Made by a program: the position numbers and the translations under genes
Notes under the pieces: model-generated
What the model was told of the DNA's origin: nothing
The model's database searches: none
The model's input: only the letters and a program-made list of their open reading frames with translations
Assembly: GCF_000301055.1 (NCBI RefSeq)
Contig: NZ_JH932300.1
Span: forward strand, 663,339-727,338
From: Falseniella ignava CCUG 37419
GTDB lineage: Bacteria > Bacillota > Bacilli > Lactobacillales > Aerococcaceae
Direction: 5' to 3'
Length of the DNA: 64,000 nt
Shown here: one piece after another, positions 1-64,000 of the stretch
Layout of the letters: every line of letters begins with the position of its first letter
Position numbering within the stretch: position 1 is the first letter of the stretch

Positions 1-178
1 TCTCTTGAGTCGTTTCTTCCGAAGTTACTTCTTCCGTAGTTTCTTCAGTAGTTGTTTCACTCTCTTGAGTCGTTTCTTCCGAAGTTACTTCTTCCGTAGT
101 CTCTTCAGTAGTTGTTTCACTCTCTTGAGTTGTTTCTTCGGTAGTTGTTTGACTCTCTTGAGTCGTTTCTTCTGGTTG
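1..178 (-). repeat. Tandem 60-bp coding repeats (20-residue Thr/Glu-rich units)
   Basis: Bases 1-60 and 61-120 differ by one substitution. Bases 121-178 are a shortened and more diverged copy. On the minus strand each unit encodes 20 residues built from TTTEETTEE and VTSEETTQE. The array lies at the C-terminal end of the protease gene and continues out of the window. Near-identity at DNA level points to recent copy-number change by slippage or recombination. Confidence 0.92.
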
Positions 179-3100
179 AGTTGGATCTTTCAAATCCATT
201 TCAAAAATAGTCTGGTTTGCATCATCGTATGCACGAATTTGTACGGTTTTACCAATCAATACTTTAGGTAACTCAAATACTTTTTTACCTTTAATCATCT
301 TAGGTAATAATGTATCATATGTAACATCTTCCCTGAGGATTTGATGATTATTGACAAAGATTTCGATATAGTTCATATCTTCTTCATAATCTACTTCAAT
401 CAATAAGCGTCCGTCTTGACTTTCAATTTGTTGAATATTAACTTTCGGTGCTTGACGATCAATTCTAAATGGACGTGAAATTTGTTGCTTCACAAGCTTA
501 TCATTATCAGATAAAGTGTAAACAATCAATTCTAAATTATATTGATCAGATTCTTGAATATCTTTAATATCATATTCACCGTAGACTTTTGTTAAGTCAC
601 CTAACTTTGATATTTGAGCAGGTGTAAGTTCTTTAATTACCTCACCTTTTGAGTTCCGAATTATGTATTCAGCTCGATGAATTTCCTTGAAGTTTTTCAC
701 TTCTGCATTGAAGCCAGCAATTTCATCATTTTCACCATAAATACCATAAACACCTGGGTGATTGATGGTAATGAGTGGCAATTCTTTCGTTGTTGCTCCC
801 ATCTCAAAAGTATAATCTTCAGGATCAATTTGCTGATTTTCAATTACAACGGGTTGATCTTCCACTTCATCCGTAGGATTCTCAGATTGATCAGATTCTT
901 CAGATTGCTCTCCTTGTTCGCTTTCTTCAGTTTCATCTTGATTTTCATCTTGATTCTGATCTTCAGGCTGTTCCTCTGGAAGTTGACCACGAATTACTTT
1001 GCGCGTTACTTGACCTGAATTATCTCTTAAGTAGAGCATCAATACTTTTGCTTCTTGTAAATAATCTGGTAATTCAATGATTTGTTCAGTTTCTAACAAC
1101 ATTGGGGTTGCTTTGCGATCAATCGCAGGCCCTGAAATCCAGCCTCCTTCAGGGTTGTAAATTTCTATATAATCTATTCCTGATAAATTATCCGTTGCTT
1201 TTATGGTAACACGATTATCCTCAATTGTTACTTCTGCTTCAGGTGGTGTATTATCGACCACAATTTGATATTCATAGCGTTGGCGTTGTGCACCTTGGTA
1301 GTCGATTTCAGCTTCGATAACATATTTGTAAATACCATCTGCCACGTATTCGTTGTTCGCATCGCGCATATCCCAAGTAGCATTTCTCATTTGTTGAAGG
1401 AAATTATAGCGTCCATTATCCATATAGAGTTTACCAACTTTAACAATGCGATTTTCATGCATTAGGTTGCGAATGATTTGGTTATTCGCATCTTCAATTC
1501 TAAAATCAACATTGACTGCATCACGTAAGAAAGATAATACAGGTGTCAAATTATTTGTTTGTCCTTCAATATTGACTTGTGACACAAACACAGTTGGTTT
1601 ATTGTCAACATTATAGGCTGTCCAATAGTTCCATCCATTGCCTTCATTTAAACGAACGAAAGCCGATTTATCAACACCAGTCAACTCCCCTTGTTCATTG
1701 AAATATTCCATAATTGGATAATTAACTTTATCCGGTCCTTCAAAATCGATCATATGGTCGATAATTCGAGGTTGATCCCATTGCCCTTTATAACCTAAGA
1801 ATGGAACAGTAAGATTTGGTGTATCTTCCCCTTGAGCCTCTAAGATGAAGAAGCCATGGATATATTGATCTGCTGGAATACCATAAGTATTTAAGATTTT
1901 TTCAATACTCAATGTCTCGCCTGCTTTGACAGTAATTTCCCCTAAAGCAACGCGTTGAACATTTCGTGTTGTTTCTGTATAACGATTTGAATCTTGATCA
2001 ACAGTTGAATGAATTAATTCATATTTTAGTTGATAGGTTTGATCGACATCCCCGTAGTTCTTAAGTTCGAGTTGAACATTAAATTCTTCGCCTACTTCGC
2101 GTAACTCTAGCTTACCATCTTTAAGCGTGTCACGTTCATTTGTAGCGGTTACCGTAACTTTATTCTTCATCGCATTAGCGATATTAACTAACCCAGCACC
2201 TTGCACAGTAGGACTATAGTATGTTTGGTCTTCACTATTAGGGTCTACCATCGGTACGGCAGTATTCATTAACATTAGCATCGTTAAGTCGTCTTGTTTT
2301 GGATCGGCCTTGCCATCTTCTTGACGCGTTAAGAAGTTATTTTCATATAGGTATTGCATTAATAGAACAGCAAGACCTGACATATGAGGTGTAGCCATCG
2401 AAGTTCCAGACATATCTTGGTAACGATTATCACTCATTAAGCTATAGATATGGCCACCTGGCGCTGTAATATCTGGTTTTAACCGTAAATCTGTTGTAGG
2501 GCCCCAAGATGAAAATTCACTAATATGCTTGAATTGTGGGTTTTCAAAGGATTCTTTACCGTGAGGAATTTTAACTTGCACAGGATTTCGATCCGATTGA
2601 CTAATTAATTGTAAAATCTTCTCACCATCTTTTTTACGAATAAACATGACTGGCACATCAGGATTCTCTTCAATTCCTGTCATATTCATTGGGTAATCTT
2701 GTTCAATATTGTCAACGATAATTACCCCAGCTGCACCATGTTCTACCGCTCGGGCATATTTTTCACCAAAAGATATATCTCCACGATGTATCAATACATA
2801 TTTGCCAGATAAATCTTCATTTTCGTTGTAATCACTTTGCAGACCTTTCCCTTTATCAACAATGGAATGATAATTTTCTGAGAAATTATCTTCAAATGGC
2901 GTCTTACCTAGTACATTGACGGTAACTTCTTCTTCACCGGTCTTAATTGACACGTAAGTTTCCATATACTGTCTATTTTCACTTGATGCAACGGCCATTG
3001 AGTCTTCTAATACTGCAGGATATCCGAGTACACCTTGGTCTGGATTGGCAGCAAGGTTAGGTGCATCTTGTCCCCATGCCGTATTTCGGTCATTCCCAGC

Positions 3101-4408
3101 GGCAACCATCGGAATAATTCCTGCTTCTCGTGCTTTTTTAAAGGCTAATGCGGTAGGTGAATTTCCATCAAGGGTAAATCCAGAGGCACTACCTAACGAC
3201 ATATTGATAACATCTGCTCCCAGTTTGATGGAGTCGTCGAAAGCTTTAAGCCAAGTATCTTCAAACACAGAACTATGGGCTTGGTCATTAGTGAATGCTT
3301 TCATAATTAGAAGTTGAACATGCGGTGCGACACCTTGAATTCCACCTTCTTCAATGTTCCCATTGGCTCCAATGGTTCCTGCAACGTGAAGCCCATGTTC
3401 ATCGACGTCTTTAATCGTTTGAACATTATCTGCATAGTTAAATCCATAAGGAATTTTCGATGAGTAATATTTTCCTGGAAGTTTTAATAGTTCGATTAAC
3501 GCTTGCATGGCTGCTTCATTGTAACGAACAGGTACGTCCGGATCTAAGTTAAAATCGCGGTGTTCTGGATCCGCACCAGTATCAATCACAGAGACAACCA
3601 TCCCATCCCCTTTGTAACCAAATTGTTCGTAGTACGCTGGATCAAGGCCAACTAGACTACCACTCGAATGCATTTGAGGCGAAGCAGGTTGCTTGAATTG
3701 TTGCTGAATATTGACACTTTGAACTTGGTGATGCTTTAACAAAGCTTGATAAGTTGCTGAATCAACTTTAGCTGAAAATCCTGTGAAGGAAGCAGAAAAA
3801 TATTGATTTGTCTGGATATCAAACCCTTGTTCTTTTAAGGAAGCGATAATTTCATCAACTGTTGACTGAACTTCATTCTCAGCCTCGATTAATGATTCTT
3901 TAAATCTTGCGTCATGGCGATCAATTCCACGTTGAAGCGCTGCAATATTTTTTGTTTGAACAATAATTGAAATAAGATCTTCTGATGCTTCATTTTGTGA
4001 AGATTCATCGCTTATTTGTGATTTGACTTCAGTCGTTTCAGTTGAAATCTTATCATCATTAACTTCAATTTCACTATTATCCACGTCTTCATCTAGATTG
4101 TTTGTCACTTCCTCTGAAACTTCTTCTGTTTCAACATCAAAAATTTCAGTTTCAGTGTTTTCTGAAAAGTCATGGAGACTTTCTTCTATATTTTCATCCA
4201 ATGCATCGACTTGTGCTTTATCGGAATCAATTTCTAAGTGTTCCTCGATATTTTCAAGGGTGGTCTCTTCAATTGAATCTAACACATGCGATATGACTTG
4301 TGATGTATCACCAGTTTCATTTGATAGCTCTGTAGCCATCGCAACGGATGGGCTTAATACTCCTGCAAGAAGCAGCCAAATTAATAACCAATTGCGTAAC
4401 TTTTTCAA
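1..4408 (-). CDS. Secreted subtilisin-like (S8) cell-surface protease, C-terminus cut by window edge
   Basis: At least 1469 residues are present and no stop is reached before base 1. The start is a TTG at 4408 preceded by GAGGAGG. A signal peptide covers about residues 1-25 (Lys-rich start, Leu core, AMA cleavage). An acidic propeptide-like stretch follows to about residue 240. The catalytic triad is visible: Asp276 in SVIDTGAD, His338 in DEHGLHVAG and Ser670 in SGTSMATPH. A protease-associated domain (about 470-600) is inserted between His and Ser, as in lactocepin and C5a-peptidase types. Fn3-like and Ig-like beta domains follow. The visible end is Thr/Glu-rich with 20-residue repeats, typical of a wall spacer. 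An LPXTG anchor is expected beyond the edge but not seen. The family degrades host or milk proteins outside the cell; the actual substrate is unknown. Confidence 0.93.
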   Translation of the reverse strand, partial: MKKLRNWLLIWLLLAGVLSPSVAMATELSNETGDTSQVISHVLDSIEETTLENIEEHLEIDSDKAQVDALDENIEESLHDFSENTETEIFDVETEEVSEEVTNNLDEDVDNSEIEVNDDKISTETTEVKSQISDESSQNEASEDLISIIVQTKNIAALQRGIDRHDARFKESLIEAENEVQSTVDEIIASLKEQGFDIQTNQYFSASFTGFSAKVDSATYQALLKHHQVQSVNIQQQFKQPASPQMHSSGSLVGLDPAYYEQFGYKGDGMVVSVIDTGADPEHRDFNLDPDVPVRYNEAAMQALIELLKLPGKYYSSKIPYGFNYADNVQTIKDVDEHGLHVAGTIGANGNIEEGGIQGVAPHVQLLIMKAFTNDQAHSSVFEDTWLKAFDDSIKLGADVINMSLGSASGFTLDGNSPTALAFKKAREAGIIPMVAAGNDRNTAWGQDAPNLAANPDQGVLGYPAVLEDSMAVASSENRQYMETYVSIKTGEEEVTVNVLGKTPFEDNFSENYHSIVDKGKGLQSDYNENEDLSGKYVLIHRGDISFGEKYARAVEHGAAGVIIVDNIEQDYPMNMTGIEENPDVPVMFIRKKDGEKILQLISQSDRNPVQVKIPHGKESFENPQFKHISEFSSWGPTTDLRLKPDITAPGGHIYSLMSDNRYQDMSGTSMATPHMSGLAVLLMQYLYENNFLTRQEDGKADPKQDDLTMLMLMNTAVPMVDPNSEDQTYYSPTVQGAGLVNIANAMKNKVTVTATNERDTLKDGKLELREVGEEFNVQLELKNYGDVDQTYQLKYELIHSTVDQDSNRYTETTRNVQRVALGEITVKAGETLSIEKILNTYGIPADQYIHGFFILEAQGEDTPNLTVPFLGYKGQWDQPRIIDHMIDFEGPDKVNYPIMEYFNEQGELTGVDKSAFVRLNEGNGWNYWTAYNVDNKPTVFVSQVNIEGQTNNLTPVLSFLRDAVNVDFRIEDANNQIIRNLMHENRIVKVGKLYMDNGRYNFLQQMRNATWDMRDANNEYVADGIYKYVIEAEIDYQGAQRQRYEYQIVVDNTPPEAEVTIEDNRVTIKATDNLSGIDYIEIYNPEGGWISGPAIDRKATPMLLETEQIIELPDYLQEAKVLMLYLRDNSGQVTRKVIRGQLPEEQPEDQNQDENQDETEESEQGEQSEESDQSENPTDEVEDQPVVIENQQIDPEDYTFEMGATTKELPLITINHPGVYGIYGENDEIAGFNAEVKNFKEIHRAEYIIRNSKGEVIKELTPAQISKLGDLTKVYGEYDIKDIQESDQYNLELIVYTLSDNDKLVKQQISRPFRIDRQAPKVNIQQIESQDGRLLIEVDYEEDMNYIEIFVNNHQILREDVTYDTLLPKMIKGKKVFELPKVLIGKTVQIRAYDDANQTIFEMDLKDPTQPEETTQESQTTTEETTQESETTTEETTEEVTSEETTQESETTTEETTEEVTSEETTQE

Positions 4409-4451
4409 GTTAATTTCCTCCTCAATATTTTAATTTAATAATATAATTCTA

Positions 4452-4480
4452 ATATTAATCACTTATTAAAACGCTGTCAA
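4452..4480 (-). promoter_or_regulatory. Sigma-A type promoter of the surface protease gene
   Basis: On the minus strand a perfect TTGACA (4480-4475) is followed by a 17-base spacer and TAATAT (4457-4452). Transcription would start near 4445, leaving about 37 bases of leader before the TTG start. Inferred from consensus match and spacing only. Confidence 0.7.
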
Positions 4481-4495
4481 TACAAAAATGAAAAA

Positions 4496-4514
4496 GACCT
4501 GAAAATTTCAGGTC
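4496..4514 (-). terminator. Rho-independent terminator behind the VOC-family gene
   Basis: GACCTGAAA and TTTCAGGTC form a hairpin with a tight loop, flanked by A5 on one side and T-rich sequence on the minus-strand exit. It lies just past the stop of the 4520-4924 gene and before the promoter of the protease gene. Confidence 0.8.
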
Positions 4515-4519
4515 AAAAA

Positions 4520-4924
4520 TTAAATATGGATTAATATTTCCCAAGTGATTCCAAATTTGTCAATAAATTTACTATATTGCACACCATCGATGAGCGTATC
4601 TAAAGGTTCAATAATGGTGCCACCGTCGGATAAATCTTGGTATAGTGCCTCCCCTACTAAAGAGCTGTCGAAATCTAAATTAATTATCGTATTCGTCCGG
4701 TCTAAGAAACTTCCGGAAAGTGCTTCATCCTGTCCTCTTAAAGTAAAGTCGCCAAATGATAACTCAGTATAGTAAATTTTGTCTTTCAGTTCATCGGATA
4801 TTTCAGGATCAATTTCTCCATATGTAATCGTTGGATTAAATGCTTCCCCACCTAATATCTGATGGTAAAATTCAAAAGCTTCTTGACAATTTCCATTAAA
4901 TAGTAAATTAATATTAAAAAACAT
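4520..4924 (-). CDS. VOC-superfamily (PhnB-like glyoxalase fold) protein
   Basis: 134 residues, the normal length for the PhnB-like branch of the vicinal-oxygen-chelate fold. The N-terminal FNINLLFNGNCQEAFEFYHQ block, the central GDFTLRGQDE and the C-terminal FGITWEILI are typical of this family. Relatives include small metal-binding enzymes and antibiotic-binding proteins, so no reaction can be assigned. The ATG at 4924 has GAAGGGGG upstream. It stands alone between two terminators. Confidence 0.75.
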   Translation of the reverse strand: MFFNINLLFNGNCQEAFEFYHQILGGEAFNPTITYGEIDPEISDELKDKIYYTELSFGDFTLRGQDEALSGSFLDRTNTIINLDFDSSLVGEALYQDLSDGGTIIEPLDTLIDGVQYSKFIDKFGITWEILIHI

Positions 4925-4996
4925 ATTAGCCCCCTTCTCACATCAATTAATTATTTATAGTAAGTATACAAAATATTACTGAATAAGAAAAATTAT

Positions 4997-5023
4997 CGCC
5001 TCTAACCTAAACAGTTAAAGGCG
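4997..5023 (-). terminator. Terminator of the gtcA-csbB-yfhO operon
   Basis: CGCCTCTAAC and GTTAAAGGCG pair with one mismatch around a 7-base loop. The minus-strand exit reads into a T-rich run. It sits 10 bases past the yfhO stop codon. Confidence 0.75.
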
Positions 5024-5032
5024 AATTGAGGA

Positions 5033-7717
5033 TTATTTGGCTTTGATAAAATGTCGATTGTAATACATAATCCACACCACTAATGCAATAATAGATACAA
5101 TAGATATCCCAATTCCAGCTATTAATCCTACCGGTCGATATACCATTTTAATTTGATGTTCTCCGGATTGAATCGGAAATGCGAGCAACCCTTCCCATAT
5201 TTCACGAGTATCAACGGATTTTCCGTCTACTTGAATGCGCCATCCTCGATCATATGGAATTGAAGTAAACATCCATGATGAGTCATCGGTAATATTTACA
5301 TTTCCTTCAATTGAGTTACTACTGCTATGTTTTACTTGAAGTCCGCTTGGTTGACGCTCTGCGACCAGTTTTTCGACCAAACTTTCATCCAATCTAGCAA
5401 AGCGTAATTGACTTAAATCAATCGGATGATTGGCTTCAGTCCGAATTGAAAAAGTTTGTTCAATTCCTTTCGCATGACTAGCAATGTTGACTAATTGTGT
5501 TTCACTATAACTTGAAATCATCGGTAACCGCTGACCATTTAATAAGAATCGATTGTTATTACTATCCATAAAGCGAATGGAATCAGGTAGTTGTACATAA
5601 TAATCATCATCAGTAGTTGGAGTGAACCGATATGTGATCACACCTTCTTCATAATCATTTTGACGTTTAACCGTAAAATTATTTTGATCTTCTGTGATGA
5701 CTTCGAGGTTTTCCATCGAATCAAGCTCAGCTTCAATATCTTGTAGAAAGATATCATCTCTTCCTATTATTGCTTGGCCAATGGCATTATGATTATTCAT
5801 TGGTCGATTTTTGATCAATTCGAGTTGAATAACGGATTCATTCACACCAAAAGCAATCGGTAAGACGTTTGGATTACGGTAAATTTCAAATCGATCGGTA
5901 GAGTCGATTAAGTTTTCACTTGTTAAGACACCTGGACGCGAAAAATCTTCTCTGAAATTATATTGTGCTTGGTCGGAATCACCTGTGTACGGTAAATCCT
6001 TAATATGATATTGAATATTAAAGATGGCATCCGTAATTTTACTACCATTATAGGTTGTAGCAGCATTAATTCCATTACTTCCAATACGATAAAATAAATT
6101 ACGGGTATTATTTTCTAAGTTCGAGCTAAAGTTTGTAAAACCAGCGAAGTCTTGCATAAAGGGATCATTTTTATCCCGGTAGAATAAAGGATTAATTCGG
6201 TAAAACTCATCGTCATCTGGTCGAATTTTATCAACATATTCTTGGGAAATTGCGATTGAATTTTTAAACAAGCTTAAACTAGGATAATTCATACGTGATT
6301 GGGATAAATACATATTAGATCCTAACTCAGCAGCTAGAATCACGGCGATGGCAGCCCATTTATATCGATGTTTTGAAACTAATAAAATCCCTACTAAGGC
6401 AAAACAAAAAGCAGAAGCTTGAAGCTGAGCCGATGTTAAGAACGTATGATCTTGTAACATCACAAAACTCAACACAAATAATAATACCGCTGCAATAAAG
6501 AATAATTCCGTTGTTTTAATTCGATTATTTTTCTCAAAGTAGCGGTACGCTAATAAAATAATGAAAAATGAGATTAACCAAGAAAAACGATAGAAGAATC
6601 CCGCTGGAGATTGTCCCATATGCCACAGTTGGTTGGTAAATTTATGGACAATCGAAATAAAGAAAATTATAAAGATGCCTGTTGCTCCAATTTTTTCATA
6701 TTTAGTAATACGCGGTTCAAAGAAATATAATATTAAACCAATCAGAGGTAGTGAACTGACGAAAATATTTGGTAGATTAGGTCCTGCAGACCAGGAATTA
6801 TTATCAAAAGAACCGATCATGAATTTTGAAAATATTTCTAAAGGATTGATTTGTAATTCCCAAGCAAAACGCATTCCTGAATTTAATTCCCCTTTACTAT
6901 AAAGTAAGTTGAAAAATAATGGGACGATAAAAAATGCAATTAATCCAACCGATAAGATTCCACTCAAAGCAACTGGATAAAGTCGCTTCCATAAAATTTC
7001 AAAACGTTTTTCACGAGATTCACTGACTTGCCATTGATGCGTCATAATGTAGTAAATCGCGTAAAAGACAATAAAAATACAAATCATAAATGACATATAG
7101 AAGTTGATAAAAATCGTAAATGCGAGTAGTCCAATAAACTTAAATGGTCTTCCGCCATCGAGCAATTCTTCTAGTCCAATTAAGATAAGCGGAAGCATAA
7201 TTAAAGCATCCATAAATAGAGGATTCATTTGATAGGATACGCTAAATCCACATAATGCGTATGCAGTACTGAATAAAACAATCTTTAAATTAGCATTATC
7301 TTTACTTTGGCGTTTTGATAAATAATAAGCCATGGCTAAGCTCATACAGCCATATCTTAAGAAGATTCCTAAATGTGCCGCGCTGACAATTTCTAATTTT
7401 GGAAATAATAAATAAATCAAATTGAATGGACTTAGTAAGTAATAAGCCCAAATCCCAACGGTTGAACCGCCCATTGATTTATTGAATGAATAGACCAACG
7501 CGCCCAAATCGCGTTCCAAAATGGTTTGACGCATAAACGCAAATAGGTCAATATATTGGTTACCAAAGTCAATTGCCATTACAGTATTATCCCCGAACGG
7601 ATAGAATTCATTGAAATACCAAGTAATCGTTACAATCGAAAGTGGCATTAAAAAGCTGAGCAGTAGCATCATACTGTGTTGAGGATAAAAAGATTTTTTA
7701 GTTTGTCTCTTCAACAT
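5033..7717 (-). CDS. yfhO: YfhO-family polytopic membrane protein (GT-C-like transferase for cell-wall polymer glycosylation)
   Basis: 894 residues from the chosen ATG at 7717, which has GGGGAG six bases upstream. A longer reading from 7789 would overlap the previous gene by 92 bases and lacks a good binding site. The first two thirds hold about a dozen hydrophobic segments. The last third is a large soluble domain, followed by one final membrane segment and a basic tail. Bacillus subtilis YfhO belongs to this family and is placed as the extracytoplasmic transferase that moves a sugar from a lipid carrier onto lipoteichoic acid. The two genes just upstream supply the matching carrier synthase and flippase, so a role in wall polymer decoration is likely. 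The sugar and acceptor are not visible in the sequence. Confidence 0.88.
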   Translation of the reverse strand: MLKRQTKKSFYPQHSMMLLLSFLMPLSIVTITWYFNEFYPFGDNTVMAIDFGNQYIDLFAFMRQTILERDLGALVYSFNKSMGGSTVGIWAYYLLSPFNLIYLLFPKLEIVSAAHLGIFLRYGCMSLAMAYYLSKRQSKDNANLKIVLFSTAYALCGFSVSYQMNPLFMDALIMLPLILIGLEELLDGGRPFKFIGLLAFTIFINFYMSFMICIFIVFYAIYYIMTHQWQVSESREKRFEILWKRLYPVALSGILSVGLIAFFIVPLFFNLLYSKGELNSGMRFAWELQINPLEIFSKFMIGSFDNNSWSAGPNLPNIFVSSLPLIGLILYFFEPRITKYEKIGATGIFIIFFISIVHKFTNQLWHMGQSPAGFFYRFSWLISFFIILLAYRYFEKNNRIKTTELFFIAAVLLFVLSFVMLQDHTFLTSAQLQASAFCFALVGILLVSKHRYKWAAIAVILAAELGSNMYLSQSRMNYPSLSLFKNSIAISQEYVDKIRPDDDEFYRINPLFYRDKNDPFMQDFAGFTNFSSNLENNTRNLFYRIGSNGINAATTYNGSKITDAIFNIQYHIKDLPYTGDSDQAQYNFREDFSRPGVLTSENLIDSTDRFEIYRNPNVLPIAFGVNESVIQLELIKNRPMNNHNAIGQAIIGRDDIFLQDIEAELDSMENLEVITEDQNNFTVKRQNDYEEGVITYRFTPTTDDDYYVQLPDSIRFMDSNNNRFLLNGQRLPMISSYSETQLVNIASHAKGIEQTFSIRTEANHPIDLSQLRFARLDESLVEKLVAERQPSGLQVKHSSSNSIEGNVNITDDSSWMFTSIPYDRGWRIQVDGKSVDTREIWEGLLAFPIQSGEHQIKMVYRPVGLIAGIGISIVSIIALVVWIMYYNRHFIKAK

Positions 7718-8663
7718 ATGGCTCCCCTTTCTCCGACGGATAACAATTCGTCTCATCCACAATGTAATGCGGTCGGTGTTTCGTTTCATAATAGATTTTA
7801 CCGATATATTCTCCTAATACTCCTAGTGATAAAAGCTGAATTCCTCCAAAGAATATAATTGTAAAAATTGTCGTGAAATAACCACTGACGATTCGATCTT
7901 TAAACATAAAGAATTCAATTAATAGCCAAATTAAATAACAGATTGAAAGTCCAACCAATCCGATTCCAATATGGATAATAAGTCTCAACGGTTGACTATT
8001 AAATGAAATCAAACCTTGAATCGCATAGTTCATGGACTTTGAAAAATTAAACTTCGTTTGACCTTGTTTACGAATTTCATTTTTATAGGGAATCACTTTC
8101 TCTTTAAACCCTACCCAACTGAAAATGCCTTTTGAAAATCGATTGTATTCTCTTAAAGATAAGATCGCGTTAAGTGCTTTACGGCTAAAACCTCTAAAAT
8201 CCGAGACCCCGTCTTGAAGTGAAATATCCATCGACTGGTTTGCCACGCGATAGAACATCCGGGCAAAAAACGAAGGGATTTTCTTCTCTCCTTCTCTCGT
8301 CCGCTTTGCACTTATAATATCGTAACCCTCATGATAGGCTTCAATCATTTGTTTTACGACATAGGGAGGATGTTGTAAATCTCCATCCATTAAGACAGTT
8401 AAATCTCCCGTTGCGTGTTCAAGTCCAGCAAGAATCGCAGCTTCTTTGCCAAAATTTCGACTAAAACTAATATACTTTACACGTGAGTCTAACTCGGCAA
8501 AATGTTGAATATATTGGAGTGTTTTATCTGAACTGCCATCATTAACATAGACTAATTCTAATTCAATCGAACTCAATTCTCCTAATTCTTGAGCAATTGT
8601 ATCGTGGGTTAACTCGATAGCTTCTGCTTCATTATAAAATGGAATGACAATGGATAACTTCAT
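7698..8663 (-). CDS. csbB: CsbB/DPM1-type polyprenyl-phosphate glycosyltransferase (GT2)
   Basis: 321 residues. The GT2 start LSIVIPFYNEAEAI, the nucleotide-binding VYVNDGSSDKT, and the metal-binding MDGDLQHPP (DXD-type) are all present. Two C-terminal membrane helices (about 230-255 and 265-290) anchor it on the cytoplasmic face. Family members transfer a sugar from a nucleotide donor to undecaprenyl phosphate. It overlaps the downstream yfhO by 20 bases and follows gtcA by 9 bases, so the three are one operon. By analogy with B. subtilis CsbB the sugar may be GlcNAc, but that is inference. Confidence 0.9.
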   Translation of the reverse strand: MKLSIVIPFYNEAEAIELTHDTIAQELGELSSIELELVYVNDGSSDKTLQYIQHFAELDSRVKYISFSRNFGKEAAILAGLEHATGDLTVLMDGDLQHPPYVVKQMIEAYHEGYDIISAKRTREGEKKIPSFFARMFYRVANQSMDISLQDGVSDFRGFSRKALNAILSLREYNRFSKGIFSWVGFKEKVIPYKNEIRKQGQTKFNFSKSMNYAIQGLISFNSQPLRLIIHIGIGLVGLSICYLIWLLIEFFMFKDRIVSGYFTTIFTIIFFGGIQLLSLGVLGEYIGKIYYETKHRPHYIVDETNCYPSEKGEPYVEETN

Positions 8664-8672
8664 AGTTTACTC

Positions 8673-9086
8673 CTACTCTGCTTGCTCTAAAAATATTTTT
8701 CGTGTAACAAAATTAAAAATCATCACAAAAACCCCTGCAATTATTTTGGATAGCATCACCGGTTGCTGGAAACCATCGACTAAGATAGCTAAACCGATAA
8801 TTGTTAGTATGAGTCCACACACACTTAAAGTATAAAAAATAATCATTTCTTTGCGCTTACCTGTTTCATCGTATCGACTTTTAAAAACAAAACGCATGGA
8901 TAAGTAATAATTATAAAATGTTGCTATGATAAAAGCGATTGTTGCAGCAATCAAATGGTGGATTCCTAATACACTATTAGCAATATACAAAATCACCATA
9001 TCTACGAACGTGGCGCTTCCACCTACTAAAACAAATTTTGATAATTGTAGTATTAATTCCTTATTTAATGTGAAACATTTATTCAA
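8673..9086 (-). CDS. gtcA: GtrA/GtcA-family membrane protein, likely flippase for lipid-linked sugar
   Basis: 137 residues with four predicted membrane helices, the standard size for the GtrA family. FVLVGGSATFVDM near the start and the FNYYLSMRFVF-type basic motif between helices 2 and 3 are family hallmarks. The start is TTG at 9086 behind GAAGGAG. Members are thought to move undecaprenyl-phosphate-linked sugars across the membrane. First gene of a three-gene operon with csbB and yfhO. Confidence 0.88.
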   Translation of the reverse strand: MNKCFTLNKELILQLSKFVLVGGSATFVDMVILYIANSVLGIHHLIAATIAFIIATFYNYYLSMRFVFKSRYDETGKRKEMIIFYTLSVCGLILTIIGLAILVDGFQQPVMLSKIIAGVFVMIFNFVTRKIFLEQAE

Positions 9087-9128
9087 TTCTAAACTCCTTC
9101 AATCTTATTAGATGAGCTATACGCTATT

Positions 9129-9157
9129 ATTATGCTATAATAAAACAAGTTTTTCAA
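9129..9157 (-). promoter_or_regulatory. Promoter of the gtcA-csbB-yfhO operon
   Basis: On the minus strand TTGAAA (9157-9152) is followed by 17 bases and CATAAT (9134-9129). It overlaps the opposing promoter at 9131-9141, so the two divergent transcripts may interfere with each other. Confidence 0.5.
9131..9141 (+). promoter_or_regulatory. Extended -10 promoter of the DUF697-like gene
   Basis: TATGCTATAAT has a perfect TATAAT preceded by a TGn extension. No good -35 box is seen at the usual distance, which is common for extended -10 promoters. The following ATG lies about 50 bases downstream. Confidence 0.5.
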
Positions 9158-9191
9158 ACACCGTAAGCTAACAAATGAAAGGATGGATAGT

Positions 9192-10196
9192 ATGTCAAGT
9201 TGGTTACAAGATATACAGCGTTTATTTCGATTAATAACCCATATCTTTGGCGTCATTGCCACACTATTTTTAATCAATCAATTTATGTTGTTTTACCGAT
9301 TATTGGCTTCAATTCATACGTATCTTGCTTTGGCAGTGACTTTGATTATTTTACTCTTACTTAGTTATTTATTTTATCGTGTTTGGCGAATTTATCACGG
9401 ACCCAAAGCAATGAAAACTTTACCGCACAATTATACACGTCAGGAGTTGTTAAAATACTTAATTCAAATGGAGCGAATTGTACGTCATAACCCGAATATC
9501 AGTGTTGTACCTGAAAAGTTACCTGAAGTTGAGATTGCTTCAATCATCGATGAGGATGAAGTTGAACAACAGATTCAACTTTATCAAACACAGATTGAAT
9601 CGATGTTATCGCAATTAGAATCGGAATCTAATCAAATTATTCAAGAAAATGCGAATGCGTTATTTATAAGTACTGCGATCAGTCAAAATGGTGTTTTAGA
9701 TAGTGCAATGGTCTTGTATACATTAGGGCGTATGATCTATCAATTAGCTAGGTTATATGAGACCTATCCGACCTTACAGAGCTTGTTTCGCCTATATAGT
9801 CAGGTAATTACAGCTGTTTTAGCAGCACGTTCCATTGAGGATTATGATCTTATTGAATCACAGCTTGAACCGGTCATTACATCGGTTGTTGGTGAGAGCT
9901 TAGCTTCAATGATTCCTGGGATGGTTCCAATAACGAATTTAATTATTAGTTCAGTTCTAGAAGGCTCGATTAATGCATTCTTAACTTTACGTGTTGGTTA
10001 TATTACCCAATCATACTTAGGACAATATGAAGAGCGTGAGCAACGACAGCTTCGAACATTTGCTTCTAATTATGCGATTAAACAGATGACGGCGATTTTA
10101 AATAAAAATTCAAAATATATTGTCAAATCGCTTGCGAAAGCTACAAAAAATGCGAGTGTCAATTCTGCTCGCAAGTGGTTTAACTTTGATTCATAA
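9192..10196 (+). CDS. DUF697-like membrane protein
   Basis: 334 residues from the ATG at 9192, chosen because AAAGGATGG ends at a proper distance; an ATG nine bases earlier would overlap the binding site. Two membrane helices lie near the N-terminus (about 15-40 and 45-70). A glutamine/glutamate-rich, probably coiled region follows (about 115-150). Then comes an alpha-helical block with VLDSAMVLYTLGRMIYQLAR and a hydrophobic SMIPGMVPITNLIISSVL, as in the DUF697 family. No enzymatic role is known. It is a single gene with its own promoter and a strong terminator. Confidence 0.65.
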   Translation: MSSWLQDIQRLFRLITHIFGVIATLFLINQFMLFYRLLASIHTYLALAVTLIILLLLSYLFYRVWRIYHGPKAMKTLPHNYTRQELLKYLIQMERIVRHNPNISVVPEKLPEVEIASIIDEDEVEQQIQLYQTQIESMLSQLESESNQIIQENANALFISTAISQNGVLDSAMVLYTLGRMIYQLARLYETYPTLQSLFRLYSQVITAVLAARSIEDYDLIESQLEPVITSVVGESLASMIPGMVPITNLIISSVLEGSINAFLTLRVGYITQSYLGQYEEREQRQLRTFASNYAIKQMTAILNKNSKYIVKSLAKATKNASVNSARKWFNFDS

Positions 10197-10208
10197 ATAA
10201 AAATAAAA

Positions 10209-10246
10209 GATGAATTCTCATTATGAGGTGAGAATTCATCTTTTTT
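10209..10246. terminator. Bidirectional terminator between convergent genes
   Basis: A perfect 12-bp stem (GATGAATTCTCA with TGAGAATTCATC) and an 8-base loop, flanked by A4 upstream and T6 downstream. It can stop the DUF697-like gene from the left and metQ from the right. Confidence 0.9.
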
Positions 10247-10257
10247 AATATAATAAA

Positions 10258-11091
10258 TTATTCTGCGGTCGTTTCGTCGCTTTCAAGCTCGAATGCTGGA
10301 CGAAGGTGTCCTTCTTCGGATAATTTTTCTAAAAATTCATAGACTTCTGGAGAAGTGAATGCATCTTTTAATGCTTTCGTAGCTTCACTATTAACGTTTT
10401 CTTTACGAACCACTACTGTAATTGCAAAAGTATTGTCTTCTTCATCTTCTAAGAAAAGTGCATCTTCTGGTGTTAAGTCAATTTTTGCAATATAAGTTGG
10501 ATAGTTAAATACTAATTCTACTCCATCTTCATAAGCTCCAGTTAAATTTAGTAGATCAACGGAAGTAAATTGAAGGTTTTTAGGGTTTTCTTTAATATCA
10601 TCCACTGTTGGTAATGCATCTTTTTCTTCAAGTGTAATTAGACCTTGTTGTGCTAAAATTAATAGTGCACGAGCTTCGTTGGTTGGATCTGATGGAATGG
10701 CAACTTCAGCCCCGTCTTCAATATCTTCAATTGATTGATAAACCGGTGAATAAAAACCTACAACCGCATTATAGATAGGCTGAATTGCTTCTAAATCAGC
10801 ATCACGTTCTTCGTTAAACATTGCCATAAATGGTTGATGTTGAGCAAAACTTGCATAAGCTTCATCATGGAATACTGCTTCGTTATATTGAATGTTATCA
10901 GAAACTTCTACTAATTCAATTGAATAAGGCTCTGCGATGTTTTTAGCTGCTAATTCGACAATATCTGTCATTGGTGGTAAGTGTGAAGCAACGCGTAATA
11001 CATGCTCTTCTTCTGCTTGGGCTGTTAGTAAGCTAGAAGCAGTCGATAATGCAAGTGCTGAAATAGATAAAGTTTTTACTAATTTTTTCAC
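10258..11091 (-). CDS. metQ: MetQ/NlpA-family substrate-binding protein lacking a lipobox
   Basis: 277 residues with the NlpA-type periplasmic-binding fold: LRVASHLPPMTDIVELAA at the start, NEAVFHDEAYASFAQHQPFM, then VAIPSDPTNEARALLIL. Family members bind methionine or small peptides for MetNI importers. The start is GTG at 11091 behind AAGGAG. The signal peptide ends in LLTAQA followed by Glu residues, a signal-peptidase-I type site. There is no cysteine anywhere in the protein, so it cannot be lipid-anchored in the usual way. It is last in the metN-metI-metQ operon. Substrate is not proven. Confidence 0.82.
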   Translation of the reverse strand: MKKLVKTLSISALALSTASSLLTAQAEEEHVLRVASHLPPMTDIVELAAKNIAEPYSIELVEVSDNIQYNEAVFHDEAYASFAQHQPFMAMFNEERDADLEAIQPIYNAVVGFYSPVYQSIEDIEDGAEVAIPSDPTNEARALLILAQQGLITLEEKDALPTVDDIKENPKNLQFTSVDLLNLTGAYEDGVELVFNYPTYIAKIDLTPEDALFLEDEEDNTFAITVVVRKENVNSEATKALKDAFTSPEVYEFLEKLSEEGHLRPAFELESDETTAE

Positions 11092-11120
11092 TACTAAAAA
11101 ATCTCCTTTTCGAATGTGTT

Positions 11121-11813
11121 TTATCGTTTATCAATTTTTTGAGCGAGTTTTAGCCCAAAGTATTGAAATATTTGTACTAGAATAATAATTAGTACAATTG
11201 CAAAGTACATGATATCTGATTCGTATCGTTGATAGCCGTAACGAATCGCAAAGTCGCCAATACCACCTCCCCCAATAACCCCCATAATTGTTGAGTACGA
11301 TAAGAAGCTAACAAATGCAGTTGTAAATCCAATAATTAATGAACTGCGAGCTTCTACGTATAAAAATTTAAACACAATTTGCCAGATCGTTGCTCCCATG
11401 GCTTGAGCTGTCTCGATAATTCCGATCGGGACATCAAATAAGGACTGTTCTACAAAACGAGCGTATAAAGCTGATGCAATCACCATCATTGAAAATGATG
11501 CTGCAACCGGATTTCCAGTAGCCCGTCCATAAAGCATCCGAACTACGGGTTGTAACGCTACAACGAGTAGTAAGAATGGGAATGAGCGAATGATATTAAT
11601 AACTAAACTCAAGAGAGAATGAGCTATTCGTGCCCAACGTTTTTGACCAAGTAAATCTTGTTTGGCTGCTAAAAATAAGAAAGTGCCTAAAGGTAATCCA
11701 ACACCAACTGCAGCTAAGGTACTAAATCCCATCATAATCATTGTTTCTTTTAAACTGATAAATAATTTCGGCCAATATTCAGTAATTCGTTCGATTAGAT
11801 ATGACCATTCCAT
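11121..11813 (-). CDS. metI: MetI-family ABC transporter permease
   Basis: 230 residues with five predicted membrane helices. The coupling motif region ETAQAMGATIWQIVFKFLY matches the EAA loop of importer permeases, and MGVIGGGGIGDFAIRYGYQR is the characteristic MetI C-terminal signature. The ATG at 11813 lies inside the end of metN (19-base overlap), indicating translational coupling. Confidence 0.9.
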   Translation of the reverse strand: MEWSYLIERITEYWPKLFISLKETMIMMGFSTLAAVGVGLPLGTFLFLAAKQDLLGQKRWARIAHSLLSLVINIIRSFPFLLLVVALQPVVRMLYGRATGNPVAASFSMMVIASALYARFVEQSLFDVPIGIIETAQAMGATIWQIVFKFLYVEARSSLIIGFTTAFVSFLSYSTIMGVIGGGGIGDFAIRYGYQRYESDIMYFAIVLIIILVQIFQYFGLKLAQKIDKR

Positions 11814-12544
11814 TGACCTAACTCCTCTCTAACACGTTGACGATAGTTATGTCGAGGCATTTTATATTCTACATTTTGATGGTGAAATTGATCCACAATT
11901 TGTCCACGTTCCATAACGACGACGCGAGAGCTCAATTGTTTAATCACATCCAACTCATGCGTTACAATCACCATTGTCGTATCAAATTGCTTTTGAGCTT
12001 GTCTAAGTAAATCAACAATCTCTTCTGTCGTTGTTTGATCTAAGGCAGAAGTGGGTTCGTCACACAATAATATTTTAGGTTGATTAATTAAAGCACGTGC
12101 AATACCTACTCGCTGCTTTTGTCCGCCGGATAATTGACTTGGATACGCATGTCGATAATCGGATAATCCAACGAACTCAAGCAATTCTTCTGGCGGTGTA
12201 TAATGTTTAGAATGGGCAATATGAACAGGCAATAAAATATTTTCAGCAACGGTTTTATTTGCTAAAAGATTAAATTGTTGGAAGATCATCCCAATCTGTT
12301 GTCTCAATAGACGTAACTCCTGATGCTTAAGTGACATGACATCTTGTTGATTTACTTTAATGGTTCCTTGATCAGGTTTTTCTAATAAATTGATGCACCG
12401 GAGTAAAGTTGATTTACCTGCCCCACTCTCACCTACAATTCCTACAATTTCTGAAGGATTAATAGTTAAAGATACATCATCGAGCGCTTTGATATGTCGA
12501 TGTTTTGTGCGATAAGATTTTGTAAGATGACTTAGTTCAATCAA
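11795..12544 (-). CDS. metN: MetN-like ABC importer ATPase, short form without C-terminal regulatory domain
   Basis: 249 residues. Walker A GESGAGKST, Q-loop MIFQQFNLL, signature LSGGQKQR, Walker B ILLCDEPTSALD and the switch His in VTHE are all intact. The start is TTG at 12544 with GGGGGAAG upstream. Typical MetN is about 340 residues, with a C-terminal NIL/ACT-like domain that binds methionine and inhibits transport. Here the protein stops shortly after the ATPase core, so that feedback site is absent. Operon order metN-metI-metQ supports the family call; the true cargo may be methionine or a related amino acid or peptide. Confidence 0.85.
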   Translation of the reverse strand: MIELSHLTKSYRTKHRHIKALDDVSLTINPSEIVGIVGESGAGKSTLLRCINLLEKPDQGTIKVNQQDVMSLKHQELRLLRQQIGMIFQQFNLLANKTVAENILLPVHIAHSKHYTPPEELLEFVGLSDYRHAYPSQLSGGQKQRVGIARALINQPKILLCDEPTSALDQTTTEEIVDLLRQAQKQFDTTMVIVTHELDVIKQLSSRVVVMERGQIVDQFHHQNVEYKMPRHNYRQRVREELGQWNGHI

Positions 12545-12618
12545 TTTACTTCCCCCATCATTATGATATAGTAGATGTATCTATTTAATGACCTAAAAAA
12601 TAATTATAGCCACAAATT

Positions 12619-12646
12619 ATTATATCAGACTCAAAAGATGTGTCTA
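12619..12646 (-). promoter_or_regulatory. Promoter of the metN-metI-metQ operon
   Basis: On the minus strand TAGACA (12646-12641), a 16-base spacer and a perfect TATAAT (12624-12619). The resulting leader is only about 70 bases and shows no S-box or T-box architecture. Confidence 0.55.
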
Positions 12647-12673
12647 GTATTAAGTTAGTGAAGGAGCAAAATA

Positions 12674-13318
12674 ATGTTAACACAAGATAGTGCTTGTTAT
12701 GTTATCCAAGAGATTATTAAGTTATATCCCGATGTTGAAACTATTTTAGAGTATGACACCCCTTTTCAACTATTAATTGCTGTCATGCTGAGTGCTCAGA
12801 CGACGGATATCGCAGTTAACAAAGTGACACGAAAATTATTCAAAGATTATCCAACCGCTTTAGATTTATCCAAAGCAACCCCAAAAGAAATCGAACCTTA
12901 CTTGAAATCAATTGGATTGTTTCGGAATAAATCAAAATTTATCGTTGAGTGTAGTCAACAAATTATGTCTGATTTTGATGGAGTGGTGCCCAAAGAGCGG
13001 AAAGAACTTGAAAGTCTTTCTGGAGTAGGTCGTAAAACTGCCAATGTTGTCATGAGCATTGCCTTTGATATCCCAGCCTTTGCGGTAGATACCCATGTGA
13101 GTCGTGTATGTAAACACCATGAAATCGTTCCGGAAAATGCGACCGTACGACAAATTGAAGACTATATTGTATCAATCTTACCTGCGGAAGATTTAACACA
13201 GGCACATCAATCCATCATCTATTTTGGCCGAAATGTTTGTCACCCACGTAATCCAATTTGTCATCAGTATCCTCAACTCTACCAGAATCTAGAATATATG
13301 GATAATCAAAATTTTTAA
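12674..13318 (+). CDS. nth: Endonuclease III (DNA glycosylase/AP lyase) with incomplete Fe-S motif
   Basis: 214 residues. The helix-hairpin-helix LSGVGRKTANVV carries catalytic Lys121, and Asp139 follows in AFAVDTHVSR. The enzyme removes oxidised pyrimidines and cuts the abasic site in base excision repair. The C-terminal cluster motif is normally C-X6-C-X2-C-X5-C. Here Cys189 and Cys196 are kept, but the last two positions are Tyr199 and Asn205, so a [4Fe-4S] cluster cannot be bound in the usual way. GAAGGAG precedes the ATG. The Tn916-type element begins within a few bases of the stop codon. Confidence 0.93.
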   Translation: MLTQDSACYVIQEIIKLYPDVETILEYDTPFQLLIAVMLSAQTTDIAVNKVTRKLFKDYPTALDLSKATPKEIEPYLKSIGLFRNKSKFIVECSQQIMSDFDGVVPKERKELESLSGVGRKTANVVMSIAFDIPAFAVDTHVSRVCKHHEIVPENATVRQIEDYIVSILPAEDLTQAHQSIIYFGRNVCHPRNPICHQYPQLYQNLEYMDNQNF

Positions 13319-13322
13319 GCAA

Positions 13323-13348
13323 AAAATAGCATAAAAATCTAGTTATCC
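13323..13348 (+). repeat. Left terminal imperfect inverted repeat of the Tn916-type element
   Basis: Matches the reverse complement of 31331-31356 at 19 of 26 positions by hand alignment, fitting the imperfect terminal repeats described for Tn916. Int core sites lie at these ends. Confidence 0.8.
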
Positions 13349-13394
13349 GCATAAAAACTGGACTTATCACACTTTATCAAGGTCAAAACCACTC

Positions 13395-13416
13395 AATTTA
13401 CTACTAATTTACTACT
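13395..13416 (+). repeat. Paired 11-bp DR-2 type integrase arm sites, left end
   Basis: Two perfect tandem copies of AATTTACTACT (13395-13405 and 13406-13416). A further copy plus a two-mismatch copy lie at 31195-31216 near the other end. In Tn916 such DR-2 repeats are bound by the N-terminal arm-binding domain of Int during excision and integration. Confidence 0.8.
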
Positions 13417-13500
13417 TATGAATGAGCTTTGATACGACGATTTATCCTTGAAAAGTGAAGATATAAAGATACTTCCAATAAAATTTGAATATTTAATAGG

Positions 13501-13534
13501 TAGACACTTCAAAAAATGAGGTGTCTATTTTTTT
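13501..13534 (+). terminator. Hairpin terminator at the left end of the element
   Basis: TAGACACTTC and GAGGTGTCTA pair around a 7-base A-rich loop, followed by T7. It lies 27 bases before orf24, so it can block chromosomal read-through from nth. In the excised circle it would also lie in the path of transcripts coming round from int. Confidence 0.75.
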
Positions 13535-13560
13535 ACCCGATTTTGAAAGGAAGTGAACTT

Positions 13561-13635
13561 ATGAAAACAAAAAATCAAGAATCAAAAGGTCGTTCCCCAC
13601 TCTTTAAGACCATCAAACATTCATTCAGCCAATAA
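13561..13635 (+). CDS. orf24: Tn916 Orf24, very small basic protein
   Basis: 24 residues, starting MKTKNQESKGRSPLF, with a good AAGGAAGTG binding site. First gene of the conjugation operon. Function unknown. Named by position and by its place in the Tn916 gene order; too short for homology to carry weight on its own. Confidence 0.6.
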   Translation: MKTKNQESKGRSPLFKTIKHSFSQ

Positions 13636-13657
13636 AAAAGAAAGGATAGGTAAAAAT

Positions 13658-13972
13658 ATGGAACTTAAATTTGTGATTCCCAACATGGAAAAAACATTCG
13701 GCAATTTAGAATTTGCTGGCGAGGATAAAGTCGTTCAGCGAAGAATCAACGGACGGCTAACTGTCTTATCAAGAAGCTATAATCTCTATTCTGATGTTCA
13801 AAGAGCAGATGATATTGTGGTGGTGCTTCCTGCTGAAGCTGGCGAAAAACATTTCGGCTTTGAGGAACGTGTGAAGTTAGTCAATCCACGTATTACCGCA
13901 GAGGGCTACAAAATCGGCACTCGTGGTTTTACAAATTACCTTTTACATGCTGACGACATGATAAAAGAATAA
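13658..13972 (+). CDS. orf23: Tn916 Orf23, YdcP-type protein
   Basis: 104 residues with a clear AAAGGAT binding site. I recognise it as Tn916 Orf23, of the YdcP-like family (DUF961) found at the head of ICE transfer operons. It has no membrane segment and no known catalytic motif. Its partner Orf22 next door is a distant paralogue, sharing the FGxLxF...R.....R...L block near the N-terminus. Presumed accessory role in DNA transfer. Confidence 0.9.
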   Translation: MELKFVIPNMEKTFGNLEFAGEDKVVQRRINGRLTVLSRSYNLYSDVQRADDIVVVLPAEAGEKHFGFEERVKLVNPRITAEGYKIGTRGFTNYLLHADDMIKE

Positions 13973-13987
13973 AGAAAGAGAGGAAAA

Positions 13988-14374
13988 ATGATGAGATTAG
14001 CAAATGGCATTGTATTAGATAAAGACACGACTTTTGGAGAATTGAAATTCTCTGCTCTACGTCGTGAAGTGAGAATCCAAAATGAAGACGGGTCGGTTTC
14101 AGATGAAATCAAGGAACGTACCTATGACTTAAAATCCAAAGGACAAGGACGCATGATTCAAGTAAGTATTCCTGCCAGCGTGCCTTTGAAAGAGTTTGAT
14201 TATAACGCACGGGTGGAACTTATCAATCCCATTGCGGACACCGTTGCTACTGCCACCTATCAAGGAGCAGATGTTGACTGGTATATCAAGGCAGACGATA
14301 TTGTGCTGACAAAGGATTCTAGTTCATTCAAAGCTCAACCACAAGCAAAGAAAGAACCGACACAAGACAAATAG
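13988..14374 (+). CDS. orf22: Tn916 Orf22, YdcP-type protein
   Basis: 128 residues from the first of two adjacent ATGs (13988 and 13991; the second has better spacing to GAGAGG). A soluble DUF961-family protein and paralogue of Orf23. It ends in a Lys/Gln-rich polar tail. Its conserved place between orf23 and the coupling protein in Tn916-like and ICEBs1-like elements implies a transfer role, not defined. Confidence 0.9.
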   Translation: MMRLANGIVLDKDTTFGELKFSALRREVRIQNEDGSVSDEIKERTYDLKSKGQGRMIQVSIPASVPLKEFDYNARVELINPIADTVATATYQGADVDWYIKADDIVLTKDSSSFKAQPQAKKEPTQDK

Positions 14375-14402
14375 TCGCTAGGTAGAAAGGAGACTTTTTC
14401 GC

Positions 14403-15788
14403 ATGAAACAGCGTGGTAAAAGGATTCGCCCATCTGGTAAAGATTTAGTCTTTCATTTTACGATAGCGTCACTCCTGCCTGTTTTCCTGCTGGTTGTCGG
14501 ACTGTTTCATGTGAAGACAATCCAGCAGATCAACTGGCAGGATTTTAACCTATCACAAGCAGATAAGATTGACATTCCCTATTTAATTATCAGTTTCAGT
14601 GTCGCAATTCTTATCTGCTTGCTGGTAGCGTTTGTATTCAAACGGGTTCGCTATGATACGGTTAAACAACTTTACCACCGTCAAAAACTGGCAAAGATGA
14701 TACTTGAAAACAAGTGGTATGAATCTGAACAGGTCAAAACAGAGGGTTTCTTTAAAGATAGTGCTGGTCGTACAAAGGAAAAGATAACCTACTTCCCTAA
14801 AATGTATTATCGACTTAAAAATGGCTTGATACAGATACGGGTGGAAATCACGCTGGGAAAATATCAAGACCAACTCTTACACTTGGAAAAGAAATTAGAG
14901 AGTGGCTTGTACTGTGAGCTGACGGATAAAGAGTTAAAGGATTCCTATGTGGAATATACTTTGCTCTATGACACCATAGCCAGTCGTATTTCTATTGATG
15001 AAGTAGAAGCTAAAGATGGTAAACTTCGCTTAATGAAAAACGTATGGTGGGAATATGATAAGCTCCCTCATATGTTGATTGCTGGTGGTACAGGTGGCGG
15101 TAAAACTTACTTTATACTGACACTGATTGAAGCCTTGCTTCATACAGATTCAAAACTGTATATTCTTGACCCGAAAAATGCTGACCTTGCGGACTTAGGT
15201 TCTGTGATGGCAAATGTCTACTATAGAAAAGAAGACTTGCTTTCTTGCATTGAAACATTCTATGAAGAAATGATGAAACGTAGTGAGGAAATGAAGCAGA
15301 TGAAGAACTATAAGACTGGCAAAAATTATGCTTACTTAGGTCTCCCGGCACACTTCTTAATCTTTGATGAATACGTCGCTTTCATGGAAATGCTGGGAAC
15401 AAAAGAAAACACCGCAGTTATGAATAAGCTGAAACAGATTGTCATGTTAGGTCGTCAAGCTGGCTTCTTTCTAATACTGGCTTGTCAACGTCCAGACGCA
15501 AAATATTTAGGCGACGGAATCCGTGATCAGTTTAATTTCAGAGTGGCTTTAGGTCGTATGTCTGAAATGGGCTATGGCATGATGTTTGGCAGTGACGTAC
15601 AAAAGGATTTCTTCTTAAAGCGAATCAAAGGTCGTGGCTATGTTGATGTAGGAACAAGTGTCATATCAGAGTTTTATACTCCCCTTGTACCAAAAGGATA
15701 TGATTTCTTGGAGGAAATTAAAAAGTTATCCAACAGCAGACAGTCCACGCAGGCGACGTGCGAAGCGGAAGTCGCAGGTGTGGACTGA
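14403..15788 (+). CDS. orf21: Tn916 Orf21, FtsK/SpoIIIE-type coupling protein
   Basis: 461 residues. Two N-terminal membrane helices (about 20-40 and 57-80) precede a DNA-pumping ATPase domain with Walker A AGGTGGGKTY (about residue 226) and Walker B FLIFDEY. In Tn916 it links the relaxase-DNA complex at oriT to the mating channel, like the T4SS coupling proteins. oriT lies directly downstream, followed by the relaxase gene. Confidence 0.94.
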   Translation: MKQRGKRIRPSGKDLVFHFTIASLLPVFLLVVGLFHVKTIQQINWQDFNLSQADKIDIPYLIISFSVAILICLLVAFVFKRVRYDTVKQLYHRQKLAKMILENKWYESEQVKTEGFFKDSAGRTKEKITYFPKMYYRLKNGLIQIRVEITLGKYQDQLLHLEKKLESGLYCELTDKELKDSYVEYTLLYDTIASRISIDEVEAKDGKLRLMKNVWWEYDKLPHMLIAGGTGGGKTYFILTLIEALLHTDSKLYILDPKNADLADLGSVMANVYYRKEDLLSCIETFYEEMMKRSEEMKQMKNYKTGKNYAYLGLPAHFLIFDEYVAFMEMLGTKENTAVMNKLKQIVMLGRQAGFFLILACQRPDAKYLGDGIRDQFNFRVALGRMSEMGYGMMFGSDVQKDFFLKRIKGRGYVDVGTSVISEFYTPLVPKGYDFLEEIKKLSNSRQSTQATCEAEVAGVD

Positions 15789-15965
15789 TCTTGCTGGCTG
15801 GTGTGGCAATAGCCACGCCAGCACTTAACCCCCCGTATCTAACAGGGGGGTACAAATCGACAGGAAACAGTCAAAAAAACATTAGAAAATCCTTTGGTTA
15901 CAAGGGATTTACAAAATTTCAGCGTATGTCAAATGGGCTTTAAAAGTTGACATACGCCTTTTTGA
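15789..15965 (+). other. oriT: Tn916 oriT region
   Basis: Intergenic stretch between orf21 and orf20, the known place of the Tn916 origin of transfer. It holds a strong inverted repeat at 15828-15851 (ACCCCCC with GGGGGGT around a 10-base spacer). The relaxase Orf20 acts here to start single-strand transfer. A smaller GCTGGC/GCCAGC pair lies at about 15793-15822. Confidence 0.8.
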
Positions 15966-17171
15966 TTGGAGGGATTTTTACTGAATGAACAAACTTGGTT
16001 ACAGCATTTAAAAGAAAAACGCTTGGCTTATGGACTATCTCAAAACCGTTTAGCTGTTGCGACTGGTATTACAAGGCAGTATCTAAGCGATATTGAAACA
16101 GGAAAAGTCAAGCCATCAGAGGATTTACAGCAGTCCCTTTGGGAAGCTCTGGAACGCTTCAATCCCGACGCTCCCCTTGAAATGCTGTTTGATTATGTAA
16201 GGATTCGCTTTCCGACAACAGACGTACAGCAGGTGGTCGAAAACATCTTACAACTGAAACTGTCCTATTTTCTTCATGAGGACTATGGTTTCTATTCTTA
16301 TTCAGAGCATTATGCTTTAGGCGACATATTCGTCCTTTGCTCCCATGAACTGGACAAAGGAGTTCTGGTGGAATTGAAAGGTCGTGGGTGCAGACAATTT
16401 GAAAGCTATCTTCTGGCACAACAAAGAAGCTGGTATGAGTTCTTTATGGACGTTTTGGTGGCTGGCGGTGTGATGAAACGCCTTGACCTTGCCATTAACG
16501 ATAAGACAGGGATTTTGAATATCCCTGTACTCACTGAAAAGTGCCAACAGGAAGAATGTATCTCCGTCTTCCGCAGTTTTAAAAGCTATCGCAGTGGCGA
16601 ACTGGTACGCAAAGAGGAAAAGGAATGTATGGGAAACACCCTCTATATCGGTTCATTACAAAGTGAAGTTTATTTCTGTATCTATGAAAAGGACTACGAG
16701 CAGTACAAGAAAAATGATATTCCCATTGAAGACGCAGAAGTAAAAAACCGTTTTGAGATTCGATTGAAAAATGAGCGTGCCTATTATGTAGTCCGTGATT
16801 TACTCGTCTATGACAATCCAGAGCATACCGCCTTTAAAATTATCAATCGGTATATCCGTTTTGTAGATAAAGACGATTCCAAACCTCGTTCTGATTGGAA
16901 ACTGAATGAAGAATGGGCTTGGTTTATTGGGAACAATCGTGAACGATTAAAACTAACCACAAAACCAGAGCCTTACTCCTTCCAAAGGACGCTGAACTGG
17001 CTATCTCATCAAGTTGCCCCGACCTTAAAGGTTGCGATTAAACTTGATGAAATCAACCAGACGCAGGTTGTAAAAGACATTCTCGACCATGCGAAACTGA
17101 CAGACCGACACAAGCAGATTTTGAAGCAACAGTCAGTAAAAGAACAGGACGTGATAACAACAAAAAAATAA
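15966..17171 (+). CDS. orf20: Tn916 Orf20, MobT-type relaxase
   Basis: Up to 401 residues. An N-terminal XRE-like helix-turn-helix (SQNRLAVATGITRQYLSDIE) precedes a rolling-circle replication initiator (Rep_trans) domain. In Tn916 it nicks oriT with help from Int. The start is unclear: TTG at 15966 overlaps the GGAGGG binding site, while CTG at 15981 has ideal spacing and costs only five residues. Conserved aromatic and acidic residues of the relaxase core lie between about 170 and 300. Confidence 0.92.
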   Translation: MEGFLLNEQTWLQHLKEKRLAYGLSQNRLAVATGITRQYLSDIETGKVKPSEDLQQSLWEALERFNPDAPLEMLFDYVRIRFPTTDVQQVVENILQLKLSYFLHEDYGFYSYSEHYALGDIFVLCSHELDKGVLVELKGRGCRQFESYLLAQQRSWYEFFMDVLVAGGVMKRLDLAINDKTGILNIPVLTEKCQQEECISVFRSFKSYRSGELVRKEEKECMGNTLYIGSLQSEVYFCIYEKDYEQYKKNDIPIEDAEVKNRFEIRLKNERAYYVVRDLLVYDNPEHTAFKIINRYIRFVDKDDSKPRSDWKLNEEWAWFIGNNRERLKLTTKPEPYSFQRTLNWLSHQVAPTLKVAIKLDEINQTQVVKDILDHAKLTDRHKQILKQQSVKEQDVITTKK

Positions 17172-17213
17172 CTCAAATACAAATTCATTGAATATAGAGA
17201 GGAGAACATTTTT

Positions 17214-17435
17214 ATGAATTTTGGACAAAACCTTTATAACTGGTTTCTATCAAACGCTCAATCACTGGTGCTTTTAGCAATCGTTGTGATTGGCTTGTAT
17301 CTTGGCTTCAAGCGTGAGTTTAGCAAACTGATTGGCTTTTTAATTATTGCGATTATTGCGGTTGGCTTAGTCTTCAACGCTGCTGGAGTAAAAGACATTT
17401 TACTAGAGCTATTCAATCGCATTATTGGTGCTTAA
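17214..17435 (+). CDS. orf19: Tn916 Orf19, small membrane protein
   Basis: 73 residues with two hydrophobic helices (about 17-31 and 40-55) linked by a short basic loop, LGFKREFSK. GAGAGGAG precedes the ATG. Small proteins like this sit in the same place in many Gram-positive ICEs and are thought to be part of the mating channel. Confidence 0.88.
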   Translation: MNFGQNLYNWFLSNAQSLVLLAIVVIGLYLGFKREFSKLIGFLIIAIIAVGLVFNAAGVKDILLELFNRIIGA

Positions 17436-17551
17436 ATAAAACCGTTCTTTTGTGGAATATAAGTGGTTTTCTTATGTTCCGCAAAGGAATGGTACACCAA
17501 ACGAAGTGCGGTAGGGATTTTTGAATCTCTACAAAGAAAGGACGTGAATAT

Positions 17552-18049
17552 ATGGACGATATGCAAGTCTATATTGCGAATTTAGGCAAATACAATGAGG
17601 GCGAATTGGTCGGTGCGTGGTTTACCTTTCCCATTGACTTTGAGGAAGTCAAAGAGAAAATCGGCTTGAATGATGAATATGAGGAATACGCCATTCATGA
17701 CTACGAGTTACCCTTTACGGTTGACGAATACACTTCCATTGGCGAACTCAATCGACTATGGGAAATGGTATCGGAATTACCCGAAGAATTACAATCGGAG
17801 CTATCTGCTCTGCTCACTCATTTTTCAAGCATTGAAGAACTAAGCGAACATCAAGAGGATATTATCATTCATTCCGATTGTGATGATATGTATGACGTGG
17901 CACGCTACTACATTGAAGAAACGGGTGCTTTAGGCGAAGTACCAGCTAGTCTTCAAAACTATATTGATTATCAAGCCTATGGTCGGGATTTAGACCTTTC
18001 AGGAACGTTTATCTCAACCAATCATGGGATTTTTGAAATCGTCTATTAA
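17552..18049 (+). CDS. ardA: ArdA antirestriction protein (Tn916 Orf18)
   Basis: 165 residues, strongly acidic, with no cofactor motif. ArdA of Tn916 is a DNA mimic that blocks type I restriction enzymes, protecting the element on entry into a new host. Typical features here are the N-terminal VYIANLGKYNEGELVGAWF and the many Asp/Glu residues spread along the protein. GAAAGGACG precedes the ATG. Confidence 0.94.
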   Translation: MDDMQVYIANLGKYNEGELVGAWFTFPIDFEEVKEKIGLNDEYEEYAIHDYELPFTVDEYTSIGELNRLWEMVSELPEELQSELSALLTHFSSIEELSEHQEDIIIHSDCDDMYDVARYYIEETGALGEVPASLQNYIDYQAYGRDLDLSGTFISTNHGIFEIVY

Positions 18050-18137
18050 ATCTGTCGGTACATTACTACTGGCAGATTTTCTATTTTACGGGGTGGCTCA
18101 ATCAGCTACCCCTATTTTTTATGAAAGGATTGATTAC

Positions 18138-18530
18138 ATGAAGAAAATACGAAGCTATACCAGTATCTGGTCTGTGGAAAAGGTACTGTATTCTATCAAT
18201 GATTTTAGACTTCCGTTTCCCATAACCTTTACGCAAATGACATGGTTTGTCGTGTCACTCTTTGCAGTGATGATACTTGGCAACTTGCCCCCTCTTTCCA
18301 TGATAGAGGGAGCATTTCTCAAATACTTTGGGATTCCTGTGGCTTTCACATGGTTTATGTCTACAAAAACTTTTGATGGTAAAAAGCCTTATGGATTTTT
18401 GAAGTCTGTCATTGCTTATGCACTGCGACCAAAGCTGACCTATGCAGGAAAAAAAGTAACGCTTGGCAGAAACCAGCCACAAGAAGCCATTACAGCAGTT
18501 AGGAGTGAATTTTATGGCATATCCAATTAA
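18138..18530 (+). CDS. orf17: Tn916 Orf17, TcpE-type conjugation membrane protein
   Basis: 130 residues from the ATG at 18138, which has GAAAGGATTG upstream. An ATG at 18024 would add 38 residues but lies inside ardA without a convincing binding site. Two membrane helices (about 38-58 and 60-78) are followed by a basic cytosolic tail. TcpE-family proteins help assemble the mating channel with the VirB4-like ATPase, whose start codon lies inside the end of this gene. Confidence 0.87.
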   Translation: MKKIRSYTSIWSVEKVLYSINDFRLPFPITFTQMTWFVVSLFAVMILGNLPPLSMIEGAFLKYFGIPVAFTWFMSTKTFDGKKPYGFLKSVIAYALRPKLTYAGKKVTLGRNQPQEAITAVRSEFYGISN

Positions 18531-20961
18531 ATACATTGAAAACAATCTCGTCTGGAATAAAGACGGGGAATGTTATGCTTACTATGAGCTTGTTCCTTAC
18601 AATTACTCATTTCTAAGTCCAGAACAGAAAATACAAGTGCATGATTCTTTCAGACAGCTTATCGCACAAAATCGTGATGGCAAAATTCATGCTTTACAAA
18701 TCAGTACAGAATCCAGCATACGTTCTGCACAAGAGCGTTCCAAAAATGAAGTCACTGGCAAGCTCAAAGCGGTTGCCTATGACAAAATCGACCAACAGAC
18801 AGACGCTTTAATATCCATGATTGGCGAAAATCAAGTGAACTACCGTTTCTTTATCGGCTTTAAGTTGCTTCTCAACGATCAGGAGTTTTCTATGAAAAGT
18901 CTTACCGTTGAAGCAAAAAATGCTTTGTCTGATTTTGTCTATGATGTGAACCATAAGCTGATGGGCGATTTTGTTAGTATGAGTAATGATGAAATCCTGC
19001 GTTTTCAGAAGATGGAAAAGCTCTTAGAAAATAAAATCTCTCGTCGTTTCAAAATCCGCAGGTTAGATAAGGACGACTTCGGCTATCTGATTGAACACCT
19101 TTACGGACAGACAGGCACTGCCTATGAAGAGTATGAGTACCATCTATCAAAGAAAAAGCTGGATAATGAAACGCTGATTAAATACTATGACTTGATTAAG
19201 CCTACTCGCTGTTTGGTGGAAGAAAAACAGCGATATTTGAAAATCCAGCAGGAAGATGAAACCGTCTATGTAGCTTACTTTACCATTAACAGCATTGTCG
19301 GAGAACTGGACTTCCCGTCCTCTGAAATCTTCTACTACCAGCAACAGCAATTTACATTCCCGATTGATACGTCAATGAATGTGGAAATTGTAGCGAATCG
19401 TAAAGCCCTATCTACTGTCCGCAATAAAAAGAAAGAACTGAAAGACTTGGATAACCACGCTTGGCAAAGTGATAATGAAACCAGCTCCAATGTGGCGGAA
19501 GCTCTGGAAAGTGTGAATGAGCTGGAAACCAATTTAGACCAAAGCAAGGAATCTATGTACAAGCTGTCTTATGTGGTAAGGGTATCAGCAAATGATCTTG
19601 ACGAACTCAAACGTCGTTGTAATGAAGTGAAAGATTTTTATGACGATTTAAGCGTAAAACTGGTACGACCATTTGGGGATATGCTCGGCTTACATGAAGA
19701 ATTTTTACCTGCCAGCAAGCGTTATATGAATGATTATATTCAATACGTGACCTCTGATTTCCTCGCTGGTTTAGGTTTTGGTGCTACTCAAATGCTGGGG
19801 GAAAATGAGGGGATTTATGTTGGCTACAGCTTAGATACTGGACGCAATGTCTATCTGAAACCTGCTCTTGCCAGTCAAGGGGTTAAGGGTTCAGTAACCA
19901 ATGCGTTAGCGTCGGCTTTTGTTGGTTCGCTGGGTGGTGGTAAATCCTTTGCGAATAACCTTATCGTCTATTATGCGGTGCTTTATGGGGCACAAGCAGT
20001 GATTGTAGACCCAAAAGCAGAACGTGGCAGATGGAAAGAAACCTTGCCAGAGATTTCCCATGAAATCAATATCGTCACTCTGACTTCTGATGAGAAAAAC
20101 AAAGGCTTACTTGACCCTTATGTGATTATGAAAAATCCCAAAGATTCTGAATCACTGGCTATTGATATTCTGACATTCCTTACGGGGATTTCCTCTCGTG
20201 ATGGGGAACGCTTCCCAATCCTTAGAAAAGCCATTCGTGCAGTAACCAATAGTGAAGTACGAGGGTTGATGAAAGTGATTGAGGAATTACGGGTTGAGAA
20301 TACGCCACTAAGTACCAGTATAGCCGACCATATCGAAAGTTTTACAGACTATGACTTTGCACATTTATTATTCAGTAATGGTTATGTGGAGCAGTCTATC
20401 AGCTTAGAAAAACAACTGAACATTATACAGGTTGCGGACTTGGTACTTCCCGATAAGGAAACTTCCTTTGAGGAATATACCACTATGGAGCTTTTATCCG
20501 TTGCTATGCTGATTGTCATTAGTACCTTTGCTTTAGACTTTATCCATACAGACCAAAGCATTTTCAAGATTGTAGATTTAGACGAAGCATGGAGCTTTTT
20601 ACAGGTAGCACAAGGAAAAACACTATCTATGAAGCTGGTTCGGGCTGGTCGTGCTATGAACGCTGGGGTATATTTCGTGACCCAAAATACAGACGACCTC
20701 TTAGATGAAAAACTGAAAAATAACCTCGGCTTAAAATTTGCATTTCGTTCCACTGACCTTAACGAGATTAAAAAGACCTTAGCCTTTTTTGGTGTAGACC
20801 CAGAGGACGAAAACAATCAGAAGCGATTGCGTGATTTGGAAAACGGGCAATGCCTTATCAGTGATTTATATGGTCGTGTCGGTGTGATACAGTTCCACCC
20901 TGTATTTGAAGAACTGCTCCATGCCTTTGATACCAGACCACCTGTGCGAAAAGAGGTGTAA
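18514..20961 (+). CDS. orf16: Tn916 Orf16, VirB4-like conjugation ATPase
   Basis: 815 residues from the ATG at 18514 (TTAGGAGTG upstream); this equals the known Tn916 Orf16 size. The N-terminal half is the VirB4-type assembly domain. The C-terminal half is the ATPase, with Walker A SLGGGKS near residue 490 and Walker B KIVDLDEAW near residue 690. It powers assembly or use of the mating channel. The start lies 17 bases inside the end of orf17, so translation is probably coupled. Confidence 0.94.
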   Translation: MAYPIKYIENNLVWNKDGECYAYYELVPYNYSFLSPEQKIQVHDSFRQLIAQNRDGKIHALQISTESSIRSAQERSKNEVTGKLKAVAYDKIDQQTDALISMIGENQVNYRFFIGFKLLLNDQEFSMKSLTVEAKNALSDFVYDVNHKLMGDFVSMSNDEILRFQKMEKLLENKISRRFKIRRLDKDDFGYLIEHLYGQTGTAYEEYEYHLSKKKLDNETLIKYYDLIKPTRCLVEEKQRYLKIQQEDETVYVAYFTINSIVGELDFPSSEIFYYQQQQFTFPIDTSMNVEIVANRKALSTVRNKKKELKDLDNHAWQSDNETSSNVAEALESVNELETNLDQSKESMYKLSYVVRVSANDLDELKRRCNEVKDFYDDLSVKLVRPFGDMLGLHEEFLPASKRYMNDYIQYVTSDFLAGLGFGATQMLGENEGIYVGYSLDTGRNVYLKPALASQGVKGSVTNALASAFVGSLGGGKSFANNLIVYYAVLYGAQAVIVDPKAERGRWKETLPEISHEINIVTLTSDEKNKGLLDPYVIMKNPKDSESLAIDILTFLTGISSRDGERFPILRKAIRAVTNSEVRGLMKVIEELRVENTPLSTSIADHIESFTDYDFAHLLFSNGYVEQSISLEKQLNIIQVADLVLPDKETSFEEYTTMELLSVAMLIVISTFALDFIHTDQSIFKIVDLDEAWSFLQVAQGKTLSMKLVRAGRAMNAGVYFVTQNTDDLLDEKLKNNLGLKFAFRSTDLNEIKKTLAFFGVDPEDENNQKRLRDLENGQCLISDLYGRVGVIQFHPVFEELLHAFDTRPPVRKEV

Positions 20962-20963
20962 AT

Positions 20964-23141
20964 GTGAAACCATCAATAGTAAACAGAATAAAATCAAACT
21001 GGACGCTGAAACGTCTAGGTAAAGTGGCAATGACAGTGGCTTTCACACTTGTGATTGCCATTTTTCTTTTAGCCATGCTGGGAACGGTGGTTCAAGCTGC
21101 GGGCTTGGTAGATGATACGGTCAATGTGGCAAATGAATACAGCCGATACCCACTTGAAAACTATCAACTGGATTTTTATGTGGATAATAGCTGGGGCTGG
21201 CTTCCGTGGAACTGGTCGGACGGGATTGGAAAACAGGTCATGTATGGACTATATGCCATTACCAATTTTATTTGGACAATCAGTTTGTATGTTTCCAATG
21301 CGACAGGTTACTTAGTACAGGAAGCCTATTCCTTAGACTTCATTTCCGCTACAGCAGATTCCATTGGTAAGAATATGCAGACCTTAGCTGGTGTGAGTGC
21401 AAACGGATTTTCAACAGAGGGTTTCTATGTTGGATTCCTCTTACTCTTGATTTTGGTTCTTGGGGTTTATGTTGCCTATACGGGACTGATAAAGAGAGAA
21501 ACCACAAAGGCAATTCATGCCATTATGAATTTTGTGCTGGTGTTTATCCTATCGGCTTCCTTTATTGCCTACGCTCCCGACTACATTAAAAAAATCAATG
21601 ACTTTTCATCAGACATCAGTAATGCCAGTTTATCACTTGGCACGAAGATTGTCATGCCCCATTCCGATAGTCAAGGCAAGGACAGCGTGGACTTAATCAG
21701 AGATAGCCTGTTTTCCATACAGGTTCAGCAACCGTGGCTACTGCTTCAATACAACAGTTCAGACATTGAAAGTATCGGTATTGACCGTGTGGAAAGCCTG
21801 CTCTCCACCAGCCCAGATTCCAACAATGGCGAAGACAGAGAAAAAATTGTTGCGGAAGAAATTGAAGACAGAAGCAATACCAATCTAACCATTACAAAGA
21901 CCATTAACCGTTTAGGTACAGTCTTCTTCCTATTTGTCTTCAATATTGGGATTTCCATATTTGTATTCCTATTAACAGGAATCATGATTTTCTCGCAGGT
22001 ACTTTTTATCATCTATGCTATGTTTCTGCCTGTGAGCTTTATTTTAAGCATGATTCCATCATTTGATGGTATGTCAAAACGAGCCATAACAAAGCTCTTT
22101 AATACCATTTTGACACGAGCTGGAATCACATTGATTATTACGACAGCATTTAGTATTTCAACCATGCTCTATACCTTATCGGCTGGTTATCCGTTCTTTT
22201 TGATTGCTTTTCTACAGATTGTGACCTTTGCAGGAATCTACTTCAAGCTGGGCGATTTAATGAGTATGTTTTCTCTACAGAGTAACGATTCTCAAAGTGT
22301 GGGAAGTCGTGTGATGAGAAAACCTCGTATGCTTATGCACGCTCACATGCACCGTCTACAGCGGAAACTTGGACGTTCCATGACTACTCTAGGGGCTGGG
22401 TCTGCCATTGTTACAGGTAAAAAAGGACAGTCGGGTTCGGGGAGTTCTGCAAGGACACAAGCAGATCACTCCCGACCAGACGGAAAGGAAAAATCAACAC
22501 TTGGAAAACGTATCGGTCAAACCATCGGTACAGTAGCTGATACCAAAGACAGAATGGTAGACACTGCTAGTGGTTTGAAAGAACAGGTTAAAGATTTGCC
22601 GACCAATGCAAGATATGCAGTATATCAAGGAAAATCCAAAGTAAAAGAGAATGTCCGTGATTTAACCAGTAGTATTTCTCAAACCAAAGCGGACAGAGCC
22701 AGTGGACGCAAGGAACAGCAGGAACAAAGGCGAAAAACCATTGCGAAGCGTCGCTCTGAAATGGAACAGGTCAAACAGAAAAAACAGCCTGCTTCTTCTG
22801 TTCATGAAAGACCGACTACAAGACAAGAACAATATCATGATGAACAGACCTCAAAACAGTCTAATATTCAGACTTCATATAAGGAATCTCAACAAGCCAA
22901 ACAAGAGCGTCCAGCAGTTAAGTCCGATTTTTCAAGTCCAAAAGTGGAACGCCAAGGCAATACCGTTCAAGAAAAAACCGTTCAAAAGCCAGCAACTTCA
23001 ACCACTACAGCAGATAGAACTTCACAACGTCCAATCACAAAAGAACGTCCGTCTACTGTTCAAAGAGTACCACTACAAAATACAAGAAGTAGACCACCAA
23101 TCAAAACCGCCACCATTAAGAAAGTCGGTAAGAAACCATGA
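20964..23141 (+). CDS. orf15: Tn916 Orf15, VirB6-like channel membrane protein
   Basis: 725 residues from a GTG two bases past the orf16 stop. It has several membrane helices: one at about 18-43, a pair near 150-200, and a cluster between 310 and 430. The C-terminal 270 residues are highly polar, rich in Lys, Gln, Ser and Thr, and probably cytosolic. This layout matches TcpH/VirB6-like channel subunits. Its end overlaps the orf14 start by four bases. Confidence 0.9.
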   Translation: MKPSIVNRIKSNWTLKRLGKVAMTVAFTLVIAIFLLAMLGTVVQAAGLVDDTVNVANEYSRYPLENYQLDFYVDNSWGWLPWNWSDGIGKQVMYGLYAITNFIWTISLYVSNATGYLVQEAYSLDFISATADSIGKNMQTLAGVSANGFSTEGFYVGFLLLLILVLGVYVAYTGLIKRETTKAIHAIMNFVLVFILSASFIAYAPDYIKKINDFSSDISNASLSLGTKIVMPHSDSQGKDSVDLIRDSLFSIQVQQPWLLLQYNSSDIESIGIDRVESLLSTSPDSNNGEDREKIVAEEIEDRSNTNLTITKTINRLGTVFFLFVFNIGISIFVFLLTGIMIFSQVLFIIYAMFLPVSFILSMIPSFDGMSKRAITKLFNTILTRAGITLIITTAFSISTMLYTLSAGYPFFLIAFLQIVTFAGIYFKLGDLMSMFSLQSNDSQSVGSRVMRKPRMLMHAHMHRLQRKLGRSMTTLGAGSAIVTGKKGQSGSGSSARTQADHSRPDGKEKSTLGKRIGQTIGTVADTKDRMVDTASGLKEQVKDLPTNARYAVYQGKSKVKENVRDLTSSISQTKADRASGRKEQQEQRRKTIAKRRSEMEQVKQKKQPASSVHERPTTRQEQYHDEQTSKQSNIQTSYKESQQAKQERPAVKSDFSSPKVERQGNTVQEKTVQKPATSTTTADRTSQRPITKERPSTVQRVPLQNTRSRPPIKTATIKKVGKKP

Positions 23142-24139
23142 AGTTGAAAACTTTAGTGATTGGTGGTTCTGGATTATTCTTGATGGTCTTCTCACTGCTT
23201 CTGTTTGTTGCCATTTTATTTTCAGATGAACAGGACAGCGGAATTTCCAATATTCATTATGGAGGTGTGAATGTTTCCGCAGAAGTGCTGGCTCATAAGC
23301 CTATGGTAGAAAAATATGCCAAAGAATATGGCGTTGAAGAATATGTCAACATACTTCTTGCGATTATACAGGTGGAATCGGGCGGTACTGCGGAAGATGT
23401 TATGCAGTCCTCGGAATCCCTCGGTCTTCCACCTAATTCATTGAGTACAGAAGAATCCATTAAGCAAGGTGTGAAGTATTTCAGTGAATTATTAGCCAGT
23501 AGCGAAAGGCTCAGTGTAGATTTAGAATCGGTTATCCAGTCCTACAATTATGGTGGTGGTTTCTTAGGGTATGTGGCTAATCGTGGAAATAAATATACCT
23601 TTGAACTGGCTCAAAGTTTCTCAAAAGAGTATTCAGGTGGCGAAAAAGTGTCTTACCCCAATCCCATAGCCATACCTATCAATGGGGGCTGGCGATACAA
23701 CTATGGCAATATGTTTTATGTGCAACTGGTAACGCAGTATCTTGTCACAACAGAGTTTGATGATGATACGGTACAAGCCATCATGGACGAAGCACTGAAA
23801 TATGAGGGCTGGCGATACGTTTACGGTGGAGCTTCCCCGACTACTTCTTTTGATTGTAGCGGACTGACACAATGGACGTATGGAAAAGCTGGAATTAACT
23901 TACCACGAACCGCACAACAGCAATATGATGTGACCCAGCATATCCCACTATCGGAAGCACAAGCTGGCGATTTGGTTTTCTTTCATTCTACCTATAACGC
24001 TGGCTCTTATATTACTCATGTTGGGATATACCTTGGCAATAACCGTATGTTTCATGCAGGCGACCCAATCGGTTATGCCGACTTAACAAGCCCCTACTGG
24101 CAACAGCATTTAGTGGGAGCAGGACGAATCAAACAATGA
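23138..24139 (+). CDS. orf14: Tn916 Orf14, two-domain cell-wall hydrolase
   Basis: 333 residues. A membrane anchor (about 7-30) is followed by a lysozyme-like transglycosylase domain (ILLAIIQVESGG, glutamate about residue 79) and a C-terminal NlpC/P60 peptidase domain with Cys in TSFDCSGL and His in THVGIYLG. It opens the peptidoglycan locally so that the mating channel can cross the wall. It overlaps orf15 and runs into orf13. Confidence 0.93.
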   Translation: MKLKTLVIGGSGLFLMVFSLLLFVAILFSDEQDSGISNIHYGGVNVSAEVLAHKPMVEKYAKEYGVEEYVNILLAIIQVESGGTAEDVMQSSESLGLPPNSLSTEESIKQGVKYFSELLASSERLSVDLESVIQSYNYGGGFLGYVANRGNKYTFELAQSFSKEYSGGEKVSYPNPIAIPINGGWRYNYGNMFYVQLVTQYLVTTEFDDDTVQAIMDEALKYEGWRYVYGGASPTTSFDCSGLTQWTYGKAGINLPRTAQQQYDVTQHIPLSEAQAGDLVFFHSTYNAGSYITHVGIYLGNNRMFHAGDPIGYADLTSPYWQQHLVGAGRIKQ

Positions 24140-24153
24140 GAAAGGAAGATTTA

Positions 24154-25071
24154 ATGATGAAATTTAGAAAAAATCAGAATAAAGAAAAACAGATACCAAA
24201 GGAAAAGAAACCTCGTGTCTACTATAAGGTCAATCCTCATAAAAAGGTTGTGATTGCCTTGTGGGTACTTTTAGGGCTTAGTTTCAGCTTTGCGATATTC
24301 AAGCACTTTACAGCTATAGATACTCATACTATTCACGAAACAACTATCATAGAAAAGGAATACGTTGATACTCATCATGTAGAAAATTTTGTAGAGAACT
24401 TTGCGAAAGTCTACTATTCATGGGAGCAATCCGATAAGTCCATTGATAATCGAATGGAAAGTCTAAAAGGCTATCTGACAGATGAACTTCAAGCTCTCAA
24501 TGTTGATACAGTACGCAAAGATATTCCTGTATCGTCTTCTGTAAGAGGATTTCAGATATGGACGGTAGAGCCAACTGGCGACAATGAGTTTAATGTAACC
24601 TACAGTGTAGACCAGCTCATTACAGAGGGAGAAAATACAAAGACCGTCCACTCTGCTTATATAGTGAGTGTCTATGTAGATGGTTCTGGAAATATGGTAC
24701 TGGTTAAGAATCCGACCATTACCAACATACCTAAGAAATCAAGTTATAAACCAAAAGCCATTGAAAGTGAGGGGACGGTTGATTCCATTACAACCAATGA
24801 AATCAATGAATTTTTAACGACGTTCTTCAAGCTCTATCCTACAGCGACAGCCAGTGAACTTTCCTACTATGTGAATGACGGGATATTAAAACCAATCGGA
24901 AAAGAGTACATCTTTCAAGAACTGGTAAATCCTATTCACAATCGTAAGGATAATCAAGTCACGGTATCGCTGACAGTGGAGTATATCGACCAGCAGACCA
25001 AAGCAACGCAGGTATCTCAATTTGATTTGGTACTTGAAAAGAACGGGAGTAATTGGAAGATTATAGAATAA
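24154..25071 (+). CDS. orf13: Tn916 Orf13, TcpC-like conjugation protein
   Basis: 305 residues from the ATG at 24154, which has AAAGGAAG at good distance; an ATG at 24136 overlapping the orf14 stop is a weaker alternative. A basic N-terminus and one membrane helix (about 32-50) precede two NTF2-like outer domains, the TcpC plan. TcpC interacts with the wall hydrolase and VirB4-like ATPase in related systems. Last gene of the conjugation block before tet(M). Confidence 0.88.
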   Translation: MMKFRKNQNKEKQIPKEKKPRVYYKVNPHKKVVIALWVLLGLSFSFAIFKHFTAIDTHTIHETTIIEKEYVDTHHVENFVENFAKVYYSWEQSDKSIDNRMESLKGYLTDELQALNVDTVRKDIPVSSSVRGFQIWTVEPTGDNEFNVTYSVDQLITEGENTKTVHSAYIVSVYVDGSGNMVLVKNPTITNIPKKSSYKPKAIESEGTVDSITTNEINEFLTTFFKLYPTATASELSYYVNDGILKPIGKEYIFQELVNPIHNRKDNQVTVSLTVEYIDQQTKATQVSQFDLVLEKNGSNWKIIE

Positions 25072-25140
25072 CAAATATTGGTACATTATTACAGCTATTT
25101 TGTAATCACGTACTCTCTTTGATAAAAAATTGGAGATTCC

Positions 25141-25169
25141 TTTACAAATATGCTCTTACGTGCTATTAT
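25141..25169 (+). promoter_or_regulatory. tet(M) promoter
   Basis: TTTACA (25141-25146), a 17-base spacer and TATTAT (25164-25169). Transcripts begin upstream of the leader peptides and the attenuator. Confidence 0.8.
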
Positions 25170-25200
25170 TTAAGTATCTATTTAAAAGGAGTTAATAAAT

Positions 25201-25224
25201 ATGCGGCAAGGTATTCTTAAATAA
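25201..25224 (+). CDS. Seven-residue leader peptide upstream of tet(M)
   Basis: MRQGILK with AAAAGGAG upstream. Its codons form one arm of a 13-bp inverted repeat (25208-25220 with 25297-25309), so ribosomes translating it would open that stem. Coding status is inferred from the binding site and placement only. Confidence 0.45.
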   Translation: MRQGILK

Positions 25225-25309
25225 ACTGTCAATTTGATAGTGGGAACAAATAATTGGATGTCCTTTTTTAGGAGGGCTTAGTTTTTTGTACCCAGTTTAA
25301 GAATACCTT
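25208..25309 (+). promoter_or_regulatory. Long-range stem in the tet(M) leader RNA
   Basis: AAGGTATTCTTAA pairs perfectly with TTAAGAATACCTT, enclosing about 76 bases. Part of the known tet(M) attenuation region. Confidence 0.65.
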
Positions 25310-25345
25310 TATCATGTGATTCTAAAGTATCCGGAGAATATCTGT

Positions 25346-25432
25346 ATGCTTTGTATGCCTATGGTTATGCATAAAAATCCCAGTGATAAGAGTATTTATC
25401 ACTGGGTTTTTTATGCCCTTTTGGGTTTTTGA
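25346..25432 (+). CDS. orf12: Tn916 Orf12, tet(M) leader peptide
   Basis: 28 residues beginning MLCMPMVMHKNPSDK. In Tn916, tetracycline changes ribosome movement over this ORF, which prevents terminator formation and lets transcription reach tet(M). The terminator hairpin at 25379-25412 lies inside the ORF, as this model needs. It ends 15 bases before the tet(M) ATG. Confidence 0.85.
   Translation: MLCMPMVMHKNPSDKSIYHWVFYALLGF
25379..25412 (+). terminator. tet(M) attenuator
   Basis: Perfect 10-bp stem (CCCAGTGATA with TATCACTGGG), 8-base loop, then T6. It lies inside orf12 and stops transcription without drug. Confidence 0.88.
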
Positions 25433-25447
25433 ATGGAGGAAAATCAC

Positions 25448-27367
25448 ATGAAAATTATTAATATTGGAGTTTTAGCTCATGTTGATGCAGGAAAAACTAC
25501 CTTAACAGAAAGCTTATTATATAACAGTGGAGCGATTACAGAATTAGGAAGCGTGGACAAAGGTACAACGAGGACGGATAATACGCTTTTAGAACGTCAG
25601 AGAGGAATTACAATTCAGACAGGAATAACCTCTTTTCAGTGGGAAAATACGAAGGTGAACATCATAGACACGCCAGGACATATGGATTTCTTAGCAGAAG
25701 TATATCGTTCATTATCAGTTTTAGATGGGGCAATTCTACTGATTTCTGCAAAAGATGGCGTACAAGCACAAACTCGTATATTATTTCATGCACTTAGGAA
25801 AATGGGGATTCCCACAATCTTTTTTATCAATAAGATTGACCAAAATGGAATTGATTTATCAACGGTTTATCAGGATATTAAAGAGAAACTTTCTGCCGAA
25901 ATTGTAATCAAACAGAAGGTAGAACTGTATCCTAATATGTGTGTGACGAACTTTACCGAATCTGAACAATGGGATACGGTAATAGAGGGAAACGATGACC
26001 TTTTAGAGAAATATATGTCCGGTAAATCATTAGAAGCATTGGAACTCGAACAAGAGGAAAGCATAAGATTTCAGAATTGTTCTCTGTTCCCTCTTTATCA
26101 TGGAAGTGCAAAAAGTAATATAGGGATTGATAACCTTATAGAAGTTATTACTAATAAATTTTATTCATCAACACATCGAGGTCCGTCTGAACTTTGCGGA
26201 AATGTTTTCAAAATTGAATATACAAAAAAAAGACAACGTCTTGCATATATACGCCTTTATAGTGGAGTACTACATTTACGAGATTCGGTTAGAGTATCAG
26301 AAAAAGAAAAAATAAAAGTTACAGAAATGTATACTTCAATAAATGGTGAATTATGTAAGATTGATAGAGCTTATTCTGGAGAAATTGTTATTTTGCAAAA
26401 TGAGTTTTTGAAGTTAAATAGTGTTCTTGGAGATACAAAACTATTGCCACAGAGAAAAAAGATTGAAAATCCGCACCCTCTACTACAAACAACTGTTGAA
26501 CCGAGTAAACCTGAACAGAGAGAAATGTTGCTTGATGCCCTTTTGGAAATCTCAGATAGTGATCCGCTTCTACGATATTACGTGGATTCTACGACACATG
26601 AAATTATACTTTCTTTCTTAGGGAAAGTACAAATGGAAGTGATTAGTGCACTGTTGCAAGAAAAGTATCATGTGGAGATAGAACTAAAAGAGCCTACAGT
26701 CATTTATATGGAGAGACCGTTAAAAAATGCAGAATATACCATTCACATCGAAGTGCCGCCAAATCCTTTCTGGGCTTCCATTGGTTTATCTGTATCACCG
26801 CTTCCGTTGGGAAGTGGAATGCAGTATGAGAGCTCGGTTTCTCTTGGATACTTAAATCAATCATTTCAAAATGCAGTTATGGAAGGGATACGCTATGGTT
26901 GCGAACAAGGATTATATGGTTGGAATGTGACGGATTGTAAAATCTGTTTTAAGTACGGTTTATACTATAGCCCTGTTAGTACTCCAGCAGATTTTCGGAT
27001 GCTTGCTCCTATTGTATTGGAACAAGTCTTAAAAAAAGCTGGAACAGAATTGTTAGAGCCATATCTTAGTTTTAAAATTTATGCGCCACAGGAATATCTT
27101 TCACGAGCATACAACGATGCTCCTAAATATTGTGCGAACATCGTAGACACTCAATTGAAAAATAATGAGGTCATTCTTAGTGGAGAAATCCCTGCTCGGT
27201 GTATTCAAGAATATCGTAGTGATTTAACTTTCTTTACAAATGGACGTAGTGTTTGTTTAACAGAGTTAAAAGGGTACCATGTTACTACCGGTGAACCTGT
27301 TTGCCAGCCCCGTCGTCCAAATAGTCGGATAGATAAAGTACGATATATGTTCAATAAAATAACTTAG
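25448..27367 (+). CDS. tet(M): Tet(M) ribosomal protection protein (tetracycline resistance)
   Basis: 639 residues from the ATG at 25448 behind GGAGGA, the exact Tet(M) length; an in-frame ATG five codons earlier lacks a binding site. It is an EF-G-like GTPase with P-loop AHVDAGKTT, switch [10 protein letters not shown], and NKID near residue 128. The C-terminal domain IV/V removes tetracycline from the ribosome in a GTP-dependent way. Controlled by the attenuator leader upstream. Confidence 0.97.
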
Positions 27368-27464
27368 TGTATTTTATGTTGTTATATAAATATGGTTTCT
27401 TGTTAAATAAGATGAAATATTTTTTAATAAAGATTTGAATTAAAGTGTAAAGGAGGAGATAGTT

Positions 27465-27653
27465 ATTATAAACTACAAGTGGATATTGTGTCCTGTATGT
27501 GGAAATAAAACACGATTAAAGATAAGGGAAGATACTGAATTAAAAAAATTCCCCCTCTATTGTCCGAAATGCAGACAAGAAAATTTAATTGAAATAAAGC
27601 AGTTCAAAGTAACTGTGATTACAGAGCCAGACGCAAAGACGCAGAGCCGATAA
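27465..27653 (+). CDS. orf6: Tn916 Orf6, cysteine-rich KTR-type protein
   Basis: 62 residues with two CPxC knuckles (CPVCGNKTR and CPKCRQEN), a likely zinc ribbon, and a basic interior. No ATG, GTG or TTG fits in frame upstream. The best start is ATT at 27465, six bases after GGAGGAG. Its last codons and stop form part of a long hairpin. Function unknown; co-transcribed with tet(M). Confidence 0.75.
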   Translation: MINYKWILCPVCGNKTRLKIREDTELKKFPLYCPKCRQENLIEIKQFKVTVITEPDAKTQSR

Positions 27654-27687
27654 AATGAGATTAATACAATCTCATTTTATCGGCTCT
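27643..27687. terminator. Twenty-bp perfect hairpin between orf6 and orf9
   Basis: A perfect 20-bp stem with a 5-base loop overlaps the orf6 stop codon. It lies between convergent orf6 and orf9. The T-tract is short, so it may be leaky in the plus direction, fitting the known tetracycline-induced read-through toward orf7-orf8. Confidence 0.7.
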
Positions 27688-27712
27688 TTCCGTTATGTAT
27701 GGATTCTTTTAA

Positions 27713-28066
27713 TTAGTCTTCGATGTTTCTTGCTTCGTTGATACCGCTGGCTAAAGATTCCATTAAGGATAGTTCTTTGTCTGTAAAGCTATCCATGTAT
27801 TTCTCTATCTGTAATCGTCGGGTGCTTTTTACCAAGTTATTAGCAGGTAAGAAAAATTCATCAACGGAAACATGAAGTAACGATACAAGGTCATAAAGAA
27901 CTTGTATGCTGGGGTGTTGCCCTTTATTTTCAATATTAGTTAAGTACCGTGGGTCAATTTCAATCAATGCTCCCACTTGTTCACGAGTTAAACCTCGTTT
28001 CAATCGAGCTTCTTTAATGGCTAAACCAAAGGCTCTAAAATCATATTTATCTTCTTTTTTACGCAT
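27713..28066 (-). CDS. orf9: Tn916 Orf9, XRE-type repressor
   Basis: 117 residues. A helix-turn-helix spans about residues 14-65 ([22 protein letters not shown]). In Tn916 the gene opposes the tet(M)-to-orf7 direction and its product is thought to repress orf7 and orf8; read-through from tet(M) antisense to it lowers its level. The start has GAGGTGG upstream. Confidence 0.9.
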
Positions 28067-28270
28067 AGTAGACCACCTCTATACATTTTATTGTTCCTAC
28101 TGAATTAAAAACAGGTATAGAAAAACGTGTTATATGGTTTATAGGTTTATATTTAATAAAAAGCACTACTAAACGCCAATAAAAAAAACCGTTATATGGT
28201 AGTGCTATTTACGCTGTTAAAATATTGTATATTACTTCCAAATGGCGGTTTGTTGGAGGTCAACGTCGCC

Positions 28271-28342
28271 ATGAAGTACATCATATACAATAAATTTCCT
28301 TACATTGGGTTCTTGTCAAAAAAAGTCGTCTATCTGCAATAG
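28271..28342 (+). CDS. orf10: Small ORF at the Tn916 orf10 position
   Basis: 23 residues, MKYIIYNKFPYIGFLSKK then VVYLQ. GGAGG lies 13 bases upstream, somewhat far. Position between orf9 and orf7 fits Tn916 orf10. Expression and function are uncertain. Confidence 0.4.
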   Translation: MKYIIYNKFPYIGFLSKKVVYLQ

Positions 28343-28393
28343 ATAAGTACGTCCACCAATGTGGTTTTATAAATCATATAGATAGAATAACAG

Positions 28394-28435
28394 AAGCATG
28401 TAAACAGAGAAATAAATCTGTTTATATGCTTTTTT
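28394..28435 (+). terminator. Terminator upstream of orf7
   Basis: AAGCATGTAAACAGA pairs with TCTGTTTATATGCTT (one G-T pair) around an 8-base loop, followed by T6. It would limit read-through from tet(M) into orf7. Confidence 0.78.
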
Positions 28436-28570
28436 GGCTATTCAGAACTTTTTTACAAAGTTTATTTATCAGTAATGCAACAAATCCCCCTTTCACATTG
28501 GGACTAAGAGTGAAAGGAGATAAACGAGCAAGGCTCACTTCCTTTCCTAGACAGAAAGGGGGTGAGAAAC

Positions 28571-28993
28571 ATGAAACCATCTTCTTTTCAGACCACAATA
28601 GAAAATCAGTTTGACTATATCTGTAAACGTGCTATGGAAGACGAGCGAAAGAATTATATGCTTTATCTTTCAAGGATTGCAAAGCGTGAGGTGTCCTTTT
28701 CGGATGTTGGCGATTATCTTGTTAGCCAGTTTGCGACAACAGATAACTATTCAACTGACTTTCAGATTTTTACACTCAATGGGTTATCAGTAGGCGTTGA
28801 AAATGATTTGTTGAGTGAAGCATTACGTGAGTTGCCAGACAAGAAACGTGAAATTCTACTGCTGTTTTACTTTATGGACATGAGCGATTCAGAAATTGCA
28901 GACCTGTTGAAATTGAACCGTTCTACTGTCTATCGGCATAGAACCAGTGGACTAGCCTTAATTAAAAAGTTTATGGAGGAATTTGAAGAATGA
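28571..28993 (+). CDS. orf7: Tn916 Orf7, sigma-70-like regulator
   Basis: 140 residues from the ATG at 28571 behind AAAGGGGGTGAG. The C-terminal part is a sigma region-4-like helix-turn-helix (MDMSDSEIADLLKLNRSTVYRHR). In Tn916 Orf7 and Orf8 promote transcription through xis and int and, in the circle, on into the transfer genes. Its stop overlaps the orf8 start (ATGA). Confidence 0.9.
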   Translation: MKPSSFQTTIENQFDYICKRAMEDERKNYMLYLSRIAKREVSFSDVGDYLVSQFATTDNYSTDFQIFTLNGLSVGVENDLLSEALRELPDKKREILLLFYFMDMSDSEIADLLKLNRSTVYRHRTSGLALIKKFMEEFEE

Positions 28994-29220
28994 AAACACA
29001 ATATCCTATGATTCCCTTTCCTCTCATTGTAAAGGCAACAGATGGCGATACCGAAGCGATTAACCAGATTCTACATCATTACAGAGGGTACATAACGAAG
29101 CGTTCCCTACGACTTATGAAAGATGAATATGGCAATCAAAGTATGGTCGTTGATGAAGTCTTACGTGGAAGAATGGAAACCAGACTGATTACAAAGATTT
29201 TGTCATTTGAAATTAAGTAA
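28990..29220 (+). CDS. orf8: Tn916 Orf8, helix-turn-helix regulator
   Basis: 76 residues overlapping orf7 by four bases, so probably translationally coupled. The N-terminal IPFPLIVKATDGDTEAIN is the usual start of this conjugative-element family, related to sigma-factor region 2. It acts with Orf7 in activating transfer. Confidence 0.88.
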   Translation: MKTQYPMIPFPLIVKATDGDTEAINQILHHYRGYITKRSLRLMKDEYGNQSMVVDEVLRGRMETRLITKILSFEIK

Positions 29221-29238
29221 TATCCTCTCTCCTTTCGT

Positions 29239-29267
29239 GGAAGCGTGCTAAACCATTCCACGCTTCC
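29239..29267 (+). repeat. Nine-bp inverted repeat after orf8
   Basis: GGAAGCGTG and CACGCTTCC around an 11-base spacer, 18 bases past the orf8 stop. No T-tract follows, so it may be an RNA stability or weak termination element rather than a full terminator. Confidence 0.5.
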
Positions 29268-29359
29268 CGAACAGGGAGGTTTGTTATTCCACCAAAGCAT
29301 ATTGAGCTTTCAATGTGTTTTGATAGGCTAACGAGCCATTGTTCTTTGAAAACTGAATA

Positions 29360-29670
29360 AAAGTAATCGAATACGTTTCGATAAGAAAAGAGCCAACGGA
29401 ACTAACCGCCATGACCTATCTTATAAAGATAGCGAGCGATTCATGTTAGTGATCCGAGAAGCAATCTTTAGCAGGATTGCCTGCAACGACATTCTTATCG
29501 TGATAATGATACTCCCATACAGTCAATAGTCCGAGCGTGATAAAACCGTCGCAGGCAATGAGTATGGCTACATGAGAACCATGCAGGGGTGGAACTCCCG
29601 TGAGCTTTGCTAAAGCTGTTCGATTGCTGGTAAAACAACTTTTATGAAATCCAAATAAGTGATTTGGAAA
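29360..29670 (+). ncRNA. Candidate structured RNA upstream of xis
   Basis: A non-coding stretch of about 460 bases separates orf8 from xis. This part holds many perfect stems: CTATCTT/AAGATAG (29416-29432), GCAATC/GATTGC (29461-29480), TTATCgtGATAA (29494-29505), ATTGCCTGC/GCAGGCAAT (29476-29484 with 29551-29559), ATACTC/GAGTAT (29509-29514 with 29560-29565), AGCTTT/AAAGCT (29603-29617) and TCCAAAT/ATTTGGA (29650-29668). Several are mutually exclusive or crossing, suggesting a switch or pseudoknot. The last stem abuts the xis binding site. Function is not known to me. Confidence 0.4.
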
Positions 29671-29680
29671 GGAGGATTTT

Positions 29681-29884
29681 ATGAAGCAGACTGACATTCC
29701 TATTTGGGAACGTTATACCCTAACCATTGAAGAAGCGTCAAAATATTTTCGTATTGGCGAAAACAAGCTACGACGCTTGGCAGAGGAAAATAAAAATGCA
29801 AATTGGCTGATTATGAATGGCAATCGTATTCAGATTAAACGAAAACAATTTGAAAAAATTATAGATACATTGGACGCAATCTAG
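29681..29884 (+). CDS. xis: Excisionase Xis of Tn916
   Basis: 67 residues, recognised as Tn916 Xis. A winged-helix DNA-binding motif spans [20 protein letters not shown]. It bends DNA near the ends and directs Int toward excision. AAAGGAGG precedes the ATG. It lies 81 bases before int. Confidence 0.95.
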
Positions 29885-29965
29885 CGTCGCCAAAGGGTCT
29901 TGTATATGATAAAATAGTATTAAGTCGTATCAAGGCTCTTTCCATAAAGGAAAGGAGCAAATGCC

Positions 29966-31183
29966 ATGTCAGAAAAAAGACGTGACAATAAAGGTCGAAT
30001 CTTAAAGACTGGAGAGAGCCAACGAAAAGACGGAAGATACTTATACAAATATATAGATTCATTTGGAGAACCGCAATTTGTTTACTCGTGGAAACTTGTG
30101 GCTACAGACCGAGTACCAGCAGGAAAGCGTGATTGTATCTCACTTAGAGAGAAAATCGCAGAGTTACAGAAAGACATTCATGATGGTATTGATGTTGTAG
30201 GAAAGAAAATGACACTCTGCCAGCTTTACGCAAAACAGAACGCTCAAAGACCAAAGGTTAGAAAAAACACTGAAACTGGACGCAAATATCTTATGGATAT
30301 TTTGAAGAAAGACAAGTTAGGTGTAAGAAGTATTGACAGTATTAAGCCATCAGACGCTAAAGAATGGGCTATTAGAATGAGTGAAAATGGTTATGCTTAT
30401 CAAACCATCAATAACTACAAACGTTCTTTAAAGGCTTCATTCTATATTGCTATACAAGATGATTGTGTTCGGAAGAATCCATTTGACTTTCAACTGAAAG
30501 CAGTTCTTGATGATGATACTGTCCCTAAGACCGTACTAACAGAAGAACAGGAAGAAAAACTGTTAGCCTTTGCAAAAGCTGATAAAACCTACAGCAAAAA
30601 TTATGATGAAATTCTGATACTCTTAAAAACAGGTCTTCGTATTTCAGAGTTTGGTGGTTTGACACTTCCAGATTTAGATTTTGAGAATCGTCTTGTCAAT
30701 ATAGACCATCAGCTATTGAGAGATACTGAAATTGGGTACTACATTGAAACACCAAAGACCAAAAGTGGCGAACGTCAAGTTCCTATGGTTGAAGAAGCCT
30801 ATCAAGCATTTAAGCGAGTGTTAGCGAATCGAAAGAATGATAAGCGTGTTGAGATTGATGGATATAGTGATTTCCTCTTTCTTAATAGAAAGAACTATCC
30901 AAAAGTGGCAAGTGATTACAACGGCATGATGAAAGGTCTTGTTAAGAAATACAATAAGTATAACGAGGATAAATTGCCACACATCACTCCACATAGTTTG
31001 CGACATACATTCTGTACCAACTATGCAAATGCAGGAATGAATCCAAAGGCATTACAGTACATTATGGGACATGCTAATATAGCCATGACGCTGAACTATT
31101 ACGCACATGCAACATTCGATTCTGCAATGGCAGAAATGAAACGCTTGAATAAAGAGAAGCAACAGGAGCGTCTTGTTGCTTAG
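29966..31183 (+). CDS. int: Tyrosine integrase Int of Tn916
   Basis: 405 residues, the Tn916 Int length. An N-terminal arm-binding domain (about 1-75) is followed by a core-binding domain and the catalytic domain with Arg in TGLRISEFGG, the HSLRHTF box, His in IMGHANI and the nucleophile Tyr in TLNYYAHAT. It excises and inserts the element and binds near oriT. AAAGGAG precedes the ATG. Confidence 0.97.
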   Translation: MSEKRRDNKGRILKTGESQRKDGRYLYKYIDSFGEPQFVYSWKLVATDRVPAGKRDCISLREKIAELQKDIHDGIDVVGKKMTLCQLYAKQNAQRPKVRKNTETGRKYLMDILKKDKLGVRSIDSIKPSDAKEWAIRMSENGYAYQTINNYKRSLKASFYIAIQDDCVRKNPFDFQLKAVLDDDTVPKTVLTEEQEEKLLAFAKADKTYSKNYDEILILLKTGLRISEFGGLTLPDLDFENRLVNIDHQLLRDTEIGYYIETPKTKSGERQVPMVEEAYQAFKRVLANRKNDKRVEIDGYSDFLFLNRKNYPKVASDYNGMMKGLVKKYNKYNEDKLPHITPHSLRHTFCTNYANAGMNPKALQYIMGHANIAMTLNYYAHATFDSAMAEMKRLNKEKQQERLVA

Positions 31184-31194
31184 TAGTACAAATG

Positions 31195-31216
31195 AATTTA
31201 CTACTTATTTACCACT
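31195..31216 (+). repeat. Paired 11-bp DR-2 type integrase arm sites, right end
   Basis: AATTTACTACT (31195-31205) followed directly by TATTTACCACT (31206-31216), matching the left-end pair at 13395-13416. Confidence 0.75.
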
Positions 31217-31330
31217 TCTGACAGCTAAGACATGAGGAAATATGCAAAGAAACGTGAAGTATCTTCCTACAGTAAAAATACTCGAAAGCACATAGAATAA
31301 GGCTTTACGAGCATTTAAGAAAATATAAAA

Positions 31331-31356
31331 AGATAATTAGAAATTTATACTTTGTT
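31331..31356 (+). repeat. Right terminal imperfect inverted repeat of the Tn916-type element
   Basis: Pairs with the left terminal repeat (13323-13348) at 19 of 26 positions. The element ends within a base or two of 31357, after which chromosomal A/T-rich target DNA resumes. The 147 bases between int and this repeat hold the arm sites but no gene. Confidence 0.78.
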
Positions 31357-31371
31357 TATGCATAAAAATAA

Positions 31372-31410
31372 GGTTAAAGTCTGTTGGATAAACAAACTTT
31401 AACCTTTTAA
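31372..31410. terminator. Bidirectional terminator right of the transposon, originally shared with nth
   Basis: GGTTAAAGT and ACTTTAACC form a 9-bp stem extended by TGTT/AACA, with TTTT after it in the plus direction and AAAA before the next gene end. It now terminates the DUF503 gene. Before insertion it would also have ended nth. Confidence 0.75.
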
Positions 31411-31414
31411 TTTA

Positions 31415-31696
31415 TTATCGCTCTTCAATAATATAGTGTTGCAATTGAACAGGATAGTATGAAATGATACGTTCAAGCCATTGCTCTAGCATATCTTTAG
31501 CTAAATTTCGTTGATTACTGATCGTGACAAATCCTAAACGAGTTAGATTATAAGTATCATGATTGGATATTTCACAACTAGAAATTTTGAGTTGATTACG
31601 GGCATAATCTAAAATTGAACGAATTATGCGACGCTTATCTTTTAATGAATAACAATCTTCTAATAATAGCTCGACTTCAAGTAAATAAATAAACAT
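31415..31696 (-). CDS. DUF503 (YlxP-like) protein
   Basis: 93 residues, standard size for DUF503. The signature LLEDCYSLKDKRRIIRSIL near the N-terminus and the ferredoxin-like alternation of beta and alpha segments are clear. In Bacilli the YlxP homologue sits with nusA, infB and rbfA; here it follows a sortase-like gene instead. Biochemical role unknown. Confidence 0.82.
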   Translation of the reverse strand: MFIYLLEVELLLEDCYSLKDKRRIIRSILDYARNQLKISSCEISNHDTYNLTRLGFVTISNQRNLAKDMLEQWLERIISYYPVQLQHYIIEER

Positions 31697-31700
31697 ACTT

Positions 31701-32396
31701 CTACCAAATCCGATGTCCGATATTCGTAATTAATAGGCCTAATTCAATGTCCCAACGGCAATATTGAATATAGACTAATTCTTCCCCCGTCCCATTATAA
31801 GCCATCTGTGGCATATAATAATCGCCATAAAATTGTTGGTCTTGATTTGCATGAAGAAATTCAATGGTTTGCGTAATATAATACCCTTTACTTAATCCTT
31901 CTTCATTCGTCACAATTACTTCAGAACCAATATGTAACAAATCTTGATCGTGGAGTGGATTAAAAACGCCATTATCTGATAAATTATAATAATGCCCAAA
32001 AAAAGTTTCAATTCCGCGCTTACCGACTCGGACAGCTTCATTGCGTCCAAGTGCTTCATTAAGGGTTTCAAAATCTTCTCCATATCCGCGATTCCCTTTT
32101 AAGTCAGTATAGTAAAAGGGATGACCGTTCACGACCAAGGTATTGGGTTCAAATCCTCTCGCTTCTCCTGCGGGATACTTAATATTTACCTCGCCTTGAT
32201 AAACATTTTCCAGAGGAATCGGTTGATGGATTACTGCACCTTCAATCAAACTTGGATCTGGGAATCGATAGACATCATTCCAATGCAGATAGCTATAAGT
32301 AGCCAGCTCCGCTATCGGTTCGATTGTTTCACTGACAGAGGGTGGCACCATGTTCAACAAGCCAGCTAAGAGCGAGAAAATGAGTAACAATGACAT
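31701..32396 (-). CDS. Sortase-like protein, divergent active site
   Basis: 231 residues. One N-terminal membrane segment (about 1-20) precedes a sortase-like beta-barrel. His135 in TFFGHYYN, followed by FNPLHDQDLLHIGSEVIVTN, matches the sortase GH...F..L..l..GD.I.V pattern, and Cys213 lies in LVYIQYCRW. The catalytic Arg usually found 8-13 residues after the Cys is not obvious: the stretch reads IELGLLITNIGHRI. It could be an unusual sortase or a non-catalytic relative. The start overlaps the upstream stop in a TAATG junction. Confidence 0.55.
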   Translation of the reverse strand: MSLLLIFSLLAGLLNMVPPSVSETIEPIAELATYSYLHWNDVYRFPDPSLIEGAVIHQPIPLENVYQGEVNIKYPAGEARGFEPNTLVVNGHPFYYTDLKGNRGYGEDFETLNEALGRNEAVRVGKRGIETFFGHYYNLSDNGVFNPLHDQDLLHIGSEVIVTNEEGLSKGYYITQTIEFLHANQDQQFYGDYYMPQMAYNGTGEELVYIQYCRWDIELGLLITNIGHRIW

Positions 32397-33115
32397 TATG
32401 AATTCCTCCTAGGTTCACTTGAATTTTGTTCAATATGACGGGCCATCAAATCTACTGTATTTCCCTTATGATATCCATCGCTATACGCTTGACTCGATTC
32501 GTTATACTCAGGCGCTTTAAATTTCAAACGGCCATTAATCTCATGTTCAAATTTTTCTTTCACGGCAGAAGGTGTTTGAATCACTAAATCATAAATTGGA
32601 TTATCTTCTGAAAACTCATGACGTTGGCGATCAAACTTATCTTTCAGGCCATCTAAGAACCCTTGGTAATAAGATCTTCGTGTAATTGCAATTGTTGTAT
32701 CAGAATCAATTTCTTTTAATGCTATAGACGCATAGTGTTTCATCATTTGTGCTGCCAAATGATAAACTTCGTACGCTAATTCAACGTCTTCCTCAAACCC
32801 CATAAGGACTAATTTGCGCTGAACACTTTCTTGGTGAGGTAGGCGATGACTTTGGATGTAAAACATTACTCGGAAATTTTTAGCAATAATCTTTACCAAA
32901 TCTTTTTCCCACCAATAAATCCGTTTATAAACCGATAGGGATTTAATAACAATCTCTTGAGGATTTGATGCATCCACTTCTTGTTGTGAAATTTTATATT
33001 TTAGCATTAATTTTTGAGCCATGAGTAAAGCAGTCTGACCTTCAGTATCCGAGGCATCTTCGGCTAAAGTTAATAAATTTCGAATTTTATCAAGAATTTT
33101 TTGATTGTTTGACAT
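32396..33115 (-). CDS. DUF2786-domain protein
   Basis: 239 residues from the ATG at 33115, which has GAGGAGGG six bases upstream; a GTG at 33121 directly abuts that site. The N-terminal ILDKIRNLLTLAEDASDTEG and LMAQKLMLKYKIS block is the DUF2786 signature. The rest is mixed alpha helix without membrane segments. Function unknown. It heads a three-gene minus-strand unit with the sortase-like and DUF503 genes. Confidence 0.75.
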   Translation of the reverse strand: MSNNQKILDKIRNLLTLAEDASDTEGQTALLMAQKLMLKYKISQQEVDASNPQEIVIKSLSVYKRIYWWEKDLVKIIAKNFRVMFYIQSHRLPHQESVQRKLVLMGFEEDVELAYEVYHLAAQMMKHYASIALKEIDSDTTIAITRRSYYQGFLDGLKDKFDRQRHEFSEDNPIYDLVIQTPSAVKEKFEHEINGRLKFKAPEYNESSQAYSDGYHKGNTVDLMARHIEQNSSEPRRNS

Positions 33116-33157
33116 TCGCACCCCTCCTCAGATAATACTTATTTATTATATCATAAA

Positions 33158-34105
33158 TCATGGATTAAGGGGTGTTAAGCTGCCTAACAGTTGGCGCATC
33201 GAATCTGGCATGGGTGCTTCGAACTTCATTTCTTGCTGAGTGACCGGATGAATTAAATGTAATTTCGAGGCATGTAAGTATTGACCATCCTTTAAAGAAT
33301 TTAGCGATGTGGCGCTACCGTGTATTGCAGATCGATATAAAGGGTCACCAACAATGGGATGTCCGATATAATCAAAATGAGCTCGAATTTGGTGCGTTCG
33401 TCCAGTATCGAGTTTTGCTTCTACAAGTGTGGCTCCCACATACCGTTCAATTACTTTGAAATGCGTGATGGCTTCCTTCCCTGCTGCATCGCCCGTATAT
33501 TTCAAACGGTTCTTCGAATCGCGCCGCAATGGAATATCAATGATACCAGATTGTGGACCAATTTCACCAAGTACTAAGGCGGTATAAATCCGCCCCATCG
33601 TCCGATCCATTAATTGTTGCGCGAGAACTCGGTGTGCTGAGTTATTTTTAGCAATTGCTATTAATCCAGAAGTATCTTTATCAATTCGATGAACAATTCC
33701 CGGTCGAAAAGATCCCGCCTCATCACTCAATGTGTTTTGAAAATGATAAACTAGGCGATTGACTAAAGTTCCATTTGGATGTCCCTTTGAAGGATGCACA
33801 ACTAGTCCTTTAGGTTTATTAATAATAATCAGCTCAGAATCTTCAAAAATAATATCAAGCGGTGATTTATCAGGTGTAATCTCAATTGGGTCCTCATTAT
33901 CAATCGGAATTTGAATTGTGACTGTCTCATCTCCGTTGGTCACATAATTTGCCTTTACTTGTTTACCGTTCACGGTTACTTGTTGGTCTTTAATCCATTT
34001 TTGAATGGTTGAGCGACTCTCTTTCGGAAAATAATTTAAAAGTACTCGATCTAGTCGATCTTCTTCGCCGTCTAGCACATAAGTGAATTCTTCATATTTT
34101 ATCAT
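33158..34105 (-). CDS. rluD: RluD-type ribosomal pseudouridine synthase
   Basis: 315 residues from the ATG at 34105, which overlaps the lspA stop (TAATG); a start at 34162 would overlap lspA by 58 bases. An S4 RNA-binding domain (about 10-70) precedes the synthase domain with the catalytic Asp in GIVHRIDKDTSGL. The family converts uridines in 23S rRNA to pseudouridine. In Firmicutes this gene commonly follows lspA, as here. Which rRNA positions are targeted cannot be read from sequence. Confidence 0.9.
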   Translation of the reverse strand: MIKYEEFTYVLDGEEDRLDRVLLNYFPKESRSTIQKWIKDQQVTVNGKQVKANYVTNGDETVTIQIPIDNEDPIEITPDKSPLDIIFEDSELIIINKPKGLVVHPSKGHPNGTLVNRLVYHFQNTLSDEAGSFRPGIVHRIDKDTSGLIAIAKNNSAHRVLAQQLMDRTMGRIYTALVLGEIGPQSGIIDIPLRRDSKNRLKYTGDAAGKEAITHFKVIERYVGATLVEAKLDTGRTHQIRAHFDYIGHPIVGDPLYRSAIHGSATSLNSLKDGQYLHASKLHLIHPVTQQEMKFEAPMPDSMRQLLGSLTPLNP

Positions 34106-34563
34106 TATAGATAATCCTTTCCTTCTTGATCGGTAAAAATGATGAGTATTAAAGCGATACACCCTAGTGTTAAGGCCGCATCAGCAATATTAAAAACCGG
34201 AAAATTTATAAAGTCTAATTGAATCATATCAATGACATAACCTAATCGTACGCGATCAATCAAATTACCTACTGCTCCACCGAGTAACAATCCATAGGTG
34301 CATCGAATAATTGGTGAATCATTTTGATGTTTATAAATTAAATAACACAAATATCCAACAATAAATATCGTGATAAAAATAAAAAATAATGCTCTCCCTT
34401 GCATCATTCCCCACCCAGCACCATAGTTATGGAGATACGTCAAATTTATAAAGTTGGGTATGAAGACTTGAGGCTGTTGGAATGGTAAATTCATCACACA
34501 CCAATATTTAATCAATTGATCAAATATGATGACAAATATTGCGATTAAAAAAGAAAATAACAT
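34105..34563 (-). CDS. lspA: Lipoprotein signal peptidase (signal peptidase II)
   Basis: 152 residues with four membrane helices. The catalytic aspartates are in GNLIDRV and FNIADAAL, and the conserved NYGAGWGM loop is present. It cleaves prolipoproteins before the lipidated cysteine, so it would process the two lipoproteins encoded next door at 34702 and 35358. Translationally coupled to the rluD-type gene. Confidence 0.95.
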   Translation of the reverse strand: MLFSFLIAIFVIIFDQLIKYWCVMNLPFQQPQVFIPNFINLTYLHNYGAGWGMMQGRALFFIFITIFIVGYLCYLIYKHQNDSPIIRCTYGLLLGGAVGNLIDRVRLGYVIDMIQLDFINFPVFNIADAALTLGCIALILIIFTDQEGKDYL

Positions 34564-34653
34564 CTTCGTTTCCTCTCATATTTATGATTTGACTCGTTTG
34601 AATCTGTCCTTTAGATATTATATACTAAACTATGTTATAAAGAAATTTCCAAT

Positions 34654-34676
34654 GATATTAAGGGCCCCTTAATATC
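34654..34676. repeat. Perfect 11-bp palindrome in the lspA/lipoprotein intergenic region
   Basis: GATATTAAGGG and CCCTTAATATC around a single C. It lies about 26 bases before the plus-strand lipoprotein start, between divergent genes. It could be an operator or a short hairpin in the leader RNA. Confidence 0.55.
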
Positions 34677-34701
34677 TATTTTTAAAAATTAGGAGAAAAC
34701 C

Positions 34702-35343
34702 ATGAAAAAAATAACAAAATATCTATCAATTTTATTGATTTCAACCCTATTATTTGGTTGTGACAATTCACTCGAACGCTCAAAACGAACAATTGATGCC
34801 TTGCAAGATAATATGACTCAAATCATCAATATTTTAAATGAGATTCAAAATGAAGAAGAGAATATCCAGCGTGACTTTGAAGCAACGCTTAATTCTGAAG
34901 ATGGACTCACAGCATTTGGTGATGAAAATTCTGCTATTCAAATCAATGTTTCGGAACGTGAATATCAATTAGGTCTATTATCAGAACAACTGGTTGCTTT
35001 AGAAAAGTACATTGAAGAATTTACGACATTTACAGATGCAGAATTACTTGATCGTCAAGAAGTGATTCAACAGATTGATTTGTTGAATCAGCTACAAGAG
35101 AATTTAGCGGTTTATAGCAAGGACTATCAAGCGAATATCCAAAGCGAACAACAAATCTATCATTCGCTATCTGACCCAGAAATTGATTACAATCGCTTTT
35201 ATCAAATTTTTGAACAAGTTGAAACATTAATGACAACAAACCATATTAACTTAGAGAAAATTTTAGGTTATTTTGAACCAATCAATACTCAATTAATTAA
35301 TTTCAAAATCTACCTAGTCAATTTATCGGAATCTAAAGAATAG
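34702..35343 (+). CDS. YkyA-like lipoprotein
   Basis: 213 residues. A lipoprotein signal (STLLFGC, Cys about residue 20) is followed by an almost entirely helical, Gln/Glu-rich body with probable coiled coil. Shape and size match the YkyA family of putative wall-binding lipoproteins, whose function is poorly known. Fourteen bases separate it from the next lipoprotein gene, so the two are probably one operon. Confidence 0.62.
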   Translation: MKKITKYLSILLISTLLFGCDNSLERSKRTIDALQDNMTQIINILNEIQNEEENIQRDFEATLNSEDGLTAFGDENSAIQINVSEREYQLGLLSEQLVALEKYIEEFTTFTDAELLDRQEVIQQIDLLNQLQENLAVYSKDYQANIQSEQQIYHSLSDPEIDYNRFYQIFEQVETLMTTNHINLEKILGYFEPINTQLINFKIYLVNLSESKE

Positions 35344-35357
35344 TTTGTGAGGGAAAT

Positions 35358-36698
35358 ATGACGTTAAAAATTTTAAAGCGTTGCTTACTTTTATTGGGTG
35401 CCATGGCAATTATCGTTGGATGCGATACCTTATTATCATCTCAAAATAATAGCGACAATTCTGAATCCACCGAATCGCTCTCGGAAGTTACCTATTCTCC
35501 AGAAGAATTGAAAGAATTTCAAGATCGCGTTCAAAAAAATGCTGTCAATCGTTATAAAGATTTACAAATACCAACCGACCCTTTGCTCGTAAAACCAGAT
35601 AGTCTCCCGGCTGATTTATTATATGTTAGTCAAATCGATATCCCCTACCCAGTAGATGGAGTTAAGGGTATCTACTTAACAGAGTCAAATGTTTCCAATC
35701 CAGAATATTTTGACGAAATCATTAATTATATTGATCAAACAGAACTTAATGCTGTCGTCTTAAACTTTAAAGATGATTGGGGAAATATTTTACAATCTTT
35801 TGAGACAGATAATCCAAATATTGAGGCAAATATTACTGCTACAGTGGATTACCATAAGATTTTAGAAAAGTTAGCATCGAAACAAATATATCCAATTGCT
35901 CGTATTGTCACCTTTAAAGATTCGAGATTAGCCGAACTCAGACCGGATTTATCATTCCATGACATTTCAACCGGAGAAATTTGGTCGGACGGTGGCGGAT
36001 CTAAATTTATTAATCCATTTTTACAAGAAACATGGGACTATATTATTTCGATTGCTGAAGAAGCAGCAAAACTCGGATTTAAAGAAATTCAATTTGACTA
36101 TATTCGATTTCCAGAAGGTTTCCATGTTTTTAGTCAAGATTTGGAATATGAACTGGGAGAATATGCCGCTTATGTCAGTGAAGATCCAGAATTAGAAGGA
36201 CAAGAAAGAACTCAAGCCATTGCGGATTTTTTAGATTATGCACGTGAAAAGTTAGCGCCTTACGATGTAGAGATTAGTGCCGATGTCTTTGGTTACACTG
36301 CCGTTGCAGGAAATGCCCCAGATGTACGTGGTATTGGGCAAGACTTCAAACTGATGGCTGAACGAGTCGATGTAGTTTCATCCATGATTTATCCGTCGCA
36401 TTGGAGTGAAGGGTTCTTTGGTTTTGACTATCCAGATTTGTACCCTTATGACTTTACAAAAGCCTATATGCAAGAAGAAGCGAATGTGCTCGCAGAAGTA
36501 GTGAACCCTGTGAAAACACGCCCTTGGTTGCAAGATTTTACAGCAGATTACCTTCCTGAAGGAACCTATATGTACTACGGACCTCAAGAAGTCGAAGACC
36601 AAATTCGTGCCTTGAAAGAATTAGGAGTCCATGAATTCCTATTATGGAATGCAGCTGGAGATTACAGTCGACCGGTTAATTACGACCCACCCCTATAA
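35358..36698 (+). CDS. Lipoprotein with putative glycoside hydrolase (DUF4015/COG1306) domain
   Basis: 446 residues. The lipobox MAIIVGC (Cys about residue 22) is followed by a Ser-rich linker. From about residue 105 a TIM-barrel begins with VKGIYLTESNVSNPEYF and LNAVVLNFKDDWGNI. Further barrel markers are IQFDYIRFPEG (Asp likely catalytic), ISADVFGYTA and VVSSMIYPSHW. The family is predicted to cleave polysaccharide; the target is unknown, possibly wall glycans given surface anchoring. Confidence 0.82.
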   Translation: MTLKILKRCLLLLGAMAIIVGCDTLLSSQNNSDNSESTESLSEVTYSPEELKEFQDRVQKNAVNRYKDLQIPTDPLLVKPDSLPADLLYVSQIDIPYPVDGVKGIYLTESNVSNPEYFDEIINYIDQTELNAVVLNFKDDWGNILQSFETDNPNIEANITATVDYHKILEKLASKQIYPIARIVTFKDSRLAELRPDLSFHDISTGEIWSDGGGSKFINPFLQETWDYIISIAEEAAKLGFKEIQFDYIRFPEGFHVFSQDLEYELGEYAAYVSEDPELEGQERTQAIADFLDYAREKLAPYDVEISADVFGYTAVAGNAPDVRGIGQDFKLMAERVDVVSSMIYPSHWSEGFFGFDYPDLYPYDFTKAYMQEEANVLAEVVNPVKTRPWLQDFTADYLPEGTYMYYGPQEVEDQIRALKELGVHEFLLWNAAGDYSRPVNYDPPL

Positions 36699-36708
36699 AA
36701 TAAATTCA

Positions 36709-36758
36709 AAAGAACGTCCACTTCCATCTTCTAGATTGGAGTAGACGTTCTTTATCTT
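36709..36758. terminator. Bidirectional terminator between lipoprotein gene and addA
   Basis: AAAGAACGTC and GACGTTCTTT form the outer stem, with a further CTTCCA/TTGGAG inner stem. T-rich on the plus exit and A-rich on the other side. Confidence 0.82.
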
Positions 36759-39700
36759 TAAAATTGGTATAAATCTGTTAATGGGACTACTTCTTCAAAA
36801 TCTATTAATACTAAATAAACTTCCGTAACATCGATTGAATGAACGAGCGATAGTGCGTGTGCATATAGACTTAGTTGGAGACGATAAGTATTAGACAAAT
36901 GTTTAATTTGTTCTTTTTTACTTTGGTTAGAGTATGCCTGATAGCGATTTGTTTTATAATCCAATAAAATAACTCGTTGTTCTACAATTAGATAAGCATC
37001 AATGACCCCATGAATTAAGATTTGATCTTCTGGATGATATTTTAAGGTGTCTTCCTGATCTTTCGACGAAAGATATAATTTCGACGCCGGAATTGTCATT
37101 GAAAATGCTTGTTCCACCTTCACCTTGTCATAATGTTGAATAATGAATTGTCCTAACTCAGAAGTTAAATAAGAAATAATTTTATTTAATATTTCTAGAT
37201 CAATTAATGAAAACTTTGAATCAATCGTTTGGCTCAATAGTTGGACTTGTCGCACTAACTCTGTTGAATAGTGTGTAATCTCAATATCGCTAAAAGATTG
37301 ATAGCTCAATGATTGCATTAAATAATGAATCAATGTCCCCTTTTCCGTTGGAGTTAAAGATTGATTTTTATTCGATTGAATCAGTTTTGGTTCATTAAAA
37401 GTTCCTTGCGTATAACGAATTCCAGCTAACTCACTCTCAATTTCAGATAAATTCAAAGTCGTTGGGTTCGCAGTTAAATAATTGGCTTTATCAATTAAGG
37501 GTTCTTCAAAAAGTCGTTTTAATTCAGAGACCGATTGGTAACTAGCCGTTTTAGTACTGAGTGGAAATGAATATTGAAATAACATTGAATCCAGTAATGT
37601 ATCATCAGGTGTCTCATGTGCTGTTAACGCAAAGTTTTTCTGATAATATTGCATCAAATTATCCTGTGGAACATTATTTTCATCGACCATCTTTGAAATC
37701 AATTGATCCATTGTATAAATATGAACCGCATTCGAAGAATTTAAGGAACGATAATAGAGAGCTTGTTGCAGCCAATCTAACCAACTTGAAGCTTTAAGCC
37801 GATGCATTAAGGGGATGGTTTTTGATTGATCATCAAGATCTAATAAAAGCTGCTGCATTTCTTCCCATTTATTTTGACTTGCAATGGTTCCAACGATATA
37901 TATCTTTTGTTCCGCTCGGGTCAAAGCGACATAAAGCTTCCGCATTTCTTCAGATTTTAATTGACGTTCCCTAATTTTTTTAATTGCTTCTTTATGAATA
38001 GTTGGATACTTTAAATGATGCTCGTTGTCGATATAGTCTATCCCAATGCCGTGTTCCTTGGAAAGCACCATCGTCTCACGCAATTCCTTGAGATTCATTT
38101 TTTGACCTGTATTCATTAAAAAGACAATCGGAAACTCCAACCCTTTACTTGCATGAACGGTCATCATACGAACATAATTTTGACCATGATCTAATAAGAT
38201 AGGTTCTTGAAGATCCTTATCTCGATCAATCACTTTCTCAATATACCGAATGAATCCAAAGATACCACGAAAATGATGTGATTCAAAATCTGAAGCTCGT
38301 TGATATAATCCGTGTAGATTAGACGTGCGCTGCAGACCATTGCTTAATCCAGCGTTATAACTGAGAAAATCTGTTTCCATATATATTTGCCAAATTAATT
38401 CAGACAAAGAAATCTCATCGGATAAACGTTGCCAATGTCTCAATTGACTTAAGAATCGTTGTAATTTGGCTTGCAGAGCTTGATCAATCGTGGTCGTATC
38501 TTCTGCATTCGCATACGCAAGGACTGCTTGAAAATAACTTGTTGTTTGACTATAAATTCGAATCAAACTTAATTGTTCATCGGATAAACCGACAAAATAA
38601 GAGCGTAAAATTGCGACCAGCGGAATATCTTGATGCGGATTATCAATAATCTTAAGTAAAGCTAACATCAGTTGGATTTCTTGACGTTGGAAATAACTTT
38701 CAATTTTTTGAGATAACAAAGGAATCTCATATTGATCAAAAATACGCTGAAGTGTCAAGAAAGAATTTTTTGTGGATGACAATATGACAATGTCATTGTA
38801 CTCAATCTTACGGTAAAATCCGCCATTAGATTTATCATAAATTTGCTGATTTGAATCAATTAAATAGCGAATTTTTTGAGCAATTAGATGGGCTTCTGCT
38901 TCTCGACTGGTGTCGAATTCCCGTTCTAAATCTTCATTTGACTCCATCATAGTGTCTTTATTAAAGAGTAAAAATTCAGCATTATAATCGGAATCAGCTT
39001 GTTGCTCAATAAAATAAGGAAAGCCCGTCTTGAGTGATTCTGCTTCAGCATATATCATCTCGCCAAGATTTTTATCCATGATTCGTTCAAAAACGTCATT
39101 CGTATACCCCAAAACATTATCCCTTGAACGATAATTTGTATCTAAAATAATCAATTGTTGATCTGTGGATGTTTGATAGCGTTCGTATTTTGAAAGAAAA
39201 AGACTTGGATCGGCCATGCGGAATCCATAGATTGATTGTTTCACATCCCCTACCATGAAAAGATTACCCGTTGATTTCGTTTCATGTGATAAATAATGTA
39301 AGATTAATCCTTGTAATTCGTTAATATCTTGATATTCATCGACCATTACTTCTTTAAATTGATTTTGATAGAAATGAGCTGCAATGCTCGGCTGACGTTC
39401 TCTTGTCTTCGGATCCATTGGTGCTAATAATTGCAGCGTAATATGTTCTAAATCATTATAGTCGATCAATTTATTTTGACGTTTTAAGCGTTGAAACTGA
39501 TAGTAGAATCCGATGGCTAAATGAGATAACGAATTGACAATGACTTGACTTCCCTCTAGATGTGTTTGCATCTGTGAGTAGGAGTAAGGGAAAAAATTTG
39601 TTAATTCTTTAATTCGTTGGACTGCTTGATCACGATATTTTTTAGCGAGTTGAATAATTTCTTTGTCTTCATCATCACGCCGGTAACTCGCCCAACGTTT

Positions 39701-40570
39701 CCATGAATGTTGATGAATAAGATTGATGGCTTCTTCATATTGGTTATTTTCAAAATATTGTATCAATGATTCTGCAATATGTGCATCTTCTTGAATAAAC
39801 GTCGCATACTTTTCAAGGGTAGCTTCACTTAACGATTCTGTCAATTGCAGTGCGAGTTGCCATTGATGTTTTGCCTCTTTGATTAGTTGCATCGAATATT
39901 CAATAAGACTTCTTTGATAGAATGGGGTTGAAAAATCTAGCAAGAAATGATCTGGATGACTTATATTTTCCATCCAGCCGAGTGGATCAGGATTACTTCG
40001 AGCGAACTCACAGAGTTGATTGATCATTTGATACAGACGATCATCATTACGTCCTTTGCTAAATGACCTTAGGAGTGTTAAATATTCATCTGAACTCACT
40101 TTAATCGAAGGTGAATCATCGATAATTAATTCAAGTAATGCCTCCCAGGCTTCTTCTTTTAACAATTCAATTTGGGTTGCGTCTGTGAGTAACGTAAATT
40201 CTGGATCAATATCATCTAGATAGAAAAATTGTTGTATTACCGTCAAACAAAATGAATGTAACGTACGAATATGTGCTTCAGGTAAAATACTCAGTTGTCT
40301 CATTAAATTACGTTTGAGTTCCGGATCTTTTGAATGATTAATTTGTTGTTTTAAGGCCATTTCTAGCCGTTCTTTCATCTCATTCGCTGCCATCTCAGTA
40401 AAAGTGACCACTAATAGTTGATCCAAACTCGCATAATCAGAGAGTACGTGACGAATGATTCGTTCAATTAAAACGGTTGTTTTACCTGAGCCGGCTGATG
40501 CGGATACTAGAATATTTGACCCCTTCGCTTCAATTGCTGCTAATTGTTGTTGATTAAATTGACGGCTCAT
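36758..40570 (-). CDS. addA: AddA (RexA) helicase-nuclease subunit
   Basis: 1270 residues. UvrD-type helicase with Walker A SASAGSGKTT (Lys30), motif II VDEYQDIN, and a C-terminal RecB-type nuclease with ILLDYKTNR. With AddB it resects double-strand breaks and loads RecA, stopping at Chi-like sites. It overlaps addB by four bases, so the pair is translationally coupled. Length is normal for Firmicutes. Confidence 0.96.
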   Translation of the reverse strand: MSRQFNQQQLAAIEAKGSNILVSASAGSGKTTVLIERIIRHVLSDYASLDQLLVVTFTEMAANEMKERLEMALKQQINHSKDPELKRNLMRQLSILPEAHIRTLHSFCLTVIQQFFYLDDIDPEFTLLTDATQIELLKEEAWEALLELIIDDSPSIKVSSDEYLTLLRSFSKGRNDDRLYQMINQLCEFARSNPDPLGWMENISHPDHFLLDFSTPFYQRSLIEYSMQLIKEAKHQWQLALQLTESLSEATLEKYATFIQEDAHIAESLIQYFENNQYEEAINLIHQHSWKRWASYRRDDEDKEIIQLAKKYRDQAVQRIKELTNFFPYSYSQMQTHLEGSQVIVNSLSHLAIGFYYQFQRLKRQNKLIDYNDLEHITLQLLAPMDPKTRERQPSIAAHFYQNQFKEVMVDEYQDINELQGLILHYLSHETKSTGNLFMVGDVKQSIYGFRMADPSLFLSKYERYQTSTDQQLIILDTNYRSRDNVLGYTNDVFERIMDKNLGEMIYAEAESLKTGFPYFIEQQADSDYNAEFLLFNKDTMMESNEDLEREFDTSREAEAHLIAQKIRYLIDSNQQIYDKSNGGFYRKIEYNDIVILSSTKNSFLTLQRIFDQYEIPLLSQKIESYFQRQEIQLMLALLKIIDNPHQDIPLVAILRSYFVGLSDEQLSLIRIYSQTTSYFQAVLAYANAEDTTTIDQALQAKLQRFLSQLRHWQRLSDEISLSELIWQIYMETDFLSYNAGLSNGLQRTSNLHGLYQRASDFESHHFRGIFGFIRYIEKVIDRDKDLQEPILLDHGQNYVRMMTVHASKGLEFPIVFLMNTGQKMNLKELRETMVLSKEHGIGIDYIDNEHHLKYPTIHKEAIKKIRERQLKSEEMRKLYVALTRAEQKIYIVGTIASQNKWEEMQQLLLDLDDQSKTIPLMHRLKASSWLDWLQQALYYRSLNSSNAVHIYTMDQLISKMVDENNVPQDNLMQYYQKNFALTAHETPDDTLLDSMLFQYSFPLSTKTASYQSVSELKRLFEEPLIDKANYLTANPTTLNLSEIESELAGIRYTQGTFNEPKLIQSNKNQSLTPTEKGTLIHYLMQSLSYQSFSDIEITHYSTELVRQVQLLSQTIDSKFSLIDLEILNKIISYLTSELGQFIIQHYDKVKVEQAFSMTIPASKLYLSSKDQEDTLKYHPEDQILIHGVIDAYLIVEQRVILLDYKTNRYQAYSNQSKKEQIKHLSNTYRLQLSLYAHALSLVHSIDVTEVYLVLIDFEEVVPLTDLYQF

Positions 40571-43500
40571 TCGCTCACCTCCTCTTGTTGAGATTGTAAT
40601 ATTTGTTCAATTTTCTGAATGATATCTTTTTTCCGTAATTGTTTGTGACGGTACAGATGGTAATGTTCAGTGGCGTCAAAACCAGTAATTGTTCTAAATC
40701 CAGGTTGTAATGAGGTCGTAAAGCGTTCATCACGATATGGAGTGAGTGCAATATTTCCTGATTGAATTTGGTTTGCAGCTTCAACAAATAAATAATCAAC
40801 ATAGTTCGACAGCAACTGAAAGTCAGTTTCATTAAAACGATTTGAGTAGGCATCATATGAACCATCTTTCTTTAATTTAACAGGATAAATTAAACTTGCT
40901 GTCTGTGGCTCTAAAGTTGAGTCGATTTGTTGCATCTTCACTTCTGGTAGCGTAATAAAACCACGATATGTATAATCCGCTAAACTTTGCTCTTTTTCAT
41001 CTTTTACGTCATGTGTTGCTAACTCATTTATATGGGTAATCGGTTGATAGAAAGCACCTAACGGGAAAGCGTTCGGATAATTTTGGTGAATCACTTTTAA
41101 ATACGTTAAGATTTGCATATCTAATCCGTAAAATAGCTCAACTAAGTTAAATTCTTTTTGTGACGATTTATAATCGACAACTTGATAATAAGTATCCTCC
41201 CCTAATTGAAGACGGTCAATTCGGTCAATCTTTCCTGTCACTTGCAGTGTCCGTTGAGAATCAAGTTGATAGTACAGCCCTCTAAGAGGTAGTATTGGAT
41301 TCAAGCCAAAAATTGCTTCTGTCAGGACTGGTTCTAATTGGGTTATTTGAACTTTTTTGATTAAATTGTTCAACACTTGACGCATCTCCTGGTTCATCAA
41401 TTGATGAATAAATTTCATACGTGCCGAACTATGTAAAATTTGAAATTTGAAATGATGACTTAATTGATTTTCAATCAAGTGAATGATATCCAACAGCGCC
41501 GCGTCATCTAAGGTCAATAGCGACCGTTGATAGTGATTTGTTGCCTGTTGGGTCACTTGATCTAAATATTCGTGGAAGAAGTCTCCCGTTCGAGCTGGAT
41601 CTAATTCAAACTCAATGCGTTCTTTTAATTTCAATCCATAAAGTAGAAAGTGCGAATAAGCATCTCGATAATATTCTTCAATTTTCGAGACAGATAATGA
41701 AAGTTGATCTCCATATAATTGACGAGCCGTTTCAGGATTAATTGACACGGGTTGGATAAAATCTTCAACTGATCTTTTCACCAAATTATCGATTCGTCCA
41801 GCATCAGGAATGCTATGTTGCAATTCATATTCTTTCATACTTGCAATTAATTTACGCAAAGGTGGTAAATAATTAACCGATTGTTGCCAATAGAACCGAT
41901 TTAAATACATCACTTTACTTCGTTCAATAGAATAACGCCCATATGAACTTGGATGGGGTTGAGTCAATTCTTCAGTCGGATCTACTTTAAAATGATAAGT
42001 AGGCAATTCAACCCAATTTAACAATTCTTGTATATATGGACTTCGTTCGACCGTTTGGTCCTCGACGACTTGAGCATAGCTTAAATATAATCGTTCGGTA
42101 CTAGCTAAAAGTAATTTATAAAATAAAAATGATTCTGCTTGATACTGAACAGCTGGTGTATGTTGAATGGATTGATGCGGCATTAAATCCATAGAAAGTA
42201 GTAACTCACGTTCTTGTCGAGTCATTAATGAGTCCTCTTGAATGGATTGTGGTAAGGTTTGATGGCTCATTCCAATAACAAATGTGATTTTGGTTGGCTG
42301 AGTACGTGGACTAATCATACTTGAAATCATCACTTGATCCATTGTCGGTGGAATAATGAGGAAACTCGCTTCATTCATTCCAGCCAATAAAATTTGGACA
42401 AATGTTTCATAACTTTCAGTTTGGTTTTGATAAATTAAACAAAATTCATCGAGTAAATCAATCATTGTATTCCACACTTGTTCTTCTTCCATTGACTGTT
42501 CAATTCGGCCCTGTTGGATTAAATAATCTCTTTCAAAAATTAACTGTTCTTTTAGTTTCAGATGCTCCATCACTTGATAGACCCATTTTGCGAAAGATTC
42601 GCCAGTTAATTCTGCGGGACGTTTTAGTATTTGCGAGAGTTGATGGAGCCAGTTACGCCAAGGTTGTACCATCTCTTCAATCGTTTGCTCCGTTTTCTCG
42701 CCTTTCGCATTATAGTAAGGTAAAGATTCATTACTATAATGCCATGGATAGTCGATTTGGTATAATCGGTAACCAAACAACCCATTTTCAATTAAAATAT
42801 TTTCTAATTGATTGACTTGATGTTGTTTTTCAATCCTTAATTCTTCTGGACTTATCTGATCATTTTGCAAGAATGATGGTAAAATAAAACTTGAATTTAA
42901 AACGGCCATAATTGAGGTATAATTCCATTGTTGAATGGATAAGTTTAATAGTCCCTCTAATAATAATACAAAGGGATGGTGTTGCATTTCTTGTGTATTA
43001 TCAATAAAACAAGGAATATTATTCATTTTAAAATAAGGTTCGATTAAGGAACCATAGCAATCAAAATTTCTTGTTAATACTCGTATATCACGGTAACGAT
43101 ATTTTTTTTGACTAACTAAATAATGAATTTGATTGACCACATGCTTCATTTCCGTTTGGATTGTATCGTTATGCCATAATTCAATGTGTTCGGATTGCAC
43201 TAAACTCAATTTTTCAACCGGTTTAAATTCATTCAAGGCTTGATAAGTTTTTGCAACGGCCAAAATATCTGAATGATATGGATAAGTTGGACCATTGATT
43301 TGCCAATCATTCAATTGTTTCAGTCCATTAACGTTACACAGACGTTTTAGTTGAAAATAGGTATTTTTTGCAACTTGTTCAAATGAATAATGAGATGTAT
43401 TTAAAAGATGATCCGAATCAATCGGTAATTGAATCCATACTGTATGTGCTACACGGATTAATTGATTTATAATATAAAGCTGTTCCCCCGTAAAATACTC

Positions 43501-44148
43501 ATAATGATCGATTGCAATGTATAAGTTCTCTTGCGGTAGTAAATTTTCTAAATAATCGATCAATTCAAAGTAATCATTACGGTAGTTAATATTTAATTGA
43601 TTAAGTTTATCAATATAAGTCGTATAAATTGTGTTAATTTCATTTAATCTTTGGCTGGATTGATATTGGTTGAGCGTTCCGATTTCTTCCTCATCTATTG
43701 CCTCAATCAATTGTTCGAGTGTTACTTGATCAATATTTCCTTGAATAAACTCCTCGAATTGGTTATAAAGCTTATCTATAAAACCTTGATAAGTGATTTG
43801 ACTGCGGTATGTAACAAGTTGAGATTTTAATTCGCTCAAAATACTTCTTAAAATCATCTTTTTACCTATACTAGATATAGAAGGAGCCTCATTATGATAA
43901 TGAGGCATCATAAACCAGCTAATTCGCGAAAAACTGGCAACTTGTATATTTAGCATCGCGGCTTGATTTCCACCTTGAATTTGCTTTAATTGATCCAGCA
44001 TCGTTGTTTCCATATCAAATTTAATATGATCTGGAATAATATAGTAAATCTCAGCAGATGGATTGTGGGTAAAAATTTGATGCAAATGGTTGATCATCAC
44101 AGCTTTTTTATTAATAGCGTGATCCCCTGTAATAATTTGAAGTGCCAT
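40567..44148 (-). CDS. addB: AddB (RexB) helicase-nuclease subunit without visible Fe-S cysteines
   Basis: 1193 residues. The C-terminal nuclease keeps GKIDRIDRLQ and QVVDYKSSQ. The N-terminal P-loop is degenerate (ITGDHAINKKAV, no GSGKT), as in RexB-type proteins. Bacillus AddB holds a [4Fe-4S] staple formed by one Cys before the nuclease and three near the end. Here the equivalent first site reads EYYRDAYSHF, and no cysteine occurs at all in the last third. The inactive helicase part is thought to scan for Chi. Confidence 0.94.
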   Translation of the reverse strand: MALQIITGDHAINKKAVMINHLHQIFTHNPSAEIYYIIPDHIKFDMETTMLDQLKQIQGGNQAAMLNIQVASFSRISWFMMPHYHNEAPSISSIGKKMILRSILSELKSQLVTYRSQITYQGFIDKLYNQFEEFIQGNIDQVTLEQLIEAIDEEEIGTLNQYQSSQRLNEINTIYTTYIDKLNQLNINYRNDYFELIDYLENLLPQENLYIAIDHYEYFTGEQLYIINQLIRVAHTVWIQLPIDSDHLLNTSHYSFEQVAKNTYFQLKRLCNVNGLKQLNDWQINGPTYPYHSDILAVAKTYQALNEFKPVEKLSLVQSEHIELWHNDTIQTEMKHVVNQIHYLVSQKKYRYRDIRVLTRNFDCYGSLIEPYFKMNNIPCFIDNTQEMQHHPFVLLLEGLLNLSIQQWNYTSIMAVLNSSFILPSFLQNDQISPEELRIEKQHQVNQLENILIENGLFGYRLYQIDYPWHYSNESLPYYNAKGEKTEQTIEEMVQPWRNWLHQLSQILKRPAELTGESFAKWVYQVMEHLKLKEQLIFERDYLIQQGRIEQSMEEEQVWNTMIDLLDEFCLIYQNQTESYETFVQILLAGMNEASFLIIPPTMDQVMISSMISPRTQPTKITFVIGMSHQTLPQSIQEDSLMTRQERELLLSMDLMPHQSIQHTPAVQYQAESFLFYKLLLASTERLYLSYAQVVEDQTVERSPYIQELLNWVELPTYHFKVDPTEELTQPHPSSYGRYSIERSKVMYLNRFYWQQSVNYLPPLRKLIASMKEYELQHSIPDAGRIDNLVKRSVEDFIQPVSINPETARQLYGDQLSLSVSKIEEYYRDAYSHFLLYGLKLKERIEFELDPARTGDFFHEYLDQVTQQATNHYQRSLLTLDDAALLDIIHLIENQLSHHFKFQILHSSARMKFIHQLMNQEMRQVLNNLIKKVQITQLEPVLTEAIFGLNPILPLRGLYYQLDSQRTLQVTGKIDRIDRLQLGEDTYYQVVDYKSSQKEFNLVELFYGLDMQILTYLKVIHQNYPNAFPLGAFYQPITHINELATHDVKDEKEQSLADYTYRGFITLPEVKMQQIDSTLEPQTASLIYPVKLKKDGSYDAYSNRFNETDFQLLSNYVDYLFVEAANQIQSGNIALTPYRDERFTTSLQPGFRTITGFDATEHYHLYRHKQLRKKDIIQKIEQILQSQQEEVSE

Positions 44149-44169
44149 CTTTCGCTCCTTCTATAGCTT

Positions 44170-45420
44170 TTAAGCTTTGGCGTTTAACTCAATGATATTT
44201 AAAATTGTTTCTGTGGCTTTCACCATTACTTCAACGGCTACATACTCATAGCGTCCATGCATATTTTCGCCGCCCGCAAAAATGTTTGGCGTTGGAATCC
44301 CCATAAAGCTAATTTTTGAGCCATCGGTACCACCTCGAATTGGTTTAATATCTGGGGTGATATTGGCTTTTTCCATGGCTGCTTTCGCTAAATTTACCGG
44401 TGTCATATCTTTTTCGATGACTTCTGCCATATTATAGTATTGGTCAAATAAATTTAACGCAATCGGTTGTGTTGAATATTGACCATTAATTGAATCTACT
44501 AGTTGTTTGACATGTTCTTTACGCGCCTCAAATGATGTTCGATCAAAGTCACGAATAATTAACTTAACTTGCGCTTCATCTACAGAACCTTCGAGTAACA
44601 ACACATGATAAAATCCTTCACGATCACTTGTATATTCAGGAACCTCTTCTTGTGGTAAGCCATTAATAAATTCATTTGCAATCGTAATCGCATTGATCAT
44701 TTTTCCTTTGGCAGTACCTGGATGGATGTTTCGACCTGTTATTGTTAATTCCGCTTGAGCAGCGTTAAAGCTTTCATATTGCAGTTCTCCGAGTGGACCC
44801 CCATCCATTGTATAGGCAAAATCTGCACCAAATCCTTCTGCATCAAAATGATCAGCGCCTCGTCCTATTTCCTCATCTGGACCAAAAGCAACTCGAACTT
44901 TTCCATGCGAAATTTCAGGATGTTGAATGAAATACTCCATTGCGGTCATAATTTCAGCAATTCCTGATTTATCATCTGCACCTAGTAAGGTAGTTCCATC
45001 TGTTGTAATCAATGTTTGCCCCAGATAATTTTTCAAACTTGGGAAGTCTTCTGGTGTCATAACAATATTTTCTGCTTCATTTAAAACAACCGTTGATCCG
45101 TCGTAGTTTTCATGAATTAGCGGTGTAACATTTTCTGAATTAAAATCAGCTGTATCAACATGGGCAATAAAACCAATCGTTGGAACGTCGTGTTCAACAT
45201 TTGATGGTAACGTTGCTGTGACAAAAGCATTCTCTGGATTCAATTCGACTTCTGACATCCCGATTTCTTTCAATTCTTCTACTAATAGATTCAATAAATC
45301 GAATTGAATCTCCGTGGAAGGAATCGTTGGCGAGCTTTCATCGGAACGAGTATTAATCTTAGCGTAACGAATTAGTCTCTCTTGAGTTTTGGCAAATAAA
45401 TCCATAATAAAATTAGACAT
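44170..45420 (-). CDS. pepT: Tripeptidase T
   Basis: 416 residues from ATG 45420; an ATG at 45405 (411 residues) is also possible since AAAGG directly abuts the first. M20 metallopeptidase with zinc ligands visible in [35 protein letters not shown] and [11 protein letters not shown]. It releases the N-terminal residue from tripeptides in the cytoplasm, serving peptide nutrition, which fits a cell with a large extracellular protease. Confidence 0.95.
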
Positions 45421-46225
45421 CCTTTCTGATTATAAGTTGACGAGGGTCCCGATTTGTTTGACTCTCTATTATTGTAACATGTTCAGGAACAAGATGATGG
45501 AGTATTTGAGCCATTTCTTTAATAAAACACTGTTCAATAAAATGACCTGCATCAATCGTTGTAATCGGTAGTGTTGAAGCTTCTAATACTTTATGATAAG
45601 TCACATCTCCTGTAATAAATGCATCCGCACCACATTTTATTGCAGCTTCAATTGATTCATAAGCAGAGCCACCTACGATTGCAATGCGGTGATATAAATC
45701 GGTAGACGGATTTACAACTTGTAAGTAAGGTGCGCCAAGTTGTTTTAAAATATGTTGATATAATTCATTATGGGATAATGCTTCTGGAAGGTCTCCTACC
45801 CTTCCTAGTTCTGGAGTCATTTCTGTATTGAGAGGTTGATTAGCTAAGTCTCTTACATTGATTAATCCTAGTCGGTTCGCTAACCAGTCATTCATTCCAT
45901 TTTGCTGACGATCTACATTCGTATGCATTGCATAAACATTGATACGATTTGATAAAAGCGTCCGATACAATTCGATATTCATTTGTCCATCGTCTAAACG
46001 TTTAATCGATGAAAAAATCAATGGATGATGTGCTACAATCGTATCGACATTTTGCGAGATAGCCTCTTCAACGACTGATTCAGTGACATCCAAGGTAGTC
46101 ATAATTCTAGAAACAGTTGAATTTAAATTTCCAAAATGTAAGCCAACAGGATCCCATTCCTCTGCTAAGTCTAAAGGATAAATGGCTTCAATTTGATGAA
46201 TAAAATTTGATAATAAAAATTCCAT
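45413..46225 (-). CDS. Nif3-like dinuclear metal-centre protein (YqfO family, short form)
   Basis: 270 residues, the short form lacking the inserted PII-like domain found in the 370-residue Bacillus YqfO. Metal-binding motifs [16 protein letters not shown] and DAGHFIEQ are intact. Conserved partner of trmK, which it overlaps by one base here. Reported roles vary (GTP cyclohydrolase-like activity has been suggested), so function is open. Confidence 0.88.
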
Positions 46226-46935
46226 TAAGAAATCACCTCTTCTATTGCTTTAATTGTTTGTTTGACTTCTAATTCTTTAGTATGGTCACCCTTTTTACTC
46301 AACTGCAAGGAGGTTAAGATATATTTCATTTTCTCTAATTCATTGCGCCATTTTTCGATAAAGGTATCATTTCGTTCCTGTAAAAGAAATGGACCAAACA
46401 TTAATTCTTTGTCTGATATAGTTACTTTAGTATTCGGATTAGATTGGGCGATAATCATCTCATAAAAGTGCCCTTTTTCTTGAATAATATATTCATCAAT
46501 GATTTGATAATGATGATCATTTAGCCATTGGCGAACGATTCTTTCGCCCACATTAGGTTGAAGTGCTAATAGCTTAGGTTGATGACCGATTTGTTGTCCT
46601 CGTGTTAAAATATCTACAATGAGCCCACCGCCCATCCCGCATATACTAACCGTATTAATCTTATCCTCAAAATGAATGACATCATAGCCATCACCTAATC
46701 TTACATCAATTCGATCATTTAATTGGTGTTGATTCACTTCTTGGATGGCTGATTGATAGGGGCCTTTAACCACCTCTCCTGCAATAGCAAACTCGATGTA
46801 GTTTCCTTGGGCTAAGTAAGATGGTAAATAAGCGTGGTCACTACCGATATCTGCTAAACGGGTTGGTTTAGGTGCATATTTAATAATACTATCTGCAATC
46901 CATTGCAACCGCTTAGAAAGTTGTTTTGAATTCAT
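46225..46935 (-). CDS. trmK: tRNA (adenine22-N1)-methyltransferase
   Basis: 236 residues. SAM-binding motif LADIGSDHAYLPSYLA, then ICGMGGGLIVDIL and LALQPNVGERIVRQWL are the TrmK hallmarks. A C-terminal coiled-coil helical part (about 165-236) follows. It methylates A22 in the D-arm of certain tRNAs. It sits upstream of the Nif3-like gene, the usual arrangement downstream of rpoD in Firmicutes. Confidence 0.94.
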   Translation of the reverse strand: MNSKQLSKRLQWIADSIIKYAPKPTRLADIGSDHAYLPSYLAQGNYIEFAIAGEVVKGPYQSAIQEVNQHQLNDRIDVRLGDGYDVIHFEDKINTVSICGMGGGLIVDILTRGQQIGHQPKLLALQPNVGERIVRQWLNDHHYQIIDEYIIQEKGHFYEMIIAQSNPNTKVTISDKELMFGPFLLQERNDTFIEKWRNELEKMKYILTSLQLSKKGDHTKELEVKQTIKAIEEVIS

Positions 46936-46984
46936 ATCTTCATCCTTTATTAATAATATGACTTTATTTTACCTGATAAAAAAA

Positions 46985-47016
46985 CAACATCAAGTGATGT
47001 AGTCTACTTGATGTTG
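46985..47016 (-). terminator. Terminator of the dnaG-rpoD unit
   Basis: CAACATCAAGT and ACTTGATGTTG form an 11-bp perfect stem with a 10-base loop. The minus-strand exit runs into seven or more T residues. It lies 9 bases past the rpoD stop. Confidence 0.9.
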
Positions 47017-47024
47017 TCAAATAA

Positions 47025-48182
47025 TTATTCTAAAAAATCTTTTAATTGTTTAGAACGACTTGGATGGCGTAATTTACGAAGAGCTTTAGCTTCAATTTGA
47101 CGAATGCGTTCACGAGTTACACCAAATACTTTTCCAACTTGTTCTAAAGTGCGAATATTGCCATCATCCAGTCCGAAGCGTAATCTTAAAACATTTTCTT
47201 CTCGGTCTGTTAATGTATCTAAAACTTCCTCTAACTGTTCTCTTAAAAGAGAACCTGCTGTAAATGCTTCGGGACTTAAAGCTCCTTCATCTTCAATGAA
47301 GTCACCTAAATGAGAATCATCCTCTTCACCGATTGGCGTTTCGAGTGAGACAGGCTCTTGAGCAATTTTTAAGATTTCACGCACTTTTTCTGCAGGTAAA
47401 TCCATCTCTGCTCCAATTTCTTCGGGTGTCGGTTCTCGTCCAAGCTCTTGTAATAGTGTACGTTGAATACGAACTAATTTGTTAATTGTCTCAACCATAT
47501 GAACCGGAATCCGAATCGTACGTGCTTGGTCGGCAATCGCACGTGTAATGGCTTGTCGAATCCACCAAGTAGCATAAGTCGAGAATTTAAACCCTTTATG
47601 ATAATCGAACTTTTCGACGGCTTTCATCAGACCCATATTTCCTTCTTGGATCAAGTCAAGAAATGATAGCCCCCGTCCGACATAGCGTTTAGCTATCGAA
47701 ACAACTAAACGCAAGTTTGCTTCTGCGAGTTCTTGTTTAGCTATTTCATCTCCTGCTTCAATTCGTTTTGCGATTTCCACTTCTTCTTCAGCTGTTAGTA
47801 AGTCAACTCGACCGATTTCCTTCAAATACATCCGAACTGGATCGCTAACTTTCATTTTAGTTGGATCTTCGTCTGGTTCTTCTACTTCCTGAAGTTCCGA
47901 TGAACGTTCATCTTCTTTAACCATTTGCGCTTTCGTAGGACCGCCGTCGTCCCCTACAACCGCAATGCCATTATCTTCAATTTTTTGAATTAATAAATCA
48001 ATCTGATCTGAATCTAGTTCATATGGACTGGCAATTCGTTTTGTAAGCTCGTCATAATGAATTTGACCGAGTCCAGATTTTTCAGCAATAATTTGTTCCG
48101 TTGCTTGATTTACCGTCACTTTTAATTCTTTGGTAGATTTTTCTGACCCTTTATCTGAAGATGTTGCTTTATCTTTTGTCAT
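47025..48182 (-). CDS. rpoD: Primary sigma factor (SigA/RpoD)
   Basis: 385 residues. Region 1.2/2 ([17 protein letters not shown], then [20 protein letters not shown]), region 3 and region 4.2 ([18 protein letters not shown]) are complete. It directs RNA polymerase to the TTGACA/TATAAT promoters seen in this window. It follows dnaG by 16 bases, as in the macromolecular synthesis operon; rpsU is not in this window. Confidence 0.97.
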
Positions 48183-48198
48183 ACATATCCACTCCTTC

Positions 48199-50022
48199 TT
48201 ATTTATATTCTTTCATTAATAGAAAAATTTGTTGGAAAATTTCTTGACTCGTTGTTTGATTATTTTCTTGTTTGGCTTGTTTTAACTTTGTTCGTAGTTC
48301 ATCAATTTTTTGACCGATAAATTCCTTTTTTAAAATTCCAAAACAATCTGCCATCTCTTGTTCATTAAAATCAAACACCTCATCTGACCACATAATATCT
48401 TGAAGCCACTGATTTAATTCACCGTCATCAATTTGATGGACAATTTGTGTCATGGGAAAATGATTTCCTTCATAATAATATCGATCTAGCGCTAAGAATG
48501 CCCGATTACTTAAATCATGGTACATAATCGGTATTTCATCTAGTTGCTGGATATATTTCCATGCTGATTCGTGATAGATAAGATTGAATAAAATTGTGCG
48601 TTCTGCCTGATATGCTTTTTTAGATTCGACCGTTATTTTTGAAGTCACAAAAGATTCAGCAGGTATATCTGTTTTGGTTATTTTTGACGAATGGGATTGT
48701 TGTTTAATTTCCTTTTCATGATATCGCGTTGCTCGAGTTAATTGCTCTTGGACAATCGCTTCATTTAACTGAAATTCTGCAACAATCTCTTGGACTCTCA
48801 ACTGTTGTTCGATTGAAGATGGAATGAGCGCCACCGTTTTAATCAACTGCTCGATGTATTGGGCTTTTTCATTATCTAAAGACAAATTATATGAGGTTGC
48901 TAAGTACGCTTTTTTAAAATCATAGTATGATTTACTCTTATCTAAGAGAGTCTGAAAACCAGCCTTTCCAGAACGTTTAATCCAATCATCGGGATCTCTT
49001 CCTTCCGGAATGATTACCGCTTCTGTTGATAGAGATGATTCGTCAATTAAACGATCCATTGCACGACTCATCGCATCTTGACCCGCACGGTCACCATCAA
49101 AAACTAATTTTACGTGACGAGTGATTCGTTTAATTTGTCGGAGATGATCTGAGGTAAAAGCCGTCCCCATCGTAGCAACACTATTGAGAAACCCTGCTTG
49201 ACTTAATGAAATCACATCCATATAGCCTTCTGTTATTAATAATTCTTCACTTTGTCGTACCGCTTGTCGAGCTAAATCAATATTAAATAGAAAGCGACTT
49301 TTCACAAATATATCTGTCTCGGGTGAATTAATATACTTTGCTAAGGATGGATTGTCTTCAATCAAGCGACCCGATAAAGCGATGGTTCGCCCTTGTTCAT
49401 CTCTCAATGGAATAATTAATCGATTTTTAAACCGATCAATCATTTGTTTTCGATCATTTTGATAGAAAATCCCAGATTGAATCAACTGTTCATCCGTGAA
49501 ATCTTCATTTTGTAATATTTGGTAGATTAACTCAGAATTATTTGGAGCATACCCGATATTAAACCGTTCAATTGTTTCTGCATTTATGCCGCGTTGTGTT
49601 AAATAATCTAGCGCTTTCTCCCCGTGATGTGTCTGTGTTAAATAATAATGATAAAATTCAACGACTTTTTGGTGAATTTGATATAAAATTTCTATTTTAG
49701 GATTTACCTTCGTTGATTGGGTTACTATATCCGGTAGTTTGATATTAGCAAATTCAGCTGCTTTGATGACCGCATCGACAAAGCCAACGTGTTCGTATTC
49801 TTGAATAAAACTGTAAATATTTCCTGCCCGTCCGCAACTAAAGCATTTAAAAATTTGTTTTGTTTCTGACACGGAAAAGGAAGGATTATTATCTTCATGG
49901 AAAGGACAAGCGCATAAATAGTTATTTCCTCGTTTTTGTAATGGAATATAAGAATTAATCAAATCGACAATATTCACTTCAGACAAAATTTGATTCACGA
50001 TTTCATTTGGAATACGTGCCAT
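48199..50022 (-). CDS. dnaG: DNA primase
   Basis: 607 residues. The N-terminal CHC2 zinc finger is complete ([13 protein letters not shown] ... FKCFSCG). The TOPRIM catalytic core shows LLITEGYMD and [13 protein letters not shown]. The C-terminal helicase-binding part is helical. It makes RNA primers for replication. Upstream engB ends 41 bases away with no terminator, so dnaG-rpoD may be reached by transcripts from tig-clpX-engB. Confidence 0.96.
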
Positions 50023-50063
50023 AAGATCCCCTTCTTAATTATAAAAATCTTTTCAAGTCACTA

Positions 50064-50648
50064 TCACTCAACTAGTGAGTGGATTACATCCCAAAGGTCT
50101 GCAGCACCTGTTCGGTCTTCCGATGAAAATAAAAATAATGCTTCATCACTTGGTAAATCTAACAATTGAACGAAAGAATGAATATGTTTTGAATATTGAC
50201 TACGTTTAATTTTGTCAATTTTTGTTGTCACAATCGCGTAGGGGATTTCAAGTTCATCCGCAAATTCCTTCATGCCAAGGTCTAAAACTGTAGGCGGATG
50301 ACGAAAATCCATTAATAATAGTAAAGCAACTAGATTCTCACGTTGATGTAAATAGTCCGAGATAAATTGGTTAAACCGTTCGCGTTCTCGTTTCGAAACA
50401 CGAGCATAACCATAACCAGGCAAGTCAACAAAACGGAATTGGTGATCAATTTCATAAAAATTTAATGTTTGAGTTTTACCAGGTTGACTTGATGTACGAG
50501 CCACGCCTTGTCGCCCGACCATTGCGTTAATAAAGGATGATTTCCCGACATTGGATCGACCAGCTAAAGCTATTTCAGGCAAATTTGGCGCCGGATACTG
50601 AGCGGGTGATACCGCACTGGTCAACATTTCAATTGTATGATATTTCAT
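50064..50648 (-). CDS. engB: Ribosome-assembly GTPase EngB (YsxC)
   Basis: 194 residues. G1 GRSNVGKSSFINA, G3 DLPGYGYA and G4 TKIDKI are present. EngB binds maturing 50S subunits and is essential in many bacteria. It follows clpX by 11 bases, the common Firmicutes pairing. Confidence 0.96.
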   Translation of the reverse strand: MKYHTIEMLTSAVSPAQYPAPNLPEIALAGRSNVGKSSFINAMVGRQGVARTSSQPGKTQTLNFYEIDHQFRFVDLPGYGYARVSKRERERFNQFISDYLHQRENLVALLLLMDFRHPPTVLDLGMKEFADELEIPYAIVTTKIDKIKRSQYSKHIHSFVQLLDLPSDEALFLFSSEDRTGAADLWDVIHSLVE

Positions 50649-50659
50649 AAGATCCCCCT

Positions 50660-51904
50660 TTATGAAGAGAGTTTTTTATTGTTTTCGTCATAATATTCAG
50701 GTAATGAAATTCCTTCGACATTTTCTTTTGTAATAATGATTTTATGTACGTCATCACGACTCGGGACTTCATACATAACTTCAAGCATCACATGCTCAAT
50801 AATTGATCGGAGTCCACGTGCACCTGTACCACGCTCATTTGCCATTTGAGCAATCACCTTCAATGCTTCCGGTTCAAATTCTAATTCAACATCATCTAAT
50901 GCCAGTTGCTTTTTATATTGCTTTACTAAAGCATTTTTTGGTTCAACTAAAATTTTCACAAGATCATCGACTGTTAACTGTTCAAGGGCGGCTGTTAAGG
51001 GGATTCGACCAATAAATTCTGGGATTAATCCAAATTTAAGTAAGTCTTCTGACGTCACTTGTTGCATGAGACTCTTATCTGGATCTAAGTGTCCTGAGTT
51101 AGAACCAAAACCAATCACTTTGCTTCCTAACCGTTCTTTAACAATTGTTTCGATACCCGCAAAGGCACCTCCAACAATAAATAAAATATTTGAAGTATCC
51201 AGTTTAATAAACTCTTGATTCGGATGTTTTCTACCACCTTGAGGCGGGATATTCGCCTCTGTCCCCTCAAGAATTTTAAGCAAAGCTTGTTGGACTCCTT
51301 CACCACTGACATCTCGAGTAATCGAAACATTTTCACTTTTACGAGAAATTTTATCGATTTCATCAATATAAATAATTCCTTTTTCTGCCATGTCAATATC
51401 ATAGTCTGCTGCTTGAACAAGTTTTAGTAGAACATTTTCTACGTCCTCTCCAACATAACCTGCTTCGGTTAACGTGGTTGCATCAGCAATTGCAAATGGA
51501 ACATTTAAAATACGTGCTAAAGTCTGAGCTAAAAAGGTCTTTCCTGAGCCAGTTGGCCCAATCAGAGCGATATTTGTTTTTTGTAATTCGACACCATCGT
51601 CATCAACTTCTTGCTGAATGCGCTTATAATGATTGTAGACTGCGACAGCTAAAGTTTTTTTCGCTTGTTCTTGACCAATCACGTATTCATCTAAAATTGC
51701 CTTGATTTCATGTGGTGTATGAATCGTAATTTCAGTTGATGAATAATTTTGATTAATATCTTCTTTAATAATCATTCGACATAATTCCACGCATTCATCA
51801 CAAATATAGACATCTGGGCCGGCTACGATTTTATTAACTTCATCTTGAGATTTTCCACAAAAAGAACAAAAAAAATCTTCTTGATCATGTATGTTTCGGC
51901 TCAT
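50660..51904 (-). CDS. clpX: ClpX, ATPase subunit of ClpXP protease
   Basis: 414 residues from the ATG at 51904 behind AAAGGAG; a start at 51961 adds 19 unlikely residues reaching back toward the tig terminator. The zinc-binding domain has two Cys pairs ([15 protein letters not shown]). The AAA+ core has Walker [11 protein letters not shown], Walker [10 protein letters not shown], and sensor 2 in [10 protein letters not shown]. It unfolds proteins for ClpP and lies between tig and engB. Confidence 0.96.
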
Positions 51905-51944
51905 ATAATAAAGAACTCCTTTCCAAATTGATAGATATAAAAGA

Positions 51945-51983
51945 GGACGCAATAAAGTCATCGTTTAATTGACTTTTGCATCC
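51945..51983 (-). terminator. Imperfect hairpin between tig and clpX
   Basis: GGACGCAATAAAGTCA and TGACTTTTGCATCC pair with one mismatch and a 2-base bulge; the minus-strand exit is U-rich. It may partly terminate tig transcripts and tune clpX levels. Confidence 0.55.
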
Positions 51984-52010
51984 CCTTATCTATATTACAA
52001 TTGCCTTTAA

Positions 52011-53294
52011 TTATTTTTCTTCAACAGAATCAATAATTAAATTCATTGCTTTCTTCATCTTGATATCATTTGATAGCATTTCTTCTGTTACAAATTGACG
52101 AACTTTGCTTGTTTCCATACCATATTGAGCTGCTAAGCTTTCAATTTCTTCGTTAATTTCGTCTTCGTTGACATCTAATTCTTCAACGTTCACAATTTCT
52201 TCGAGGACTAAGTTCGTCTTAGTGCGTAATTCAGCCTCTTCAGCAAATTGATTACGTAAATCTTCCTCAGTTGATCCAGTAATTTGGTAGTACATTTCTG
52301 GATTAATGCCTTGACGACTTAAATTATTTAAGAAGTATTCTACTTGACGATTGATTTCTTCGTCAATCATTGCTTGTGGAATACCTCCATCAATTTCAGC
52401 ATTCTCAACAGCTTGACGAAGTGCTAAATCTTCAACGACTTCTTTGGCAGCTTCTTCTTTTGATTCTTGAAGTTCTTGACGAACTTTCTCTTCCCATTCT
52501 TTAAATGATTCAACTTCATCATCGATATCTTTCGCGAATTCATCATCTAATTCTGGAAGTTGTTTTGTTTTAACTTCATGCACTTTTACTTTGAAGATAG
52601 CTTCCTTACCAGCTAAATCTTCAGCGTGGTATTGTTCAGGGAAAGTAACCTTGACTTCCACATCTTCGCCAGGTTTTGCACCAATTAATTGGTCTTCAAA
52701 TCCAGGAATAAATTGGCCAGATCCTAATTCAAGTGAATAATTTTCATCTTTACCACCGTCAAATGCAACTTCATCAACGAAACCTTCATAATCGATGACA
52801 ACCGTGTCTCCTGACTCAGCGGCATCTTCCTTAACTACAAGTTCAGCTAAACTTTCACGACGTGTCTCGATATATTGATTTACTTCATCGTCGGTTAATT
52901 CACGATCTTGTTTTTCAACGGTTAAGCCTTTATAGTCCCCTAATTTAACCGCAGGTTTTGTTTGAACTTGTGCTTTAATAACCCAAGGCTTCCCTTTTTC
53001 TAATGATTCAATATCAAATTTAGGTTGTCCTACTGCATCTACTTCTACTTCTTCAAGAGCTTCTGCATAGGCTGATGGAATTAATGCATTAAGCACGTCG
53101 TCGTATAACGCTTCTTCACCATATAGATTATTAAAGATTTGACGTGGCACTTTGCCCTTACGAAATCCAGGTACATTGATGTTTTTACGAGCCTTTTTAA
53201 ATGCGCTGTCAAGGGCAGTGTTAACGGCCTCAATCGGTAATTCAAATGTTAATGTTCCTTCATTCGTTGATGTTTTTTCAAATTTTGCAGTCAT
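52011..53294 (-). CDS. tig: Trigger factor, ribosome-bound chaperone and prolyl isomerase
   Basis: 427 residues in three domains. The ribosome-binding loop NVPGFRKGKVPR near residue 45 is the family signature. The FKBP-type isomerase domain spans about 160-245 (GDTVVIDYEGF, then LELGSGQFIPGFEDQ). The helical chaperone arms follow, with an acidic tail. It holds nascent chains on the ribosome. Good upstream GGAGG. Confidence 0.97.
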   Translation of the reverse strand: MTAKFEKTSTNEGTLTFELPIEAVNTALDSAFKKARKNINVPGFRKGKVPRQIFNNLYGEEALYDDVLNALIPSAYAEALEEVEVDAVGQPKFDIESLEKGKPWVIKAQVQTKPAVKLGDYKGLTVEKQDRELTDDEVNQYIETRRESLAELVVKEDAAESGDTVVIDYEGFVDEVAFDGGKDENYSLELGSGQFIPGFEDQLIGAKPGEDVEVKVTFPEQYHAEDLAGKEAIFKVKVHEVKTKQLPELDDEFAKDIDDEVESFKEWEEKVRQELQESKEEAAKEVVEDLALRQAVENAEIDGGIPQAMIDEEINRQVEYFLNNLSRQGINPEMYYQITGSTEEDLRNQFAEEAELRTKTNLVLEEIVNVEELDVNEDEINEEIESLAAQYGMETSKVRQFVTEEMLSNDIKMKKAMNLIIDSVEEK

Positions 53295-53432
53295 ATATAA
53301 CCTCCGAAATTTATCTTGTTTAGTACATACTCTATTATTTTATATGATTTTATTGTATTTGTAAACATAAGTGGACTATAATATAGACAAAATCAATATT
53401 TGTTTAATATTTTTAAGAAGAGGAATGATTGA

Positions 53433-54032
53433 ATGATCCAATATCCATCCGGGCATGGACCGAAACCATCCTCCCCTAATAATTTAAATCAGCGAATACG
53501 CTATGGCAATCGCGGGATGTCTCTGGAAGAAATGCTCAATCAAAGTAATACATACTATTTACAACGTAATCTTGCCGTTATCCATAAAAAACCAACTCCA
53601 ATTCAAGTTGTTAAGGTAGATTACCCTCGTCGCAGCGCTGCACGCATTACGGAAGCATATTATCGTCGAGCTTCAACTACTGACTATAATGGTGTCTATC
53701 AAGGAAAATACATTGATTTTGAAGCAAAAGAAACCAATCATTTGAGATTTCCCTTGGCCAACCTACCTGAACATCAAGTTCAACATATGCAACAATGCGT
53801 TAAACAAGGTGGGATAATTTTTCTGCTCGTCTTTTTTAAGCAAGTCAATGAAGTGTACTTGTTACCTTTTGTCACTGCATATGACTTTATTAAAAATACC
53901 CAGCGTAAAAGTATTCCATATGATTTTTTTCATGAAAATGGCTATCTTTGCCCGATTTCATATAATCCACCCATCGATTATCTTAAAGCAGTCGATGATT
54001 GGTTAGCTAGCGGTACTTCTTCTGAAAATTAA
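53433..54032 (+). CDS. recU: RecU Holliday junction resolvase
   Basis: 199 residues. The nuclease core has YQGKYIDFEAKET with the E-x-K signature, preceded by DYNG. The N-terminal RGMSLEEMLNQSN is typical. It resolves Holliday junctions in recombination and chromosome segregation. Often paired with a pbp gene; here it is alone on the plus strand, facing the hypothetical gene across a terminator. GAAGAGGAA upstream. Confidence 0.94.
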   Translation: MIQYPSGHGPKPSSPNNLNQRIRYGNRGMSLEEMLNQSNTYYLQRNLAVIHKKPTPIQVVKVDYPRRSAARITEAYYRRASTTDYNGVYQGKYIDFEAKETNHLRFPLANLPEHQVQHMQQCVKQGGIIFLLVFFKQVNEVYLLPFVTAYDFIKNTQRKSIPYDFFHENGYLCPISYNPPIDYLKAVDDWLASGTSSEN

Positions 54033-54044
54033 ATTGAATGCATT

Positions 54045-54082
54045 AAAAAAATCTGTAATCGCTCAGACGTTACAGATTTTTT
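54045..54082. terminator. Bidirectional terminator between recU and the 54088 gene
   Basis: AAAAATCTGTAA and TTACAGATTTTT form a perfect stem with an 11-base loop, running into T6 on the plus side and A-rich on the other. Confidence 0.88.
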
Positions 54083-54087
54083 CATTT

Positions 54088-54765
54088 TTAAGGCGTTAAC
54101 CACCCTGAAATATTATCACGGGATTGATAGATTGCTTTGGATTTTATTTCATCATCAATAGTTAAACCTTTCATTTTTTCAGGGACAGCATAGTATCTAA
54201 AATATTTTCGCGACTCTGGTACAAACCCAATTTGCTCAAATTGACTATCTGTTAATGTAAAATAAGCACCGATACGATATGTTTCATCCGTGGATAGGAA
54301 TTCAACAAACCGATTCCCAACGTAATAAATAATCCCATTATCATATTCAAAATAATAATATTGGCCATCCGTTCCCCGATAGGTCACATTCGATTGCTGA
54401 AGTTCGTTTTCATTATACATCGGTAATCGATGGTAGGAATTATATAAATAACTACTCCGATAAAAACTTCGCTCTACGGAACCGTAGGCAAAATCATTAA
54501 AAATTTTCTTTTGGTAATCTCGTGTTCCTGGATTTGTTAAAAAAGAAGTTTCAATCATTTCTCCATATTGCTGATAACCATTTCTGGCAAATACAACCGT
54601 GTAGCCAATTAGAAGTATTGAGATAAAAATATAAAATTGTACGATTCGTTTTTTGTAATAAGAAATAGAAGCAAATAAAATCACGGCTACGATACAAGAT
54701 AAAATTACTCGTATCCACAAATCATGATAATAAAATTGTTCCATTGCTAGCCATTTTTGATACAT
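54088..54765 (-). CDS. Unrecognised two-helix membrane protein
   Basis: 225 residues. Two hydrophobic helices lie near the N-terminus (about 17-37 and 43-60). The remaining 160 residues are predicted outside, very rich in Tyr and Phe (for example GTDGQYYYFEYDNGIIYYVG), suggesting a beta-rich domain. No family recognised. It follows dnaD by 12 bases on the same strand and is probably the last gene of the long minus-strand unit starting at 62998. Confidence 0.72.
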   Translation of the reverse strand: MYQKWLAMEQFYYHDLWIRVILSCIVAVILFASISYYKKRIVQFYIFISILLIGYTVVFARNGYQQYGEMIETSFLTNPGTRDYQKKIFNDFAYGSVERSFYRSSYLYNSYHRLPMYNENELQQSNVTYRGTDGQYYYFEYDNGIIYYVGNRFVEFLSTDETYRIGAYFTLTDSQFEQIGFVPESRKYFRYYAVPEKMKGLTIDDEIKSKAIYQSRDNISGWLTP

Positions 54766-54777
54766 TGGTATCCTCCG

Positions 54778-55488
54778 CTATGAAGATGACGATGAATTCC
54801 AATAATCCATCGGTATCTGGATATGTTCGTATTGTTTGGATTGTTGAGATACATCGGTTGTTTGAGTTCGATTTCGTTCAAATTGTTCAATTTCTCGTTC
54901 TGCTTCTTGGGCAGTTAGAATGTTCTTTTTGGACCAATTGAGTAAAATACGATCGATATATTTCAAATTATACGCTCGGTTTAACACAGCTTGTCTTAAG
55001 GCAACAATAATCAAATCTTCATCGTATCCATCTTTGACTAGCCAATTTTGTAAATATTCAATCTCGATGGGCGATAAAGGTCGACCAAATTCAAGCTCAA
55101 AGATTTGATAAAGTGATTTTTCGTTCGTATTACTTTGGGTATCAGCAGAAGGTTCTGCAGTTCTTGTTACTTCTAACTTAGCAAAGAGAGGACGTATCGT
55201 GTAATGATCCGTCTTTTTTCCATAATCATTTTCAACAAGTTCAATTTCCATATAGTCTTTCTGGACTAATTGATTAATCGTCTCTAACACAAGATGGTCG
55301 CTCCAGCCCAAGTGCTGACTTATCCTTTGGATATCTTCAACCCGATTCCCTTGAGATATTTGCGATAAAATATAAAGAAGAATTACCATTTCATCACTTG
55401 AAATATCAAATTCATGATAATGATTGAATAAATAATTCGGAATACTCGTAAATCCATCTTTATACCAATCATAAAATGATTCATACAT
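54778..55488 (-). CDS. dnaD: DnaD-type replication initiation protein
   Basis: 236 residues. A winged-helix N-terminal domain (about 1-90) is followed by a linker and the DnaD/DnaB-type C-terminal domain (LYQIFELEFGRPLSPIEIE, then YNLKYIDRILLNWSKKN). It remodels DNA during primosome loading. Placement directly after asnS is standard in Firmicutes. Confidence 0.9.
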   Translation of the reverse strand: MYESFYDWYKDGFTSIPNYLFNHYHEFDISSDEMVILLYILSQISQGNRVEDIQRISQHLGWSDHLVLETINQLVQKDYMEIELVENDYGKKTDHYTIRPLFAKLEVTRTAEPSADTQSNTNEKSLYQIFELEFGRPLSPIEIEYLQNWLVKDGYDEDLIIVALRQAVLNRAYNLKYIDRILLNWSKKNILTAQEAEREIEQFERNRTQTTDVSQQSKQYEHIQIPMDYWNSSSSS

Positions 55489-55527
55489 TAACGTCCCCTC
55501 CTTCCTTTAATGATTCATTCTCTCAAA

Positions 55528-56826
55528 TTATGGGTATAGGCGATTCAATAGACGTGGGAATGGTGAAGTTTCTCGAATATGTTCAATACCACTTAACCAA
55601 GCTACACAACGCTCTAATCCCATTCCAAAACCACTATGGACTACTGCACCATATTTATTCGTATCTAAGTACCAAGCGTAAGCGTCTAAGTCTAAATTGA
55701 AATCAATAATATTTTGTTTCATAATTTCGTAATTATCTTCACGCTGCGATCCGCCAATAATTTCACCATATCCCTCAGGTGCAATCATGTCTGCACATAG
55801 AACAGTGCGTGGGTCTTCCGGATTTACCTTCATATAGAATGGCTTAATTGATTTTGGATAATTTACGATAAAGATGGGTTGTTCGTATTGGCTTGCGATA
55901 AACGTTTCATGCGGTGATCCAAAGTCATCACCCCACTCAATATCATCAAAACCATTATTATTTAATAAAGTAATCGCATCGGTATATGAAATTCGTGGAT
56001 ATGGTGTTTTAGTATATTTTTCAAGTAAGGATACATCACGGCCTAAACGCTCTAAGGCTTGAGGACAATGATCGATGACATTACGCACTAAGTATGCTAC
56101 GTATTCTTCTTGAACTTTTAAACTTTGCTCATGATCTGTATGGGCCATCTCAGGTTCCATCATCCAGAACTCAATTAAATGGCGACGTGTCTTAGATTTT
56201 TCCGCACGGAAAGTCGGTCCGAAAGAAAATACTTTGCCAAAAGCCATTGCTGCAGCTTCTAGATAAAGTTGACCACTTTGTGATAAGTAAGCTTCTTCAT
56301 CAAAATATTCTGTATGGAATAATTCAGTCGTTCCTTCTGGTGCACTGCCTGTTAAAATCGGTGGATCAATCTTAATAAATCCACGGTCATTAAAGAATTC
56401 AAACGTTGCGCGAATAATTTCGTTACGGATTAACATAATCGCATGTTGTCTTGACGTTCTTAACCATAAGTGACGGTGATCCATTAAGAAATCAGTTCCA
56501 TGTTCTTTCGGTGTAATCGGATAATCGTGACTTTCACCTAATACTTTAATATCTTTAACTAATAATTCGTACCCCAGACTTGAACGGGTATCCTCTTGAA
56601 CAACCCCAGTTAATTCGACACTACTTTCTTGAGAAAGATGTTTTGTAATGTCAAAAACTTCTTCACTTACATCTGATTTTAAAACGACACCTTGGAAGTA
56701 AGCTGTTCCGTCTCTTAATTGAATAAAAGCGATTTTACCACTGTTTCTTGTATTTGTAACCCAAGCTTTTACGGTCACAGTTTGATCAACGTAATCTTTA
56801 GCTTGATTCATTGTAATGATATCCAT
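55528..56826 (-). CDS. asnS: Asparaginyl-tRNA synthetase
   Basis: 432 residues. OB-fold anticodon-binding domain (about 1-100), then class II catalytic core with motif 2 [19 protein letters not shown] and motif 3 [13 protein letters not shown]. It charges tRNA-Asn. Gene order ypmB-asnS-dnaD matches Bacillus. Confidence 0.97.
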
Positions 56827-56841
56827 CTTTATTCCTCTTTC

Positions 56842-57318
56842 TTATAAATTCGCAATCGTTTGAATCCATTCCCCATCGGTCGCATCCAAATAATAATATG
56901 ACATAATACCAGATTGATCTTTAAAAGTAACTTCCCAAACAGGTCGATTATCCATTTTTCCTAGACGAGCCTGCATAACCTTATCAATCTCATTATCATA
57001 TTTTGTAATTCCAATGGCATCTTCGCGTGAGATAATATCTTCGTTCGTATAATAATCCGTATCGCCCCCATCTTGTTTAATAATGGCATACCGTTCTACT
57101 CCTTCATTATCGGTAAAGAACATAGAAAAATACGATTCTTTCACCGTAACCATATTAAATTGATGGACTTGTTCAATCGGATAATCAACTTCAATAATAT
57201 CCTTTGCTTCCACTTCAGCTTGTGCTAATCTGCTGACACTACTTGCATAAATGAAAATAAAAAACATCATTAATGACAAGAGTATCATGGATGTAACAGG
57301 AATCCATTTTTGACTCAA
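56842..57318 (-). CDS. ypmB: YpmB-like membrane-anchored protein (PepSY-type)
   Basis: 158 residues from a TTG at 57318 that sits nine bases after GGAGGG; an upstream ATG at 57360 would start before that site. One N-terminal membrane helix (about 8-28) is followed by an extracellular domain with two PepSY-like repeats ending in VTFKDQSGIMSYYYLDATDG. The role is unknown, but the gene is conserved between dinG and asnS. Confidence 0.82.
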   Translation of the reverse strand: MSQKWIPVTSMILLSLMMFFIFIYASSVSRLAQAEVEAKDIIEVDYPIEQVHQFNMVTVKESYFSMFFTDNEGVERYAIIKQDGGDTDYYTNEDIISREDAIGITKYDNEIDKVMQARLGKMDNRPVWEVTFKDQSGIMSYYYLDATDGEWIQTIANL

Positions 57319-57390
57319 AATGATTGCCCTCCTTTTAGTATAACAACATAATAATACCATAAACTGGCAGAAGATAAACCTATTATTCCT

Positions 57391-59901
57391 CTATTCAATT
57401 TCAAATTGAGCTAATTTATTTAACTGGGCAAAGACTGTTTGGCTGTACTCTTTAGTCATAATTCGTTGATCCCATAAATAAATAGCATACTCAGGGTAGT
57501 CTTCATTGAACCGAATCAATAATCTTTTCATATTTAGGATCATTTGAGGTAGTTGTACCGCTTTGAAATTATCATAATTTTGATTTGGGTGTGGTGCATT
57601 AAATAGCGATATTTGACCTTGTAACCAAACATGATTCATTGCTACAAATGGAAGATTAAATAAGATAATTACACCCTCATGATTGAACTGCTGCCATTCT
57701 TCACTTAAGAATCCTTTGCGCGTTAGAATAATAATATTTTTATCTTGCTCGATCATTCGCCGACGAATTTTATGTCGATTACTTGTAACGGACTGAGCTT
57801 GGATTAAATAGGAATCCAGAGAAGGTCGATCCATCAATATATGATATAAAGATTTCGCTTGTTGTTTATTACTAACAATAATGATGATTGTTGCATGATC
57901 CATAAAATGCTTACTCATATATTCTGCTAAGTCTTCCATTCGTTCTATATCTTGCACTCTTGCTAAGTATTCGATCGGAAGTGAGACACGCACCCCTGGT
58001 GGATAGAATGAGAGCGGAAGCTTCAAGTAATCGAAACCATCGAGATCAACCCAGCGATGGTATCCCCATTGTTGTTGATAATCTTGATATCCCCCCAAAC
58101 TAATTAACAATACTTGGTTGAATTGGTTCAAATATTTTAAATAATTAGACTCGAGAATGAGAGGTTTCTTTAGTAAAACTAAACGATAAAACTCATTTCG
58201 AATCCGAGTTGCTGTTAAATACAACAACTGATTAGAATCCTTCATGATAAAACCAGTTAATCGTTGTTGCCATTGATTAATCACTTCGTTGGCATCTTGA
58301 TCTATTATTGAAAGACTATCAAGCTGAATAAGCTCATTAACGATTCGGACCATCCTCTGAACTGTCTGATGAATTTTTTCTGCCAAGTGATCTGTAGCAT
58401 CAATTGTTAAGCTCACTGATTCTTGCTGTTTCGAACTTGAATCGAATTGCTTTAAAACTCTAATAAGCGAATCTGTCAATTGATATCCAGATTGGATTAA
58501 TTGATCTAATAATTGATAACTATAATCTAGCCCCGCTTCTGAAAACAAATGGAGCCAACGAGACCACAAAGTTAAACCTTCACTGATGGGTAATTTCAGT
58601 TCTGAATAATCAGAAATCGAATTAAAATAGTCGAAAGCATCTAAAATAATTACAGAACGATCCATAAATGATTCATATAAATCTGATGGGCTATTAAATA
58701 AATAATGAAAATCAACGGGTGTCATCATAATAATGTCTGCTTTTTTGGCTTTTTCAATCGCATCGTAGTACGAATTAGAAAAAATTGAGGATTCACTCTT
58801 ATGGTAACGTTGTAACACACCAACGATATCCAGTTCTTGATTCAACGTTGTAAGATCTAATATGGTTCGTGTCGTTTGCCAATAGTAGGTAGCAGCTACA
58901 ATCGTGAGATCATGTGAATTAATTTTGATTTGATCTAACAGATGTACCAACTTTATTAATTGTTCTCGACAAAGATATCTTCGTGGATGTCTTAAATGGA
59001 CAACATTACATTGCTGGTGACACGCAATCATTTTAATTTTTAATTGGGTTGATTCTTGTTCTGTCACGATGATTGTTGAGTGATGTTCCAGCATTCGTTC
59101 AATCAATGTCATCATTGTAGCTGTGTCGATGGGTCGAATTGGATCTTCTAAAATGGAATGCGGATTTTGATTCCATTGATTCAGAATATAATCAACTTTC
59201 GATGACGACAACGCATCATGATGAATAATATCTAAAGATTCTGTTGGCTCTAACTCAGGCAGTTGCGTAACTTCTAAATTTGGTTTAATGATAAAGTGCT
59301 CAGGTTCACTCACGAAAAAACTGGTACCAAAATCAATTTTTTGGGTAATTGATTGTAATATTGATCTTTCAGTAGGCTCAAGGTTAAGACATCTTTGCGC
59401 AAGCTCTGTTATTAAATACCGTGTCATTCTTGCATCTTCAATGGCTTGATGAGCATCTGTGAATGGAATCCCTAATTCCATCGATAATTCCATTAAGTTA
59501 AATCCCTTAGCTTCAGGTAAAAATATTTTAGACAATTTTACGGTATCGATTGATTTCGGATTAAACGTTAAATGATATTTCGCAAATTCTTCTTGCAATA
59601 CTTTTAAATCAAATGCTGTATTATGAGCCACAAAATAACAGTCGTACAGTAAGTCATACCATTCTTTAGCAATCTCTTCAAAGGATGGACATCCTGCTAC
59701 ATCTTGGTCCGTAATTCCTGTTAGCTTTTGAATGGGTTCAGGAATCGATCGTCCAGGGTTTATGGTTTGGGAACGTTCTTCAACGACCTGATTGTTTTCA
59801 ATAATTAAAGCTGCAAGCTGAATAATTTCATCTCCATCTTCAATATTGGGGCCGGTTGCCTCTAAATCAACAATCGCAATTCGTGGATATTTATTTGACA
59901 T
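57391..59901 (-). CDS. dinG: DinG-type exonuclease with degenerate helicase domain
   Basis: 836 residues. The N-terminal DnaQ-like exonuclease is intact: Asp12 and Glu14 in VDLEATG, Asp98 in HNTAFDL, His151 and Asp156 in DAHQAIEDA. The rest matches the DinG helicase in length and order, but its motifs are gone. Walker A is replaced by EQESTQLKI (281-289), the DEAH box by LDAFD (420-424), and the QGxGRlIR motif by NMKRLLIR. No GKT or GKS occurs anywhere. It is probably an active 3'-5' exonuclease without ATPase activity. It overlaps cca by 11 bases. Confidence 0.87.
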   Translation of the reverse strand: MSNKYPRIAIVDLEATGPNIEDGDEIIQLAALIIENNQVVEERSQTINPGRSIPEPIQKLTGITDQDVAGCPSFEEIAKEWYDLLYDCYFVAHNTAFDLKVLQEEFAKYHLTFNPKSIDTVKLSKIFLPEAKGFNLMELSMELGIPFTDAHQAIEDARMTRYLITELAQRCLNLEPTERSILQSITQKIDFGTSFFVSEPEHFIIKPNLEVTQLPELEPTESLDIIHHDALSSSKVDYILNQWNQNPHSILEDPIRPIDTATMMTLIERMLEHHSTIIVTEQESTQLKIKMIACHQQCNVVHLRHPRRYLCREQLIKLVHLLDQIKINSHDLTIVAATYYWQTTRTILDLTTLNQELDIVGVLQRYHKSESSIFSNSYYDAIEKAKKADIIMMTPVDFHYLFNSPSDLYESFMDRSVIILDAFDYFNSISDYSELKLPISEGLTLWSRWLHLFSEAGLDYSYQLLDQLIQSGYQLTDSLIRVLKQFDSSSKQQESVSLTIDATDHLAEKIHQTVQRMVRIVNELIQLDSLSIIDQDANEVINQWQQRLTGFIMKDSNQLLYLTATRIRNEFYRLVLLKKPLILESNYLKYLNQFNQVLLISLGGYQDYQQQWGYHRWVDLDGFDYLKLPLSFYPPGVRVSLPIEYLARVQDIERMEDLAEYMSKHFMDHATIIIIVSNKQQAKSLYHILMDRPSLDSYLIQAQSVTSNRHKIRRRMIEQDKNIIILTRKGFLSEEWQQFNHEGVIILFNLPFVAMNHVWLQGQISLFNAPHPNQNYDNFKAVQLPQMILNMKRLLIRFNEDYPEYAIYLWDQRIMTKEYSQTVFAQLNKLAQFEIE

Positions 59902-61135
59902 TCATATCACCTACTACTGAATAATGTTGTCTTACATAATCTTCAAGTACTCGGCTTTTATTTTCAAGTTGTCTATTAATAACGCGCATTTCAAGGTTGG
60001 CTAATATCTCGCCAATCATCGGTCCTCCACGATTCAAATTAAACATGTCCATCAAACGCTTACCGTCGATTGCTAATTCTTTACGTGTTTGGATGGGCAA
60101 TTGCTCTTTTTGTAAAAGATAATTTTCTACACTTAGATGATGTGCATCAAGATAATCTTGAACTTGTCGAATCACACCCGTATCAAGCGTATAGATTGCC
60201 ATTGCAGTCACTTGGTTCTTACGTATTAAATCTAAAAGTTCACGAATTTGAACTACTTGACGAATAAAATCATTACTATGTGTCCAATCTTTCAAATAGC
60301 GCATCGTCTCCTGTTCACTATATCCCAATAACTGTGTAATAAAAGCCCAGATGAGTTCGCGGTATTGAGATCTTGATGCTTGGAGGGGTTTTACTTTTTC
60401 AATCAGTCGATCGAGTAATCGTTTTACATTGACTTGATCGAATCCAGGTAATTGGGCTGATAAGTGTGTTGTTTCTAGCAAATGCGCAGTTTGCGTAAAA
60501 TAATCCCCTTCTAAAAACTTAATAAACTCAATCCGAATTCGTTCGATCGCAATATGCGCTAAACTTGGACTCAATGTTTCAATGGCTTGCAACGTATTAT
60601 CTTCAATCTTAAATCCTAATTGACTGGCAAAACGGATAGCACGCATCATTCGAAGGGCATCTTCATTAAATCGTTCATAAGGTTGCCCCACACAACGAAT
60701 TATTTTTTGCTGAAGATCATCTAATCCACCATGATAATCATAGAGTTTACCCCGTACATCAAATGCTAATGCATTAATCGTGAAGTCACGTCTTAAGGTG
60801 TCTTCTTCCAAACTTCGGATAAAAGTTACTTCATCCGGACGACGGTGATCCGTATACGTTGATTCGCTTCGAAAGGTAGTAACTTCATACAATTCACCAT
60901 GATAGACGATTCCAATCGTCCCATGTTCGATTCCTACGTCAACGGTATGCGAAAATATTTCTGCAATCTCTTGCGGAAACGCACTGGTCGCAATATCAAT
61001 ATCATTAATTGGACGATTTAACAATGTATCCCGCACACAGCCACCAATAAAATAAGCCTCATAACCATGAGACTCAATTTGTTGAATAAGTGGCAATGCA
61101 CTTTGAAATAAAGGATGATTTAGCGTTAATTTCAC
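59891..61135 (-). CDS. cca: CCA-adding tRNA nucleotidyltransferase
   Basis: 414 residues. The head domain has GGCVRDTLLNRPINDIDIAT with the DxD catalytic pair, then RRDFTINALAFD and the template EDALRMMRAIRFA. The C-terminal body and tail are helical. It builds or repairs the CCA end of tRNA. It overlaps the upstream ypiB by four bases. Confidence 0.96.
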   Translation of the reverse strand: MKLTLNHPLFQSALPLIQQIESHGYEAYFIGGCVRDTLLNRPINDIDIATSAFPQEIAEIFSHTVDVGIEHGTIGIVYHGELYEVTTFRSESTYTDHRRPDEVTFIRSLEEDTLRRDFTINALAFDVRGKLYDYHGGLDDLQQKIIRCVGQPYERFNEDALRMMRAIRFASQLGFKIEDNTLQAIETLSPSLAHIAIERIRIEFIKFLEGDYFTQTAHLLETTHLSAQLPGFDQVNVKRLLDRLIEKVKPLQASRSQYRELIWAFITQLLGYSEQETMRYLKDWTHSNDFIRQVVQIRELLDLIRKNQVTAMAIYTLDTGVIRQVQDYLDAHHLSVENYLLQKEQLPIQTRKELAIDGKRLMDMFNLNRGGPMIGEILANLEMRVINRQLENKSRVLEDYVRQHYSVVGDMNVK

Positions 61136-61671
61136 GATAATTCACCTCTTATGGCATGGATTTGTTTCAGTAATACTTCCGCCTCTTCGAAAGAAGAACG
61201 TTCGATTGCCTGATCAAATTGTTGTTCTAAATCTTTTAACTTAGTCTGAGAACTTAATTGCGATAAATAATGATCGAGTTGATCCAGTTGATGATCTTCT
61301 GCTGGGATATATGGATTATTTTTATAAATATCAAATGAAAAAACTTCCTGATAATAATTGGGTATATCGAGTTCAATATAATAGGTAATATCATCCCGTA
61401 ACTGATTTAACCGAATATCATGGAATGCTTGATTACTATCCGTATATTTATGGGGCCCTTTGTAATAGACAAATGGGTTCATTGGATTTTCCTGATATGA
61501 GATAAATAAGCCATTTGGGGCATATTTCGATGCATCTGAAAATTCAATCCGATCCAATAATTCTGGATGAGAAGCCAAATATTTCATTAAGAAATTTACC
61601 GTTGGGTGTACATGCTTGAAATTTTTCATGATCCATTCAATAAATTGACGTTTATTTTCATTTGACGCCAT
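61132..61671 (-). CDS. reoY: ReoY/YpiB-family (UPF0302) protein
   Basis: 179 residues. The N-terminal KRQFIEWIMKNFKH and the C-terminal helical region FDQAIERSSFEEAEVLLKQ match the YpiB family. The Listeria homologue ReoY helps ClpCP degrade MurA, linking wall synthesis to proteolysis; that role here is inference. It lies one base after the TPR gene stop, as ypiA-ypiB in Bacillus. Confidence 0.85.
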   Translation of the reverse strand: MASNENKRQFIEWIMKNFKHVHPTVNFLMKYLASHPELLDRIEFSDASKYAPNGLFISYQENPMNPFVYYKGPHKYTDSNQAFHDIRLNQLRDDITYYIELDIPNYYQEVFSFDIYKNNPYIPAEDHQLDQLDHYLSQLSSQTKLKDLEQQFDQAIERSSFEEAEVLLKQIHAIRGELS

Positions 61672-61672
61672 T

Positions 61673-62998
61673 CTATCCCCCCTTTTCGCTGGTACATCTT
61701 TTAGTATACTGCATTTGATTCAAAATATCTTCATAAATCCGTTCAAATTCAAGTCGATCATAATAAGTTAGACGATAACGGTCAATTGTTTCAAGTACTT
61801 TATCATATATTTCAAGTTTTTGGTAGCAATTCACTAATCGTAACACTGCATCTTGATGTGGTGTTTGTTGATTGATTGCATTGTCAAAATATTCTGCGGT
61901 TTGTTCAATATTTGGATGATCAAAAGCTTGGTAAAGTATACCATAAAGATAATCAAAAGTTCCTTCAGGCATGCTGCCATCATCCATACAGCGTAAATAG
62001 TGTAAACCGTCCTTTGGCTTTTTAAGTCGACAACATAAATGGATTAAGTGACTCGCAATTTGATAAGCTAAGCTATCTGAATTCGCAACTTGATAACTCT
62101 TTAGTAAGATGGGAATAAAATCAGGATGGTCAAAAGAGATATATTCAAAATAAGTTGCCACCTCAATTATAAGTTTTGAATACTGATAATCATTAGGCTC
62201 GATGGCTTCTAAAAGTAGTTCCGGGTTTGGTTTTAATGCTTTACCATTCAAGAGTTGATGCTTCAACAACTCTACCTCAAGTGAATGATCCTTAGTGATC
62301 AATCGATTTAAAGTTAACAAACCATTATCATACTGATGTTGTAAGTAATAAATTTTTGCGAGATTTAAGATATCGGTCGGATGATTGACATTTTTTATTA
62401 ATGGGTGATTTAATAACAACTCATTTAAAGAAAAGGATGAAGTAAGAGTATCTGCTGCAAAATTTAATAATTTTTGGTAAATAAATTTTTGTTTTGGCGA
62501 ATTGATCAAAAGTTGAGTGTAACAAATCACTGATTGTTTGTAATCACCCATCCTGTCGTATAATTGTGCTAATTCTAATTTGATTGAAAAGTTATTGGGA
62601 TAATCATTGATGCTTTTTATTAAAACTTGAATAGCTTTTTCGTATTGAAGCTGTTTAAGATATAACTCATATTCTACGAGTCGATATTTTAAAATGGGTG
62701 GCTGATTGGCTGGGGCAAATAATTTTGAAAGCCAGTAATTTTCAATCTCTGCATAATTTTCAAGCGTCAATAAACATTGACAGATATTATAAATTATTTT
62801 TTTTGATGGGTATGCTTGATAAGCAAGTTGTGCTAAATCTAAACATTTTTCTGGATTAAGATACTGATGTATTACAAGGTAATCCCGTACTTGTTTACGT
62901 AACTGCGTATTCTGACGATAATACCTTATAAATTCATTGCGTTTTGATGATTCATCTAACGCATTCGACTCAATAATATCTTCCAACAGGGTTTTCAT
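61673..62998 (-). CDS. Tetratricopeptide-repeat protein (YpiA-like)
   Basis: 441 residues made of many TPR-like helix pairs with A-x-x-x-Y periodicity, for example around 110-210 (AIQVLIKSINDYPNNFSIKLE, trimmed, and YDRMGDYKQSVICYTQLL). No signal peptide or catalytic motif. Position before ypiB matches the Bacillus ypiA gene, whose product is also a TPR protein of unclear role. GGAGGTGG precedes the ATG and a TATAAT lies at 63022-63017. Confidence 0.82.
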   Translation of the reverse strand: MKTLLEDIIESNALDESSKRNEFIRYYRQNTQLRKQVRDYLVIHQYLNPEKCLDLAQLAYQAYPSKKIIYNICQCLLTLENYAEIENYWLSKLFAPANQPPILKYRLVEYELYLKQLQYEKAIQVLIKSINDYPNNFSIKLELAQLYDRMGDYKQSVICYTQLLINSPKQKFIYQKLLNFAADTLTSSFSLNELLLNHPLIKNVNHPTDILNLAKIYYLQHQYDNGLLTLNRLITKDHSLEVELLKHQLLNGKALKPNPELLLEAIEPNDYQYSKLIIEVATYFEYISFDHPDFIPILLKSYQVANSDSLAYQIASHLIHLCCRLKKPKDGLHYLRCMDDGSMPEGTFDYLYGILYQAFDHPNIEQTAEYFDNAINQQTPHQDAVLRLVNCYQKLEIYDKVLETIDRYRLTYYDRLEFERIYEDILNQMQYTKRCTSEKGG

Positions 62999-63049
62999 AT
63001 TACCACCTCCATTTATATTATACTATATAGCCATTTACAAAAACACTCA

Positions 63050-63062
63050 AAAGACGAACATT
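63050..63062 (+). promoter_or_regulatory. Candidate PurR box upstream of the permease
   Basis: The stretch AAAGACGAACATT matches the PurBox pattern AWWWCCGAACWWT at 11 of 13 positions, with the GAAC core intact. It lies 97 bases before the permease start. The downstream gene type supports the idea; the match alone is modest. Confidence 0.4.
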
Positions 63063-63158
63063 CGATTAAATTTTTAAATATAAAAATAGAACTGGCTATA
63101 TTAATTGAAAAAAATAGGTTACCATGAAAATTGTAATTATAGATATTTGGAGGTCATT

Positions 63159-64000
63159 ATGGAAAAGCAAATTGAAGTGTCGTCAATGGGTCAAAAAAAT
63201 GAGTTGGTGTATGATATTGATTCGAATCCTCCATTTGGGTTATCATTAATACTAGCACTACAACACATTTTAGCCTCGTTTGCAGGGATTGTGGCTGTGC
63301 CACTTGTAGTAGGTACAGCGCTGAATTTCTCCGTTGAAGAAATGGCCATTATGGTCAGCGGGACCATCTTTGCGTCAGGTATTACTACCATTATCCAAGC
63401 TAGAAAGCTTGGTATCATCGGATCAGGATATCCTACAATGATGGGAACCGACTTTACTTTCGTTAATCCTCAAATTAGTGTTGGAGCACGATTTGGTATT
63501 CCAGGAATTGTCGGTGCAGCCATCTCAGGTGCCTTACTTGAAGTAATTTTAAGTCGCTTTATTAAACCATTGATGCGTTTCTTCCCGCCGTTAATTACCG
63601 GAATTGTAGTCTCATTAATCGGAATTACGATCTTACCTGTAAGTATTGATTGGGCTGCTGGAGGCGTTGGAGCCGCTGATTATGGTTCATTAAGAAATAT
63701 CGGGATAGCTTTTATTGTTATGATCTTTACCTTATTCCTAAATCATTATGGTAAAGGAATTTGGAGTACAGGAGCTGTTTTTTGGGGTATGATTTTTGGT
63801 TATTTAATCTGTATTCCACTTAATATGGTTGATTTAGAAGCTGTTGCAGCTGCTAAATGGATTGAAATCCCACATATTTTCCGTTACGGAGTCAAATTTG
63901 ATTTCGCTTCTACCTTATCATTTTTACCTGCTTTCTTAGTTTCAGCCATCGGAACGACGGGTGTTTTAATGGCTGTTGGGGAAGCTTCAAATAAAATTCC
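63159..64000 (+). CDS. NCS2-family nucleobase (xanthine/uracil type) permease, cut at the right edge
   Basis: 280 residues present, no stop before the window ends. TTTGGAGG precedes the ATG. After a polar N-terminus, helices begin with LSLILALQHILASFAGIVAV, then VPLVVG. FFPPLITGIVVSLIGITILPV is the typical NCS2 signature helix. The last visible part holds the substrate-site helix with SAIGTTGVLMAVGEA. Family members import xanthine, uric acid, guanine or uracil with protons. Purine specificity is favoured by the upstream PurBox-like site but is not proven. Confidence 0.88.
   Translation, partial: MEKQIEVSSMGQKNELVYDIDSNPPFGLSLILALQHILASFAGIVAVPLVVGTALNFSVEEMAIMVSGTIFASGITTIIQARKLGIIGSGYPTMMGTDFTFVNPQISVGARFGIPGIVGAAISGALLEVILSRFIKPLMRFFPPLITGIVVSLIGITILPVSIDWAAGGVGAADYGSLRNIGIAFIVMIFTLFLNHYGKGIWSTGAVFWGMIFGYLICIPLNMVDLEAVAAAKWIEIPHIFRYGVKFDFASTLSFLPAFLVSAIGTTGVLMAVGEASNKI

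Follow-up and report, generated by a model that had tools for sequence, protein, structure and literature searches.

A DinG protein with an intact exonuclease and a lost helicase motor in the Aerococcaceae: a probable ATP-independent 3′-5′ exonuclease

Introduction

The closest described relatives of the protein reported here are the DinG proteins of Staphylococcus aureus, Bacillus subtilis and Listeria monocytogenes, and the purpose of the motor in such exonuclease-bearing DinGs (ExoDinGs) is disputed, the reports on the S. aureus protein standing against those on Walker-site mutants from the other two species. S. aureus DinG (SaDinG; PDB 8ZEF and 9II8) is stated to have been reported formerly as a protein without helicase activity and later as a helicase required for crosslink resistance (PMC12345164). 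Helicase-dead SaDinG did not restore that resistance (PMC12345164), and the motor therefore matters in S. aureus. SaDinG carries a P-loop, a DEAH box and a QGLGR motif and unwinds DNA at the expense of ATP. Its structure with single-stranded DNA shows stacking of F804, F823 and Y864 against bases or sugars and polar contacts from R858; substitution of any of the four by alanine abolished unwinding, and the binding constant was raised more than twofold by F804A and F823A and moderately by R858A and Y864A, which is to say that DNA binding was weakened (PMC12345164).

The reports on the other two proteins describe 3′-5′ exonucleases on a DinG fold whose Walker-site mutants are still exonucleases. 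The Walker A mutant K290A of B. subtilis DinG degrades linear single-stranded DNA, degradation by the wild-type protein is neither stimulated nor inhibited by its ATPase, and the enzyme also degrades R-loops (PMC12525004). Listeria DinG E465A retains prominent 3′-5′ exonuclease activity, and the exonuclease acts on unprocessed rRNA (PMC12774634). The pExoDinGs (PMC11981726) share with the protein described below the condition that one of two fused catalytic domains is dead, in their case by prediction, and they are its mirror image: the domain predicted to be dead is the nuclease, while the helicase part survives. The reverse arrangement, a dead motor joined to a live nuclease, is not described in the sections of that paper used here, and we found no earlier description of a motor-dead ExoDinG among the open-licence papers listed, as judged from titles and abstract openings.

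Here we describe a protein of Falseniella ignava CCUG 37419 that is an ExoDinG by descent, by its nuclease and by its predicted fold, and that fails the motor-motif definition of a helicase. Loss of the motor is real and extends through a lineage of the Aerococcaceae.

Results

The gene lies at 57391..59901 on the reverse strand of the window, by which we mean the whole 64,000-nucleotide stretch of the F. ignava genome that was analysed; it encodes 836 residues and shares 11 bases with the 3′ end of cca. Its N-terminal DEDDh 3′-5′ exonuclease domain (59380..59883, reverse strand; about residues 7-174) contains D12, E14, H93, D98, H151 and D156, and in a Pfam protein scan the RNase_T exonuclease family is matched across residues 10-162 (4.8e-29). 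A first-pass annotation had called this site intact, and D12, E14, D98, H151 and D156 do align with SaDinG D10, E12, D95, H149 and D154; in a search of solved structures with the window protein, the first sequence match was the exonuclease part of SaDinG. By this domain and its catalytic residues the protein belongs with the ExoDinGs. The rest of the chain scores poorly: in the Pfam protein scan Helicase_C_2 reached 22.0 bits against a cut-off of 25.3 and DEAD 15.1 against 26, while a frame-based genome search placed Helicase_C_2 just at its cut-off, at 25.3 bits. The NCBIfam models TIGR01407 (dinG_rel) and NF005981 (PRK08074.1) gave 193.9 and 188.4 bits, below their curated cut-offs of 547.7 and 789. 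The six cysteines of the window protein (71, 88, 171, 294, 298 and 311, three of them within the exonuclease part) do not make up the four-cysteine [4Fe-4S] signature of FeS-type DinG and XPD; the ExoDinGs of Bacillales and Lactobacillales likewise lack cluster cysteines, according to PMC11981726.

Motifs I, II, V and VI of an SF2 motor are absent from the window protein, although a helicase-like region of about 650 residues is kept, as had been proposed. Positions follow SaDinG numbering, which was fixed by aligning a Staphylococcus lugdunensis DinG with 8zef_A without gaps over 1-892. The string EQESTQLKI, which the first-pass annotation had placed at Walker A, aligns instead with motif Ia (SaDinG STNTKLLQ, 304-311); the true P-loop position is further upstream, at residues 251-264 (59110..59151, reverse strand; approximately LEDPIRPIDTATMM), and the P-loop is lost there all the same. 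The other two motif calls of that annotation agree with the alignment: LDAFD stands at the DEAH position of motif II (residues 420-424; 58630..58644, reverse strand), and motif VI is indeed gone, with RLLIR, as the alignment shows, in place of QGxGR (residues 793-797; 57511..57525, reverse strand). The window protein contains no GK[ST] string.

We searched 76 genomes from 21 genera of the Aerococcaceae and sorted their DinG proteins into three classes by reading the open reading frames. The window-like form, here called type A, occurs in 29 genomes of 14 genera, other degenerate forms in six genomes of three genera (g10, g14 and g19), and motor-intact DinG in 41 genomes of four genera; among the last we count G066, in which the frame is broken by an N in a draft assembly and the motifs are visible in two frames. 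Type-A frames are 828-858 residues long in 28 of 29 cases, the exception being G060 (767 residues, from a genome that is 77% complete); no internal stops were reported in type-A frames, and the frames of g14 have 725-813 residues. A search of 60 relatives, the F. ignava genome included, returned full-length matches in 22 genomes, all Aerococcaceae, and in the other genomes of that set the DinG match was confined to the exonuclease part or little more; in one search for relatives, the best 80 of 568 were kept. The motif loss is common to every genome with the window form and recurs, in other shapes, in the six further degenerate ones, so it reflects neither chance nor sequencing error; a sequencing error or strain-specific mutation in F. 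ignava is ruled out by the 29 genomes, and no close relative with intact motifs was found.

Of 295 genomes in the order, 273 have Helicase_C_2 (PF13307) above its cut-off. Beyond the Aerococcaceae, the same search gave no PF13307 match at E ≤ 0.001 in G039, G040, G207 and G255 and a weak one (E 1.3e-4) in G272; a separate search of G040 gave hits only in a frame of 1460 residues, PolC by its length, and in one of 228 residues. Replacement of the lost motor by a second DinG-type helicase was considered and rejected: the 22 type-A genomes that lie within the 60 searched have no Helicase_C_2 match (E ≤ 0.001) besides DinG itself, the remaining seven being partly covered, and the same search was positive in 10 of 14 control genomes, including E. 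coli, B. subtilis and Lactococcus.

To describe what has been lost and kept we used a canonical set of 62 ExoDinGs (40 from Aerococcaceae, 16 from other families of the order and six from Bacillales, with G066 and G039 excluded) and the 35 motor-less proteins of the family, that is, the 29 of type A, with G060 among them, and the six other degenerate ones. Thirty-two positions of the helicase part are at least 90% conserved in the canonical alignment. Ten are ATPase-motif positions (G279, G281, K282, D448, E449, E785, G786, Q837, G840 and R841), which by their place in the alignment belong to motifs I, II, V and VI. None of the ten is kept throughout the motor-less proteins. The best preserved is D448, in 12 of 35; K282 survives in three, E449 in one, and R841 in one, which is the window protein itself; G279 and G281 of the P-loop, G786 of motif V and G840 of motif VI are found in none. 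Nor does any of the 35 contain an aligned P-loop or QxxGR, so that no alternative P-loop offers itself; the two GK[ST] strings among them, at residue 544 in G020 and residue 534 in G004, lie far from the P-loop position. The DEDDh residues and H90 (window H93) are kept in all 35.

Six of the 32 positions are kept in every motor-less protein: P803, F804, F823, D856, R858 and Y864, corresponding to P751, F752, F779, D811, R813 and Y819 of the window protein. In the window they lie on the reverse strand within a retained LPF (residues 750-752; 57646..57654), at F779 (57565..57567) and in the stretch holding D811, R813 and Y819 (57445..57471). L802 is kept in 34 of 35. Four of the six, F804, F823, R858 and Y864, are the residues with which SaDinG grips single-stranded DNA, and the other two adjoin them. 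All four of the ssDNA-contact positions among the 32 are thus retained, as against two of the 28 others (Fisher p = 4e-4, in a test that takes positions as independent, which is a simplification). A fifth contact on motor domain 2 (MD2), K801, falls outside the 32, since canonical proteins alternate between R and K there; one or other of these residues is found in 61 of 62 canonical proteins, 15 of 29 of type A and all six other degenerate ones, and the window protein has N. Among the possible contacts on motor domain 1 (MD1), K336 alone shows good conservation across the canonical set (55 of 62); K or R stands there in 17 of 29 type-A proteins, R in that of the window. The remaining ones (K338, K385, K389, H428 and H431) vary in canonical proteins too and therefore decide nothing. 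G377 and E381, present in most type-A proteins, are missing from the window protein.

DinG motors have decayed elsewhere in the order, outside the family, and these cases serve as a natural control. G207 (L254) and G255 (L253) keep a GKT P-loop, have lost DEAH, LPF, F823 and QxxGR, and are shorter at the C terminus; in G272 (L255) the arginine of DxR is gone along with the motifs, LPF and F823; and G039 (L256) has a shortened DinG with a frame of only 702 residues. LPF and F823 are lost in all four, and retention of the six positions is therefore not automatic when a DinG motor decays, with the qualification that the control is small (four genomes, three genera) and that the proteins of G207, G255 and G039, being shorter at the C terminus, are aligned there with less certainty.

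The dead-motor part is under purifying selection about as strong as that on working motors. Pairwise Nei-Gojobori counts, made separately for the two parts of the protein, gave dN/dS values for the helicase-like part of 0.092-0.135 in seven type-A pairs (one further pair was saturated) and 0.063-0.214 in seven canonical pairs (two were saturated), and for the exonuclease part of 0.025-0.082 in type A and 0.040-0.115 in canonical proteins; the pairs are not independent, since some share a genome. Three type-A pairs with dS well below 1 (0.30, 0.37 and 0.13) gave 0.093, 0.123 and 0.135. With the loss fixed and selection of this strength, the earlier proposal that the region is maintained for something other than ATP hydrolysis is supported. 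Unusually fast evolution of the dead-motor part was also considered and hardly applies: at PolC identities of 0.55-0.65, mean identity of the helicase part is 0.19 in type A (50 pairs) against 0.22 in canonical proteins (16 pairs), and 0.15 in the other degenerate proteins (six pairs).

The fold of the window protein was predicted with AlphaFold2, without templates, from the protein and 42 relatives (a 43-row alignment of the window protein, L068 and 41 of 56 eligible canonical loci). The model has a pLDDT of 81.5 and a pTM of 0.78, and its top Foldseek matches are SaDinG chains, 9ii8 (E 1.7e-36) and 8zef (E 6.8e-36), followed by E. coli DinG, CasDinG and XPD chains. Structural alignment matched 770 residues of 9ii8 (Z 27.9, rmsd 5.0) and 771 of 8zef (Z 27.6, rmsd 4.7), each at 17% identity; the input alignment is mostly canonical ExoDinG and may pull the model toward the SaDinG fold. 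An MD1-Arch-pFeS-MD2 fold is thus predicted from a match to SaDinG along the whole chain rather than sub-domain by sub-domain. Domain order, the DEDDh site and the four MD2 contacts are likewise common to the two proteins.

In a DinG tree obtained by a quick search (68 of 99 aligned rows, motif columns and G060 removed), the 28 type-A rows form one clade (SH-aLRT 100), as do all 34 motor-less rows, type A and the six degenerate proteins together (SH-aLRT 98), in a topology with several long branches and one warning of long branches meeting. The window protein is nested among ExoDinGs. Type A is likewise one clade (100) in a quick tree of PolC from 30 genomes, which places g10 and g19 beside the motor-intact genus g9 (94) and g14 apart, from which parsimony counts three losses of the motor; an AU test did not reject a single motor-less clade (p = 0.305).

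The gene neighbourhood points to the same descent. Upstream of dinG lies cca, for the CCA tRNA nucleotidyltransferase (59891..61135, reverse strand), and downstream a TseB-like gene (56842..57360, reverse strand; NCBIfam TseB 36 bits, cut-off 200). The next gene downstream (55528..56826, reverse strand) is, by its position and by synteny with Bacillus, a putative asnS-like gene. Both immediate neighbours are present at all 29 type-A loci. At canonical loci of the family the TseB-like gene follows in 39 of 41, and at 16 of 41 cca is seen upstream within the 206-1556 bases of flank that were covered. The pairing of dinG with the TseB-like gene is very stable, without an obvious shared function.

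Several other features of the window and genome were recorded. What looks like a conjugative element of the Tn916 type (14403-31183) encodes an FtsK-like ATPase, a Rep_trans protein, an AAA_10 protein, an EF-G-like protein (25433-27367), which may confer tetracycline resistance by ribosome protection, and an integrase whose DNA-binding domain is of the tn916 type (29966-31183). A large serine peptidase frame (2-4408) runs off the window edge; it is nearest the SGO_0316/SGO_0317 family of LPXTG-anchored peptidases, below the family cut-off. Elsewhere in the genome (C2:736216-739656; L222:717-4160) a protein of 1147 residues joins an SNF2-type helicase to a C-terminal DEDDh exonuclease domain. 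Its best PADLOC models are DpdE and DrmD; among the matches listed from the 76 family genomes no other covers both parts, and with the best relatives the alignment ends near residue 944, before the exonuclease is reached.

Discussion

Loss of the ATP-consuming parts, together with retention of the cutting site and of the residues that grip single strands, suggests that the window protein is probably an ATP-independent 3′-5′ exonuclease descended from an ExoDinG, its ATPase lost throughout the clade and its former motor serving as a guide for single strands. We base this proposal on the sequences, on the predicted model and on analogy with the DinG proteins already described. The ancestor would have been a DEDDh exonuclease fused to an XPD/DinG-type helicase. 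On the simplest reading, the work for which DinG is selected in the Aerococcaceae would have become purely nucleolytic, freeing the ATPase from constraint, and the strand grip of MD2 would have been retained for its use in presenting the 3′ strand to the nuclease. Both RecA-like domains, the Arch and the pseudo-FeS region are predicted still to form the DinG channel. Motor domain 2 would carry a single strand, of DNA or, as in Listeria, of RNA, against which F752, F779 and Y819 stack while R813 holds it; from there the 3′ end would pass passively into the DEDDh site. Such an enzyme should trim free 3′ single strands, halt at duplex and be indifferent to ATP. The nuclease activity, the guidance of the strand and the insensitivity to ATP are what we infer from residues and fold; the six kept residues could serve folding instead. 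The wild-type proteins of B. subtilis and Listeria differ in keeping their motor motifs; what was done to them by mutation of the Walker site has here occurred naturally and become fixed in a clade.

The nucleic acid need not be DNA. A shift of substrate, in which the protein would be an exoribonuclease for quality control of rRNA or R-loops and the former motor would recognise structured RNA, is a possibility that we take seriously, if without expecting it. The Listeria and B. subtilis reports cited above give it its footing, since Listeria DinG removes unprocessed rRNA with an exonuclease that does not need the DEAH box (PMC12774634) and B. subtilis DinG degrades R-loops (PMC12525004); however, nothing in sequence separates DNA from RNA. 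An RNA substrate is compatible with the ATP-independent exonuclease that we favour, differing from it in what is cut, and our confidence in the one therefore overlaps with that in the other.

The first-pass annotation had suggested DNA binding or scaffolding as the retained role. The kept ssDNA-contact positions and their neighbours favour binding of DNA (or RNA) over pure scaffolding, and we consider it improbable that the helicase part serves as a scaffold for binding proteins such as RecA, PolA or ribosome-assembly factors, its own contacts with nucleic acid being incidental. In favour of a scaffold, type A does have conserved positions of its own: in window numbering P257, at the lost P-loop position, and E356, at the position of SaDinG K385, each occur in 24 of 29 type-A proteins and in none of the 62 canonical ones, and T816 in 26 of 29 against 11 of 62. 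The six universal positions, however, are ssDNA contacts and their neighbours and outline no new patch.

We find it very unlikely that the helicase part is decaying neutrally, on its way out while the exonuclease alone is selected. Its dN/dS in type A does exceed that of the exonuclease part, but canonical proteins show the same difference, and although shortened frames exist in g14 and, in another family, in G039, the near-uniform length of type-A frames, the lack of reported internal stops, a dN/dS like that of canonical motors and six positions invariant in 35 of 35 proteins all argue against decay. An unconventional ATPase that binds or hydrolyses nucleotide through non-canonical residues is also very unlikely, for although the model predicts both RecA-like domains to be intact and type A has its proline at the former P-loop, motifs I, II, V and VI have been lost together and the few GK[ST] strings are in the wrong place.

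We suggest, tentatively and as something that may well not hold, that the Aerococcaceae made an XPD-type helicase into a passive, ATP-independent guide or processivity clamp up to three times (in the ancestor of type A, in g10 with g19, and in g14), the ATPase motifs being lost and the same six MD2 residues kept on each occasion. The low scores of the window protein also carry a warning for annotation, in that general family models place its helicase part near or below their cut-offs.

If the reading as a passive guide is right, nature has performed a separation-of-function experiment, and the job for which ExoDinG is selected in the Aerococcaceae needs no motor. A clade in which the ATPase is gone while nuclease site and strand grip persist makes the disputed question of what the motor is for testable with natural proteins, and it shows which residues an XPD-type fold requires in order to hold a strand, as distinct from moving along it.
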